From Jaapia argillacea MUCL 33604 (Eukaryota; Basidiomycota; Agaricomycetes; Jaapiales; Jaapiaceae), in assembly GCA_000697665.1 (NCBI GenBank), contig KL197709.1, positions 935,539-999,538 of the forward strand: DNA of 64,000 nt. The letters run 5' to 3'. This document shows, piece after piece, positions 1-64,000 of the stretch. A program made the position numbers and the translations under genes. Numbering within the stretch: position 1 is the stretch's first letter; every line of letters starts with the position of its first letter. The notes beneath the pieces are model-generated. The model made no database searches. It was not told the DNA's origin and saw only the letters and a list, made by a program, of their open reading frames with translations.

Positions 1-1077
1 TACATAGGAGGGGTTGCGATTGTGGTGTGCGAGAATATGAGCAATCGAGTGTTCGAGCTGTGAGGCTTCACGGGTGAGACGATCTAGGAGTGAATCAGTC
101 AGGAGTGAAGGGCGAAGGAGTGGGTAGTTCATACCCAACCGGTCGAGGAGCTCTTGGAGGTTCCGAAAGGGATGAGAGTTGTTGATTTGTGAGTCGTCGA
201 TGTTTGAGATTTTGAGAGTATCGTCCATCGCTTTGGAGCTATCAGTCTCGTGTCTGACAAGACTCTCCATAGTTGATGAAATGAACTGTGAAGTCTGGCT
301 GCATAACAGTCCGTCAGGACTGCAGCCAGAGCAGATGAGGGATTATGCTTCACCTCCCCAGCGGCTAGTTCTTCATAGAAAGATATCAGTCTTTCTGCAT
401 CGAAGCGGATCCGTTGCCCGGATATTTCTGCTTCCTCTGCACTGAGCTCGTTGGCAAGGGATTTGATAGCACTCTAAGAACTATATCTCAACATCCCAAC
501 GCAGATGCTTCTAAAGAATGACTGACTGACTTTCGAGGCGGATTCGGCTTGCTGGGCAACCTTATCTAGGCTGGAGGTCATCAAAAGCCAAGGGAATAGC
601 TGGGCGGCGATTTGCAACGCGTCATTATTTGTGTGCGCAACATGCTGTTTGGGAGGTGTTGACCATAGGTCAGCAAGAAAAGGCGAGGAAGAAGTTCAAA
701 ACTCACAGTATTTCGCGTGGTAGAAAGCAACGACGGTTCGTTGCTGACAGGAGGGAGGGACTTCACCGCAAGTGGTGCCGATCGACCTCCCTGCTCGACC
801 GCTACGAGTGAGTTGGTACGCGGTTCTGGTGGCTTGACTCGCGAGTCATGCCTCAGATGCGGAGCGGCGTTCATCCTCTCTGCAGTTGCATTTTTGGGGC
901 GCGATTGCGATCTCGCTGTCCCTGTCAATGGCTGCGTTAGACGGCCCGGGACCAGAAGTCCGTAAGCCGGTACAGACCAAGATAACCCGTCTACAAGTCT
1001 GCATGAGATTGAGAAACAAACGAACCTCTTGGAACGGTTCGAGAAGAGGAAGTCTTTTCCGGGACTCGCGAGGACAT
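1..1077 (-). CDS. Partial hypothetical protein, C-terminus beyond the window edge
   Basis: The gene reads leftwards off the window start. Four exons can be chained in frame. The last one, about 2-270, is open to the edge (ending ..AHHNRNPSYV). Introns of about 57-68 bases with GT..AG ends lie near 271-340, 475-535 and 650-720. The predicted protein starts with a basic, proline/serine-rich tail. It continues into a helical, charged segment (LQIAAQLFPWLLMTSSLDKV, then SAEEAEISGQRIRFDAERL) that looks like coiled coil. ATG at 1077 is the best start, but the first splice is ambiguous because the obvious donor leaves the wrong phase. I do not recognise the family. A structural or kinetochore/spindle-type coiled-coil protein would fit the composition, but that is only a guess. 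Confidence 0.5.
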
Positions 1078-1310
1078 ACAGGTGCGTACTTAGAGAGTTA
1101 GACGACCTTTGGACGACTCGGACTCGGAAATGCCATTGAAGCTGGTGAACCACGTAGCCCCAAATAGGAGATTGACTCCCACGGGTGTGGCCCTTCGGCT
1201 GGAGAAATCAGCAAAATCGGACAACTCGTGGAACTCAACGGTCTCAACGGCTGCGTCGTGGTCGACACCCTCGGCTTTTATTCACAAGAACGCACTGTTT
1301 CCACGTAACA

Positions 1311-2525
1311 ATGTCGATTTTCAGTGCTCTTGTTAGGCCCATTGCCTATCTCTCTCTCCCAGTTATCCTTCTCGAGGCCCTTTCCTCCACACATCCTCTC
1401 GCCCGCTACTATGTTCGCATTGGTGTCTATCTATCGACACTTGGAGCCGTATCGATGTGGGGAGCAGTAGTTGCTGTCGGGATGGGCATCGCAGGTCGTC
1501 GATTCGATACGAACTACGTAGTGGCAAGAAGTTTCTATCACCTCGCTGGGACGATCCTTGGGATCAGGTTCACGGTGGAAGGAGAGGAACATTTGGAGAC
1601 TCGTCCCGCAGTTTTGGTCGGAAATCATCAGAGTATGCTGGATATCTTGTATCTAGGAAGGTTCGCGTGTGCTTTCACCGATCGATCGACTGGCGAGAGG
1701 CAGTTGATTCGACCGTGGAGAATGTCCCCTTATACCTTTCCTCTTCTAGGATCTTTCCCAAACGGGCCTCAATCATGGCAAAGAAGGAGCTGCAGTGGAC
1801 ACCGGGTCTTGGACAGTTCATGCAGCTGTCAGGTGCCGTGTTTGTGGATAGAGGAAACAATTCGCGGGCGGTTCAATCGTTGATGGCAGCAGGAGAGACG
1901 ATGAAAGCTCGATCTACTTCACTTTGGATGTTCCCTGAAGGCACGCGTTCTATGCGCAAACACCACGACATGTTGCCATTCAAAAAGGGTGCATTCCATT
2001 TGGCAGTGCAGGCTGGTGTGCCTGTGGTCCCGGTTGTTTGTGAAAACTACTGGAAACTCTATCACAAGGGCACATTTGGAAGTGGGACTCTGAAAATCAA
2101 GGGTACGTGCACATGACTCGCGATCTTGGCCAGGTCTGATCACAGGTGGCTTTGTAGTTCTCCCACCCATCTCTACGACGGGACTTACCGCTGCAGACGT
2201 GGGTGACCTTGCGAATCGTGTCCATGATCAGATGGTTGCTGCTTTACGTGAAATTTCCGACCCTTTGCCTTCACCCACCGAATCACAAGAGACGAAGCCA
2301 TCAGAAGAGGCTAAACCCTTGCTTGAATCCCCTGATGTTCCTGTCGTCGATCAAAGGGCCGCTGCATCACCTACATCTACTTCGAAGGAGGAAGAAACCT
2401 TAGCAAGCCCACCGTCGTCTGCGGCGTCGGAGAGTGGTTTCTCGACACGAAGGACAGAAGGAAGTGAGAACGGTACGGAAACGGAAGAGGATGAGGGCAT
2501 GGTTTTGGTCGGGCGACCTACATAG
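1311..2525 (+). CDS. SLC1: 1-acyl-sn-glycerol-3-phosphate acyltransferase (PlsC family)
   Basis: Three exons: 1311-1660, 1750-2102 and 2158-2525. The enzyme makes phosphatidic acid from lysophosphatidic acid and acyl-CoA, normally at the ER or lipid droplets. All four PlsC blocks are visible. Block I is NHQSMLD (H-x4-D catalytic pair). Block II is around RASIMAKKEL. Block III is FPEGTRS. Block IV is VPVVPVV. Hydrophobic N-terminal segments (ALVRPIAYLSLPVILLEAL and a second near LSTLGAVSMWGAVVAVGM) fit membrane anchoring. The C-terminal 100 residues after the catalytic domain are acidic, Ser/Thr/Pro-rich and probably disordered, longer than in yeast Slc1. The start is the first ATG in front of the hydrophobic segment. 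The first intron is 89 bases and the second 55. The next gene downstream also acts on phospholipids. Confidence 0.9.
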
Positions 2526-3130
2526 CGATTCGGAACCCACTGGAATTTTCGATCAACATTTGGTGACATTGAACTCTTTAGCCTCGAGGCCGTACGCAGT
2601 AGATGCTTTTACATACTAATTCGATTCCCCCTTGGTCGTATGATGCATTCGAGTGAGATTTTTACCAGCCATTACTTCTCCACCCTACCCTCCTCAGTGG
2701 CCACCGGCAACGCGCTGGAACTTTTTAAAGTTTCGATGCTGCAAAGCGGAATCTGGACAGAGATAAGGTGTAGGAACGTGTCTCCCATTCTAAACTTCTC
2801 CCCTTGATTCCGCCCGCCATTCGCCCACACCAGAAAAGACATATGTGGAAGACATTCCTCCATTCGTCGCTATCTTCGGGGGGATGACTGAGTTTCTCAT
2901 CCGTCATGTACACGTTCGTATCACGTTCGCGAGCTGGATCCATGGATTCGTCCTCCATGTCGGGCCTGCCTTTGACAAGACTGTCCTGAGTAAGAAGATT
3001 GGGGACGGACGATCAAATTCCCTGCGGCTCCTGACGCACCCTCCGGCAGCGATGAAATTTCCCAAAAGCTCCTTGACCCTTGCATCTAAGCGTAAAGCTG
3101 GCTCCGCCCGTTACGATCTACATCCCCCCC
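2526..3130. other. Intergenic region between the acyltransferase and GDPD genes
   Basis: About 600 bases follow the acyltransferase stop. Open frames of up to 100 codons occur on both strands but none shows a recognisable domain, a splice chain or a sensible start, so I call it non-coding. Its right end carries the promoter of the glycerophosphodiesterase gene. Confidence 0.6.
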
Positions 3131-3138
3131 TATATAAA
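3131..3138 (+). promoter_or_regulatory. TATA box of the glycerophosphodiesterase gene
   Basis: A TATATAAA match directly after a C-run lies 86-93 bases upstream of the ATG at 3224. It is followed by a pyrimidine-rich stretch (CTTTCTCCTCTTCC) typical of fungal transcription start regions. This is one of the few clear TATA elements in the window. Confidence 0.6.
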
Positions 3139-3223
3139 GCCACTTAGCCGACGTCGAATCTTTCTCCTCTTCCACCGACTCTGTTCCTTACCTCATAGTA
3201 TACCCCAACCTCTTCACTTGATC

Positions 3224-4695
3224 ATGTCTAGTTCATCGTCGCCCTCGTCGTCACCCAGGATATTCCCAGGTCAGTCATCTCTCACCGGTTGTATGATAAG
3301 GCACCTTGTTAATGGCTCTCCCTTTGTAGACTGCTGGGGCCATCGCGGAGTGAGTCACTTGCCAGGGTCTCACAACCCCTTTGTGCAAAGGTTCATGTGG
3401 TCGTATAGGCTTCTGCAGCGTTCCCGGAGAACACCCTCGCAAGTTTTGAGGCTGCAATTCGTGATGGTGCAGAGGGAATTGAGAGCGGTATTTAGATCGT
3501 TGCGGCTCTACGTGTTTAGCCCGTAACCATTTCGGCAGACGTCCACGTATCTTTGGACGATGTTGTTGTAATGTTTCACGACCCAGGTATATCTCACTTT
3601 TATTTCTTTATTTCGGAGCTTGATCCCCCATTCGTCACAGGTCTTGAGAGAACGACTGATGGAAAAGGTTACAAGGCTTTCTTTCACAACTCGTTTGTTC
3701 TGCGGTGATGCTCATACTGTTGTTCCTGGTACTCGCAGGTTTGATCCGGGAGAGAAATTGGTATGGCCCGGATGGGATGGAGAATGTCAGAACGGTCAAG
3801 ACACCTAAACAATCTATTCCTACTTTTGCAGAGACAGTCGAGTTGTTGATGAAGGTAAGTTCGTTTATCCAACCGCTCATTGTTTGCTCATTGTTGCTCC
3901 CAGCCCGAGAATCACCATGTCAAATTCAACGTTGATGTCAAGATTCAGAACGACCCGACACGACTATTCTCCCTAATGAACACTATTATTTGCACGAAGG
4001 AAGGCTGGGAAACCATCCTTGCACCTCGCATCCTCCTAGGCCTTTGGCATCCTCGTTTCATTGCGCCTGCCAAGGCCCACCTACCTTACCTCCGTCGCTC
4101 GTACATTGGAGGTAGCCCCGCTATCGCCAAAAAGTACTTTTGGGATAGCTGCGACGCCTTCTCCATTGCATTCGTTGCGCTTACAACACCTGATGGCGAG
4201 AAGTAAGTACAATGCTTCTTTGACGCCCGCAGAGTGCTCACGTGGTCTTCTTGATGGTTAGATTTAGGAGGGAATGCAAATCCGCTGGAAAGAAGATTCT
4301 TGTATGGACGGTGAACAAACCTGAGCACATGATGGAGGTCAGGAATCTCACGCCAAGGAATTCAGCTTGTATCTGATCTTGTGACCTAGGCTGTCCGGTG
4401 GGAGGTCGACGCGATCCTCACGGATGTAACGAAGATCTGGCTTGATATGCGTGCAGAGTTGCAATGTTCGTTTCATTTCGTTCACAATCTCAGCGTCGCC
4501 TAACCGCCTCGCGCAGCCGACTACGACAAGATCAACTCTCAATATACACGCCTATTCTTGTGGACCTCCCTCCAATTCTACAGGCCCGTTTTACGATGGG
4601 GTCAGCTCGCCCATCAGGCCTATTTGGAGTCGATCGGAGGTCCCTTTGATCAGCACGTCCAAGCTGCGCTCCCTACCATCAAGGCCGAAGCATGA
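3224..4695 (+). CDS. PGC1: Glycerophosphodiester phosphodiesterase, Pgc1-like
   Basis: Ten exons chain in frame to 321 residues, the length I recall for yeast Pgc1 (phosphatidylglycerol phospholipase C). The product should hydrolyse phosphatidylglycerol or a related glycerophosphodiester, most likely on lipid droplets or mitochondria-associated membranes. The GDPD signature is intact. WGHRGASAAFPENTLASF holds the catalytic HRG and the metal-binding Glu. VHVSLDDVVVMFHDP holds the second His, and DVKIQND a later acidic metal ligand. The C-terminal VWTVNKPEHM and ILTD segments are also typical. Very short exons (20 bases at 3330-3349 and 27 bases at 3641-3667) carry parts of the active site. The tail includes a short hydrophobic stretch (LFLWTSLQFYRPVLRW) that may sit on a membrane. 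It lies head-to-tail with the phosphatidic-acid synthase gene. Confidence 0.9.
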
Positions 4696-5163
4696 TCCTA
4701 ACGTTATTCAATGTATATCCCGTGGATTCCCAATCTCGTTTCGTACCATTTCTATAGATTCCCTTCACAACTACTGGAACCTTGTTTATACCGTGTTTTT
4801 CTGAATGACTTCTCCTGCAATACGTTTGCACTGTGTTTGGATATATGCGACGCTGTTGTACTCTGGGTAATGCATACTTTGGCATTGGCATGGACAAAAG
4901 AGTGGCAAAGACAAAACTAGTGCGAGAATCCGGTAGATACACCTGCGATATCTATTGAAGACAGCTATGCTACGATGATGATTGGCAATGAATGTGCAAA
5001 AGACGACAAGGACAGAGAAAAACATAATAAGAATAAGATCGTCAAAGGTCGTGACCAGAGAACATTAGGATCGATACCAAACAGATGCAGTCCTTCTGCG
5101 GCGGCCCAGCGCCTCCCTCATAAAATCCAAACAGAGGCGAACCAGTCCCCCGACAAATCATGA
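4696..5163. other. Convergent 3' region, no gene seen
   Basis: This is the tail-to-tail spacer between the glycerophosphodiesterase gene and the leftward Ser-rich gene. It is AT-richer than its flanks and probably holds both 3' ends. No frame here has coding character. Confidence 0.6.
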
Positions 5164-7192
5164 TCATATCGCCCAATCCTCCATACCACCTCCAAACCTT
5201 GCCCTGCCGCCCCAACCTCTCGCGACGTCATCCCTATCATCTGCCCGATCGATGCTCGTACTGGCGCTCAACCCACCCCCAGCCGGTGTCCCAGTAGGGC
5301 CCAACAACCAACCCGTCCACCATCCACCAGACCCTTCCCTATCCCCATCGCCACTCCTATCCAAACTCTTACTCCGCCTCTTACCCTTGCTCTTCTGACC
5401 AAATCGCAACGAAGACCTGTCTGGTCTCGTACCAGCATAAGACTCTGGCAACTCTGCAAATGATATTCGTTTGGGTGTGGATCGACCTGATGAAGAGGTG
5501 GGAGTCGCGATGGTCACATAACCGTTCCCACCAATAAAATCGGGGATGGTCAGGAAGGATGCGGAGGGTGAAGGTGAAGGTGTCGAAGGTGTCGTATTTG
5601 GGGTTGAGGGAGCACTAGGTTGTTTGAGAGAGGAATGTCGGGGTGGAGAGGGCGCGCGAGTGGATGAATGATGTCGTCCCTTGGTAAAGAGTCGGGAAAT
5701 GGATGCAGTAGCTGTTGATGTGCCCGAGGATGGAGGTGGGGGTGGAGACCTGGGAAGGAAAGAGGGACGGGGAAGATCTGGTTTCTTGGTTTCGGGAGGT
5801 GGAGGTGGAAGTGGTTGGTCATCAAGAATCTTTCTCAGGGATTGAAGGGTACGCGTGACATTAGGTCCAGCATCGGATGAAGATGAGGATGAGGAGGCTG
5901 AGAGTTCTTCAATAGGAGGGGTCATGGGACGCCCAAGAGGCGCAGGTGAATGATGGCGTTTAGGGGTGACAGAGCGCGAAGGAGAGGCGGATGGATGTCG
6001 TCCAATACGATTACGTTCGGGAGACGTTATTCGAGGAGTTGTAGAGCTACTAGATTTCGTGTCTTTGCTCGAACTGGCGCTGTCGAGAGAAGGGTCAAAA
6101 TATATCGAATGCCTAAGTAAAGAGGAGAACTTACGGAGAAGAATTACGAGTAACGAAAGATGATAGGAGGTCGTAAGCTTTCGTCGAAGACTCTGGCTGT
6201 CGATGCGAGAGGACTGGGGATGAGGCCCTCGAACGCAACCGCGGTTTATTGCGCCGACTCGATGTTGATGCATCTGAAGATCGACGAGACAGCTGCGGCA
6301 TGGAAGTTGTACGTACTCCAAGCGTGGATGGCAACACTAGCTCCTCCGGATCGTCCGTCGAGGCGACGTAAAATGTCAACGGTCGAGGAGCAGGTGCGAT
6401 GAAATGACTCCGATCGTGGTTGGTGAAGTGTAAGCTCCCCACGTTTGGTTCCGCTGTGGACGTACTGCAGCTGGCATTGCTACGCAGGTCCAAGGAAGGT
6501 CGACGACGAGCTCGCCTGATTTGACGTATCGAACTTGTCGTTGGAAGACTTCTGCTTACAGAACCGTCATCCACAGTGCTTGAAAGCTGTGCAAGCCGAT
6601 CCTCCCTCGCTGGTATACATTCCTCCGCAAGTAAACCTTCCACACCCTTCGTGATTTTATCCAAGTCGTCCATCCAATCCTCATGCGCGCCTGTATCGTT
6701 TATCCTGTCTGAGAGAATACGCGCCTTCTCCTCCAAAGATTTTTCTGCAGGGCTCTCTGGTGACAATAGTAAGGATAGACTGGACTGCGTGGACATGGAA
6801 GATTGTAACAGGGTGTTAGATAGCTCCAAAGCGTGTACGCTTCTGGCAAGAAGGGAATCGAGGTATGGATCCGAAGAAGTCGGAACGCGTCTCCGAGAGG
6901 GGTAACGACGTGCACTCGACCGTCGCGGGGATAGTGGAGGTGTGAGGAGGCGAGGAGTGTACTGGTGGTCTGTGTCACAATCCTCTGTATCAGCGTCTGC
7001 TTCGTCTGCGCTGTTCGGATAGTCGGGTGGCCGATCGGAAGGAATGTCGGATAGAGATTCTTGCCACACTTGTGGGGACGTGTAAGCAGGTAAAGGAGTT
7101 ACGGAATCTGTGGATAGTCTGATAGCAGAAAATCTCTTGCGATGCCTGTATCGCGGTAGGGATGAGGGCGGGGAATTCATGGCTGAATTCAT
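5164..7192 (-). CDS. Ser/Pro-rich, mostly disordered hypothetical protein
   Basis: Two exons, 7192-6135 and 6079-5164, joined by a 55-base intron (GTAAGT..CGACAG) that keeps frame and gives about 657 residues. The protein opens with MNSAMNSPPSSLPRYRHRKR, a basic patch. A possible short helical block follows (DPYLDSLLARSVHALELSN, then a Leu/Glu-rich stretch including DDLDKITKGVEGLLAEE). The rest is long low-complexity sequence rich in S, P, R and T, with polyproline (LPPPPPE) and many SP/TP sites. The final residues are glycine-rich (FGGGMEDWAI). No enzyme motif is seen. The conserved-looking helical block near residues 105-190 may be the functional core. Many SP/TP sites suggest phosphorylation. 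The family is not recognised. Confidence 0.8.
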
Positions 7193-8273
7193 GTCGCAAA
7201 AGTAGGACTACCCCGAGCGGCTATCGAGTCAGCGCCGGGACGGTTCAGAGAGAAGAGCTTTGTCAGGGAGGAGCAGATGGCAACAATGGGGAATGTGATC
7301 AGCTCGGAAACTCAGTTATCAACCTATCCAAGATGATCCAGCACTAGGTCGACGGAAACAGCAACGAAACTGCGGGCAGGGGGGCAGAAAGCGTCATGCT
7401 TCTGACCGTCGTGTGGAACAAAATCCTCGTGGCTTCTGATGCCGCTTGTTTGCCTCCCTCGCTTATCTTTTTCTTTCCAAATCTCATCATCATTTTTGTC
7501 TTCATGGGCTCGTGCGACGCTCGAGGCTACACACACATACATTTTGCACCAGCCAGAGAGAGTGCACACACATCGGAAAATGCTTTATAAAAGTTTTGGG
7601 GTCGGGACGTCCTTACGGCAAGCGGTGATCAATCGAGGACGATGACTCGATAGAACTTCGAGCCAAATTTACATGCACCGCCGTCCTCCATATGGATGTT
7701 CACCTCCAGACATTGCATAGCCAGCCCAACACAGGCAAGTATGGAAGACATGCACCTTTCTGAGCCCGCCAATATGGTGCCGTCGATACATTCTTGGGTT
7801 GCTTCTGGCAGACGGAACCCAAGTGTGCAGTGCACAGGCAACTGGAGGCGTGTTCCCTGCCATCACACATGTCCGGGAAAATCGAGATAGGGACCATTCG
7901 GAATGTGTGGGTGTGTGGACCTTCATGGATTTCGGTGTGGAATCCAAACCGATTCTTCAAGCCTGAAGAATGCCCGCTCAGAGCTGAAGCGCTGAAGAGG
8001 TTGCAATTGGTCTTGACTATCTGGTAGTGATGTTGTGGCGCTCAGGTGGCGATCAATCCTGAAGTACGCGTCAAGCCACCCTTTCATGACGCTGAGAGAC
8101 CCCCGACCCGATATCAAGTGTCTCAAGTTTATGAACGAACATGAGGAAGATTTGGGCATAGAAAAGGCATCATAGTTGACAAGACCGTGAGGGTAAGCAT
8201 GAGGCATAGGGCAACATCAATATCGTACAAGCAACGCCTTTATCGTTCGCCTCCCATCCGCAAACTCCAACAC
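7193..8273. other. Intergenic region with a possible decayed cysteine-rich fragment
   Basis: About 1.1 kb without a supportable gene. On the minus strand between about 7940 and 7640, one frame holds a cysteine/glycine-rich stretch (LCWAGYAMSGGEHPYGG) that loosely resembles the core of a WSC carbohydrate-binding domain. It lacks a start, a signal peptide and correct cysteine spacing, and stops soon after. Nothing else is recognisable. Confidence 0.4.
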
Positions 8274-9266
8274 CTACAACGCCGACAACAGATACACAAC
8301 CACAAAACCTCCAATCGCACCCGCAATCAACAACTGTAAAAACCCGACCCCCTTCCTCCCCTGCATCACGATCGTCCTCACACCACCATCATCCCCATCA
8401 AGTCTCCCGGGCATATCCCTCTGATGAATATCAAGCAAATGCCTAACAGCCTCCCCACTCCTCCCTACAACCATCCAAAACGAACCCTGCTGCCTCGGTA
8501 TGGGCGGAGGCAAAGGCGAACCATCCTTCATGTTGATATCCATACCGGCGAACCGAACGCGATTGGGACCAGGAGCCGAGTCGGGGACGTTGCGAGGTTT
8601 GCGAAGGAGTCCTGTATGAAGGCCAAGTTCTCGAGCGGTGAGTTGGAGGTTAGCGACATCTTGGGCTGGGGTACTGAAGAGCGATGCGAGCGGTGTGCTG
8701 GTGGAGAGGACGCGATCGATGAGGGAGATTGAGCCATGAGAACGAACAGCTGAGGAAGAGGTGCTGGAAGATTCGGCCAGTCCGGGATGGTAATTCTCAT
8801 CTTCACCCTCCTCATCCTCGAATCCACCACCAAGATCTTGGTTGGACTCTGCCTTGGCGTGATCCGAGTTCAACACCGTGGACACGACTGACCCATCCTC
8901 CTCAACATCGTCAATCGGAACGATCCTAGCGCGAGCTTGAACATTAGGATCCACCCAATTGGGATTCCGCCTCCTCCACGATCGATTCGTCGGAATGACA
9001 ACCTCCGGCACCATCCTCCTCCTCTGACCCCTAGCAGGTGAGCTTCGAGGGGAAGGGGGTGGAGAAGGTGGGGTGCCATTAGGGACCAGTAATTCTTCTT
9101 CTTCGTCCCTTAGATTGTCGGTGTGATGGTGATGCACTTGCGTAGAGGTGCCCTCGTCGACATCGCTGTCACTGTCTTCTGGGCAAACTGGAGTACCGTT
9201 ACGACGCTTGTGACCCGCCATAGGTGAGCCGCATGTATGGCAATGAGGGCGTTTCCGTGGAGTCAT
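8274..9266 (-). CDS. Tail-anchored hypothetical protein with an N-terminal CxxC motif
   Basis: A single 330-residue exon. The N-terminus reads HCHTCGSPMAGHKRRNGTPV followed by Cys, that is CxxC..C, a possible small metal-binding knuckle. The middle is acidic and Ser/Pro-rich and likely disordered. The end has a conserved-looking basic stretch followed by one hydrophobic helix (LLIAGAIGGFVVVYLLSAL) that closes the protein. This is the layout of a tail-anchored protein with its bulk in the cytosol and its C-terminus in an ER, mitochondrial or peroxisomal membrane. No enzyme signature is present. The family is not recognised. The ATG at 9266 is the first in the frame and sits just before the CxxC. 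Confidence 0.8.
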   Translation of the reverse strand: MTPRKRPHCHTCGSPMAGHKRRNGTPVCPEDSDSDVDEGTSTQVHHHHTDNLRDEEEELLVPNGTPPSPPPSPRSSPARGQRRRMVPEVVIPTNRSWRRRNPNWVDPNVQARARIVPIDDVEEDGSVVSTVLNSDHAKAESNQDLGGGFEDEEGEDENYHPGLAESSSTSSSAVRSHGSISLIDRVLSTSTPLASLFSTPAQDVANLQLTARELGLHTGLLRKPRNVPDSAPGPNRVRFAGMDINMKDGSPLPPPIPRQQGSFWMVVGRSGEAVRHLLDIHQRDMPGRLDGDDGGVRTIVMQGRKGVGFLQLLIAGAIGGFVVVYLLSAL

Positions 9267-9805
9267 CCTGCGTTCCGTCTGCTGGTAGTGTGGTACTTTG
9301 ATCGAGATGAACCCTTGAATTTGAACTCGAGAGACCTGCTCGTCGATTTATTCGTCGTGAAGAGTCGTCGGAGGTTGGTGGGGTGTCGAGATAAATAGTT
9401 TGAGGGTAGAGTATGTTCAAGTTGTGTGAGAAATAAAATAGGCAGTGAACAAACGACTCGGTGCCACTTACCGGCTACGCCCTCAAACAGCGCTGGACAG
9501 CAGCGATCGGACAAACGACAAAGGTCGCATAGCTTTATACCAACTGACTCGTCCCAGACGACTTTGTGAAGGCTGTAATGAGAACAATGTCGTTTGTGGC
9601 CCGTGGGTTGTGGTTACCTTCTCAGATTCAGACTTTTGTACTCCAGGACAGAAGACGTAAACGATATCACTTTCGTACAAAGACGTTGGAGACGATAATC
9701 GCAATGATGCAAATACAGGAAGGATATACAAGGTCGTTATTGTGTCGTCGTCAGTAAGTAAGTAGGTAACCAGAGGGAAAACGTGCCAAGCAACCCATCA
9801 TGTAT
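9267..9805. other. Intergenic region, promoter side of the tail-anchored gene
   Basis: About 540 bases between the start of the tail-anchored gene and the 3' end of the antiporter gene, both leftward. Overlapping short frames exist on both strands but none has splice support or a motif. I see nothing else in it. Confidence 0.6.
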
Positions 9806-12800
9806 TTACGATCGCTGTGACGCCTGGAGAACAAGGATGCTAGCATTCGTTCCAGATCCAACCAAAGCAGCAGCAACATCGCCCAATGTCTTCCGCACCT
9901 CTGAACTAACTCCTCCCCCAATCGTAGTCATCAATTGGCGGTATTCCACATCATGCGACTCGGCAGCTAGTCGTCGAGAACGACCAACAGCGACAAGAAG
10001 ATTCTTAGAGCGAGATTCCCTTGCCGAAATATCGTACATCGTCCTCAAGGGATGCGCTGTGTTTTCCTGTTGAAAGGTGATGCGAGTGAGCGCATCCGTG
10101 ACTTCGGGTGCATGCACGGAGGATGGAGACGTGAAGCGTCCCCAGATGATGTTGTCGGCTGTATCGGATGCTAATCGGGTACTTGTGTCTCGTTGTCCGT
10201 AAACGGTATCAGGGGAAAGGGTCTGCGGGAGTAACATCGATAGTTAGCTGGTGCACAGGCTTGGTGGGTGATAAAATCTTACATTGATATGGCTCATAAT
10301 TGTCGACTGCAACGCATGGGATTTCTCATGCTCGATAGTATCAATGGGGGTGAGGTCTGTATGCTCTGTCTTCGCGATCCGGACAACTGTAGCACTGACG
10401 GCAGGATTCGAGCAAAGCTGCACGACGAAAGCGAGAGCCAGCCTGTCATCTGGTCCACCGAAGAATGGTAGCAAAATATGCTGACGACCAGACGAGTCCA
10501 GAGAATTCGAAGATCGATCGAGGAATAAAGCGATGTCGGCTGGTGTTTCCGCAAACACTTTCCTGACGAACTGCGTGTATACAACCGCGGAAGAGGGGTC
10601 GCGAGATGAACCTTTGCTGAATAGTCCTTCAAATGGATTGTAACTGGCGGTGGTAGATGGCCCAGCAGGAGCAGGCTCACTAACTGGACCAACATTTAGG
10701 GAAGGTGCAGTGCTCCAAGGGACGAGCACCATCTGCGAACCGTGATCTTGTACATGTTTCGTTACACTTGATGAATACTCGTCGAAGCTGACCACCGACA
10801 ACGCGGCTGATACAGCAAGGCGATTGAGGTAACCGAAAGTCCTGAACACCGACACAATGGGATCGCTATGGATAAGTGAATCGGCCTCCTGTGACTTGAG
10901 AACTGCGGACGTCCTGTTTGTCAGCTCGATTAACCGTAATGCGTCGATGGTGATTCTGTGAGAAGATAGAATCGGCGTATAAGGCAAGGTCGGAGGACCA
11001 GCAGGAGATTTTTGGTCTTCATCGGAGGTGGAGATAGAAGGCGTCAAGCTGGAAAAGGGGCGTTGCAACAACTGGGTGAGGGACATTGCAGCTGGTAGCT
11101 GATCGATCTTGTCCAACACGATGGCGAATTTCGTCCTCGTATCCTCTTCCGTTGCAGGTCGGCCCGCAGCTCCACTTCCTACCAATGGGTCCCGAGCGTT
11201 ACCTGCATGAGTCCGGTACTTCGCGGGGTATAGTAGAATGGTGAGGGGGGTCGTCATGAACGTAAGAATTAGGGCGTGCAGCACGAACATGGAGAACGTG
11301 CGGGTATCCAAGATGCCAGCTTGGAGACCGACATTGAGGACGATAAGCTCGACGAGTCTGTAAGATCAACCATTGGATTCAGATCCTCCGATAGTGGCAT
11401 GTAAATGGAACTCACCCTTTGCAACTCATCAAAGCACCAACAGCACCGGACTCCCTCAAGTTGAAGCCACACAGTTTTGCCGCGATGGAGCAACCAAGGA
11501 ACTTTGAGGAGAAGGCGACCACGCAGATCAAGATGGTGTAGCCCCACGTGATAGCATTGTCGAGCAAACCAAGGTTAGTGCGCAACCCAGAGTAGGCGAA
11601 GTACTGTTACCCTGGTCAAACAATCTTCGAGGAAAACGTTGAAAGTAGAACATACCAAAGGCAAAAACAGAATGGATACAACATCTTCCAACTTCTCAAC
11701 CAATGCAATAGCAAACCCATTATCATGAGGAATAATAAGGCCCGCAAGGAAACCACCTGAAAATACCAAGTCAACACCCTCAAACGACAACCGACTATCA
11801 CCTCCGCTTACCGAAGATGGGATGGACACCGATGATATCAGTGAAGAATGCCGAGAAAAACACAACCAATAGTGTAATTGTCATCATAAACGCCGTTGGT
11901 TGACCTGACTCTAAACTGCCCGTTCTTCTCGCCAAGTAGCGAAATCCCCTCTTCACCGGGATCAACAAGAAAATCACATATCCGACACTAGTGAGCAAAA
12001 CCCACAGCGCAGTCAACCCACTCGAAGCATTAACCAATGCCACCGTCAAGGCCAACAGAATCCAACCCACTATGTCGTTACCGACACCAGCGGAGAGGAC
12101 CAAGACGCCCACAGTGGTATCCAAGAGCTTGAGTTCCGTTAGGATACGGCAGAGCACAGGGAACGCCGTAATGCCGATTGCAACAGCTGTGAATAGAATG
12201 AAGTACCCAAAATTCACTTTCTCGTCAATGAACTCATGGTACAACGGAACAGCTAGGGCAGCTCCCAACCCAAGTGGCAACACGAGCCCGGCGATGGAGA
12301 TTGCAGCGGAAGCCTTCACGTTCTTCTTGATGAGTCGGACGTCGATCTCCAATCCTACTAGAAAGAGGAAGAGGACGAGACCGATTGTACTTGTCAGACT
12401 GAGCATTGGCATAGAAGCCGTCGGGAAGATCGTCGCTGTGAAATGGGGAATCCGACCCATGATCGAAGGCCCAAGAATGACACCCCCAATAACTTCAGCT
12501 ATGACTCGCGGTTGTCGTATGCGAGACAGGATTAGAGATAGGAGTTGGGTCATCCCGATGATGATTACTGAGCAACAGTGACATGAGTTTGCTAGGTTTC
12601 TATGCTCGATGAGACGAATACGCACCAACTTGGATAATCCATAGTTGAATAGGGTCGCTGGCGTTGTACACGGACGGATTAGAACCTGAAAAAATACCTG
12701 CCTGTACGTGTACGGACAAAGGTCAGAGGTACGCAACACTTGAAGTGTCCAGTGCCGACCTGCGCAGGAGCCGCTCGTTTGGCGACTGTTCCAGCAACAT

Positions 12801-12828
12801 CGAGAACCTGTTTCCCAAGGACACCCAT
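9806..12828 (-). CDS. KHA1: K+/H+ antiporter, CPA2 family (Kha1-like)
   Basis: Seven exons (12828-12760, 12701-12626, 12567-11812, 11756-11656, 11603-11416, 11357-10283, 10222-9806) sum to 894 codons, giving 893 residues, close to yeast Kha1. The protein should exchange K+ or Na+ for H+ across an endomembrane such as Golgi or vacuole. The N-terminal half is the Na+/H+ exchanger domain. Landmarks are RIRQPRVIAEVIGGVILGPS, the GLVLFLFLVGLEID helix and the ion-binding ASP pair region LSAGVGNDIVGWILLALTVA. About a dozen hydrophobic helices are visible. The C-terminal 400 residues are soluble, with two regulatory-looking repeats (LPYTPILSSHRITIDALRLI and QMVLVPWSTAP). Upstream codons stay open for about 23 triplets, so an extra 5' exon is possible. 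I chose ATG 12828 because it precedes a clean exon. Confidence 0.9.
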
Positions 12829-13309
12829 AGCGACGAGTGCTGCTGAGGCTACGCGGGTGATGGTAAGAGGCTGGTAGCACCGTTCATTGAATCTCGCTTG
12901 CTGTATTCATACTGCCGTCTAGCGGATGCATTTAGGGGCTTCCTTACCCCAGTTGGAATCGCAATTTCACAGTTCTCTCACAAGCTCCGAGCGCAATGGA
13001 TCATCCGCTCTCCTGTCAAACCATTTACTTCAGGCTTCAGCTAATGCGGCGATGCGCTCTTTACAAGGTCAAGTTCATTCCTATCACACCGGAAAGAAGT
13101 GTTCGACTTTCAAAATCGAGACAATCCCGAGGGACAAATGGCAATAGTGACGCAATCCTGTAAGAGCTATCGATGATCTCTGAGGGGGAGACGTGCAAAC
13201 GCGAACATGCTTGGCGTGTGGGCGCAGACAAGATTGGACTCGAGGTGTAATATGTCCGGACAACTGCGCAATAGCTCACAGTTTAGCAGCTGAATTGGAA
13301 GTCAGATAA
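12829..13309. other. Spacer between the KHA1-like and BUD31 genes
   Basis: About 480 bases holding the antiporter promoter side and the BUD31 3' end. A further small 5' exon of the antiporter gene could lie at its left edge. No independent gene is seen. Confidence 0.5.
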
Positions 13310-13984
13310 TCACGAGTCTGAGCTACACCCACGGCAACCTGACAGAGTGGTGCACTTAGTTGAACGGAACGGCCTGGTGAGATATGAGATGGGACTTGCC
13401 ACAATGGACACACTCAACAACCGTGCCAGCACGAAGTTGTGCCTTTGGAACACGACATACACATGTTGAGCCTTGGTAGTTCATATCCTGCGGAAGGAAA
13501 TGATGATGAGTCGATGAAATCACTCAGGTACATGGAACCCAGGTGCTTACTCTGCTCTGGATGCAACGCAGACAGCATAGTTTCTCGTACCCAGCTTTCT
13601 TCCATTTGGCAATGAGGCTAAACATGTAATTGTCAGTAATTGCAGGTAGGTTGTCTTGCCAAAGATGACTCACTTTGCGTCTGCGTATCCCTCCTTCAGA
13701 AGCCAGTCGTACAGTTCCCTACTGATGGCCTCTCGTTTATAGTAAAGTTCATAAATGTAACGCGACCGCGCATGGGATATCCTCATAATAGGCCACAAGG
13801 ACTCTGTCTTGCGCTTACCCTCGTGCGACTCGTTCTCCGCGTCCCGCATCTTCTTCGCGTAGTCATCGAGGATCTATGGGCAATCAGACACTAGAAGCGC
13901 GATGGATACGATATAACTCACAGACTCGACATCTTCAAATCCCTCTGGTGGTTTCTTTGTCCTCGTTGTCCGTATTTTTGGCAT
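13310..13984 (-). CDS. BUD31: Pre-mRNA splicing factor Bud31/G10
   Basis: Five exons (13984-13922, 13873-13674, 13617-13551, 13487-13400, 13338-13310) give 148 residues. The product is a zinc-binding component of the NineTeen/Prp19-related spliceosome and acts in the nucleus. The sequence is strongly family-like: [20 protein letters not shown] at the start, then [58 protein letters not shown] and VECVHCGCRGC. The zinc cysteines (CCLRC, CVC and CVHCGCRGC) are all present. The last intron (13399-13339) must start with GC instead of GT (G|GCAAGT..CTGTCAG). Reading through it replaces the conserved CRGC end with an unrelated tail and loses two cysteines, so the GC-AG splice is well supported. Confidence 0.95.
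13339..13399 (-). other. GC-AG intron in BUD31
   Basis: This 61-base intron begins GCAAGT and ends CTGTCAG, with AACTAAG as a plausible branch site. Removing it joins VHCG to CRGCSSDS and the stop, restoring the conserved zinc-binding C-terminus. The donor context G|GCAAGT is the standard form for GC donors. Confidence 0.85.
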
Positions 13985-14261
13985 CGTGGTCTGAGGTGGT
14001 GACGAAGGCGGGAGGTGAGCGTGGGGCGTGGGAAAGGCGCTCTTATATGGAACATGTGACGAACGCCAGGCAACGGGCCCTTCAAAGTTCGCACATCTCC
14101 CGCCCTTCAAAAGGTGTCCGTTTCCTTGTCACGAACTTTTATGTCGTGTTGACGCCGGAGTTTGGCTTTCCCATCGAAATCCCACCGTCTATCAGCATTA
14201 TATCTCCTGACTTCAACATTCTGACCACATCTCCTCTTATCACTGGACTTGAACGACTGTC

Positions 14262-16674
14262 ATGCCTGTGGTCGTTCCGATTCTACGTTTATCTCTGCTA
14301 TTCCTGAATGTCTATGAAACATTCAAGACAGTCAGGCTACCACCACCCTCTCGGCGCAATGGAGGGCGCCCCAGCATCCGCGCTATGACTCAGCGGAAAC
14401 GAGACATGAAAGGATGTCTTGCGGTTTGGATTGTTTGGGTATGTCTACGGATCTCTCAAATCGGTAGTGAAGCTAAGTGATCCCGGAAAGTGTTGCTTTG
14501 CACTGTACGAAAGGACGCTGGATGGTATCGTGTGCATATTTGTGCCATTTTACAACGAGATTAAGTCTGTGGTTCTCCTTTTCATGTTGCTTACTCGAGC
14601 AAGAGTGCGTCTTTATTGCCTCCGCTTGTCTCGGAGAATGATCAGCTTATCGTCACTTTGTTCTTCATAGGGAGCAGAACCAATTTATCTTCATGTGCTG
14701 AGGCCCATTATCAAACCTCATGTCATCCTCCTCGATTCTCTTCTTGAAGTCATCGCCTCTCTTGGAGACTTCCTCTTGCTGCTTGTCTCAGTCGTTGTCG
14801 AGCCCATCACATCATGGTACCATCGATCGCCCGCATCACATCTCGACGAATCATCTCGCTCGGAAAGTAGCGACTCTATCCAAGGGTACGATATGGGAGA
14901 TGCTGTCACCCCGTCTAGTGGATCCTCGATTTCGATGGTCGGAAACGGTCAAGCGCAATCGCAAACTCCCGGGCATCCGAACGTCAACTGGAATGCTACT
15001 CATCCGCCGGTGAATGGTTTTATTGCCGGGAGAAGCGTCGCACCTTCGTCCAACTCCGATGGGGACCATAGACAATATGCATCCAGAAGCCATTCCGCAA
15101 CGGCATCCGGATACGAGATCTGGCATCCGCCAGCATCTTCATTCGAGGACCCTCCAGATCCAGGTTCCCACCTCGGTGCTGTGGGGGTGTCTTCGGAGGG
15201 GCAAGTTCAAGTATCTTCTTCAACTTCGGAGCCTAGTCAAATTGCTACGGATGTTCAACAACCCCGCTTTGTCGACGAATGGCGACAATATCCCGCATTC
15301 CCGTCGGCATATCCACCGACACCCCTCCCCGCAAACGCTCATCTCCCAAGTTCTCGCCCACAATCTGTAGTGGCTATCCAGGAAGATCCCGAATGGCGGC
15401 AATATCTTCCCTTCCCATCTGCGTACCCAGCTACACCGGCGTCTGTACCGTCGAAATTGCCGAGACACGCTCCCAGTCATGCAGATATAGTCGAAGAAGC
15501 CTCGGATGACACCTCGGAGTCATCTGCAGAAGGAGTCCAGCAGGGTTTTGATTTGTCGCTCCGGCAACCTCAGAAAGATTTGAAACCCAGTTCTGAGGGT
15601 GGCTTGGGCGACGAGATTGATTTCTTTGGGGTTTCGAATGCGAAGACTAAGGATGGGGACAGTATGGTGGTGGATGATGAAGATAGTAGCAGCTCTTACG
15701 AGGATGACGGTGATGAAGAAGATGAGGACGATTTTGATGTTACTCTACGAACCCCTCGTCGGCCACCTCCTCGACGGAGATCAACGGCGAGACAATCTGA
15801 TTTTCATAAAGGAAGTGCCACTAGCGACGGCCATTTCGACGAAGCCGATGCTATCCTTCCCACACCGCGACCGCTTCGAATCCTCTCTACGCTTCTCCCA
15901 CCAGGTTTGATTTCAAGGTCGGACACTGGGGCGACGAGGCGCACGTCCACCTCAGCAGGATTGTCGACCGACCATCATGGCTCGTCCTTAAGAACGACCA
16001 GCACCAACTCCCATTTATCCGAGTTTGAACAGGAGTCAACTATGGATGATGAAGTATACACCTCTACTTCTGCATCGGAAGCATCGAGGAGTCGAAAGAG
16101 ACCACACTCCGCGACCGTTACCCAGAAACCGGAGCAGCTCATTACCCGCGCAGGCAATGCGAAAAGCAAAGCTCGAACCTTGGACCGCCAGCAAGCGCCT
16201 GCTACTCTCGCGTCGAGAAGGGGTATCTCTCGCCCTGAGCGCCCCACCACCACAAAGGAGTCTCGCAACGACCTGAGCCGAGCCAGGCCATTACGACAGA
16301 TTGATGTGTCTGATTCTGGGGACGCCAGTAATTCCGTGTCTCAGGGAATTAAACGAAGGAAGGTTGCAGGTGAACTGGGGCAGGTACATTCGCAGACGAA
16401 CATGGCGACTCGAAATGCCCGTGCTTTTCGTACTCGTTTTACAGCGGGACAAAAACCTGCCGTCGCGCCTAGCAAGGATAAAGCTGATGGAGTTGCGCCC
16501 ACATTGCCAGCCCCTGCACGTCCTCGTCGCGAGTTGCGGTCAACTGGGAAAGGAAAGGCTGCGCCAGGGCACACTATCGCATCCTCGCAGGGTGGCAGCT
16601 TGAGCATCGCCTCCACAGATGGTTCTGATGGCTCTGCGCGGTTGAGGGAAAAGGCGCTGGAGGTTAGGATTTGA
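14262..16674 (+). CDS. TB2/DP1/HVA22 (Yop1/REEP-like) protein with a long disordered tail
   Basis: Three exons (14262-14438, 14491-14604, 14671-16674) give 764 residues. The first 150 or so match the TB2/DP1 domain that shapes tubular ER. The evidence is ETFKTVR near the start, a first hydrophobic pair ending GCLAVWIVW, then CCFALYERTLDGIVCIFVPF, YNEIKSVVLLFMLLTRARGA and EPIYLHVLRPIIKPH. A further hydrophobic stretch follows (LGDFLLLLVSVVVEPI). The remaining 600 residues are low-complexity and Ser/Pro-rich, with two near-repeats (EWRQYPAFPSAYPPTP and EWRQYLPFPSAYPATP), an acidic run (about 15690-15740) and late basic patches (KRRK, PRRELRSTGKGK). Ordinary Yop1/REEP proteins are 170-250 residues, so this is an expanded form. 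Anchoring something to ER tubules is a reasonable inference. Confidence 0.85.
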
Positions 16675-17431
16675 TGTTTGGCGCTGGGTTTATGGCCTCA
16701 TAATGCATTCTAAATTTCGTCCTCTGCTCTCAGACCATCATTCATTGCGGACCCTCCTTTGTCGTCAGACATGGACACATTTCAGGCACGCATCCACATA
16801 TCTGCACTACAATTATCTCCAGTTTTATATACTTTGAGCTCTCCGGGAACTACTGGTCATGTATCCCATCGTGGTGGATAATATTACCCTGCATCACCTA
16901 CAAGATTCCCTGCGACTACATGATGTGGGTAGTGGGGGATTGAAATCGGACCGAAGTGATTTGAGGAGTCCCACGGGCCACGTTGCATGCTGAGTTGGAC
17001 GATTTTGACCTACTTACCATCACGAGCACAAGAGCTGCCTCCACGCCCCCTCATCCCTTATTGTCTTCAGCCATTTTGGCACTCGCTTCCTGATGAACTT
17101 TTCTTGGATAACGTCGCTGGGTCCTGAATATTTCCAAGGAGGGAGGGGTTACTGTGGTCGCCGGCTCCCACCTCGTCCGGAAACTTTAGTTGGGAAAACG
17201 CCTGGTTTTCAAGTTTTGCTCCGAATTCTTATCCAATGAAGGACCTATGTCCCGAATAGCGTTCCGTCTGGCAGTGGCATGAGTTCGGGGAATAGACGCA
17301 TCCCGTGCGCGATCTTTTCAGCCCCATTCCCGGTGGTCGGCGTACCGGAATCGGAGTACAATGGGGCCCTACAATGACCACTGCTTGTTATCGGCCCCGT
17401 GATATATGTATCATCGGCAGTTGAATGTTGA
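16675..17431. other. Intergenic region after the TB2/DP1 gene
   Basis: About 750 bases with few long frames. I see no gene, RNA or clear repeat. It presumably contains the 3' end of the TB2/DP1 gene and promoter sequence for what follows. Confidence 0.6.
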
Positions 17432-17827
17432 ATGTTGGACGTCGAATCACTTCCCGCAAGCTGTTTAGGGACTCCTCTCTATGTTCACATTCTGACAATC
17501 CGAGGTTCCGAAGTCCCTGGATCTATCCTGATTAGATTGATCAAACGGAACGTAAGTCTAGATTTCTCTCTGAGTGCAGAACCACTCATCGTTGACACAG
17601 GCTGTGCTCCCTCGTCTTCAGCACTGCCTCTACCTCGTGTTGGAGGACGAGAGCCGTTTCGGTCTGTGGGTTTACCCCCTGAGATTCTTCTCCATACAAA
17701 AAGTGATGGTATCGATCGTTTTGAAGTCAATGATGCGTCATTGGCTCTCAGGCGCTCGCTTGCCTACGCCAACCTGGACAAAATTTTAAGTTCTGCCCAT
17801 CCTGGAGAGTCTGTGCTCTTGCAATAA
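17432..17827 (+). CDS. Doubtful small hypothetical gene
   Basis: An open frame of 131 codons starts at an ATG. A canonical intron (GTAAGT..TTGACACAG, about 17552-17600) could be removed. Splicing it gives a different, also open, downstream reading of about 100 residues (LYLVLEDESRFGLWVYPLRF). Both readings are plausible and neither resembles a family I know. It lies alone between well-supported genes, so it may be a young gene, a relic or noise. Confidence 0.25.
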   Translation: MLDVESLPASCLGTPLYVHILTIRGSEVPGSILIRLIKRNVSLDFSLSAEPLIVDTGCAPSSSALPLPRVGGREPFRSVGLPPEILLHTKSDGIDRFEVNDASLALRRSLAYANLDKILSSAHPGESVLLQ

Positions 17828-18002
17828 AGGCTTTCTGGATTTCTACGCCCCGACCACGTTGAAGACGCACTTTACATTGTGTGTCCACTCAACTACTCCT
17901 CATAAGCCGATCGTATGGGCCTGGTATCAATTGCTCTCCCCTTCGCTGCTCCATCGGTGATACTCGCCTCCGTCATCCTATATACGCTTGCACAATATTC
18001 GC

Positions 18003-19334
18003 ATGCCAAAAGATAAGAGCAAGAAGACACCGCGGCGTAAAAGCCTTCATCGTCCCTTAAAAGGGACTGATGGGATTCCTCAAGGAATGGTGAGTCAACT
18101 TTCTTGTCTTCCTCAATCACGAGAACCGACCTCTGCATTTTAGATCCCTCATAATGGAAAACGTCTTTTCGGAAAGTTGACGCCAGATCACCTCTCACGA
18201 CCAACCCGACGAGATCCGTCCCATCGAGGAGTATTCCCTGTGATTAGAGCCTCGGCATCCAACCCGTCCGGCCACGACTTTCCGTCGATCGACGAAGGAG
18301 AAGGGATTGGTGGGGAGTCCTTCGAGACGCTAGCCATCGCTGAGCCACTGGACACGGATGATCAAGTTGCATCAGTGATCATTCCTTCTCCAAAGGGGGG
18401 CCAAGGGATTCGGAGGCGGGAACGATTAGATTGGCGAGGGCGGATCGGGGGGTCAGAGAAGTATAAAGAAGAGGACGCAGAATTGAGTTCAGTACTGTCT
18501 GCCTCCGCCTTCCCCAAATCTGAACTGCTCCAGAATGCCCTTCACCTCCCCCACTATAGTCTGAGTGCGAACCCTGCCCCATCTTATGCGACAGAGGGCG
18601 CACCCCATGACTTCGAGCACTTCCGGGAAGAAGTTCATAACGATGTACGCTCTCCCACTCAGGCGCATTCACGGAGTAATACATTGTTCGACGAATATTC
18701 CTTCGCGTTCCCCACCATCGATTCACAAGCCTCCTCTTCGACTCAGATGCAGCCTTTCCCTCTCGATCGACTGGGTCCATTCAATAGGGATGACGACACA
18801 CTCGAAGGTCTTTACACCACAGAGTCAGCCCCTAGATCCAGCTATCAGTTGGGTGCCTCGATAATGACGAGAGACGCAATTTCTCACCCTTGCGCGAATT
18901 CGGGTCCAGGTCGACCATTTCAACCATTTCAGGTTCAACCATCCTCCCAGACACCTCGCTCATCGCACCTATTATCATACTCGACAGAGCTCAACGACTT
19001 GTTATCTCATCTATCTGGCTCCAATCCCCCATTCGATATTAACTCTCAGTTTTCCTCTTCGATACGACCATCTTCGGCTGTCCACATGGCCAATCTGCGC
19101 GCTTTCACAGAACCGAGCTTGCACAGCACCGCGTCCACGTCTCTTTTCTTCCGTCCCGATCGACATCTCTCCTCATCCTCGATGGTATCTCCGTATTCCC
19201 TGGCGTTTCCGGATACTTTCGAGGATGTCGACGATGGATCTTACCGTTTCAGTATGGACCCCTCACAACCAGAGTACTTCGCCCCGCGCTCACTTTCTTC
19301 GGAGCTTGACGCTCATTGGACTGGTCCAAGATGA
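18003..19334 (+). CDS. Low-complexity hypothetical protein, first of two related genes
   Basis: Two exons (18003-18089 and 18144-19334, intron 54 bases) give 425 residues. Exon 1 is short and basic (MPKDKSKKTPRRKSLHRPLK, then GTDGIPQGM) and could act as a nuclear localisation signal. Exon 2 is rich in S, P, F and D, with short aromatic motifs (SFAFPTID, PPFDINSQFSSS, YRFSMDPSQPEYFAP) that look like linear interaction motifs in a disordered chain. The next gene has the same exon plan: a short basic first exon ending in an ATG codon at the splice, followed by one long exon. A decayed copy of the C-terminal part sits near 60.7-61.0 kb. I do not recognise a domain. Its function is unknown. Confidence 0.75.
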
Positions 19335-19984
19335 CACCCAAAGTAACGTGCCAGAGCATCGAATTATCATGGACTTCCATGGAATATGTATCGTTCATTT
19401 ATTCTTCGTTCGTGATCCCTTAGCCGAACTTCTCCCCGCGCCGCTGTGCAGTGTGGACAGCCAGAGCACGTTTTGATATCTTCTTCGCCCTCCTTACAAT
19501 CTCACTCGCTTTTGCCAATATAATGCTCATCCTGGCAATGATTCATTTGATTCAGCGATTCAGATGCCAACACGCTAGTCGTCAGTGGTAGATGGAAACA
19601 GCCCGAGGACGAAGAACCACTGGCAACTTAAGGGACAGGAACCAATTAGAAAGTAGACATAGGGTTTCATGCACACGCCCGTTCTTCGTTTCGAGGAAAT
19701 ATAAAGTTCAACCCCGCCTCATTCTCAGGCTTTGTTTCTGTCCGCTCCAGTGGTCAATTATGATCGCCATAATAATTGCCGGGTTTCACTGCTGTTGCTC
19801 TCCACATCACTGTATTTGACAACGTCGCGCAATGCCTAGAGTTGTCCCAGTGAATGGCGGTGCCACTCCCGTTGACAATTGTCTGGATATCCCGAGGTGT
19901 GATTCGATGTCGGAATACTGGAGGCGATGGATGTCTTTGTGAGGATAAAGGTTGAGTGGGTTTCTCCGTGAGGTCGTAAGGATC
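19335..19984. other. Intergenic region between the two related genes
   Basis: About 650 bases without a supported gene. A TATA-like AAATATAAAG lies near 19698-19707, about 280 bases upstream of the next gene's ATG, which is rather far to assign with confidence. Confidence 0.5.
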
Positions 19985-21202
19985 ATGCCCTCTCTACCCA
20001 TGTTAAACAATCCTCGCGGGCGCCCCAGAATTCACAGGCGCCTCGGTGGAGTAGAGGGCATGACCCCAGCAGCTCCTCCAGTCCGGGAGGAAATGGTGAG
20101 CAGCCTCAACTTCTGTAACATCGTTCCCGAGGTTTGTTATTGACGAATCTCTATTGAATAGCATAATTGGGATGTAGTGGCTCGCCCATCGACGCGGCCG
20201 GAGGAGGGAAAGTTTGACCGGATTAATTTGCGGAGGGAAACTAACTGGTGCGGGCGACGTTCCACAATTCGCACCAGGCGTCCCGCAACTCCTGCAATCT
20301 TGAACCATGATTCAAACCTTGACTCGGCGTTCTTTCGGTCGGGGGAGCATCTGGTTATGGAGCCGACAGTCATCGATTTCCTCCATGACAGACTAGAACG
20401 GATCCTAGCCTGGAGGGATGGTGTTTACCCGAGCTTGCGTATTCCGAGGGGTCGGAAGGACGACAATACCTCCTCCACATCGGAGGCATTTTCATCTCGA
20501 ATCCCCGACGACGACGATGTGGAACAGTATCCAAGTCCATCACCGTACTCCTCATCACAATTCGTCAAACGCCGAGTTCGCTCCTTTCGCAATGAGGTGG
20601 AAGTTGCGTCTGGGATTTCGGCCTTGAGTTCCTTCGACGTTCCGGGAGACGGAGGGGCCTTCGGAACTTGGATCTGGGATTTTTCCTTCAGCGACGAAGG
20701 GAATACAAGACGTGACGTGCCGCCTGAGCTGCCTCTCACAGAAGCATATCACTCGTTGTCGTCCATTGTCGCCTCCACGGGAAGCTGTTTTCCGGAGTTA
20801 GGTGACACCACCTCGACCCGGTTGCTATCGCACGTACCTATTCCTCATTCAGGAGGAGTTGGTCCGCTGCAAGGTTGGAAGACTCCACATAGTGGAATCC
20901 CGACAGTCTTGGAGGGCATCGTGCCAAGTGTGCCCTGCATGTCCACTCGTGCACACTTCTCCTCTCCCATGGTTCCTGAGATGCCGGAGCGGGAGGGAAC
21001 ACCACTATGTGGGTCCGATGTTGTTCACACGACACATACCGTCGCTGCACGGTGTATCCAAGAACCGATAGCTGACCTAGCGGCGTCGATGAGCATAGCC
21101 CAGGTCCAGTTCACCCATCCTCACCATGATCCACATCATAACCAGCCCCTTTCCATCTCTCGTTATTCTTCACTCGCCGGGGCCCTGGACACCCGTCCTT
21201 GA
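19985..21202 (+). CDS. Low-complexity hypothetical protein, second of two related genes
   Basis: Two exons (19985-20095 and 20162-21202, intron 66 bases) give 383 residues. An in-frame ATG at 19952 could extend the start by 11 residues. Exon 1 is basic (NNPRGRPRIHRRLGGVEGM) and ends with an ATG codon at the splice, as in the gene upstream. Exon 2 begins HNWDVVARPSTRPEEGKF and carries acidic/aromatic patches (GAFGTWIWDFSFSDEG) in a Ser/Pro-rich chain. A His-rich end follows (FTHPHHDPHHNQPLS). The exon plan and the exon 1 similarity suggest an old tandem duplication, although exon 2 has diverged almost completely. No domain is recognised. The basic N-terminus plus acidic-aromatic patches would fit a nuclear regulator, which is inference only. 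Confidence 0.7.
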
Positions 21203-21675
21203 TGCACCTCAGTCTTTCCTTCCAAACTTCAACCGAATCAATAATAATATTTGAGCTCTTGACTCAACGTATTCTACATCGTATCACCACTTCACGGCGA
21301 TTCTGCTCGCCCACTCTCATTTCTCTATTGACCCTCAGTAGAAAAGTCCACCCAAGTCGTGGAAAAGTCGCTGGTCTCCACTTGGTCGGAGATAGTCATG
21401 CACATAGCATATCAGGTAGTAATGAGGTATCATCTATATTCCTAATCATACATTACCAGACTCAACATCCTCTCGGAAGGATGGATGGTTGCTTCCCAGA
21501 ATGTCGAAGGGGAGTTTGAGAATGTCATAGTTGATAGTTGTACATCGACGCGCTAATCGAAGTCTCCATTTTCACGTCCTCCTGAAGAGAATTTGTGTTC
21601 CAAGGTCAGGGTGTATGGCAGGGTGTAAGATACTAAGTGAAAAGCGCTGTCCGCATGTAGACGATACTAAGACCC
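21203..21675. other. Convergent spacer before SWC4
   Basis: About 470 bases between the rightward low-complexity gene and the leftward SWC4 gene. No coding signal is seen; it probably holds two 3' ends. Confidence 0.6.
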
Positions 21676-23707
21676 CTACTTGTGCTTTTGCCTCTTGGTA
21701 GATCGAGCAGGCACGGAAGTATCAACAGAGGATACGGAGACACTTCTTCTCGATGCCTGGGGGTGAAAATGTTGGTCAATCCACTGTCTCAAATGATTCG
21801 ACAGTTCAACCGACCTGTCTCCTCCCTCTCGCACTCCGCACGCTCACAACGCTCTGTGCCCTTGCACTGGCACTCTCATCGGCATCGGCATCCCTTTCAT
21901 TACCGGTCTGCGCACCCTCGTCCATATCTACATCCATTGGCGTTTGTGGCTCTGCGTCGCCGCCGCCGCCTCCACCATCGTCACCACCAGCCACACTCCC
22001 ACTCTTGCTAGTGTTTCCACTCTCATCACCAGTATTTATTCCCAACCTCAGCTTCATAACCCGAATCTCCTGCTCAACCCTATCCACAGCCCTCTTCACC
22101 TCAATGAGCCCAAGCGTTGCGTCCATCAACTGTTCCAACTTTTCGCAGTTATCTTTGGTGGGCATAACCAGGCGGGTGGAGTTGATACCTAGCTCTGCGA
22201 GAGCGGCGCTGACTTTGGGCAAAAGAGCTACGGGTTTGGGGTAGGGAAGCTTCAGGCCTCGGAGATAGACTATAGTGTGAGCCGATTTGGTGGAAGTTGT
22301 GGCGGAGGGAGGTGGCGTCATGCGATATATGCAATGTAGGGCATCTGAAATGGTCGTGATAAGAGTCAAACGATATCGGAGCAAGTTGGAAGTTGTGGAT
22401 GAGCTCACCAAATGCAGCATTTCTTGCCATTGTTTTCTTCGGCACCGGCTGACCCAAGGAAATAACATTACTTGGCCCTGCACTCCCAGTTTCCCAGTCC
22501 CCTGCGTTGTGGCCTTTCTTCTTCTTCTTGCCATCCAACCCCAAAACAGGACCCCCGCTACCCATTGGTCCCTCCTCGTCAATATTCAGACCATCCAGAC
22601 CACTCTCCACTCCCATAAGCGTTCTCAGTAGATCTTCCCTGTCCTTCTTGAACTTCCGCTCATTTTGTTCGAGACGTTTGATCTCGATGAAGAGCGCTTC
22701 TTCTTCTGCTAATTGTGCTGGTGTACGAGATGAGAGGGAGTTAAGATACTTCTTCCGCGTGGTCTCGCGTTCTACAGGGAGGATGAAGCACGAGTGAGAG
22801 GGAAGGGTTGGTCAGAGGGTTTGATGGTAATACCTTTGTCGAATTGAAAGCTGGAGATCATTTGAGCTTTCTGAGTTTCATCACCTGCCCAAGGTCTGTT
22901 GCGAATCAACTTTCGACAAACGCTATAATATCGATCTTTCAGGTCCTAGAGATGGATAAACATACGTCAGAAACCAGACTTGGAGATTTGGGATTTGGAT
23001 TTCTCACAACTTACCTCCAATGAGCGTTCAGGGCCGCCAGGAAACTCATAACGATCATGAATGATGAAAAATCTTGAGTCATATTCTCTAACCACTCCAA
23101 ATAGATAATCTGTCTCCTCCTTCGTCCATTCCTTGTCTACGACCATGTCAGATACGCTTGGCGATTGAAGAAAATGCTGAACACACACCTTCAAGGAGGC
23201 GCGTGTATTCGTCTTGAGAATAAGTGGGGACGTTGGTTTGAATATTGTATTTAGCAAATGAGTAGTCTAGTACACGCGTGAATAGGACTGTCTCGACATC
23301 AAGGGATAGGATGGAGTGTTACCAGCATTGGGGTCCGTGCTTGCTTTAATCCAGTGATTTAACTGTAGACCGTCCTGTCTGGCACCATTCTTAAACGCCC
23401 GCCATTCCCTATCATCATCAAAGGCAGAAACCTTTCCGGTCAACGTTTCGAAACACTTGGACATCGATGGCCAGACGAACCATTTGACTTTCCCGCCACC
23501 ACTAAGGTTGGGTTTCTGCTTCAACCGGGGCTTCGCGACAGCAAGCGTAGGCACTGAGTCTCCAATCAGGGAGTATAACTCTCGAGATATTCCCTCGGGC
23601 TTCCGAGTTGATCCCGATTTCTTAGGCTGGGAGGGCGTTGGTGTAGAAGAGACTGAAGTTGGCAGAGATAGAATGCTGCGAACATCTGATGCTGAAGGGC
23701 CTGCCAT
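21676..23707 (-). CDS. SWC4: SWR1/NuA4 subunit Swc4 (DMAP1 homologue)
   Basis: A multi-exon gene with ATG at 23707 and stop at 21676-21678. Swc4/Eaf2/DMAP1 is shared by the SWR1 chromatin remodeller and the NuA4 acetyltransferase. Recognisable blocks are MAGPSASDVRSILSLP, then RKPEGISRELYSLIGD, KVKWFVWPSMSKCFETL and the SANT-like core WTKEETDYLFGVVREYDSRF followed by FIIHDRYEFPGGPERSLEDL and KDRYYSVCRKLI. A coiled region with EIKRLEQNERKFKKDREDLL follows, and then the DMAP1-type block (SAHTIVYLRGLKLPYPKP, LGINSTRLVMPTKDNCEKLE). The C-terminus is Gly/Asp/Ser-rich and ends in a basic tail (ARSTKRQKHK). At least five short introns are removed; the last one lies near 21757-21815. All parts expected for the family are present. 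Confidence 0.93.
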
Positions 23708-24116
23708 GACAAGATTACAGGTGTCCCAGAGTTGGGCTCCAGTGGCTGAAAAGGACTGAAACGATAGGCACGCGCTGTGTTGGCTGATGATGAGACAGTA
23801 GTTGGCGAAGACCACCTCTGTGCACCGACTGGGCGGTCCGCCAACTAAAGTCACGCAAGTCACTGCGTGACACGCTGCCCGTTGCACGCAAAGACAATGA
23901 TTGTAAAAATACATTGAATATTGTACATGTGGGTGCTAGAACATAGCAAGACTGGATAGTGGAAAATCGAGAGACATAAGGCATGGCAACTGAGTACCGG
24001 AAGGAAGAAAGTAAGCCGCACGCACGACAAATCGAGTGGATGGTAGGGAGTACCCAAAAAAATATGTGGGAGAAAAAAGTTTCCAGTCGACCGCGAACTT
24101 GAAGTCGAGGACTAGT
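23708..24116. other. Region upstream of SWC4
   Basis: Promoter side of SWC4. It includes a GTCACGCAAGTCACTGCGTGAC stretch near 23848-23871 with a 6-base inverted repeat (GTCACG/CGTGAC), a possible factor site. No gene is seen. Confidence 0.4.
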
Positions 24117-24614
24117 TCACTCCCAAATCCTGGAGGCTTGTCGCCACACCAAGACCCTCAACTCAGTTACAGAGCCCATCAATCTCTTAAATTCGGCGTC
24201 TCCTTCAGGAATGTTCGCCCAAGTGCTAGCGTTACCATGAAAACGGCCCTGGAGCTTTATCTTCGAATGGCTCTTCCCCCTGATACTATGAAAGTTGCTT
24301 GTAAACATGCCAACTGCTTCCTGTATGGCGGCGTAAGGATGCCAGATCAGGGAGGGGAAAGGATGAAGTTACTGACAGACCAAGAGCAAGATGAAAGGCG
24401 CGAACGAGTGTAGGCCTAGGGATTAGGCTTCTTATATCGTCCATCTTTCGTGTAATCGCAAGAGACTAAGATGGTATCTGGAGGACCCTAATCCGCAGCA
24501 ACTCAGGAAACCCTCGAATATGGACATCGATGGGGGAACACTAACGAAGTTCGCGATGACGGGAGATCCAGAGCCGGTGCTGAAGAGTGAGAACCGAGAA
24601 CCGGCGTCGGACAT
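24117..24614 (-). CDS. Small hypothetical gene with two alternative splice readings
   Basis: ATG at 24614 opens MSDAGSRFSLFSTGSGSPVI. A GTTAGT donor follows after ANF. Acceptor 1 gives a short protein ending GPPDTILVSCDYTKDGRYKK plus PNP and a stop. Acceptor 2, 22 bases further, shifts frame. With a second intron (GTAACT..CATACAG) this gives about 120 residues ending VTELRVLVWRQASRIWE at 24117. Both are in-frame and plausible. The shorter version reads more like a real protein. No family is recognised. It is divergently placed relative to nothing obvious and could be non-coding. Confidence 0.35.
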
Positions 24615-26080
24615 GTTGATTGGATGGTTCAGGGTTCAGGTTGGGTGTGGTTACTTATATCTAAAGAAAGGTGAGTAGATATATAAGAGGAGGGGCTTGA
24701 TGACATGATCAACGATATCAGACTGTGAAAAAGGAAATTTGAAATGTACCAGCACGATTGCTGGTGTGTTGGGAAGGGTGGCCTGGCGCTATGCCATGCA
24801 TCTATCTGTGAAGGAACAATTCATCGAATGAATGCAAGTGGAGGAGAAGCAGGGAAGTGGCGTAGAATGGAGTAATCCAATTGCGATAAACGAGCGTCCA
24901 CTTGATGCTTCCGCCGTAGAGCTCCAGACATTCCCTTGACACTGAAACTTTGTTACCTTTCCCGCGAATGCTGTGCATTGGCTGATGCCGAGAATGATCG
25001 TTCCGGGACTAACGATGGTTTGTGGTGATTTGGATCTGGTTGTAGAAGAAATAGTAGCGGGTTGGGGGGTAAAGATAAAGGGCTTCTGATAGCCTGTGTT
25101 GCGACCGTTCGTGGCAACAATACGCTGGGAAATCTGTGAACCACACCCGTATGTTTGCCATGGTCCCTATGCGGGGGGTCCTACCCAAGCGTCAGGGAGA
25201 GGGCCTTACTGGAAAAGCGAGTGAAGGATAAGCTCACAAGGCTGTCCAACCCCTTAGAGAGCAGTGACCGATACAGAGGAGCAGTCTGACTCTGGAGCGG
25301 GAAGTCGGCAGACGGTCAGTACTACGAATGGAATACTGGCGCCCTGCAATGGGCACGAGCGCCAAGTCCTACGGGAAGCCTTCTGCGTCGGACCCGAGGA
25401 TCCACCAAATGATAGCAAAGGGATATGTGAATCGATATCAACCAATGGTATGGGTTATCAAACGATTCAGACGAGCTCCCATTGGAAACCTGTGAGGTCT
25501 GATCATGGGCGTCTACACGATAGCTTCGCATCCAGGGTCAACAAACTAGTCCCCATCTTGATATATGCTTTTCGGTAGTTCCCGCAGACATTCAGGCCGA
25601 CCAGCAATTGTTTCGATGCCGGATAATGTCCAGTTTTCATGAGGATCCATCCGAGTCTCCTGCAGGGCGGACCCTGAGATTCCGGAGGTAGATGGGGGTG
25701 AGCAAGGAAGGTCCAAGCACTGTGCAGACAGACATCGAAAGGACCCCTTTCTTGTGATCGAATATCGCATGCAATGAGGCACGGAGCCATCTTACAGGAA
25801 GGATCATGTTTGTTCATACTAATTTGAAGGACATGCCGCTGCAGAAAGGTCATATGGAGAGCTGTAGGGTGAGGGAGTGAGGGCTATCCAAGATAATATA
25901 CCCGAAACAGTTGACGCAGCAGGGTTCCAAGACGCTGAGTCGAACGTGGTCGAATGCGACTGACGGTGGCAGGAGGAAGAGGTAGAGTCACGCTTGTCAC
26001 ATACGTAACAGTTGTGTCACTGTGACAGAACCTCTCCACTGGCATTTGAGCTTTGTTCGAACTCCATACAACCATCTGCA
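24615..26080. other. Long intergenic region, no gene supported
   Basis: About 1.45 kb. Frames up to 116 codons occur on both strands (for example minus 25853-25503 and plus 25264-25578), but none shows a motif or a convincing intron chain. Near 25987-26031 there is a cluster of GTCAC/GTGAC half-sites just upstream of the next gene (GTCACGCTTGTCACATACGT and TGTGTCACTGTGACAG), a possible regulatory element. Confidence 0.5.
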
Positions 26081-26755
26081 ATGTTCCAGCGTCTGCTTCT
26101 ACGGCCAAACAGAATCCCCCGCATCACCCACATCAGCAGCGTTTGCCGTAACTTCCACCGTACGATCCCCCGGCTTTACGAGAGAAGTGCTCATGGACCA
26201 TTCACAAACATTCTCGCCTCGGACATCCCTCCTCCCGTTCAGGTCAAAAACCTATCCTCAGATGGCATATTGCTTCAAGACGGTCTGCTGATTTCGGCAG
26301 CTTGTATATTTCTGGAGGGGAAGGTCTTCTTGTGGGACGTTCCTAGCAGTTTATGGGAGGGATGGGGGAAGGAAAGGTTTGAGGTCTTCGATGTGGTTGT
26401 GCCGAAACCTGGTATGTGGTTTCTTTTCGGTATCTGGGTGGATGTCTTTAACCACGAGCTAAACATTTCTTCTGCTAGATATTTTACTCTTCGGTACTGG
26501 GGAGACTCTCAGCCAACCTCCTCCGTCACTACGCATGGCTTTGAGTCAAATGGGAATCCAACTGGAGGTAATGGACACGGTACGTCTTCTTGTTGTAACA
26601 CGACTCCCATGCAGAATCGTTGACGTCTTGCTGTGATCGGCATCCAGCGGAATGCATGCTCAACATACAACCTTCTCTCTGAAGAAGGCCGACGAGTAGC
26701 TGCTGCTCTACTCCCATACTCGGCTCAGTCATGGCATAAGTCGTCTTCCTTTTGA
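26081..26755 (+). CDS. Mitochondrial complex I assembly factor, NDUFAF3-like (Mth938/DUF498 domain)
   Basis: Three exons (26081-26411, 26479-26579, 26648-26755) give 179 residues. The start MFQRLLLRPNRIPRITH is arginine-rich without acidic residues, a good mitochondrial presequence. The Mth938-type core follows: DGLLISAACIFLEGKVFLWD, the ILLFGTGETLSQPPPSLRMA block, GIQLEVMDTRNACSTYNLLS and EEGRRVAAALLPYS. The human homologue NDUFAF3 works with NDUFAF4 in early complex I assembly. Fungi keep the same domain. Complex I subunit genes occur nearby at 27.7 kb and 30.7 kb. The upstream codons of the frame (from 26012) lack presequence character, so ATG 26081 is preferred. Confidence 0.85.
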
Positions 26756-26896
26756 TGACAGTCTGTCAATCAAGGTGGGTGGTTATAGTACAGTATTGGT
26801 ACAGTCCGTGTAATTTGTTGTCAGAATATGATCGTCATCCCAGCTCAAGACAGCTACCTCCCAGCGCACCAGATGATGAAGGAGACTCGAGTTGAA

Positions 26897-27577
26897 CTAT
26901 TCAGGATAGGCTTTGCGTTTCCCCTTGTCGACGGACGTAGCTTCGACTGGTGCGGCGGGAGTTGCTCGGACAGCTTGATCTTCTTCATCATCAAGCAGCG
27001 ACGGCTGCGTCACATCCACCTCCAAAAGGTCACCTGTTCATTTGGTTGAGGCACGCCGAATGTACGATGGACGTTGCCAGGATGAAGGAAGAGGCGAGCG
27101 GTGAGGTGGAACGTAGAACGTAGAACGTAGAATGAATATAAAGTCGTGAAGCCAAAGTCGTAAGGAAACTGGCAAGTACGACCGACTCACCAGTCTCAGG
27201 GTCTCTAAACCTAACAAACAAGGTATCCCAATTTACCAACGTCCCTTTCACCTCCTTCTTTCCATCGATCACTTCATATCCAGTCACCTTTCCTCTCTCC
27301 TTCGTCGGCTTACATAACTCGAAATCTGCTTCGCTTGAGATATCTGGTATGTCCTGTTGGTGGGGATTGGGTGATTGAAGTTGGAGTTGGGAGTGAGATT
27401 GGAGAGCCGAAAGGGCTTGGGATTTGAGGGCGCCGATGGTGGATGATTGAGTGGCAGACAGAAATATCGTCAATTTGTGAGTTTTGAGAAGGATGAGCAA
27501 GTTTTTCGGTTGGGCTTTTGGAGGCTTTTCACACCGTAAGCCTGCAATGACTGTACAATGTAATTTGTGCGCACCAT
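26897..27577 (-). CDS. Small acidic-tailed hypothetical protein, possible ubiquitin-like fold
   Basis: Three exons: 27577-27575 (only the ATG), 27524-27191 and 27033-26897. They sum to 158 codons, giving 157 residues. After the Met the protein reads PPKAQPKNLLILLKTHKLTI, then FLSATQSSTIGALKSQALSA. That is a beta-turn-beta then helix pattern like the start of a ubiquitin-like domain. ERGKVTGYEVIDGKKEVKGT and LVNWDTLFVRFRDPETG follow. The tail is acidic then basic (SLLDDEEDQ .. GKRKAYPE). The 157-base second intron is long for this genome and carries a small GTAGAAC tandem repeat. The ATG-only exon keeps frame and the donor and acceptor are canonical. The family is not certain. It shares a 169-base divergent promoter with the NDUFA8 gene. 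Confidence 0.7.
27104..27134. repeat. Short tandem repeat GTRGAAC inside an intron
   Basis: Four imperfect copies of a 7-base unit (GTGGAAC, GTAGAAC, GTAGAAC, GTAGAAT) lie in the long intron of the ubiquitin-like gene and partly explain why that intron is longer than most here. Confidence 0.6.
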
Positions 27578-27746
27578 ATCTGATATCGCGACCTGGTGGA
27601 TGTGATGGTTGGTGAAGAACAAGTCCAATTAAAATCCCAGCCACACACGCGAACCAATCAAATCCCGGCCAATTCCGCTTGCTTGAACCGACCCCGTCCT
27701 CCATCCTCACCTCGTTCGCTGGTCGTTACGGACATTACAATCAACG
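27578..27746. promoter_or_regulatory. Shared divergent promoter region
   Basis: Only 169 bases separate the ATG of the ubiquitin-like gene (leftward) from that of the NDUFA8 gene (rightward), so both promoters must overlap here. It includes an ACCAATC (inverted CCAAT-type) element near 27653-27659. No TATA box is obvious. Confidence 0.5.
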
Positions 27747-28690
27747 ATGAGCGTCTACCACGACCCCTCGAAGGCTGACAAGCCCTACACGGACCCCACA
27801 CCCCTCCCTGCCAATATTCCCAAAGTCCAGGAAATTGGAGCGACCAGCGCACCACTCAAGAGCGCTGCGTTCTTCCTTGGTGCTTATTGCAAAGACTACA
27901 ATGGTGTGTGCCTTTGAGTTCATTTGAATAACTAGAGAATTTTCTGATTCGGTGGTAAATTTGCTGTGTTCTTTGGGTCGCTCGTTCGTTTGGTGACATC
28001 GGGTTGTTGGGTTGTCATATCTGTGTGGTACTCCCTCGGATGTGGAATGCTTCGCTCAACGCGTTTGGTTGGGAATAGAGGACTTTATGCTATGCAAAGC
28101 TGAAAGTCGGGATCCTGGACATTGTTTAAAGGAGGGTCGACGTGTGACAAGATGCGCTACTGAGTTGTACGTCTAGTTCCCTTCCTTGTCCTTGTCCTTG
28201 TCCGCCGCCCTTCTCCCCTATCTTTCCATCCCCAAACCTTCCATACCTTTCAATGGGGGCCCACTGGTTGTTACGTTGTTTTGCCCAGACTATTCTGACC
28301 TCTTGCGTTACCAGAATCACCAAGTTACGCGAAAACTGCCTGAAAGAATTCGAGTCGCATTGGGCTTGTCTGGAGAATAACAACCAAGTGCGTCCCCCTT
28401 CCAAAACCATCCTCGTGATCCGTCGCACGATGTAGATCCTGATGGTTGACAAATTCGTTCTGTGTTGTTAGGAATACTACATGTGCCGAAAACCTGAGCG
28501 GACACTTAACAAGTGTGTCTTTGAGAAACTCGTGCGTGCTTTCTTCCCCACCTTTCGTGTTCTCGTCCTGGTTTTCTCACCCTCGCCGTCCTCCACCTAG
28601 GGTCTGACCAAGACAATCCCCGGATCCGCAGCGGGCAAGCCTCAAATTCACGAGGTCGAGAAGCCCATCTTCAAGGCTGTACAGAAGTAG
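27747..28690 (+). CDS. Complex I subunit NDUFA8 (19 kDa, twin CX9C)
   Basis: Five exons (27747-27903, 28079-28166, 28315-28387, 28472-28531, 28601-28690) give 155 residues. NDUFA8 is an intermembrane-space-facing accessory subunit of respiratory complex I, imported through the Mia40 disulfide relay. Its signature of paired CX9C motifs is present. The first pair is CKDYNEDFMLC with GHCLKEGRRVTRC. The second is in ENCLKEFESHWAC and YYMCRKPERTLNKC. The N-terminus (MSVYHDPSKADKPYTDPTPL) has no presequence, as expected. The first two introns are unusually long for this window (175 and 148 bases). Splice choice at the first acceptor was decided by keeping the CX9C spacing: AATAG|AGGAC gives nine residues between the cysteines. 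Confidence 0.92.
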
Positions 28691-28968
28691 TTGTGGTTGG
28701 TCTTGGGATAATTGCAATAGATTTTCTGTTGCTCCTCTTTCGCACTTGCCGTGCAATGCAAATGTATACCTGCTTTTGGTCGCAAACTTGCACTTTCAGT
28801 CTCGCCTATTCTGCCTATTACAATGTGAATACAACGTTGCCAGATATCCTGGAGGGTTCAATGTACAGCTTGAGCGATTGAATATTTATCAGTTACACTT
28901 GCAGTAGCCCTAGCTCTTTGACTTCACGTGGCCGCGACGCGATTCGCGTAAATCGTTCAAGACCACTC

Positions 28969-30504
28969 ATGTTCCCCCACCTCCTCCCCTCTTTACCCAA
29001 AACTCTCCGCCATTCCCGCCGTTTCCTCTCCACCTGTTCGTCACCCCTAAGTCCCCACCACTCAATATACCTCTCAAGATCCACCAATCCCTACTTCAAT
29101 CTCTCCCTCGAAGACTGGTCAGCGCACTTCCCACACACGCACCCTCATCCACTCTCCAACTTACCTCACTCGCCAAAGGTTATTCAGACATAAATCACAC
29201 AAAGAACCTCTATTACTGCTGTATAGAGATGATCCATGCGTTGTGATTGGGAGGAACCAGAACCCTTGGAAGGAAGTTAATTTGGGTGCACTGAAGAAAG
29301 CTGGCGTGCCCTGTATCAGGAGGCGAAGTGGAGGGGGGACTGTATATCATGTGAGTGTACACTACCTCGCTACTTGACATAGACTGTTTGGCTAACGTGA
29401 ATGGGTATGTAGGATTTAGGGAATACAAACTATTCAATCCACCTCCCCCGTTCTTCATTCGACAGGAACGTTACTTCGGACCTCGTTCTACGAGCGGTAC
29501 GTTCAATGGGTATCGATGCCCGTGTGAACGACAGAAATGATATCTGTGTCGGTCCTGAAAAGATGAGCCCCTTCTCCACCATGAATCTACCACGTCGGTC
29601 CTGACAAGCATCCCTGCTGGCTATACGTCTCAGGCTCGGCGTACAAAATTGTCAACAACCGAGCCTACCACCACGGAACTATGTTAATCTCAACACGACT
29701 CGACACCCTGGGCGACCTCCTTCATTCCACCAAGGTAACTCCACTAAATTCAAAACAAATGACATGCTGGTTTGTCTGAACGTTCTGTAGGAAACAATGG
29801 AAACGAAAGGTGTCGCCTCCGTTCGGTCACCCGTGTGCAACTTGAGACAGTGGAGCGAAAGTGTCAGTCATGACGCTTTTGTCGACGCTGTCGTGACACA
29901 ATTCAGGCAGGAGTACGGGATTGATGAAGAAGTAGGTCCTGGGGAATTCCTTGTCCACGTCAGATCTTAATTTAAGACGATTGTTACAGGTTCATTCGGT
30001 GGAGGAGAACGCAGAGACAAGGAATGTTGAGTATATCAGGCACGGGATGACCGAGTTACCTGTTCGTTGCCCCCGTCTGCTTAAATCCCATTCCCATTAA
30101 CTAACCAGCTTGGGATATCTCTGTTTCTTGGTGGATAGAGTTGGGACTGGGCGTACGGTCAAACCCCCGAATTCACCTTCACCATTCACCAACTCTTCGA
30201 GTGTGGTCAAGTGGTACGCCGCATTTCTGTCTTTCCTTCAGATTGGGTCACTCATGACGACCCCTCGACACCGCAGACGGCACAGATACGCTCAAAACAT
30301 GGTGTCATCCTCTCATGTTCTCTGGCTTTGACACCACTTCGTGGGGGGGATACCAGCCAAGAGCTCCAGGAAGAGTTAGGTGAGTTGGGGAAACAACTTG
30401 AGGGTCAAAGATATGGGTTTGTAGATGAGGCGAGGCTTCGGAACGAGATTGGCGATCATACGAAAGCGGTTTGGGAGTGGTTGAGGGAGCAAATGGATAC
30501 CTAA
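28969..30504 (+). CDS. AIM22: Lipoate-protein ligase, LplA/Aim22 type
   Basis: A multi-exon gene encoding a mitochondrial lipoate-protein ligase that attaches lipoate to E2 subunits and the glycine cleavage H protein. The N-terminus is Arg/Ser-rich (LPKTLRHSRRFLSTCSSPLS), a likely presequence. The catalytic domain shows YLSRSTNPYFNLSLEDWLFR, then CVVIGRNQNPWKEVN and IRRRSGGGTVYHDLGNTNYS. Next come VSGSAYKIVNNRAYHHGTML, QTPEFTFTI and the C-terminal accessory region. Eight short introns are removed. The fourth exon junction, in front of VSGSAYKI, needs an AT-AC intron (29563-29626) to keep the conserved lysine-VSGSAYK block. A canonical GT-AG alternative (29546-29633) deletes eight residues, including GPEKVSG. 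The neighbouring genes are also mitochondrial. Confidence 0.88.
29563..29626 (+). other. Probable AT-AC intron in the lipoate ligase gene
   Basis: This 64-base intron starts ATGAGC, ends CTATAC and has CCTGAC as a branch-like site 21 bases from the end, so it looks U2-type rather than U12-type. It restores the family block NDICVGPEK-VSGSAYK. A GT-AG competitor exists (29546-29633), and the two sites sit next to a small internal duplication (GTCGGTCCTGAAAAG / GTCGGTCCTGACAAG). Confidence 0.55.
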
Positions 30505-30691
30505 CTCCAAGAGGCTGCTAGTTCTCGTATGAGTAGGGTACCATTGTTGCATCCTGTGGAGCGATTTTTTTCTAGGGCATCGTGCTTGTGACTGCCTTGG
30601 GCTGATATGATACACTGACTTGGGAGAGGGAGATCCCCGTCCACATGCAACAAGAAACGGGTATTGGGATGACAACAGTGACAGTGGATGA

Positions 30692-31225
30692 TCATCCCGT
30701 TCTTTCAGTGTACCAAGCACTGTTCGTCGCAAATTCTTCCGGTGCGATTGGATCTGACTGCAGCACCACCGGAGTGTCAGTAATGTCAATGAGAAAAGAA
30801 ACGTGGAGGAATGGGACGAACCCTCTGCCCTCGAAGATGACCCGTTAATCGCTTGTCTCTGTCCATCATCATGTTCTCCCATGCATCCAAACCGTACCTT
30901 ACAGGCTGCACGCGTCGAATGTTCAAAGCCAACCAGCAGTTCAAGGAGATATGAGGTGATCGAGAAAGAGTCAAGTATCCAGTCAGTGTGCAAGTTTTGG
31001 ATGGGAGATGAATTTTCATGTTCGCACCTTGCCTTGGTTCTGCAGTCGTTGCGAAGTGTTGAAGAGAGTTCCAGCTGCCGCGAACATGGTCGTGAGCAGA
31101 CCTATAAATTGAAACAAGGAATTTACGTCCGGTTCGAAAGTCTGTCAGTCATGCTGAGGGGTGAGGAATCTTGGGGGCAAAAATACGGTACCGAAAGGGA
31201 TAAGAGCCTCCCAGGGGACAGGCAT
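30692..31225 (-). CDS. Complex I subunit NDUFA1 (MWFE, about 9.5 kDa)
   Basis: Four exons (31225-31192, 31101-31028, 30905-30822, 30757-30692) give 85 residues. The subunit sits in the membrane arm of respiratory complex I. The sequence is typical of fungi: MPVPWEALIPFGLLTTMF with one hydrophobic helix, then NQGKPVRYGLDAWENMMMDR, DKRLTGHLRGQ and an end with APEEFATNSAWYTERTG. Introns are 90, 122 and 64 bases. The 5'-most exon is only 34 bases, so the gene is easily missed by simple frame scanning. It is tail-to-tail with the lipoate ligase gene, with 187 bases between stops. Confidence 0.9.
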
Positions 31226-31641
31226 GGTGGCAAATGCGGATATTGACGAATTGTTGGGATTCAGAGGAGAGGGTCGGGTGAAGGTGGCGAGTGTTTGGTT
31301 GTATTTGATTTTGACATGTCGAAGTGGTCATTTTAGCATTTCGTCATCTCAACCACTGGTCACAACGTTTTAATACTTTTATGCTTCTCGGTATCGCAAT
31401 TTCAAGCGAATGGGATGGAGGAATGGAAAGGCGTCAATGTCATAAGTAGATCCAAACTAAATCGTGACACCATTCATATATACAATAACACCTACACTCC
31501 CTATCCACAGAAGACGAGTGCTCGTCCATCTCCCAAGTCAAGGCCACTCCCAAGGCCTGTTATCCAGTCCAAAGGGCCTTAGAGGGCAAATAGTCTGGAG
31601 GGATAAAGGTGTGCCCATTTCCCTTGTGTTGGTAACTTCGT
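31226..31641. other. Spacer between NDUFA1 and VTC1 genes
   Basis: About 415 bases. It contains the promoter of the NDUFA1 gene at its left and the 3' end of VTC1 at its right. No gene is seen. Confidence 0.6.
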
Positions 31642-32253
31642 CTAGTTATATGTGAAACGCAATACAAAGTTGACGATGACCGCCGCTGCACGGGAGGTCA
31701 GCGGAACAGCGTGTGGAGGGAAGTGTACGAGGGAATGGGCTGACCAAGAAGTGCAACACAGAGAATCGTCTGAGGAGGTGGTTGGTCAGACTTGAGCTTC
31801 GATTTCAGGAGGGTAAAGAGAACATACGGGACCCAATCTGTCATCATACGGTCCCCGACCTCCTCTTCGAATAGAAGCGGCACGCCAGTGATACGTGTAC
31901 AGTGCATAGCACATTACAGCCATAGCTGCGTGTGACATTTTTTAATTAGTTAAAATCGTGACCACGGCATTGTCATCCGCTCACCCACGACAGAAAACAT
32001 CGCAGCGCTAATCTTTCCAACCTAAATGATCAACGCCCATCTCATCATTCAGTAAACAAAAAAGGACATAGATTATCACACACACCTTGTCACCAAAGTT
32101 CAATAATCCCACCGCAAGTCCTCCCAGAACAACCGTGAAATGAAGCCATGAGAGAAAAGTTCGCTCGTTAGCAAAGGAGACTTTTGGTTCGACCCTGACT
32201 GGGAGAGCGATACGCTTTTGTGCAGTGCGTTGAAGGAGAGGCTGGGTCGACAT
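31642..32253 (-). CDS. VTC1: Vacuolar transporter chaperone Vtc1
   Basis: Five exons (32253-32096, 32021-31985, 31925-31828, 31770-31746, 31686-31642) give 120 residues, close to the 129 of yeast Vtc1. Vtc1 is the small integral-membrane (DUF202) subunit of the vacuolar polyphosphate polymerase complex. It also influences V-ATPase stability. The N-terminal block is nearly invariant: [40 protein letters not shown]. Then come [40 protein letters not shown] and a third helix ([18 protein letters not shown]). A 25-base exon (31746-31770) encodes part of the last membrane helix. The arginines of SIRRGG and the FANERTF stretch match the conserved phosphate/anion channel residues of the family. Confidence 0.95.
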
Positions 32254-32444
32254 GAGCGTAGAAAGTGGAGAACGAAGCGAGGGAACAAGAATTGGGATGG
32301 AAGAATTCGAAATGCGTCAATCGAACGTGGGTGGTCACGAATGTCACATTACGTCAGGCGTGACGGAGATTGCAGACAATTACCGAGCACAGCCACCGAT
32401 CGTCCTTGTCTTGCGCTCTGCGGCACGGGTCGCGTGAAGACACA
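32254..32444. promoter_or_regulatory. Divergent promoter of VTC1 and the F-box gene, with a CRE-like site
   Basis: 191 bases separate the two ATGs. At 32349-32356 there is a TTACGTCA octamer, a match to the ATF/CREB bZIP consensus TKACGTCA. A second TGACG half-site follows within six bases. In fungi such sites serve stress-responsive bZIP factors. Whether it acts here is inference. Confidence 0.45.
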
Positions 32445-34383
32445 ATGCTGGTCGACCGCGCTGTTTGCAATTCTGTCGCTGAACTGTCTCAATCCAAGGA
32501 CTCTGCCGGCCCCGAAGGAATGCGCGCTCGCTATTGGAATCATAACCCAAATTTATGCGACTTGGCTACTGAGCTGATAAGCGCCATTCTGTTATCGCTC
32601 GACCTCCAGAGCTTGCTCAGATGCAGACAAGTCCGTACTTTCGCTCGTTCGAACTTTGCTTATTTGGTTTGAAACGTTCCTTTCCTTTCACGTTTAGACA
32701 TGCCGGTTGCTCAGAGAGGTGGTTGACCTATCTGTAGAGCTTCAATACAAGATCGAACTCGACGTCACCAAGATGTCCGACAACCCTTCCAGTAACCTCA
32801 GTGTCGGAGAGCGCCTCTCTCGGCTCAAGGCTCACCAAGAGGCCTGGAAGAATCTTGAATGGCGACAGGAGGTGCCTCTTCCACCCCTCGACCCAGATAT
32901 TTGGGAGCTGCAAGGCGGCGTCCTCGCACAGGGGAAGTGTGAGCAAGGCTTGACAGTCACACAACTAGGGGGGGATAGTAGGGGAATTCCCACGAGAGAG
33001 TGGGACGTCAAGAATCTGGGCTTCGCTATCAGCGACCTCGCTATGGATCCAGCTCAAGATCTTCTCGTTCTGATCGAGGTGCATGATGTCCAGTGAGGCC
33101 TACATCTCGTCCTCCTTCTCCATAACGCAGTTAACACACGAATTGAAGAGGTCCGCCTGTTCCGGAATACGTCTGCCGAACCCATCTTCGCAAACTATCC
33201 AGTGGGCAACCACACAACTTGGCCTCTTGGTGCCCTGACGGCTTTCTTACTCACCAACCTGAAGATTTCTCGCCCACATGGCGCTACAAGATTCAAATTG
33301 CTGGGCAAATGCTCGGTCTCGCATTTGGAGGTCACGAGCTCGTCGTGTGGAACTGGATGACTGGAACTATTATGAGAGTATGTTGTTTCCGCACGTCTAT
33401 CCATCCCCTTTGTTGACGGTCTACTCAACTAGAGGTTAACTTCTAATCTATGGTGGAATGATTGCGATTCTTTCGCCTTCATCTCCGACAAGTATCTCGC
33501 GTTGGCTCATCCAGATAGCCTCGGACCCTGCCTCAAAGTTTTTTCAATGGACATCCCTTCCGATACATGGACAACCCTAGAAGCGGCAACACCCACTTGT
33601 ACATTCCACTACCCACACCTAAAGAATGCCGCTCGTACCCCCCGAATTCGAATCGATTCCTCCACCTCTCGCCTCCCGCCACCCAACTCCAATGTCCCTT
33701 TCTACGCCAATCCGGAATCCGATATCATGTTGTTAACGCTGGACGACCACGTCGACCCACTCTTTCACGTTATACCTACGGCGTGTTTGTTGAAGCACGC
33801 GAAAAATGCTGCGTCGACCCTTTTTGGAGAGGGGTTGGACGTACTATGGGAGGAGTGGGGCAGTGAAACTAGGTTCTTGGCCAAGGAGGGCCGAGATAGG
33901 TTCATGCTCTGCGTCTCTGGAACCAAATTCGCACTTTCCAAGGCGTTCACAACCGAAGATGATGAGAATACCCTTTCAAGTCCCGTCATCATGTTATACG
34001 ACTTCAACCCCATACCCCTCCGGAGGGAACTGGCATCATCTGTCCCCGCCTCAAATAGTTATGGATCGAGGTCTGAAGAAGAGGTGAAGGAGGAAAGGAA
34101 TGTACGACTTGTGATGAGGAGCACGTTGGATATTGGAGGAAAACTTTGGAAGAAACCGCCTGTGACTTGTTTGCCTTACCGACAGACCACTGCAGTTTTG
34201 CCAAAGGAGTTGGCGAAAGGGGGTGGGTTTAGGCATGTTATGATGAGCGAGGATGCTTTGATATTGGTGAGTCTGATTTCCCCTGCTTTGTTTGTGGGAC
34301 TATGCTAATCCCGGCCACTGATGGATATATAGGTCGCCCATGTCGGAAGGAGTGATGTGGCATATGGAGTTTTGACCTTCTAG
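32445..34383 (+). CDS. F-box protein of the basidiomycete type
   Basis: The first exon carries the F-box-like start LCDLATELISAILLSLDLQS followed by LLRCRQTCRLLREVVDLS, split by a 67-base intron (32631-32697). This should recruit Skp1 in an SCF ubiquitin ligase. The rest resembles the poorly defined substrate domain common in mushroom F-box proteins. It includes AMDPAQDLLVLIE, then IQIAGQMLGLAFGGHELVVW and NWMTG, followed by CDSFAFISDKYLALAHPDSL. The end reads VAHVGRSDVAYGVLTF. The exon chain in 33060-33290 is the least certain part. The best solution removes 33202-33290 and one intron just before it ending at GAAGAG. ATG 32445 is the first in frame. Such families are large and fast-evolving. 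Confidence 0.75.
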
Positions 34384-34872
34384 GTCAAGAACGCTTCAGT
34401 GGCCAAGGCACGATATGAACAAATTAATCTCGGAACTCTCAATGTAACTGTTTTGTCAGTCAAGGGACTGCTGTATTTTTACCTCTCATGTACCGCTTGT
34501 CTCTCCTCTCGCTGTCGATGTAAAACAATACCCAGATACCAATCTCATTACTGGTGTTTCTGCAAAGCTGAATACAATAATACTTGCAATGATGGTGACT
34601 AGTAAGGAATATCGTAGATACTGTGATTAGTTCGAGGTGCAGACCCTCTGACGATAAGGGCCAGGGACTTTTGTGAGAGATATCTGGTAATGCATGAGGA
34701 CCCCTCTTCCCAATCCCCTCGTAACTTCGTCTCACTTCGCCCCTAGAATGGCCTCCATACTTTCCAGCGATGCGTGTCGAATGTAATGAAAGAAGGGTGG
34801 ACCCCGAAAGCAACTGTGGTCGAAGCCAGTGTTTGATATCCTGTTTTTCCGATGACGGGCGGCTCAAATTCT
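34384..34872. other. Convergent spacer
   Basis: About 490 bases between the F-box gene and the leftward small protein gene. One minus-strand frame overlaps the last exon of that small gene, but I see no independent gene. Confidence 0.55.
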
Positions 34873-35287
34873 CTACATCGCAGTCAACCTGGCCATGCCG
34901 GGACTCATATTCCTAAAAATAAACGGTCAGAGACTGATCTGAGAGATGAAAAGTGAGACCAAAAACTTACCTGCCGTTCATGAACATCGGAGGCCGAGGA
35001 GACTTCTTCGCCTTCTCCTTCTTTGCCGGAGCAACTTCAGGAGCAGTAGTCGCAGAATTGCTCGAAGAAGCACTGTCTGCCTGCTTCGACTTTTTCGAGA
35101 AGAAGCTGGTGAACTTCTTCTTCATCGGTGCAGCGTCCGGGTTGGGAGTAGGTGCGTGTCCTGATGAACCGTATGTGGATTGTAGTTCACCAAATGCAGC
35201 AGCGTAATCTTTTGGGGGACGAGTGGCGGTTAAGGTCGCGCTAGACTCAAAGGATGTGGTGGAGGCGGTGTATGAAGAGCTGGACAT
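34873..35287 (-). CDS. Small Ser/Ala/Lys-rich hypothetical protein
   Basis: Two exons (35287-34971 and 34912-34873, intron 58 bases with GTAAGT..TTTTTAG) give 118 residues. The sequence is MSSSSYTASTTSFESSATLT, then RPPKDYAAAFGELQSTYGSS, KKKFTSFFSKKSKQADSASS and a basic stretch (APAKKEKAKKSPRPP) before a short end NMSPGMARLTAM. The PPKDYAAAFGELQSTYG block looks conserved and could be a short structured or binding motif, while the rest is disordered. Basic composition suggests nucleic-acid or membrane association. No family name can be given. Confidence 0.7.
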
Positions 35288-36412
35288 TGTGGGAGGTGTA
35301 CTGGGAGTCGTTTTAAATGTGAAGGATGCTGCTGTGATAGTAGTTCTAGTGGTGATGTTGGATGTGAGTTGATGCTATCTTCGAGTAACAAGCGGTGAAC
35401 CTTTATACACTCTTTCTCCGGCATTTTGTGAGTATACCTGCGCTGCGGCTGCGCAGGTCGCACTGTTGGAACTTCCGATGAGTCGAATAACGGGATGGAG
35501 ACATCGAGTGACTCGGGAACAAGCTCAGCTGAGCTAATAGTCGCGCTGATCGACTATCGCCAGTGCAAGAAGAGATGACTCGAGACGCTTCGGGCGTACG
35601 TCGGACGCGCAGCTGGAGTCAGATAACGCTTCTCAGGCGCTGATTGGCAGAATCTGCCGCCAAGCACGGATTCAACGGCCAAAATCTCATCATATGTGAA
35701 GCTCGCGTGAAGGATAACCTCGCACACGCAGCACGCAGCTGTGCAATGACAGGGTCAATCTTCTCGCACGATGTTGGGACAACCCTCTTTTCGGAGGAGT
35801 GGTGGGATTCGCCCAGTTCGGCAATGACCGGCAGATGCACATGTTGCTCTATAGCAGCAGCACAGACCAGTGACCGGGGAGCGAAGTTACTAAACACTCA
35901 GATGAATCGTCCAGAAGTACTTGTCCGAGCCTCAGGGATAGAAGCCAAACCAAGGCGAGCGATTCGTTCCACGACTGTGCTGGTAGGAGGGATAGGCCCC
36001 TGAGCAAGCGGAGTACAGAACAGCACAGAACCAATCGTACGGGCCTGTGGTCGGCTTCTTTGAAGGGCCCAAAACTAAGGAGACTGAATCTTCGTACCCA
36101 GCACTGCAACCATTGTGGCGGATTGCCTCAACATTTAATACTGAGTGTCCAAACTTGAAGGACTTCCCTGGTTTGAATTGGGGAGTTCGTCCGTAGCAAG
36201 TATATGAAAAAAGATGAAGATACTTGGCAAAGGAAGAGAACAGGGGTGGTCCCCTAGTGCAATCGAGACTCTTGTCAACACGAAAAGAGGACAAGACAAT
36301 TATCGGCAATGTGCGAACTTCCTGAACGTCGAGTCGTGCACCGAAGTACGCTCAACACATCTCCTCGACCCCTTCCGTCTATCCGCACAGCTTGCCCTCG
36401 CCGAACGTAGTC
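35288..36412. other. Long intergenic region, no supported gene
   Basis: About 1.1 kb. Overlapping open frames of 90-125 codons exist on both strands (plus 35644-36003, minus 35619-35897, minus 35932-36309). They are mutual shadows, lack introns and motifs, and none has a convincing start. A TATACACTC stretch at about 35404 may belong to the promoter of the leftward small gene. Confidence 0.5.
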
Positions 36413-37605
36413 ATGTCCACGCCAAGTGGGACCAAAAGTCCCCAGCCAATTGTAATACCTCCCATGACCGCGGACGAGGAAGGTATGCGTGGAGTGCAAC
36501 TGCCAACTCATTTCCTCATTATGTGTCCCAGAGGCAATGATCTACGCACGCATCACCAACGACGAGAAAGCACTCCGTCGTGCTGTTAAGAAATTTCATG
36601 GTTACACATCGGCAGCCTACACCCCAATAGTACCTTCTTCCTCAAACACAACCCTCGAAGATGCACGAGAAGCGTTTCTGGTTGAGTTGGCATCGTTTCA
36701 TCTCATGTTGAAGAAGAGTATGATGATCTGTGAGGCCGAGGCACGTCAGGTGGAGGAGTATCAGCGGGAAAAGCAACGGATTGGTGAGTGTATACTACCC
36801 TTTACTCTGTGACCACGCTTGACATTTCTCGATGTAGCGGACGATCGTATAAGCCTACGAGGTCAAATTGAACAACTGAAGACCTCTTTGGAAGACGCCC
36901 AGTTGCTGAGACGACGGAAAGTCGAATACGACCAAGTGGCAGAGAGGATAAATACTCTACCCAGTCGTGAAGAACTCGAGCAGTGAGTGCAAAATTTCAT
37001 CTCGACGGCCGCGCGAGCGTCTTAAAATTGTTTTTAGATCCATCAGCGAATTAGAAAACGACATCGCAGCAATTCAGGCTGAACATGAAACTCAAAATCG
37101 CATTATCCATGGTCAAAAATCAGCACTCGGTTCTATCATCTTTGACCTATCATCCCTAAGACTCATGGGCAAGGACCCAGAGACCTCTCGCCCTCCCAGC
37201 CCCACCGCAGAAGGCCCAGAGGATAGCCCGACTGACGGCCGTACAGACGCCGGAGGGGGGACAAAGAAAGAAAAGGAAGACGGCGAATCATCCGACGATG
37301 CTCCCCTCTCCGCCTCCTTGAACCCGTCAGCGAGACCCTTTCTACCTCCATCACGCAGGTCGACACCGCTCATCACACCCGCCCAGCGCATGTTACGGAG
37401 TGCGGCGGCCCCCTTGTCAGCGGCCGCATCCCCTTCCCCAGCCCCAATGTCGCGACCGTTACCGGCAGAAGATGACATTGAGATGGGGGAGGTGTCCGAG
37501 GGGCCTCCTAAAGATGCGAAGGGGAAGAAAAAGGCCAGAGAGGACCTGGAGGAGGGCGAGGCTAGTGATGAAAGCAGTGAACTTTCCGAGCTGCCTGATG
37601 ATTGA
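36413..37605 (+). CDS. THO complex subunit 7 (Tho7/THOC7-like)
   Basis: Four exons (36413-36482, 36532-36783, 36838-36982, 37038-37605) give 344 residues. The THO complex couples transcription to mRNP assembly and export in the nucleus. The N-terminal half is the helical/coiled-coil THOC7 domain: YARITNDEKALRRAVKKFHG, then CEAEARQVEEYQREKQRI, ISLRGQIEQLKTSLEDAQLL, RRRKVEYDQVAERINTLPSR and SISELENDIAAIQAEHETQN. The C-terminal half is disordered and rich in P, S and acidic residues (EEGEASDESSELSELPDD at the end), longer than in animals. The start is the first ATG in a proline-rich leader. All three introns are 49-55 bases. Confidence 0.88.
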
Positions 37606-37637
37606 TGCTCTCACACTATCCTGTATTTCTACCCAAT

Positions 37638-38963
37638 CTACACCTCGGCTGGCTCGTTCCGAAGTTCAATATCAAGGCTCATAAAGTCCCGTGCACAAAT
37701 AACCTCCCCTCCAAATTCCTGCATCGCGAGATTTTTGATGGCCATCATCACAGTCCTCGCTTCTTCATCGACGTGATCATTTCCTGCATATCTCGCAGAG
37801 AAATGGTTCAGGACCAGTTTCTTAGCGCCAACTCGTTTTGCGAAGGTTCCAGCCATCTGTGGTGTCGAGTGTCCCCTCGACTTCGTTCGCGCTTCCACGG
37901 ATTCGAAAGTATCGTCGTCTTTGGTATTCGAGTCGATGCCAGGTAAATGAGCGTTCGTCGCTTCGTGGATGAGGAGGTCCGCATCTGCCGCCAACCCACT
38001 TATGGGAGATGGGTCATGGGTATCCCCAAGGATCACGACCTTCCGTCCAGGTCGTCGAGCAGGCCCGTGAAGCACGGTCCCATCTGAGAGCTCAACGCTA
38101 TCTCCCTGCTGCAGACGGCTCATCGTTGACATGGGTGTCTTCGTTCTCTTGAGGGCGGGTATATATTTCTTTGGATCCATCTTTCCTGGGACTGGTGCCT
38201 CCAAAATCACGAAGCCCACGCTTGGGATTGAGTGCAAAATGGGGGCTGCTGATACGGAGACCAGTGGATCCTTGTAAATGTCAGGCCAGACCCCATCCAC
38301 TTGGATGATATTTCGTCCGTTGGGCGACTCGGAGCGGTGACGAGGGAGAGCTGTGTAGTCGCCTTCGGGAGGGTCATGTGTAAATCGGAGTTCATGGACC
38401 ACATAAGGGTGTTCCAGCAGAGAGTATGTGTAGGCAAGTCCATTGCGAACATATGCCCGTGTCCCAAGAGGGCCATATATTTCCAATGGCTGAATATGTA
38501 CATGGGCGATCAGGGTATTGTCCACAAAGAGTCTAAATCGCATAGCTTCACTCACATCCTGCCAGCGAGCCGGATCTTCTCGCAATCGAGGATCTTGGGC
38601 GTCTTCAACAGCCCCTCCCGCACCGTTCAGCCGGCTGCATAGCAAGGGTAAGAGGCCGAAGATATGGTCGCCTGCGTGCTCCACCGGTGGTGATAAGGCG
38701 AAGGCGAGGCGATTGAATCGATCAAAGGGCTCACCATGAGTATGGGTAATGAAGATCTTCTTTATCTTCCCTGCTTTTACAGTGCTTTTCTGTATCTGGT
38801 GCTGCGTGGCTTCTCCACAATCGAAGAGCCAGACATCTCCGCCGAGGCGCAGAGCAAGGGACGAGTGATTCCTCGTTGAGGAAGGTTGAGCTGAAGCTGT
38901 CCCCAGAAAGGTGATATTCACAGACGATAGTGTATTAGACAGTGGAGGTCGACTAGGCACCAT
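37638..38963 (-). CDS. tRNase Z, short form (ELAC1-type)
   Basis: The frame is open from 38963 to 37638, but a canonical 63-base intron (38734-38672) must be removed, giving 420 residues. The enzyme is a metallo-beta-lactamase-fold endonuclease that cuts the 3' trailer of precursor tRNAs. Motifs are FLGTASAQPSSTRNHSSLAL, LFDCGEATQHQI, the zinc motif THTHGDH (after splicing), the ILGDTHDP region, LLIHEATN with the aspartate-histidine zinc ligands, and LVLNHFSARY. Reading through the intron keeps frame and inserts 21 residues between THTHG and DHIFG, which would split the HxHxDH metal site. The exosite region is compact, as in short forms. It lies tail-to-tail with the THO gene, with only 32 bases between the stops. 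Confidence 0.93.
   Translation of the reverse strand: MVPSRPPLSNTLSSVNITFLGTASAQPSSTRNHSSLALRLGGDVWLFDCGEATQHQIQKSTVKAGKIKKIFITHTHGEPFDRFNRLAFALSPPVEHAGDHIFGLLPLLCSRLNGAGGAVEDAQDPRLREDPARWQDVSEAMRFRLFVDNTLIAHVHIQPLEIYGPLGTRAYVRNGLAYTYSLLEHPYVVHELRFTHDPPEGDYTALPRHRSESPNGRNIIQVDGVWPDIYKDPLVSVSAAPILHSIPSVGFVILEAPVPGKMDPKKYIPALKRTKTPMSTMSRLQQGDSVELSDGTVLHGPARRPGRKVVILGDTHDPSPISGLAADADLLIHEATNAHLPGIDSNTKDDDTFESVEARTKSRGHSTPQMAGTFAKRVGAKKLVLNHFSARYAGNDHVDEEARTVMMAIKNLAMQEFGGEVICARDFMSLDIELRNEPAEV
38672..38734 (-). other. In-frame intron inside the tRNase Z metal motif
   Basis: 63 bases, GTGAGC..CACGCAG, a multiple of three without a stop. Retention would insert 21 residues in the HxHxDH motif, most likely inactivating the enzyme, while the reading frame continues. 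Confidence 0.8.
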
Positions 38964-39134
38964 GGTGAACCTACAGGGGCCGAAGAAGTCGTTGGAGACA
39001 CTACTTCTGGTGCAAATACTTGGCGATTATCAGTCGTGCGCGTGACTTGGACCGACAGACATATACCGGCTGGAACGTGGAGGAAAAGTGATATTCGTAG
39101 AGACATGCGTACAAGACTGGACGTGGGAAAGGTA

Positions 39135-41407
39135 CTATACATCCTCAAACAACCTACACCGCCTGTAATGCGCAGAGGTACCACGTTGGATGTCTGAACG
39201 CCTGACCGACTGAACGATACTCTCACCGCAGACGTAGCAGAAGTGGCTGATGAGAAGGATTACCACCTCGATCAAAACATCTCAGTCGTATGTGGAGGAC
39301 GTACGTATTGCATCCCGGAACCATGCACTACCGCACGAAAATTTGATCAGAATGGAGAATTGAACAAAGACAGGGTGGCGCACCGTCATATGGTTACAAC
39401 CGTCAACTTTCTCAGCGGGTGTCATACAACCTGGGCCCACGGAGTCCCAGTTCAGTTCTACAAGATGTGGTGGTACGAAGACAATGCGAACCTGGACAAT
39501 ACTTCCAACCTCGTTGCTGCATCAAGTGTTTCAACTCCGAAGAGCCATCGCACGAATGCTTTGGACCTCCGATAACGATGGATCGAGAGCACAACTTGCA
39601 CCATGCGTATGTACAACGAGGCATAGGGCAGGCAATGATCTCAGTCTCATCGTGTTCTTGTTTGTCAACGAAGACAGTGTTCTTGCACCTGAGGCAGTGA
39701 GTCAGGCAATGTTTTCTGGGAAGGGAGGATAATGTCACAGACTCGCGACAGTGAAGCAGAACAGAGAACTTGGACATTTCAAATTCCTCGAAAGTCGAAT
39801 ATTCTTTCTCGGTCAGCCCAAGCTGGCGAACTAATGTGTCTGTCAAAACTGGGTGAAAACCGGTCAGCTAAAATTGTGACGGCCAAGCCAAAATTTACTA
39901 ACGTCCTTGTTCGTGTGGGTTAGGTTCAGACGTGGTGGTGCAAACTGGACAGAAAATTGGGTAACGACCGTCTCCTAGTTTGGAACGAACATACTGTCGC
40001 GTGCAGGCCCGACAGAAGAGGTGATCGCACCGGTCGAAGCGAGTGACATCACCTTCGGGATGTTGATCGAAGCAAATGCCGCATTGGAATAGTTTTGGAG
40101 CGGCGTCGCGGAGAAACTTTTGTTGTTGTCGCAAGAGCAAGTCTTCCCGTTCGTATTCACGCTGCATGCGCACGGCGTATTCTGAGTCGGGATTCTCGCT
40201 CCTGTTCCGCAACAGTGAAGCTCTAGAGGAATCGGCTACATCCCTTGGTGATGCAACGCATGCAACGGAATGAGTGGAGGTGGAGGAAGCAAGAGTGTTG
40301 CGGGTTGACTCAGTGGCGGGGAAATTTTGGATGGGACGGATGGGCTGCTTCTGCTTGCGATCCAAGGGTCGGCGCTCAGACACTCTCCGACGGTTGAGTT
40401 CGTCCTCGAGCTTGTTGATATCCTCAACGAGCTGCCTATTCTCGAGCTCCAACGACCGTTTCTCGAGTTTAAGACCCTCCACTTGGCTTTGCATGGCCAA
40501 AACCGATAGACTGGATTCGATAATGGCGTCCATCCAGTCGGGTGGTAACTGTGGTGCATCTTTTGCCAGACAAACGTGCCCAGAATAATTCGCCAACAGT
40601 TGGGCCTGCCATTGCATATGAACGTCTGCAAGAAGGCTGCGATCGTATTGCAGAAGTTCGCTGAGGTACGTCGCAGTGGCGTCTAGAGAATTATTGAAGA
40701 TGAAAGCGGCCCCGTGGGGGTGCTTCCTGGGCCGTGGGTGAGAATCGAAAACCACAAAGACATTGTTGTCTGGCATTTTGATCTTTAAGCACGCGATAAT
40801 CTCAGGGGGGCGCGTGATGACCACAGACGACGACCGATTGTTACCGACATCGTTCAATCGACTAGATTAACAGCGGTAAGACTAGCTGATGCTCCGCGAG
40901 TAACGGTGAACTTACTTCAATAGTTTCTTGAAGTTCTCCAGGTCAGATTGCGCATACTCAATTCCAACCCTTGTAAGAGTTTGTTGGAACAACGGAGCCT
41001 TCCAAATATCGTCGACGTCCAGGTGGGACGAGTTGGACCAACGTAGACAGATGTTGAGGATATTCTGCTTGGCGAAACCGTGGGACTTCGTTCGAGGAGG
41101 ACAACATTCCACGTACCTCCATCATTCCTCGACTCATCATCTCACGGAGTAGAGCCACTCCAGTCACTCCAGCCCTTTCTCTACTCAATACGATACGCAC
41201 GCAGTTCAAGGCGGCCAGCCCGCAAGCTGAAATACCACCACCAACCCCACTATACTGGCTAGTTCCCCCATGGGAAGCGATGTGCTCCTTTCCACGGAAG
41301 ATATTCTCCACAGGGTCGACCTCGTCTTTCTTTGGCATTGCTCGAGAGGGTATTGCGTGGAAGGGGTCGTGTGGGTTGCAAATCTGGCCTTGATGATTCC
41401 GTTCCAT
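39135..41407 (-). CDS. RBR-type E3 ubiquitin ligase with an N-terminal papain-like protease signature
   Basis: Eight exons (41407-41117, 41064-40916, 40861-39903, 39848-39743, 39688-39492, 39430-39384, 39327-39305, 39246-39135) give 627 residues. The C-terminal half is a complete RING1-IBR-RING2 unit. RING1 is near residues 407-454 (CGICFDQHPEGDVTRF .. FCPVC). The IBR contains ACPMPRCTYAWCKLC. RING2 is CPGCMTPAEKVDGCNHMTC followed by CNTHFCYVCGE, with the catalytic Cys (about residue 584) in HMTC. RBR ligases pass ubiquitin through that cysteine. A coiled coil (about 275-315) precedes RING1. The N-terminal 270 residues carry GGGISACGLAALNC (Cys about 62) and VFVVFDSHPRP (D-x-H about 186-188), the pattern of a papain-fold ubiquitin protease. 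A 23-base exon encodes part of RING2. The 5' end is uncertain: no ATG lies upstream in the same exon. Confidence 0.85.
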
Positions 41408-41793
41408 CGATCGTTTAGGATAAGTCCTCGTGATGGATCTGTCGATGGACGGAGCGCTGGGCAAGTGAGCGACTAGGAGACCCTGTATGTATACAAGGTT
41501 CAGGATGAAATGTGATCAAACTGTATCAACGCATGGGTGATGACTAGTACGTTCTATCTACCTCTCCGTGCTTGCTCTAGTAAACTTGGTGCCGTTTATA
41601 CTTTCCTTGGTCGTCTATGTGCTTGAGTTTGTCTCACTGGGATATGTGGAATCGATTATCTGTGGAGGCGTGGCTGGCAGATGGTCGGCCTCATGCGAGT
41701 CAAAAATGGGGTTCTGAACTATTCATAAAGACCCCTGTCCCAACAACGCCTTAAAACACCCTCCGGCTTTCTGCATCTGCAAATCATTCCACC
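41408..41793. other. Divergent region between the RBR gene and giant gene A
   Basis: About 385 bases. Part may be an upstream exon of the RBR gene, because its first frame stays open to about 41464. No TATA box is clear on the right side, although CATAAAG occurs near 41722. Confidence 0.45.
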
Positions 41794-44700
41794 ATGAATT
41801 CGCCTTTTGCCCCTCCTAATATATTCATTGATATCGATCCACCAATTGATGGCCCTGCGAGCGGTGCGATTGACTATCCCCCCTTGCTGTGTCTGCTACT
41901 GACAATATGTCTTCTAGGCCCAAATCTCAGCGAACATACCGAAACACAATTCTTTGATGCTCTTACGCCCAATGTGAGGCCTTCGGATCAGCGTTCTCAC
42001 TACAACGATTGACACTCATTAAACAGGCCTTGAGCGTCGTTGGTATAGGGGTCCCTGGAGAAGATGCTATGGTCGATTCTAAGACTAACCAGTCGCTGCC
42101 TCCCCCGCAAACCAGCGATCTTGCACACCGCATTCCAGGGCTCTATAGGATTCTGGACTTGGTCAGTGAGGCAGGCAGCGGTGGATTAGGTTGATCCTCT
42201 CCCCATGTTGTCTCCCTCACTACTGAAGTCGTCGAAACAGTGGACAAGGTAATCATCGCCCAGGAATCTCTTGGGCAATTCGTGAACTCTCTTGTACCTG
42301 GTGCCTACACCTCCCTCACAAAAGTTGATTTTGGCCTACTTGACAAAGCTTCTGTGAAACCGATCGGAATATACGGAAGCAAAGCTGAGATAGTGAAGTT
42401 CCTTAAATCCCTTGATATTGTTGACGACGAGTTGTAAGGTATCCTTCGATCTTTTGTTGCAGACTTCTGACATTTCACATAGGGCCGCAGCACTGTTACT
42501 CCCTCAGGGAAATCCCGCGGGGATCAATTCTCCTCACCTTCCGCCTGGGTTGTATGTAGTTTCCTCGAATATGTCCACCGTGACCAAGGAGGAACGCATA
42601 TTCGTTATCTTCTGGCCCGAGGAGACGACTTGGAACGATGACGCTTTGTCGTCGGTCCGTCGGAACAGGGTAACATTCATGCGGTAAATGGTCACCTTTG
42701 GTCCTCTCATATGGGAATTGACGAAACCTCCAGGTATCTCACGAAGATAGCAGATCAAGTCGTCTCCCTAATTTCTCCGGAACATTCACAGTCACTTGTA
42801 TTACAGGATGACACTGAGGACTCCGTCTCTCTGGGAGTCGATGACGACGAGACTGATCGCTTGTTCACTTTCGAAGTTGAGAAATCAACTGAACAAGAGG
42901 AGGGCGTTTCGTCCAAGCCGGGCTTCACGGTACATTCCCCCTGCCTGTCCTCGACTTGCGCCTTACGTCATTTGCTTTGATAGTTACAATTGCCAGCAGT
43001 TTCTGGCGATAACCGGCTTCCTGATGATCATCCAATGGATGAACGTCAGTTTGAGCCTCGCTTGGTCTTTAGTGACACAAAGCAAGCGATCGTGGACGTG
43101 ATGTATCTCGCTGCCTCCGAGAAGGCCTATCGTATTGACGGGAAATTACGAGCCGTCCAGCTTGAGCACGAAGTGTCAGTCGAAATTCCACTTCTTGTCT
43201 GTCGAGGTCTCATCATAGCCCAGACGAGGTTCCATTGAGCTCGCCGACTCTCTCTCCGAGGAGGCGATACGGATCCTCGTCAACCATGGATTGAAGTCGC
43301 GCCAGCCAGAACTTTGTGGAAAGTGGCGATCCCGTGTCGATGAAATCGAACAAACTCACCGCCGCATTTTGCAAGAGAAGGAGGCGGAGATGGGTCGTCG
43401 CCTTGACAGTGAAAACGATCAACTTGAGGCCCTCGTCCGACATACTCTTATCGATTCTGTGGCAAAATCGTTCCAGTATGTGATGAGCCGTTTGTGAATT
43501 TCTAATCGCTGAGCAATGTCCTTCGGCTAGCTGCTTTACCTATCACGATATTGATCCGACGCTTGCTGAACCTCCTCGCCTTCAAGGTGAGCACGCAGAT
43601 GACCTTCAATTACTCTTGCCTTCTTCCCACAGTTATCTAGGCGGCGTTCAAGACCTGGTGGTTCTGTATCCACAGGCCGGAGACCACCTTCAACAGGCCA
43701 TTCAGGATCGAGATTTCAAGATACTTTCAAGAAAGCGATTTCAACAACTCAAGGAACGACTGATCATTCTCGACCATATTTTCCGGACCCGCAAAGATCT
43801 TGAAGCCACGGCCCGCCGAGAGCTAATTGAGCTCATCTACAGGGATGGAGAGTTTAGCAAAGCCTCCCAACTTCTAGCCCAGTCAAGTGGTGAACAGCCA
43901 AGGCGTTTTTGGAGCGCCCAGCGGTTCCTTGACTGGTTTACGGGAAGTAACTCCATCGATGGCCTCGATATCCGAGACTTCGCGTTCAATGCTGATGACG
44001 CGAAGTTTCTCAACGGCGTCGACAATTTGGTTCAAATCGAACCTCTCCTCGACGAGCCAGTCTCACAGGTGAAAGAGTTGGGCCTCGAGAGTCTTCAGGA
44101 GACCATCAACAAGAAGACGACATCCACCCGACACCGCATCAGGTCGGTTCAGGAATCAGAGTGCAAGAGGCATATCCAAAGAGAAACTGAATCCGAGAAG
44201 GAAAGCCAGCTCCGACACGCTCGTGCTGAGCTCCTCAACGCGCTCAAGGGCAAGCTTCTGCAACCGAATTCGCCGTACGTCATTTTGAATCAAATTGGCT
44301 CGTTATATGAACTTTGTTATTTCGTAGCTCCTACCTGGTGTTAGAAGATATGAAGATCATCTCGGCGAGCAACAGGTGGAATCCGGGTGCGATTGGCCCC
44401 TGCTCATCCTGATTCGCTTGGCTGACTATTTATTAGATGCATATCAAATGATAGGCAACAGGGTCGTGCAATCTCAGCCCGCCTTGCAATATGTTGTTCA
44501 TCCTATTGAGCTTACCGAGATGGATCGACACAACCTGCAATTAGATCCTGACATCGTCCCAACTCCGAAGGCTCATGCGAACTCAGCGTTTTCATTCTGT
44601 TTGTCTCCGGACCAGACGATACAGTACGGATTTCCTGCATACTCCCACCCCTGTGGCTGATCGTTTCACGAAGGTTGTTCTACATCCTAGAAGATGGTAA

Positions 44701-47700
44701 ATGTCTTCTTGTCATTGATGATCAGCGTGGCTCCATCTCTGTCTTCCTCGAGTCATCCAACTCCATTGATGGCGCGCTTCGAAGACCTGAAAAAGCGAAG
44801 AAGACCCTGCGTCGTGATAAGTTGGGCAAGCATTTCCTTCTTGCATTTGACGAAACGAGGCGGATCCTGGCGGTGTGCTCGACACCGAAGGTGAGGATCT
44901 ACTTCGCTCATGGTCTGATGACTTGAACCTGACTCGACTGCCGTAGCCGAATCTTCAACTGCATGTCTTCGCTTTCGACGAAACATACACCTCTCTGCAG
45001 GGAATTGGCAGTGCTGTCAATCTAGTTCCATGGTACGAAGGTAGCAACGCGATTCTGGGCATGGCGTTCGTCTCCGGGAACGAGGAGATAGTATTTGTTG
45101 ATGATAGTGCCAGAGCTCGCATATTCTCGTTGGTGACACAACAATTCCGGTGAGCAAGATTCAGACGGTATTCGATGAGGGTTAATGTGCGGCAATAGTC
45201 CTGCTTCCTTGCAGTTGCAGCGAGTTCCGTCATCCATCTTTGCTTCTCCGGACGGCTCTTGCCTCATCGTCATGGAAAAGGACGAACTTGGACATTCCTT
45301 CAAGGCATACCACTGGACCAATTTTGGATCTGCTGATGGCATCTCCTTGGATATGTTTGGTATGGACGCTGATAGCTTTGCCCTCACATCGCTCGTCAAA
45401 CGCAATAACGTCTACATCTTGTCCCTCGACATCAGTTCCCGTCGTTGCGACTCGGTTGCACTGCGCATCACCAGAAAGATTACGGAGTTTAGCTTCAGGC
45501 AAAAGGGTGGCGCAAAGGGTAGCGGTGGAAACGAGGCTGGTACAGCCCATAATTCATTGGTCGACTGCCATGCCGAGGTTTGGACTCGCTTTCCCGTTGT
45601 TCCCGCCGTCCGAAGGAGGACCATCTTGTCATCCTCCGGCCGCAGCCGCCGTCATATCCGATTCGTGACCCACCACTACCACTCCTCCTTCAAGCCTTAT
45701 TTCAGCAGGCTCATCGCGACCTTTGAGAAGACTACTCGAAAACCTGTCGAGACAGAACTCAGTGGTATTCTCGCCGACGCTGTTGCCTTCGAAGACTGTT
45801 GGAACGTCCAGCCTCCGATTGTATCCTGCTTCAAAGCAGGAGAGTGGCTTGTGGATATTTTGTGTTTGATTCCCATCCATATCGCCGTCACGAGGGATAA
45901 TAGATTTGTCCCTTTGAAGGATGGTGTCTTCTCTTCTGGGTTGGAGCGGTCTTTGTTGGGAGCGGACGTGGGACAGATCGTTGACCACCTATCGTTTGGA
46001 TGGTACGAGTCTGTATTTCGCTCGTATATGGCTTCAAAAGTAAGCCGCCATCATTTCTCTTGTCAGCGTCGACGATCGTTAATTTGTGTAGCCGGTAAAG
46101 GTTGTGTCGTCGATGGGTAAAGTTCTTTTCTCTTGGTTGCTGTGCAGATTCTTATGGTCTGCTACAGGGGAGCAATCAGTCGGCAAGAGCTTTGCCCTTA
46201 ACCATCTCGTTGATACTTCTTTTGCTGGTTCAGCGATGAGGACAACGGAGGGTGTTTGGATGTCAGTTGCGCCGACAGAGGACTGCCTTATTGTTGCGCT
46301 TGACTTCGAAGGTTGGTAGCAAATTTATTCACATTTATTCACCCCATGTTCAATCACAAGCTGAGCCTCCCCCAGGCGTCCACAGTATCGAGCGCTCCGC
46401 TCAGGTTCGCCCCCATGTACAATATTGTAGCCGTTGTGCTAAATTCAGCTCAGGAAGATATGTTACTCGTCCTCTTCAACACAGCCATATCCAACCTTGT
46501 AGGCGATTGCTAATGTATCCCCGCGTCGCGTCTAATTCGTTTCCAGGTACTCTTCCGTAATAATTTTGCCCTTTCAAGAGACATTGCGGGCTTATTTCAG
46601 TCATTTCAATCTTCGTCATCGGTGCTTGACCCGGCTTCAAATCCGACACTCTTTCAGTCAACTCTCGCAATCATTATCAAGGTACTCCCTTTGCTCTGTA
46701 ATGCCGACGACAGAGTGCATGACAGATACACAGGATGTCGTTGATTCTGATGCCACGGAAATTACCCGAGAGTATGAAAATCCAACTTTCTTGGGCTGAT
46801 ATTAATTAAATTTTCCACTGCAGATTTAGTTTGAAGTTTAATGATATCGTTCAGCTGGAGCAAGGCTCAAATTTCATCTCCCGTCTCCATCGCGGGAGCC
46901 TGCATATTATCCCCTGGCCTGTTATCGAAAGCAGAAAATTCTACACCCTCTTCTCCGCGCTCAAGAAGTGTCTTGACAAAGAGCGCGTCACACATCCCAG
47001 CGGGGGTGTGTTTTTGCAGACGCTGAAAACGCTTATGGCAAAACTGAAGGTACCAACTCCACCCTATACGAGTTACCATTCATTGATTCACATAACATTG
47101 CCGCAGGCAAATGACTGGGGCGCACTCTCTCGTCCGTCCTCACATATGTCCTTGTTTTCATATCCTCATGCTTTAACCTTCTCAGAAAACCTTGCTTCCC
47201 ATCGAGCTCATCATCTTCGTTCATTGCTCCCCAAAGCCCTGGCTTTTGGAGCTACGGAAATGGATCCCGAAAGAGAACAATTAAAGGTCAGTACAGGTTG
47301 GTATTTCTCTCCGCAGTGCCCCAACGTTATAACAGGACTTCGACACCGATATGCCAATCGATCACAACGACGGGGGGATGGTATTCTTCGTGCCAAACAC
47401 AAACTCTGAGCCGGATTGGACTGTTGACAAAGCTCTACCTTGCTTACGCGCCCCTTGGCAAATACAAAACGAGCGGCATATCAGACCTGACTCCGAATGG
47501 GTTCACGATCTTTCGGCATATTTGGACAGCCTTGCAGACCAACGGTTGGAGTATGTCCGGACTTGGATCTCCTGTAACACTGCCCGCTTCACTACCACCA
47601 ACGCAGATGTGGAGGCCCTTCGCAGAGAGCTGGAATCCATGGCAGTGGATTTGAAATCTGGCGTGAAGCTCTGCTCTATGCAATGTGCCTCTTGCAGCCT

Positions 47701-50700
47701 TCAGTGCCTGAATAATCGCCACCACGACGGCCCACATGATTGCGATACCTCCCACAACTGTCCGAGAACGTGTCAGTTTAGTGACCAGCACGGCTCTGAC
47801 GAACCGTGTGGACTGCGGTAAGTTCGCCTTTGTCATTTGGCACCATTGCTCATTCTTCTACAGGGCAGGCCATCCTGGCGACCATATGTGAGTTTCGCGT
47901 TAAATCCGTGAAGATTTAGATAGTCACCCCAATTTGCAGCTGTGATATTGCGACCCACCACTGTGGCCAGCCCTGCCACTTGAAGGATAGACCTGGATGT
48001 CTTGGTCACTGCGTTAAAGTAAGTGGAACTTACGTGATCCCCACCGTTCAGCAACTTAAGCTATTTGTGTAGGTGCTCAACCATGCTGAAGAAAACCACC
48101 TCTGCTCCGCCACAACCCACGAGTGTGGTGAGGTAAGCGTGAAGAGTTGTCATATTGAGGTCCTTCGCCTCACCACCAAGGCAGCCCTGTTCTCTAGTTG
48201 ATGTCCAGGTCGCGAATGGCCGTGTCTATACTTGCGCCGGAACCTGCCGTATTCCAAGGTATGCTGAGAAACTACTTCTACTAGGAACTTTGTTCAAGAT
48301 GACCTGGCCCACATAGTCATCTTGCACATGATCGCCATATCTGCGAAAATCCATCCTGTCCTATACAATGCCAGCTGTGTCGTAGATTGTGCGATAGCCA
48401 AGACCATCTCCATCCCTTGGGTCCCGGAGCGGTCCATCTTTGCGGGTGCGTTATCCCCACGAGTGTTCTTTCCGCCCAGCTGAATTCAGTCTAGCCAAGA
48501 ACACTCTTGCACAGCACTTTGTGCCTCGCCTGGTATCTGTCAAATAGAGACAGCCCCACAGTCCATCGAGGCCACCTTTTCTGGCCGGAACGAGACCTTC
48601 CAATATACCAAGGTATGCCCGTCGAATAATTCGTCGCTCCGAGGTTAATCTCGTCCGCCGGGCCGCAGTACACCCAAGGTTTGCCAAAATGAACTGGTAG
48701 TGGAACCGTCCTACGTAATATTGACTTTCAACCCGATTTCCAGCATCAAAACGACTTCCATGTGCTGTCCTTGTACCCGCTGGCGAGCTGTCCCACGATG
48801 GACCCCATAACCATAGTCTGACCTCTGACCCATTCCACTACTGCGAAAACACGTACGTGCAGTCTACATCCTCTTGCGATCACTCGGACTCAAGATCTCC
48901 AAGGTGTGAGAATTGTGGCTACTTTTGCACATTACCATTAGGTATTTCCCCGCCACGCTCTATGCACCTCGTTTCTTGATCAGAATCGCAGGACACCCAC
49001 AGCAGGAACATGAAACTAGTCATGGATCTATGTCGAAGACGCGATGGGTTGTTGATGGGCCGGATGGTACAACCTACGAACTCGATGGGCGTAACTTCAG
49101 CTCTACTGACGATGGGGCGCCGATGTTGTGCTCCCTGGTTTGTCAATCTATGGGCAGGCACGTCCACATCGACTACTGTCGCAAGGACCCGTTGTCGCCC
49201 ACGTGCACGGGAGCCGAAACTCAGCATATTACTGCACGCATGATGCCCAACCCCGAGAGGCCGAAAGATTGGATAAGCCACAAGTTGTTTTGGAGACGAA
49301 CTGGTGTGTAAACCCTTCATAAGGCGTGTAGTCCTTCTAACCTTGCACCATAGGATTCAAAGGTCAAGATTCCCGTGCAATATACGACAGTTTCAAGTAT
49401 AGTTGTGACTCTTCTTTACAGACCCTTACTCGCAGGAAGACCAAACCAACTTTGCCAAATGGTACGTGGCTCACCTTCCACAAGCTTCGTATTCTTAAAC
49501 CGCCGGTCCAGTGATGCTATGTGTGGAGGTACTCCTATAACACCGGCGTCGTTGAAAGTATGACACAAACATTCCCTAGATCCCGAACATTCGGCCAATG
49601 CCAATGCAGCGGCGCAGCCATCGTATTGCAGTCTTCCGGTGTTCCATCCGCCTCAGAGGTTAGACCAGGCTCCAGCCGGACTCGGATACGTCTCGAACGA
49701 TGGGCATAGTTTCCTCTGTCGAAATCCTGCTGTTATGAAACAAGCTTTCCATGTGTAAGCCAAATCGCTCCCAGCACATTCTCATATACTAATACCCCAC
49801 AAGCATCTTCGTTATCGATAGGTCTGTTCTGTGTCTGCCCCGTGTCCTTGAGATTGGAACTCTGATCACCAACTCACAGGTCGGGCTCCATGTCATTGAC
49901 CGACCGTCGCCCACTGGGGAACACCCCAGGAACGGCCCGTATCACCAATCGGGCAAACAATCGACTCGGTTCTGTGTATTCGTCCTTGCATGGCTTTTGG
50001 TTGGCGCGCCATGCTGCGTTGAATGTGGGCGGAAATGTGGCCCAGGCTGCTAGGCGAGATGCTTACACTGTCCTTCTATTCAACTCGGCCGTGTCGACAT
50101 GCATCGAGAATGATTATACTCGCTCTCCCGACCAACTTCTCGATGCCGTCCTGCCTTCAGCTGCCAGCGGAGGCACCAACTTCACCAGTGCTCTGCAGTG
50201 CGCTCGGTCGTGTATGGAAAGGAACTGGAGCACGGAGCGGTCCGTGTTTTGTTTCCACCCAACAACGTTGTCGCTCATTCTCCATTGACAGCACGCCCGT
50301 CATTATCTTCCTCTCCGACGGAGAATGTCACGTTGAAGATACGGTCGTCCAAGACTTATGCCGTCGGGCCATTCACCTTGGGTAAGATTTCTTTGTTACT
50401 ATTTCAGTGGTCAGCGGCTAATGGCAGTCGCGACAGGAAATCCCTCTCGTTCCATGCCGTGTCTTTTGGACCGCGGAGTGAGGTTCTGCGAAGGATGGCG
50501 CAGATTGCTACTGATATCCAACGAGGAGCCCCCCCTGACCCCATCAACCCCCCTGTTATCTCATCGTATACAGAGGCGTTGGATACTGTCAGTCTCATTA
50601 CCCTGAAGTTCTCGTTGATTGTCCTGCTGACGAGTATCATATACAGATCAGGCTGGCGGAAACATTTTTAGGGCTGGCTGAGTCGTTGAGGAAACCGAGG

Positions 50701-50721
50701 GGATCCCTTCTACGTGGTTAA
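41794..50721 (+). CDS. Giant GTPase / zinc-repeat / vWA protein, copy A
   Basis: A gene of about 8.9 kb with more than 30 short introns. I estimate roughly 2,200 residues. The order is: an unrecognised N-terminal module (RIPGLYRILDLVSEAGSGGL, then GIYGSKAEIVKFLKSLD and LPPGLYVV); a charged helical region (about 43.2-44.3 kb); a beta-propeller-like region of repeated strands (LEDGKCLLVIDDQRGSISVF, SPDGSCLIV, RITRKITEFSF; about 44.4-45.6 kb); and a GTPase at 46.1-46.7 kb. The GTPase has P-loop GEQSVGKS, switch TTEGVW, a DFEG motif and a SRDI candidate G4. A Cys/His array follows at about 47.6-49.3 kb. A vWA domain follows at 49.8-50.7 kb (VIDRSGSMS with an intact DxSxS, then FLSDGEC). The GTPase type is the GBP/RHD3/VLIG dynamin branch. 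Coding looks intact at every junction I followed. Its role is unknown. Confidence 0.85.
46093..46320 (+). other. GTPase G1-G3 segment of copy A
   Basis: The exons encode VKVVSSMGEQSVGKSFALNH, then TSFAGSAMRTTEGVWMSV and IVALDFEG. The P-loop GxxxxGKS is split by an intron after the first Gly. TTEGVW supplies the G2 threonine and DFEG stands for the usual DxxG. The resemblance to RHD3/Sey1 and VLIG GTPases includes the following segment IERSAQEDMLLVLFNTAISN. Confidence 0.75.
47650..49300 (+). other. Cys/His zinc-repeat array of copy A
   Basis: At least five repeats share H-x(2-6)-H-x-C-x(3-5)-H/C-x-C-x(2-3)-C. Examples are HHDGPHDCDTSHNCPRTC, HPGDHICDIATHHCGQPC, HAEENHLCSATTHECGEPC and DRHICENPSCPIQCQLC, with GQEHSCTALC after them. 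This is followed by CENCGYFCTLPLGHPQQEHE. The regular spacing predicts several bound zinc ions. Introns fall between repeats at similar phases. Confidence 0.7.
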
Positions 50722-51229
50722 AACTTAAGCAGTCCCATGGTAGTACCAATGTACGATATCCTTTCTTGACATATTTGGACAACGGCTTGGCGCCGATACT
50801 TAGGCTCACTGCCGACGATTGATATGTAAGATCTGTGGAGATTTCGAGTCTCGTAGAAGTATCCCATCAGTAATCCGAAAATCTCGCAGAGGTCAGCTGT
50901 CACATTAACACGTGACATCGGTGTGACAGGCTGGTCAATATCATCGACCTCGACCACGCATCCGTTACTATAACTTACAATTCAACTGAGTTTGCTGAGA
51001 CTTGCACGGAGCGCTTTAGTCTTGCCATTCCGAGACTGAGAAGCTGTGTGCGTGTGTAAGCGAAAACACGGGTTCAGCAGTATCTTGATTCCTGGCGTCT
51101 AATACGCGCCAAAAACCAAGATTGCTGTACACTGTATCTCACTCTGCTTGAGAGTTCCCTGCTCGAACAAACGACTCTTTTTCCTCGCCTACTCCGCAAT
51201 ACTTACAAGCCCACTTGATCTCACCAGTG
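50722..51229. other. Spacer between the tandem giant genes
   Basis: About 508 bases. One leftward frame of 79 codons (50957-50718) has no recognisable feature. The sequence upstream of copy B is not similar to that upstream of copy A, so the promoters have diverged or were not included in the duplication. Confidence 0.55.
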
Positions 51230-54200
51230 ATGGTTCTTCCGGTGGATATGAACGAAGATGCCTCCTCCATTGCCTCTCATGCTTCCGAAGGTACGCGTCA
51301 TCATTCAGTACACCTTCAATCAGACAATCGCAATGACCCTTTCCACAACTTCTCAGACGCGGTATTTTTTGATGCGAGCGATGTCATGGTGAGTGACTTT
51401 TAATCTAGTCGGTGATCGCATGTCTGAAACTCAGCATCCTGTGGCAGCCGCAGGACGACGATAGCCAATCATTTGGATATAACCATATCAGTCCCGTCTC
51501 GAACCCTGTAACATCCGCCAATGATGCCAGTGCTACTTCGTTTCGGTCGGCCCTCGACTTGGCGCTTTCAATTCCAGGGCTTTACAGGATCCTGGACTTG
51601 GTCAGCGAGCAAGGAAGTGGTGGTCTGGGTAATCTCAGCGACTCTCTGCACATTATCCATTCACTGATTCCGTTATCATAGTTGACAAGGTCATCATATC
51701 CCAAGACTCCTTTGGCCGCTTCATGAACGACCTGTCCCCTGGAGCGTACACATCCCTGACGAAAGTGAACTTCAATATCTTGGATCGGCTATCTGCAAAA
51801 CCTCTTGGCATCTACGGAAGCAAATCCGAGATAGTGAAGTTTCTAGTATCCCTTGGTTGTGTAGACGAGATGACGTGAGGCCGCTTCGTCTCACAGCCAC
51901 CTCTTGAAACTCACACTGTGCTAGGAGCCGATTATTGCTCAATTCCCCTGACGGCTCTTTCCTCCGTTCAGGGTTGTATATCCTTCGCCCCAAGTCTGGA
52001 AAGGCTTCGACGGATGGGTTGGTTTATGTCATATACTGGCCGGAGGATACTACCTGGGATGACGGCGCCGCATCAACTGTCCGACGAAATAGAGTAACAT
52101 TTATGCGGTAAGTTATCCCGGCGCTCTCCTGAATTTTGATAAATTGCTCATTTCCGGTTGAAGCTATCTTTCGAAGATCACTGACCAGACCGCTGCACTC
52201 CTCTCAGACGATCATGCCAAGAGCCTTCTGTGGCAGCAAGAATCGCACGATGCTGTATCTGAAGCCAGTTATCTGGACGATTCTGACCGACTCTTTACCT
52301 TTCATGTCGCTAAATCAACTGAACAAGAAGAAGGCGTGACTTCTAAGCAAGGCTTTACGGTATGTATCAGAAGCCTCTGATGCTATTTCCTGGTGCTTAA
52401 TATCATCTGGTTCTGAAAAGGTTGACTTGAAGATGTTCCCCATTTTATCTCGGGGGGAGGACCATGCTAGTCGATCCGACCTGCGATTGAGCCTCGTACC
52501 CGGCGAGACGAAGCAAGGAATCATGCATGTGCAGTATGTTCCTGCCAGAGAGGAGATTCGAAGGTTCAACACAACATATCGAGCTCCTCAACTAGAGGCG
52601 GAGCTGTGAGTCTCCCCCCGCCGAACATCCCATATCTTGCTCATATTCGTTAGGCGAGGTTCTGTTGAGCTGGCAAGAACTTTGTCCCAGGACGCTGTCG
52701 CGATTCTCATGAAGTATGGTTTACGGAAGAAAGCGCCGGGAGCTTGTGCGTCATGGCATTCCCGTATGACTGCCATCGAGGCGAATGCGAAAACTGCTTG
52801 CCACGAGAAGGAAGTAGAAATGCGGGCTCATCTCGACAACCAATCCAGAGACATTGAGCAAGCTGTCTCACAAACTCTAACCGCCAAAGTAGCCGAGATT
52901 TTCCCGTTGGTTCAATTCAATTTCACCATTGGCCCATCTGGGCTCATCCTATCCTTATAGGTGCTTTCCTGTTGAAGCGCTGAGGGATGGTAATGCTGAA
53001 CACGACCCCACCAGTATGTTCCTGTTGCGGTCAGTGTTACGTGTCTTCTCACCCACGGTTTAGATGCCCTGCAGCATTTACAAAGTTTTCATCCCTCTGC
53101 CCACCAATATCTTGAAGATGCGCTGAAGGATCCAGCCCTCAAGAAGATATCGAGCCCTCAGTACAACACTTATAAAGAACGTCTGATTATTCTCAATGGC
53201 GTCTTCCGTAGTCGCGAAGACTTGGATGGGAAGCGCGAAGAGCTGATCCGCTTAATTTTTGGCTCAGGCGAGTACAGCAAGGCTTCTGATCTGTTAACCC
53301 AAGAGTCAGGCGAGCAGCCGAAGAAACCTCAAGCAGGCTGGGGCGCTGGCAGATTCATCAATTGGATCTCAGACACCCTAAGCAGCGCCACGTCCCAAAG
53401 TCGTGTCGATTTTCACCAATATGACTTTGAAGGCGATGATGCAATATTTCTCCAAACCATTCTGTCCTTCGTTGACTTTGAGCCTCTCCTTGCGGAGTCT
53501 GCTGCGCAAGTGAGGAAGATGGCATTGGACAGTCTTCGTTCTTCCATCATAAGGAAACTCCACGTGATTTGCTCGCACATTAGGTCCATTCAGGAAGGTG
53601 TTTTGAAGAGACAGGTTCGCCACGAAGTTTCGTTCGAGAGAGATCAGCAGTCTCGAGCCGCTCTTGAGAATTTGCTTAATACTCTTGATGGTCACCTATG
53701 TAATGACCGAGCTCCGTGAGTCTGTCACAAGTTTCTATTGAAGTCTTCCTAACACAGCAACTCCTTAGGTACACATTCATAGTGGAAGACGTCAAGGTTG
53801 AATCGAGTGGAAATTGGCCAGGTGAGGGAAGGAGATTTGCGCTTGTGCTCTTGCTGAACCCGCTGCTGTCCTAATAATCAAGCTCTTCGGATCGTCGGCT
53901 TTCACCGTCTGCAGACGGACCCTGCTTGGCATCATACTGTGCATCCTTTGGAGCTTACAGAGCAAGATAGGCACAATATACAACTAAATTCGCAACATGT
54001 TCCGACCCCCAAGATGCCTACCACTGCCGTGTTTTCCTTTCATCTCTCCGTTGACCAGTCATTGTTGCAAGTTCATCTAGATCTTGTCGGTTCCTTCCCC
54101 TGCTTACCCAATTTGACGTAGGCTCTTCAACATGTTGGAAGATGGGAAATGCCTTCTCGTTATTGGCGACAGCAGTGGGAACATCAATGTTTACTTAGAA

Positions 54201-57200
54201 GCTCGTGCTGCAGTTGATGGTGCCCTCCGTCGACCGGAGAAGACCAAGAAGAAATTCCACCAGGACAAATTGGGTGAATGCTTCCTTTTTGCATTTGACG
54301 AACGCAAACGAACACTCGCTGTTTGTTCCATGACCAAAGTATGATCCTCGTCTCTCCTTACACGTATCCAGTTAAAATGCTGATGATTGTCTGGTAGCCC
54401 GGGATTCATCTATACATGTTCGTCTTTGACGAGACCTATACATCTCTCCAAGGGCTAGGCAGCGCAATAATCTTGACTTCTTGGTACGATGCGGCGACCA
54501 CGATTGTGCACATCGCCTTTGTGAGCGACAATGACGAGATTGTCCTTATCGATGATAGTGCCCGGTCTCGAGTCTTCTCACTTATAACTCAGCAATTTCG
54601 GTGAGTTTCCTGGTTGCTTGTCTCAACGCGGCGAGTCTGAATCGCGATTCTCCTTCCATTATAGCCCAGCCACCTTGCAACTCCACACTGTTCCTTCCGC
54701 TATTTATTCCTCTCCCGATGGATCCTGTCTCCTGGTCAAATTTGGTCAGGAAAGGACAGCTGACTTCAAAGCTTTCCACTGGAGCAGCTTTGGGTCCACA
54801 GAGGGAATACCCTTGAGTCCTTTGGTCGAGGGAGATGCCTACGTCTTGACGTCCGTTGGGAGGCGCAACAATGTGCACCTTGTGACGCTGAGCCTAAACA
54901 TCCATCGCTGCCGGTCCTTGTCATTACAAATCACTCGAAAGATCACGGAATTCAGCTTCAAGCAAAAGGGCACTGCTCATCACTCCCCCACCAGCCAGCA
55001 TGGTACCTCCCGCAACTGTTTGATAGATTGTCATTCCGACGTATGGACACGATTTCCTGTCATTCCTGCGGTTCGCAGGACGACCCTCTCGTCAGCTGCC
55101 CGTTCACCGCCTTCACTCCAATTTGTCAGCGGCCGACGTGATTTCCCTTTCCAAGTGTATTTCAAACATCTCATCGCGACTTTCGAGCGAACTACAAGAA
55201 AGCCCGTTGAGGTGGAACTCAGTGACATCAGTATCTCCTCCGTATCATTTTCACAGTTCCTCGCCCAGACACACGATGAACTTTCCGTGTTTCGTGCAGG
55301 GGAATGGCTTGTCGACATCTTGTGCCTCATCCCAATTCACATTGCCGTCACAAGAGATAACAGATTCATTCCCCTGAAGGACGGCGCCTTTTCCATCGAG
55401 TCAGAGCAAAGTTTGCTCGGTGCAAATGTTGGCCAAATTGTTGATGGCCTGTCTTTTGGTTGGTACGAGTCACTTTTCCGATCGTACATGGCCTCCAAGG
55501 TATGCACACATACACAGTGATTGCCCGTGGTTGTTGAAAGCTCCCTCCATAGCCTGTGAAGGTTGTCTCCTCAATGGGTGAATTTCCTTATCGCCCATAT
55601 CTGGTACTGCGCTTATACTTTGTAGGTGAGCAATCAGTGGGAAAGAGCTTCGCCTTGAACCACCTAGTCGATACATCATTCGCTGGCTCAGCCATGAGGA
55701 CAACCGAAGGTGTCTGGATGTCGGTTACTCCGACAGATGACTATCTCATCGTGGCCCTCGATTTTGAAGGTTTGCTCCCTGCAGATCTTTATAGACCGTC
55801 AAATTCATGATCATTATAGGCGTTCATAGCATTGAACGTTCTGCTCAGGTGTGTCCTTCAGCTTTGCAATCATCTAAGCTCTGACACATTCGTATTTCAG
55901 GAGGACATGTTACTAGTTCTCTTCAATACCGCGATCTCTAATTTGGTTGGTCCTACTAGTAGCTCGCGTCGTGATACAATGGATCCACTCAGGCCCCTCT
56001 TCACAGGTTTTGTTTCGCAACAACTTTGCTCTGTCGAGAGATATCGCGGGGTTGTTTCAATCCTTTCAGTCGTCATCTTCTGTTCTTGATCCTGCTGCAA
56101 ATCCCTCACTTTTCCAATCTACCCTCGCGATTATCATCAAGGTTTGATGACCATCACCGCACCCTCGTACTACACACTAAACTAAGTGACCTGTTCTAGG
56201 ATGTCGTAGACTCTGATGCATCTGAAATTACTCGAGAGTATGTCCAGGGACCGCCATCTCCTTTCGTTTATTTGTTTCGCTCGGCTCAACACCATCTCTT
56301 AAAGATTCAGCCTCAAGTTTAATGACATCGTCCAACTCGAGCAAGGATCGAACTTTATATCTCGCCTCCATCGAGGGAATCTCCATATTATTCCGTGGCC
56401 CGTTATTGAGAGCAGAAAGTTCTATACTCTTTTCGCCACCTTGAAGCGATGCCTCGATGGAGAGCGTGTGACCCACTCCAGCGCTGGGGTTTTCTTGACC
56501 ACGTTGAAAACTTTGATGGCCAAGCTCAAGGTAAGCACCTTGTAACGTTGCGAAATCAAAGTTTGGGAACCTCATTAAAATAAAAGGCCAACGATTGGGG
56601 TGCACTATCCCGTGGGTGATTTTCATGTTCTTGCTAAGCTTTGTGTTGATTCCGAAACTCATAGAAAACCTCGCTGCTCATCGGGCTCAACAACTTCGTC
56701 TCTTGCTCCCCAGGGCCCTGGCCTATGGAGCCACTGAAATACAGCCTGTCCGGGAGCCCCTCAAAGTTGTCTTTTCAATAGTCCATCTCAGTGAAAACTT
56801 CATTCTGATGGTGGTTCAACAGGACTACGATAGCGATGCTTTGATACCCACCTCTGATACCAAGCTGGTACTGTTTGTGGCCAATGCCAGTATGGGTCCT
56901 GCATGGGATCAAGATGTCGCTCTTGCCAGTTTACGCCCAACTTGGGAATTTTACGGCCAACGACATTCTTATCAAGATTTGGAATGGGTCCATGGCTTGA
57001 CAACTCACTTTGACTACGTCACTCACCTTAGGTTGGAGTACGTTCGCGATTGGATAACGCGAAACACAGATCGTTTTCCATCAAACAATTCCGACATAGC
57101 AAATCTGCGACGAGAATTCGAATCGATGGCCGTCGACTTGAAGGGAAGCGTTCAGCTCTGTGCGATGCAGTGTTCACATTGCAATTTGTATTGTATCTTG

Positions 57201-60132
57201 AATCGTCGTCACAACGGCTCCCACGACTGTTGTACTTCTCATCATTGCCCGTCTCTTTGTGACTTCGTTGATGAACACATTGTTGTCGAGAAATGCGGGT
57301 TGAAGTAAGTTCTCTACTTCCAAGTCCGACTATTTATTGATGGATTTGTCTCAGGGCCGGACATGCCGGAGATCACTTGTCAAGCGATTTGCCCTCACTG
57401 CCCAAACACGTAGAATCTGACATTTTTCATAGATGTGACATCGCCCTTCATCTCTGTGGCCAGAGTTGTCATCTGAGTAATAAGCGTGGATGCATGGAGC
57501 GCTGCACAAAGGTAAGAGGCAATTAGATATGCATCTGATTTTTCTTACTGAGCGGAATCCTCAAGGTCGCAAATCATGAAGATGGTTTGCACGAATGTTC
57601 AGCGTCAACCCACGATTGCGGAGAGGTAGGATCCGATTCGTGGAAATGTGGCTCTGATGACCAGCACAATAACCAAATTCGCTCTAGCCGTGTGCTCTTG
57701 TCGACGTGCTGCTCCCTGATGGTCAACAGCACACTTGCCGTGGGACATGTCGTGTCCCAAGGTGAGTGGATGTGGCAGCCAGTCGCTCTGAAATCTGAAT
57801 CTCCTAGTCATATTCCTCACGATCGCCATGTCTGCGAGAACCCGTCGTGCCCAATCTCATGCCAGTTGTGCAAAAGGCTCTGCGACAGTCAAGATCACTT
57901 GCATGGTCTCCGCCAAGGCGTTACACATCTGTGTGGGTGGGTGTATTCTCAATCTGGCCTGGCCGCTACTGTTTCTTGACCACAACATTAGTCAAGAGCA
58001 TTCTTGCCGAGCCGTTTGCGCATCCCCGGGTATATGTCAAATTGAAACGGCTCCACAATCAATTGAGGCCACATTTACTGGACACCACGAAACCTTCCAA
58101 TACACGAAGGTGAGGTTATTTGTCGATAACTGTGTGGCACACACTCCCTGACACTCTTATAGTATTCTCAAGGTTGGCTTCCCGACCATGAATCCTCAGC
58201 CTATTGCTGAAAGTATCGTGATTTAGTTTCCAAAAGGTTGCCTTGCGTCATACCGATCCGGCCTGGCCAGCTAACGCATGAGGGAACGCACTGTCACACC
58301 ATCAGCAAAGACCCATTTCACTACTGTGAAAATCGGTGAGTTTCGTTCACTTTCTTCAACATGTGATGTCCCTGATAAAGACGAAGGTGTGAGAACTGCG
58401 GCTACTTTTGTACCCTCCCCCTACGTGAGTAGTTACTCGGGGTGCTGTTCAAGTATTTATCAATTTATCCAGGTCACACTCAACCCCTGCACGAGACAAG
58501 CCATGGATCGATGTCCAAGACACAATGGACCGTGGACGGGCCAGATGGCACCGTTTATGAGCTTGATGGACGTAAGTTTGGCTCCACGGATGAAGGCGCA
58601 CCCATGCTTTGCTCTCTCGTGTGTCGTTCAATGGGGAGACATGTACACCTCGACTACTGCCGCGCAGATGCAGCCGATAACTGCAGAGAAGCTGAAACAC
58701 TACACATACGAACTGCCATGATGCCCAATCCAACCCGGGCAAAAGATTGGGTCAGCCATAAATTATTTTGGATGCGTACCGGTTCGTCGCTGCCATGCCC
58801 CTACTCATTGTGGTTTTATTTGAGATGGATTCTCTACAGGTTTCAAAGGTAAGAGATAATGATCTCTATTTGTTCCTGATCCTCATTCATAATGTGATAC
58901 CGGATAGACCCTTACTCGCAAGAAGATCAGAATACTTTTGCCCAGTGGTAATCTGTTTCCATACCTCCATACTCGATAGAGCTGACAGCGCCCTCATCTC
59001 AGCGACGCGATGTGCAGCGGTACCTATCTGAATGAACTTCGGATGCTTCGTCCTCACTCATTTATTCGCAGGACCTGAGCATGTCCCTGCTCCGACCACC
59101 CAGGCCCAGCCTTCGTTCTGCAGCCTCCCAGTGTTCCACAACCCACAGCCACCCGACTCTGCCCCTGGAGGAGGATACGTCTCGCATGACGGGCATGTCT
59201 TCCTTTGCAAGAACCCTATCACCTTGCAACAGGCTTTCCATGTGTAGGTTGGTATTCTTCCCTCTCGCAACGTTGGATGAACCTATTCTAGGTTGTTTGT
59301 GGTCGATATTTCGAGCTCAATGAGCAATCGGGATCGCCTCCCTCTGCCAAATACACCGGGCAGCGAGTTGATCAGCCGACGTCACTTCAACAACAGGTTG
59401 GGGAGTGTTTTTTCATCCCTTTACAGGTTCTGGATCGCCCGCCAGGCTGCGTATGGTGCCGGAAATCCTCTGGCTCGAAGAGATGCGTACTCGGTGATCA
59501 TGTTTGATAGAGCCCCCATCACCTGCACCGAGAACGACTTTACGAGCTCCCCCGAGCAACTTCTCGAAAGTGTCCTGCAATTCCGAACTGGACGAGGAAC
59601 AAATTTTGGTGCAGCTATCGACTATGCTCGGCATTGTATGGAGAGAAATTGGAGCAGTGAAAGGTTTGTTGCATTGGCCCTCACTACGATATCTGAAAAT
59701 TGAATTATGCAGGTCACCTGTGATGATCTTTCTGTCTGATGGTGAATGCAGGATTGAGGAAGCGGCCATGCAAGATTTGTGCCGTCGCGCGGTTGTTTTG
59801 GGGTAAGCCATTTGCTCTGCTTGTCCTCGTCCGCTTAGAAAGGCTGCGTATCCAATAGGAAAGCGCTTTCATTTCATACCGTATCATTCGGACCTTATAA
59901 TGGAGTTATGCGGATGATGGCCAACATCGCTCGACAAGTTCAGAATGGCGCACCACAGGATCCACTGCATCCCCTTGTCCCGTCTTCTTATACAGAAGCG
60001 TTAGATTCGGTACGCATTTTTACCATAGTTCCTAACGCCCTTGACCAAAGTTTGCAGGTGCGACTTGCTGAGACATTCCTGGCCATCGCCGAATCGTTGA
60101 GGAAGCCAAGAGGTTCCCTGCTGCGCGTATAA
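51230..60132 (+). CDS. Giant GTPase / zinc-repeat / vWA protein, copy B
   Basis: A tandem paralogue of copy A with the same module order and closely matching intron phases. The start is ATG 51230 (MVLPVDMNEDASSIASHASE); the first 60 residues differ from copy A. The shared core runs from IPGLYRILDLVSEQGSGGL through the helical region (EELIRLIFGSGEYSKASDLL) and the propeller-like region (LEDGKCLLVIGDSSGNINVY). The GTPase is at about 55.6-56.1 kb (GEQSVGKS, TTEGVW, DFEG). The Cys/His array is at about 57.1-58.7 kb (NRRHNGSHDCCTSHHCPSLC, CDIALHLCGQSC, CSASTHDCGEPC). The vWA domain is at about 59.3-60.1 kb (VVDISSSMS, again DxSxS, and FLSDGEC). The C-terminus ESLRKPRGSLLRV matches copy A almost exactly. 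No stop or frameshift was found where I followed the frame. The most conserved parts between copies are GTPase and vWA. Confidence 0.85.
55556..55810 (+). other. GTPase G1-G3 segment of copy B
   Basis: The same split P-loop as in copy A (VKVVSSMG, intron, EQSVGKSFALNHLVDTSFAG), followed by SAMRTTEGVWMSVTPTDDY and LIVALDFEG. From EQSVGKS through TTEGVW the residues are identical to copy A, the longest identical stretch noticed between the copies,, which argues for purifying selection on nucleotide binding or for gene conversion. Confidence 0.75.
57150..58720 (+). other. Cys/His zinc-repeat array of copy B
   Basis: The repeats mirror copy A: HNGSHDCCTSHHCPSLC, CDIALHLCGQSCHL, HECSASTHDCGEPC, DRHVCENPSCPISCQLCK and GQEHSCRAVC, then CENCGYFCTLPL. 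Most Cys and His positions are kept while the residues between them vary, as expected for metal ligands. Confidence 0.7.
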
Positions 60133-60680
60133 GAGACTGCTTGCTTCAGCTTGTATGAATACTGCACTTGACGGATGAAGTCTCTTTTCTTGATCCCTAC
60201 TCACTTCGCAATGGGCCGAGCGCAAATTTTGGTCCGAACATACATAAATAAGTTTGAGCACCCAAATTTTAGTCATGACAAGGTGATGAATCAATTAAAA
60301 TGAGGGCAAAATGAGGACCTGAACACACAGAACTCGCCGGCTTCTCCTGTCAATAATGCACGGGGTACACAGTAAGTAGTAGACTTGGAACAGTGTCCCT
60401 TACAGTTATAAAAGTTCAAGTCGAATGGAGGTAACAGGCTGCTATGCCTGTCCAAGGAATTTATATGAATGCTGTCAGGACTTGTGTGAGCGCGAAGGAG
60501 AGAAGGTAGAGTTGACTGCATGTCCCATGCCCGGTGTGATCTGGAGATGCTTGAAGAACCATCCGAAGAAGTGAACTTGGTGTGCGGTTACGCGCTCCTC
60601 CTGGTTTGAACACGGTGGAACTGTGAAAATGTTCCCTTCCAGTGTGGAATCCCGACTTGGATGGCGTCGCGCCCAGGAAG
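60133..60680. other. Region after copy B, no gene seen
   Basis: About 550 bases without a supportable coding region. It lies between the giant gene and the decayed gene copy. Confidence 0.6.
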
Positions 60681-61060
60681 TTATCCTAGAACCATAACTG
60701 GTTTGTATTTTTCGAATATCGAGATAACGAACCTCGGTGTGACCAACTCTCCATCGCTATATTCTTCATCCTTTCCCCCACTGGCGGCTATCGTGGCATC
60801 GTAAACTAAAATGACTCTGCTCCGACACCATAGTCGATACTTCGCCACGCTGCGTGCAGAGCTCAAGTCGGATAGGTCCGACGGGAAACCCGGTGCTGTT
60901 CAAGCTCGGTTCTGTGGACCTACGCAGGTTAGCCTTGTGAACAGAAGAAGAAGCACCCATCGAAGAGATTAGCTGAGAGTTGATGTCGAATGGGGGCATT
61001 GGAGTGAGATAGTTGAGGTAAAAAGTCGTCATAGCGCAGTATGCGTTTTCTTGTTTTCCC
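60681..61060 (-). pseudogene. Decayed copy of the low-complexity gene at 18.0-19.3 kb
   Basis: The minus strand here aligns with part of the second exon of the gene at 18003-19334, around its 18990-19130 segment. The peptide PPFDINSQ is shared, as are SSVHKANLR (parent: AVHMANLR) and TEPSLNSTG (parent: TEPSLHSTA). At the DNA level the run GACTTNTTANCTCANCTATC followed by TCCAAT and CCCCCATTCGA is kept. The copy has one extra base between TCCAAT and CCCCCATT relative to the parent. This puts the upstream match (DFLPQLSHSN) out of frame with PPFDINSQ. The downstream part is too diverged to read through. There is no start codon or first exon. I read this as a truncated, frameshifted duplicate moved about 42 kb away on the opposite strand. 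Confidence 0.65.
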
Positions 61061-61503
61061 GTTTTGCGAATCTGAGTCCGCGACCGACGTTTTTCCGCAG
61101 CTCTGGGTCTCAAGTCTTTGATGGACGTCGCGTGTCGTGTCGGGTTTGTCCGAACCCTCTTAGAGCGAGAATGGACTGTAATTTCTCTCCGGATCATTTT
61201 GGAGTCGTTTACACAACTGCAGACAGTAGAAGTGTCTCTCGGGGACCAACTGTGCGCTCCAAAATTATATGGTTTTGTCGCCAAGCGCGTAGTTCACAAT
61301 GGGTACCATTTAGCGTTGATACGCCACAGTTGCCCAAATTGGCGACATGTGTCAAGGACTGGTCTCGGGGACTTTGTTGGGAGACGTCCTAGGACTCGTC
61401 TCACGGTCCTGCTTGTGGCTGAAAGGAAAACGAAATTTCAAGTTTTCCACAAAGCGAAGAAAGGCGCTGTAAGCTGTGTTGAGCACAAAACGAATGTCCG
61501 AAT

Positions 61504-61520
61504 GGTGGAATTGAACCACC
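61504..61520 (-). other. Isolated tRNA T-arm-like hairpin
   Basis: Reading on the minus strand, GGTGG-TTCAATT-CCACC forms a perfect five-base-pair stem with a seven-base TTC loop, the T-arm of a tRNA including a near-consensus B box. It lies 14 bases past the 3' end of the tRNA-His gene on the same strand. No matching D-arm or anticodon arm is seen. Confidence 0.5.
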
Positions 61521-61534
61521 TGAGGTGAGAGGCA

Positions 61535-61637
61535 TGTCCCAAGGAGGATTCGAACCTCCGGCTTCACGGATTGCAAGTTGGAAGTCTGTCATAGACGACA
61601 CCACAACGTGATGATTTAACCACTAATCGACAGGGAC
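61535..61637 (-). tRNA. tRNA-His (anticodon GTG) with an intron of about 30 bases
   Basis: On the minus strand the acceptor GTCCCTG pairs with TTGGGAC (one T-T mismatch). The D-arm is GATT-AGTGGTTA-AATC. The anticodon stem is TCACG / CGTGA with loop TTGTGG..C, giving anticodon GTG. An intron of about 30 bases follows position 37. The T-arm is GGAGG-TTCGAAT-CCTCC with a perfect B box (GGTTCGAATCC). The 3' discriminator base is A. The identity is therefore histidine. The mismatch in the acceptor stem and the lack of a clear T-run terminator leave some doubt about activity. Confidence 0.8.
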
Positions 61638-62215
61638 CGGAATAAGTTCCAGAACATACGAAAACGCTCAATAACCTCTTTATCCAGATTTTGCTGGCCA
61701 TATTGCGGGAAATTCGGCGACACGGTAACCCATGTCATTGGATATATCATGAGAGCTCGAAAATCAGCCAGACGGAATTCCAGCAGGACTTCAATGGGCA
61801 GGTCAGAGATCCTCGGACACGGAGCTCAGTAGCTGAATTGATCGACCAAGGAGATTTCGCAGCCATGGACCGTACAGTAGCAGACGGTAGTGTCGCTGCG
61901 TCATAGTGATAGAGTACATGGGGGGTGGAAACCAGTCAATGGGAGCAACACTACAGAAAGAGGCGGCGAAATTGATTGTCGGAAGTCGACTTCTGTGTAG
62001 TTTTGCGTGAAAGCCAGTTGGAGGATGGTGGGCCCGAGCGTTGCAAAGTTGAGCTCTGAGTGGGGATAGGTTTCATTGTCACACCCAGGTCACACGTCTG
62101 GATCTCATCTTGGTGGCGACGACTGCTAGACCGAAGGATTGGTTCGACCACCAATCTCGCCTGGCACCACAACCATTGAAACTGCTTGACCTTGCAGCAA
62201 TACCGTCACAGGACC
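61638..62215. other. Region between tRNA-His and the RING gene
   Basis: About 580 bases, including the upstream side of both the leftward tRNA and the rightward RING gene. Short frames on both strands show no motif. Confidence 0.55.
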
Positions 62216-63626
62216 ATGCCAACGACCAGATCTGGGGCAGGTATCGCGTCTTCCTCCAAGGCCACGAACGACGCAGATCCTCCACTCTCCCCGCTCTCAC
62301 AGCTTGACTCCTCGTCTCACGAAGACTCTCATGATGATGATGATGTTCCCCTCGACAACCTTGAGGCGCGTATCCGTCTCAATCCTTCTCAGTTCCATTC
62401 ATTGATAAGAACCTGACTCCAAAGCTACGCATCCCATAACCACAGGGAGATATCGCGAACGTACAAATCGGAATCAAAGGGTTGCGTAAAGAAATCACGC
62501 AGTTGAAGAAGGAGAATAAGAGATTGAAAGGGGAGTTGGAGAGGTTGAATGAAGCGGAGGATGTCTCTATCCAACCAAAGAGAGGAAAGAAGGGTGGTCC
62601 GAGCGTTGCGAGTTTGCAAGGAGAAGTGAAGAGGCTGAAGGGTGAAGTTGAGAGTTTGGAGAAGGTGAGTGGCTAAGACGGCGCTTGGGTGAGACTTAGT
62701 GTTGATTGTGACGTGTGTAGGTCAGAGCGAAGGCGAAGAAAGCCATCCGGAAGGTGAGCGTGTGCTCCACATGGAATTGTCCCTATGATTGGTGGCGAAT
62801 CCTTACTCTGAAATAACAGTTGGAACGGAGGGAAGCGAAGAGAGAAGCGGCGGACCTCATGGACGAGGGCGGGGACAATGTCGAAGACACTCCGTATCAG
62901 ATGCGAAAGGTACATTGTTTCGATACTATTTACTTGATCCTCATTCACGCTTCCTCAGCTTCTCAGGCGTTTCCAAGATCTCATGATGGAGAACGTACTT
63001 GAGGACTCAGGTCAAGACTGTCCCGTATGCCTCGAACCCATGGCCCTCGAAAAGTGCTCAAGGTACGCTCGCCCGCATACCCCATTCGCCGACGTTGACG
63101 ATTTTGGCAACAGCTTCCCTTGTCAACACTTGATCTGCGACGACTGTCTACCCTCCCTTGCTCCCGGCCAAGAGCTTACTCCTTGTCCGAATTGTCGTCG
63201 AGAATGTACAAGGGATGAAATTGATTCCGTTACTAGGACCGCTACGCAACAATGGGACGCGTTGCAGGAGGTCGCTATCAGCTGGGCGAAGATTGATAAG
63301 AGGAATGAGATGGATACCAGCGAAGAGGAGGCAGAAGAAGAGCCATTTATTGACGATGGTGAAGCTGAGGCTGGGTAGGTCTGACCGTCTTGAATCATCT
63401 GTGCAACGTGCTGATTTACATTGGGAGCAGTTCACCGGCACCATCTGCTGCTCCTCATGACAGCACCCCAGAACCGGAACCAGATGCAAGAGACGCGGAC
63501 TCTGGCAACCCCCCAACAACACCACCACCCCGCAGTGTAGTCCGTTACTCTGAAACACCTGCATCGTTGAAGAGGAAACGCATGCAGGAACTGGCGGAAC
63601 AGAGGATGCATAAAAGGAGCCGTTGA
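62216..63626 (+). CDS. RING-finger protein with coiled coil (probable E3 ubiquitin ligase)
   Basis: Seven or so exons. The N-terminus (MPTTRSGAGIASSSK) is followed by an acidic Ser-rich stretch. A strong coiled coil comes next (QIGIKGLRKEITQLKKENKR, LKGELERLNEAED, GEVKRLKGEVESLEK). It is interrupted by a small exon VRAKAKKAIRK. A C3HC4-type RING follows: CPVCLEPMALEKCS, an intron at 63061-63109, SFPCQHLICDDCLPSL and TPCPNCRRECTRDE. The tail is acidic, then proline-rich, and ends in a basic helix (ASLKRKRMQELAEQRMHKRS). RING plus coiled coil suggests an E3 ligase that forms dimers. Nuclear location is likely from the basic end. ATG 62216 opens the first exon. I cannot name an orthologue. Confidence 0.8.
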
Positions 63627-64000
63627 AAGTATAATATGCTGTTGTACGACCACCAATGCTACACTTTACGCTTGATGTTGTTGTCGCGTACGGTCGCGTG
63701 CATGTCCTCCCGAGACACGTGACTGATGCAGGTGAGACACCTGGCCCTCCCACACTTTTACTTTGATAAGACTTGGTACACGATTGATCCAACAACCTTT
63801 GTTTGGCTCGCTATCTCATTTTGTCGACACCGGCGGGAAAACCAGCAACAACGAGCCATCTTTTGGCCATCAGTTCCAGCCAGAACATGTCAACCGGAAA
63901 TCAACCGGGAAAGGTTATCCGGACGGTCGAGACCTGGGTGACGTGTTGGCACTTCCTGTGCAATCGGAGTTGTTATCTCTTCCTTATCACCCGCCATCAC
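63627..64000. other. Right edge of the window, no gene seen
   Basis: About 370 bases after the RING gene stop. Short frames only; a neighbouring gene may begin beyond the edge. Confidence 0.5.

Follow-up and report, generated by a model that had tools for sequence, protein, structure and literature searches.

Two very large genes lie side by side at positions 41794 to 60132 of the window, the 64 000-nucleotide stretch of Jaapia argillacea DNA that was analyzed here, and they raise the question of what kind of protein would join a dynamin-type GTPase to a long Cys/His array and a C-terminal vWA domain, and what such a protein might do.

Structure of the two genes

The original prediction had placed here two adjacent genes of about 9 kb with one module order and matching splice positions. 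This was confirmed by spliced models of the two genes, termed A and B (Table 1), in which 37 introns coincide in both alignment column and phase, and the outer ends of the models, 41794 and 60132, are the same as those first proposed. The models were generated by a small exon-chaining script, and exon ends were then corrected by hand through comparison of A with B, so the agreement in splice positions is partly built in. Three further pairs of introns are equal in phase and offset by 1–2 columns, another pair of equal phase is offset by 8 columns within a gapped stretch, and two introns are present in gene A only. All 43 introns of gene A have GT-AG borders, as do 40 of the 41 in gene B, where the remaining one is GC-AG (54067-54121). 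The median intron length is 52 bases in gene A and 54 in gene B.

The two predicted proteins are identical at 1321 of 2179 aligned residues (60.6%). Comparison of the stop-to-stop frames of A with those of B gave 35 rows at E ≤ 1e-3, all in one collinear order and the best at 1.5e-119; a few of these rows are overlapping alternative frames, and the other rows of the comparison are self matches arising from 601 bases common to both query stretches. The stop codon of gene A and the start codon of gene B are separated by 508 bases, and these are thus two genes. From the N to the C terminus, both proteins comprise an N-terminal region, a helical region, a strand-rich region, the G domain, the Cys/His array and the vWA domain, the helical and strand-rich regions having been assigned by eye in both. 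The ~ 1150 residues that precede the G domain, including the conserved N-terminal region, had been absent from the original prediction. The C termini (GSLLRG/GSLLRV) carry no CaaX box. Two micro-exons, of 10 and 18 nucleotides, are predicted by the models.

Table 1. Positions of the two gene models and of their modules in the window.
Feature	Position	Strand	Residues	Basis or content
Gene A	41794..50721	+	2218 aa	Spliced model, 44 exons, single terminal stop
Gene A N-terminal conserved region	42129..43588	+	77-460	Without Pfam family
Gene A strand-rich region	44466..45700	+	about 701-1060	Repeated strand-like motifs, by eye
Gene A G domain	46034..47115	+	1172-1390	GEQSVGKS, TTEGVW, LDFEG, IIKD
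Gene A Cys/His array	47624..49161	+	1526-1860	CxxxxHxCxxxC cores
Gene A 10-nt micro-exon (predicted)	48669..48678	+		Counterpart 58163-58172 in gene B; preserves common frame in both
Gene A vWA domain	49741..50718	+		DRSGSMS..GTNF..FLSDGE; Pfam VWA_2, VWA
Gene A 18-nt micro-exon (predicted)	49804..49821	+		Sequence reading and alignment with B; MIDAS start IFVIDR/SGSMS
Gene B	51230..60132	+	2223 aa	Spliced model, 42 exons, module order as gene A
Gene B strand-rich region	53909..55160	+	about 712-1069	As for gene A
Gene B G domain	55494..56595	+	1181-1399	Pfam GBP, RHD3_GTPase and URGCP_GTPase matches
Gene B Cys/His array	57111..58642	+		HxCxxxC count versus shuffles
Gene B vWA domain	59230..60129	+		DISSSMS..GTNF..FLSDGE; Pfam VWA_2

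The surroundings of the pair were also surveyed. A RING-finger frame is present upstream of gene A on the reverse strand (39898-40866; Pfam zf-RING_2, 28.7 bits with a cut-off of 27.3), and a tRNase Z-like metallo-beta-lactamase frame at 37638-39026 has two Pfam matches, both just under the cut-off (26.8 and 26.2 versus 27). Further away are frames for a Sodium/hydrogen exchanger-type transporter (11798-12883; Pfam 99.3 bits) and an Acyltransferase (1337-2116; Pfam Acyltransferase 93 bits). Downstream of gene B, 61034-61293 is part of a dispersed repeat, with 250-260 base copies that are 91-96% identical at four other places in the genome and weaker or shorter copies at further sites. The adjoining ~ 140 bases (60888-61029) are 79% identical to 18994-19134 on the other strand, which falls within the open frame 18144-19334, and are perhaps a copied gene fragment.

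The modules of the predicted proteins

The GTPase motifs GEQSVGKS, TTEGVW and LDFEG were located in both corrected proteins, such that G1 (GxxxxGKS), the G2 threonine (in TxGxW) and G3 (DxxG) are present in each. When the full proteins were searched against Pfam, the GBP family (PF02263) scored 21.8 bits for A and 22.2 for B, just over the cut-off of 21.1; RHD3_GTPase (PF05879) scored 31.7 (E 1.3e-7) and 30.8 (E 2.5e-7), below its cut-off of 42.4; and URGCP_GTPase (PF25683) scored 17.8 (E 0.0015) and 18.0 (E 0.0012) with a cut-off of 55. Searching with the G domain alone raised the GBP scores to 25.9 and 26.2 bits, while RHD3_GTPase (36.1 and 35.2) and URGCP_GTPase (21.7 and 22.2) were still below their cut-offs. 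These matches span only about the first 80 residues of the domain, corresponding to positions 16-98 of the 264 in the GBP profile, and the GBP match was absent at E ≤ 1 with the initial automatic exon models and appeared with the corrected ones. The nearest solved structures by sequence were GBP2 (8e-4), other GBPs and then Sey1 (0.0076 by profile). The proposed placement of the GTPase near the GBP/RHD3/VLIG (URGCP) branch therefore holds in that three Pfam models match both proteins, with GBP alone over its cut-off.

A search of the genome with the RHD3 profile recovered genes A and B and, on contig 11, a further gene with a strong match (175.7 bits together with neighbours in the frame). The gene on contig 11, for which the spliced model is automatic, looks like a Sey1 relative, as named from family and motifs. 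When the G domain of the pair was aligned locally by profile with this Sey1-like protein, the alignment covered 77 columns (E 1.4e-7) and placed GEQSVGKS opposite GSQSTGKS, TTEGVW opposite TTKGIW, and LDFEG opposite MDVEG; at G4, IIKD stands opposite VIRD in a forced global alignment only. The pair thus resembles Sey1, RHD3 and atlastin in its P-loop (GxQSxGKS), in TTxGxWM and DxEG, and perhaps, going by that forced global alignment, in the Asp at G4. It differs in having Lys rather than Arg before that Asp, in a PF05879 score below the cut-off, in being about three times larger, and in lacking, by hydropathy, a membrane segment after the G domain, which is where that of Sey1 is located. Guanine specificity is presumed, and no more firmly than that since G4 reads KD and not RD.

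The likeness to GBPs lies in the first part of the G domain, where the TxGxWM switch and DxEG are common to both. In GBPs, which are about 590 residues long in all, the G domain is followed by C-terminal helical middle and effector domains, whereas here it is internal and followed by the Cys/His array and the vWA domain; the absence of a CaaX box is a further difference. The arginine of the GBP P-loop (GLYRTGKS in GBP2; the comparison with GBP5 gave the same result) is replaced by Ser in GEQSVGKS. This arginine has a role in hydrolysis, and because the pair has Ser there, as does the Sey1-like protein, any hydrolysis would be expected to resemble that of Sey1 and not that of GBP1. With the VLIG, GVIN and URGCP proteins the pair shares giant size, an internal G domain and membership of the same branch, but URGCP_GTPase is far below its 55-bit cut-off and there are 42-44 exons here. 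We know of no Cys/His array or vWA domain in the animal VLIG/GVIN/URGCP proteins.

Hydropathy analysis gave no sign of a membrane segment C-terminal to the G domain, where the Kyte-Doolittle mean was at most 1.14 over 19 residues. Ahead of the G domain, a single hydrophobic stretch that also contains Glu and Asp is common to both proteins (19-residue mean 1.58), and its presence makes membrane contact possible. The stretch, AGEWLVDILCLIPIHIAVT, is identical in the two proteins (residues 1106-1124 in A and 1115-1133 in B; 45512-45571 region) and lies in the linker to the G domain. The introns at the start of the P-loop, 46117-46167 in gene A (51 bases) and 55578-55625 in gene B (48 bases), are open in frame, and their retention would thus insert 17 or 16 residues, respectively.

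The Cys/His array described in the original prediction is conserved in both proteins, with all 34 Cys and 26 of the 29 His of the gene A array (residues 1526-1860) common to B. The motif HxCxxxC occurs five times in A and six times in B, compared with at most three in 1000 shuffles of the region, and all copies fall between residues 1569 and 1795; halves of the HxxxHxC type did not exceed the shuffle maxima (four versus four in A, three versus five in B). NF-X1 zinc fingers follow a family pattern with a CxxxxHxCxxxC-like core, and the cores of the array resemble them. However, no Pfam family, NF-X1 included, matched at the array, either with the full proteins at E ≤ 1 or, for gene B, with this stretch searched separately at E ≤ 10. 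The best PDB match to the array was a ferritin (E 0.044), taken as chance. Metal binding by the array would be consistent with its conserved Cys and His.

The C-terminal vWA domain matched Pfam VWA_2 in both full proteins (37.8 bits for A and 36.6 for B, cut-off 27) and more strongly as the domain alone (44.4 and 42.4). The Pfam VWA family (cut-off 23.8) was over its cut-off in A (24.6) and below it in B (14.4). The DxSxS motif that had been assigned to this domain reads DISSSMS in B, and DRSGSMS in A provided that the 18-nucleotide micro-exon is used. The DxSxS and candidate Thr and Asp residues of a MIDAS are present in both proteins, the roles of these residues having been assigned by motif and not by structure. 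In the gene A model, the MIDAS motif is split by an intron (49822-49879) that has no counterpart in gene B. Profile comparison of the vWA domain with the PDB returned only CLCA-type and inter-alpha-inhibitor vWA domains (E 0.012 and 0.79).

Towards the N terminus, the two proteins are 0.514 identical over residues 85-460 and 0.31 identical over the first 84 residues. No convincing Pfam family was found for the N-terminal and helical regions of the full corrected proteins, and the single match obtained when the gene B N-terminal stretch was searched alone (E 0.17) was taken as chance. The strand-rich region is possibly a beta-propeller, a guess on weak grounds. Its self-similarity scores were 21.7 and 20.7, compared with at most 16.1 in 10 shuffles, and the best hhalign P was 0.046; the higher score nevertheless counts as weak, since in the same self-alignment test the Cys/His array reached 20.1 and the N-terminal region 15.5. 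The strand-rich region had no Pfam match and no convincing PDB match, a capsid protein at E 0.67 being taken as chance. AlphaFold was run on two single exons, one of them from the strand-rich region, and the resulting mean pLDDT values of 32 and 43 were unusable.

Age, constraint and relatives

Conservation was studied on two sequences, A and B, of one genome. Four-fold sites are identical between the genes at 181 of 583 positions overall (0.310, where base use predicts 0.269). In the G region (residues 1150-1390 of A), the value is 26 of 107 (0.243; 0.271 expected), although protein identity there is 0.934 and rises to 0.961 in the G core (residues 1172-1300). Gene conversion as the source of the near-identical G domains was ruled out by this four-fold value. 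Chance-level four-fold identity together with protein identity of 0.93-0.96 is indicative of an old duplication followed by strong purifying selection, and the saturation of the four-fold sites makes any duplication age a lower bound only. Outside the G domain, 155 of 476 four-fold sites are identical (0.326, with 0.269 expected), a slight excess over chance. Values of 0.5-0.7 occur there in a few windows of 75 residues that contain few sites, so that saturation outside the G domain is near but incomplete. The remaining listed modules have a protein identity of 0.40-0.70. As judged from these comparisons, both copies appear to be retained under selection, with the G domain almost fixed.

The 43.7-Mb genome was searched with both halves of the protein, and the 21 and 27 matches obtained all fall inside A and B, with the exons of A matched one by one to gene B. 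The search scored the best candidates only and a distant member could escape it; on that basis A and B are the sole members found in the genome. A genome search with the Pfam GBP profile gave no match anywhere, its controls included, and is uninformative; the domain is probably split by exons. Further vWA sites in the genome were detected with the vWA profile, none of which was recovered with the half of gene B that contains the G domain, array and vWA domain.

Elsewhere, no relative was found in viral contigs, searched with short exact patterns from the G domain and the array-to-vWA stretch, or in prokaryote contigs, searched with such patterns from the G domain only, a method that would miss distant relatives in either set. 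In plasmids, the search gave two records from Listeria (E 0.2), of which one is annotated Era. NCBIfam gave nothing above cut-off, and a single PADLOC match (E 0.03) was taken as chance. Among the literature matches listed, mostly without subscription papers, no description was found of the full GTPase, Cys/His and vWA layout, in line with the original view that no named family has this architecture, nor was any found of a fungal giant GTPase of the GBP/VLIG type. The family may well exist, unnamed, in public fungal genomes, given that part of the literature and, among fungi, this genome alone were covered.

Mechanism and role

The favored interpretation of these data, to which we assign a probability of about 0.5, is that the old tandem duplicates A and B encode giant GTPases that are soluble and would form a GTP-driven scaffold and capture a ligand through the vWA domain. 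It is based on the nucleotide motifs, the lack of a hydrophobic stretch after the G domain, and the MIDAS residues taken together. As modelled on other dynamin-superfamily proteins, GTP binding would lead G domains of the same or of different paralogues to pair head to head, followed by higher assembly. The Cys/His array would serve as a metal-stiffened or regulated arm, the vWA domain would use a divalent ion to capture its ligand, a peptide or protein, and the nucleotide cycle would cluster, pull on or release the bound ligand. A G core that hardly varies, next to flanks with 40-70% identity, points to a common engine that has been kept while the capture surfaces diverged, and the kept G core is perhaps a heteromeric G interface.

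A comparable division of labor is known from midasin, which has a long linker to its vWA domain, and from the MoxR-vWA systems. The likeness, one of mechanism only, is that an NTPase motor is combined with a MIDAS vWA substrate receptor; the difference is that the motor is an AAA+ ATPase there and a dynamin-type GTPase here. In MoxR-vWA systems, a MIDAS vWA domain coupled to an NTPase captures peptide, according to PMC7159879.

The scaffold mechanism does not exclude the cellular roles considered next. A role in cell-autonomous defence or non-self recognition, as first suggested, is possible, if doubtful: the pair would be a fungal counterpart of the GBP and GVIN giant GTPases that polymerizes with GTP and then forms a coat around intruders or sensed structures, much like the coats of GVIN1 or GBP1. 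The G domain is related to GBP and URGCP by Pfam, and metal modules resembling NF-X1 are present in proteins of defence such as ZNFX1 and RNF213. The human giant GTPase GVIN1 forms coats on bacteria and plant GBP-like proteins act in defence, as described in PMC11974893 and PMC9005921, respectively. However, just two copies were found here, both old and strongly constrained, with a G core that is 96% identical, which argues mildly against an arms race; immune GBPs follow birth-and-death evolution, again according to PMC9005921.

It is unlikely that the pair acts in membrane or organelle remodelling as an atlastin/Sey1-like trafficking factor, which would be brought to membranes through a partner or through the hydrophobic stretch ahead of the G domain. 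That shared stretch is in its favor, as are the way in which the G domain aligns with this genome's Sey1-like protein, the common P-loop type without the GBP arginine, and a strong constraint compatible with a housekeeping role, but the post-G membrane segment is absent by hydropathy and the genome already has a Sey1-like gene. Comparably improbable is a scaffold for protein or RNA quality control, for which Rpn10, midasin and RNF213 are the systems of comparison and in which the array would bind RNA or ubiquitin enzymes and the vWA domain would be the substrate receptor. In favor of such a scaffold are the resemblance of the CxxxxHxCxxxC cores to NF-X1 fingers and the RING-finger frame, the end of which lies some 0.9 kb upstream of gene A; against it stand the lack of a Pfam match at the array and the consideration that adjacency in a fungus is no evidence of a common pathway. 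Finally, that modules of several neighboring genes were wrongly joined is very improbable, for although the exons were joined without RNA evidence and several tiny exons were required, two loci preserve the succession of modules, the phase of most introns and some 2220 codons of open frame, and this agreement persists with four-fold sites at or near chance.

Beyond the soluble GTP-driven scaffold, a bolder proposal is put forward as a speculation that we consider rather unlikely, namely that A and B would form a heteromeric GTPase pair in which a MIDAS vWA capture head is operated, via a metal-repeat arm, by a dynamin-type engine in the place that an AAA+ motor would take. Capture machines of this kind, driven by nucleotide, would form a new class and might represent the fungal branch of cell-autonomous immunity of the GBP/GVIN type. 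The pair could show whether dynamin-type GTPases can power vWA capture in the way of AAA+ motors and, if it does link this engine to vWA capture, would offer tractable genetics for the original role of the branch, be it in defence, trafficking or quality control.
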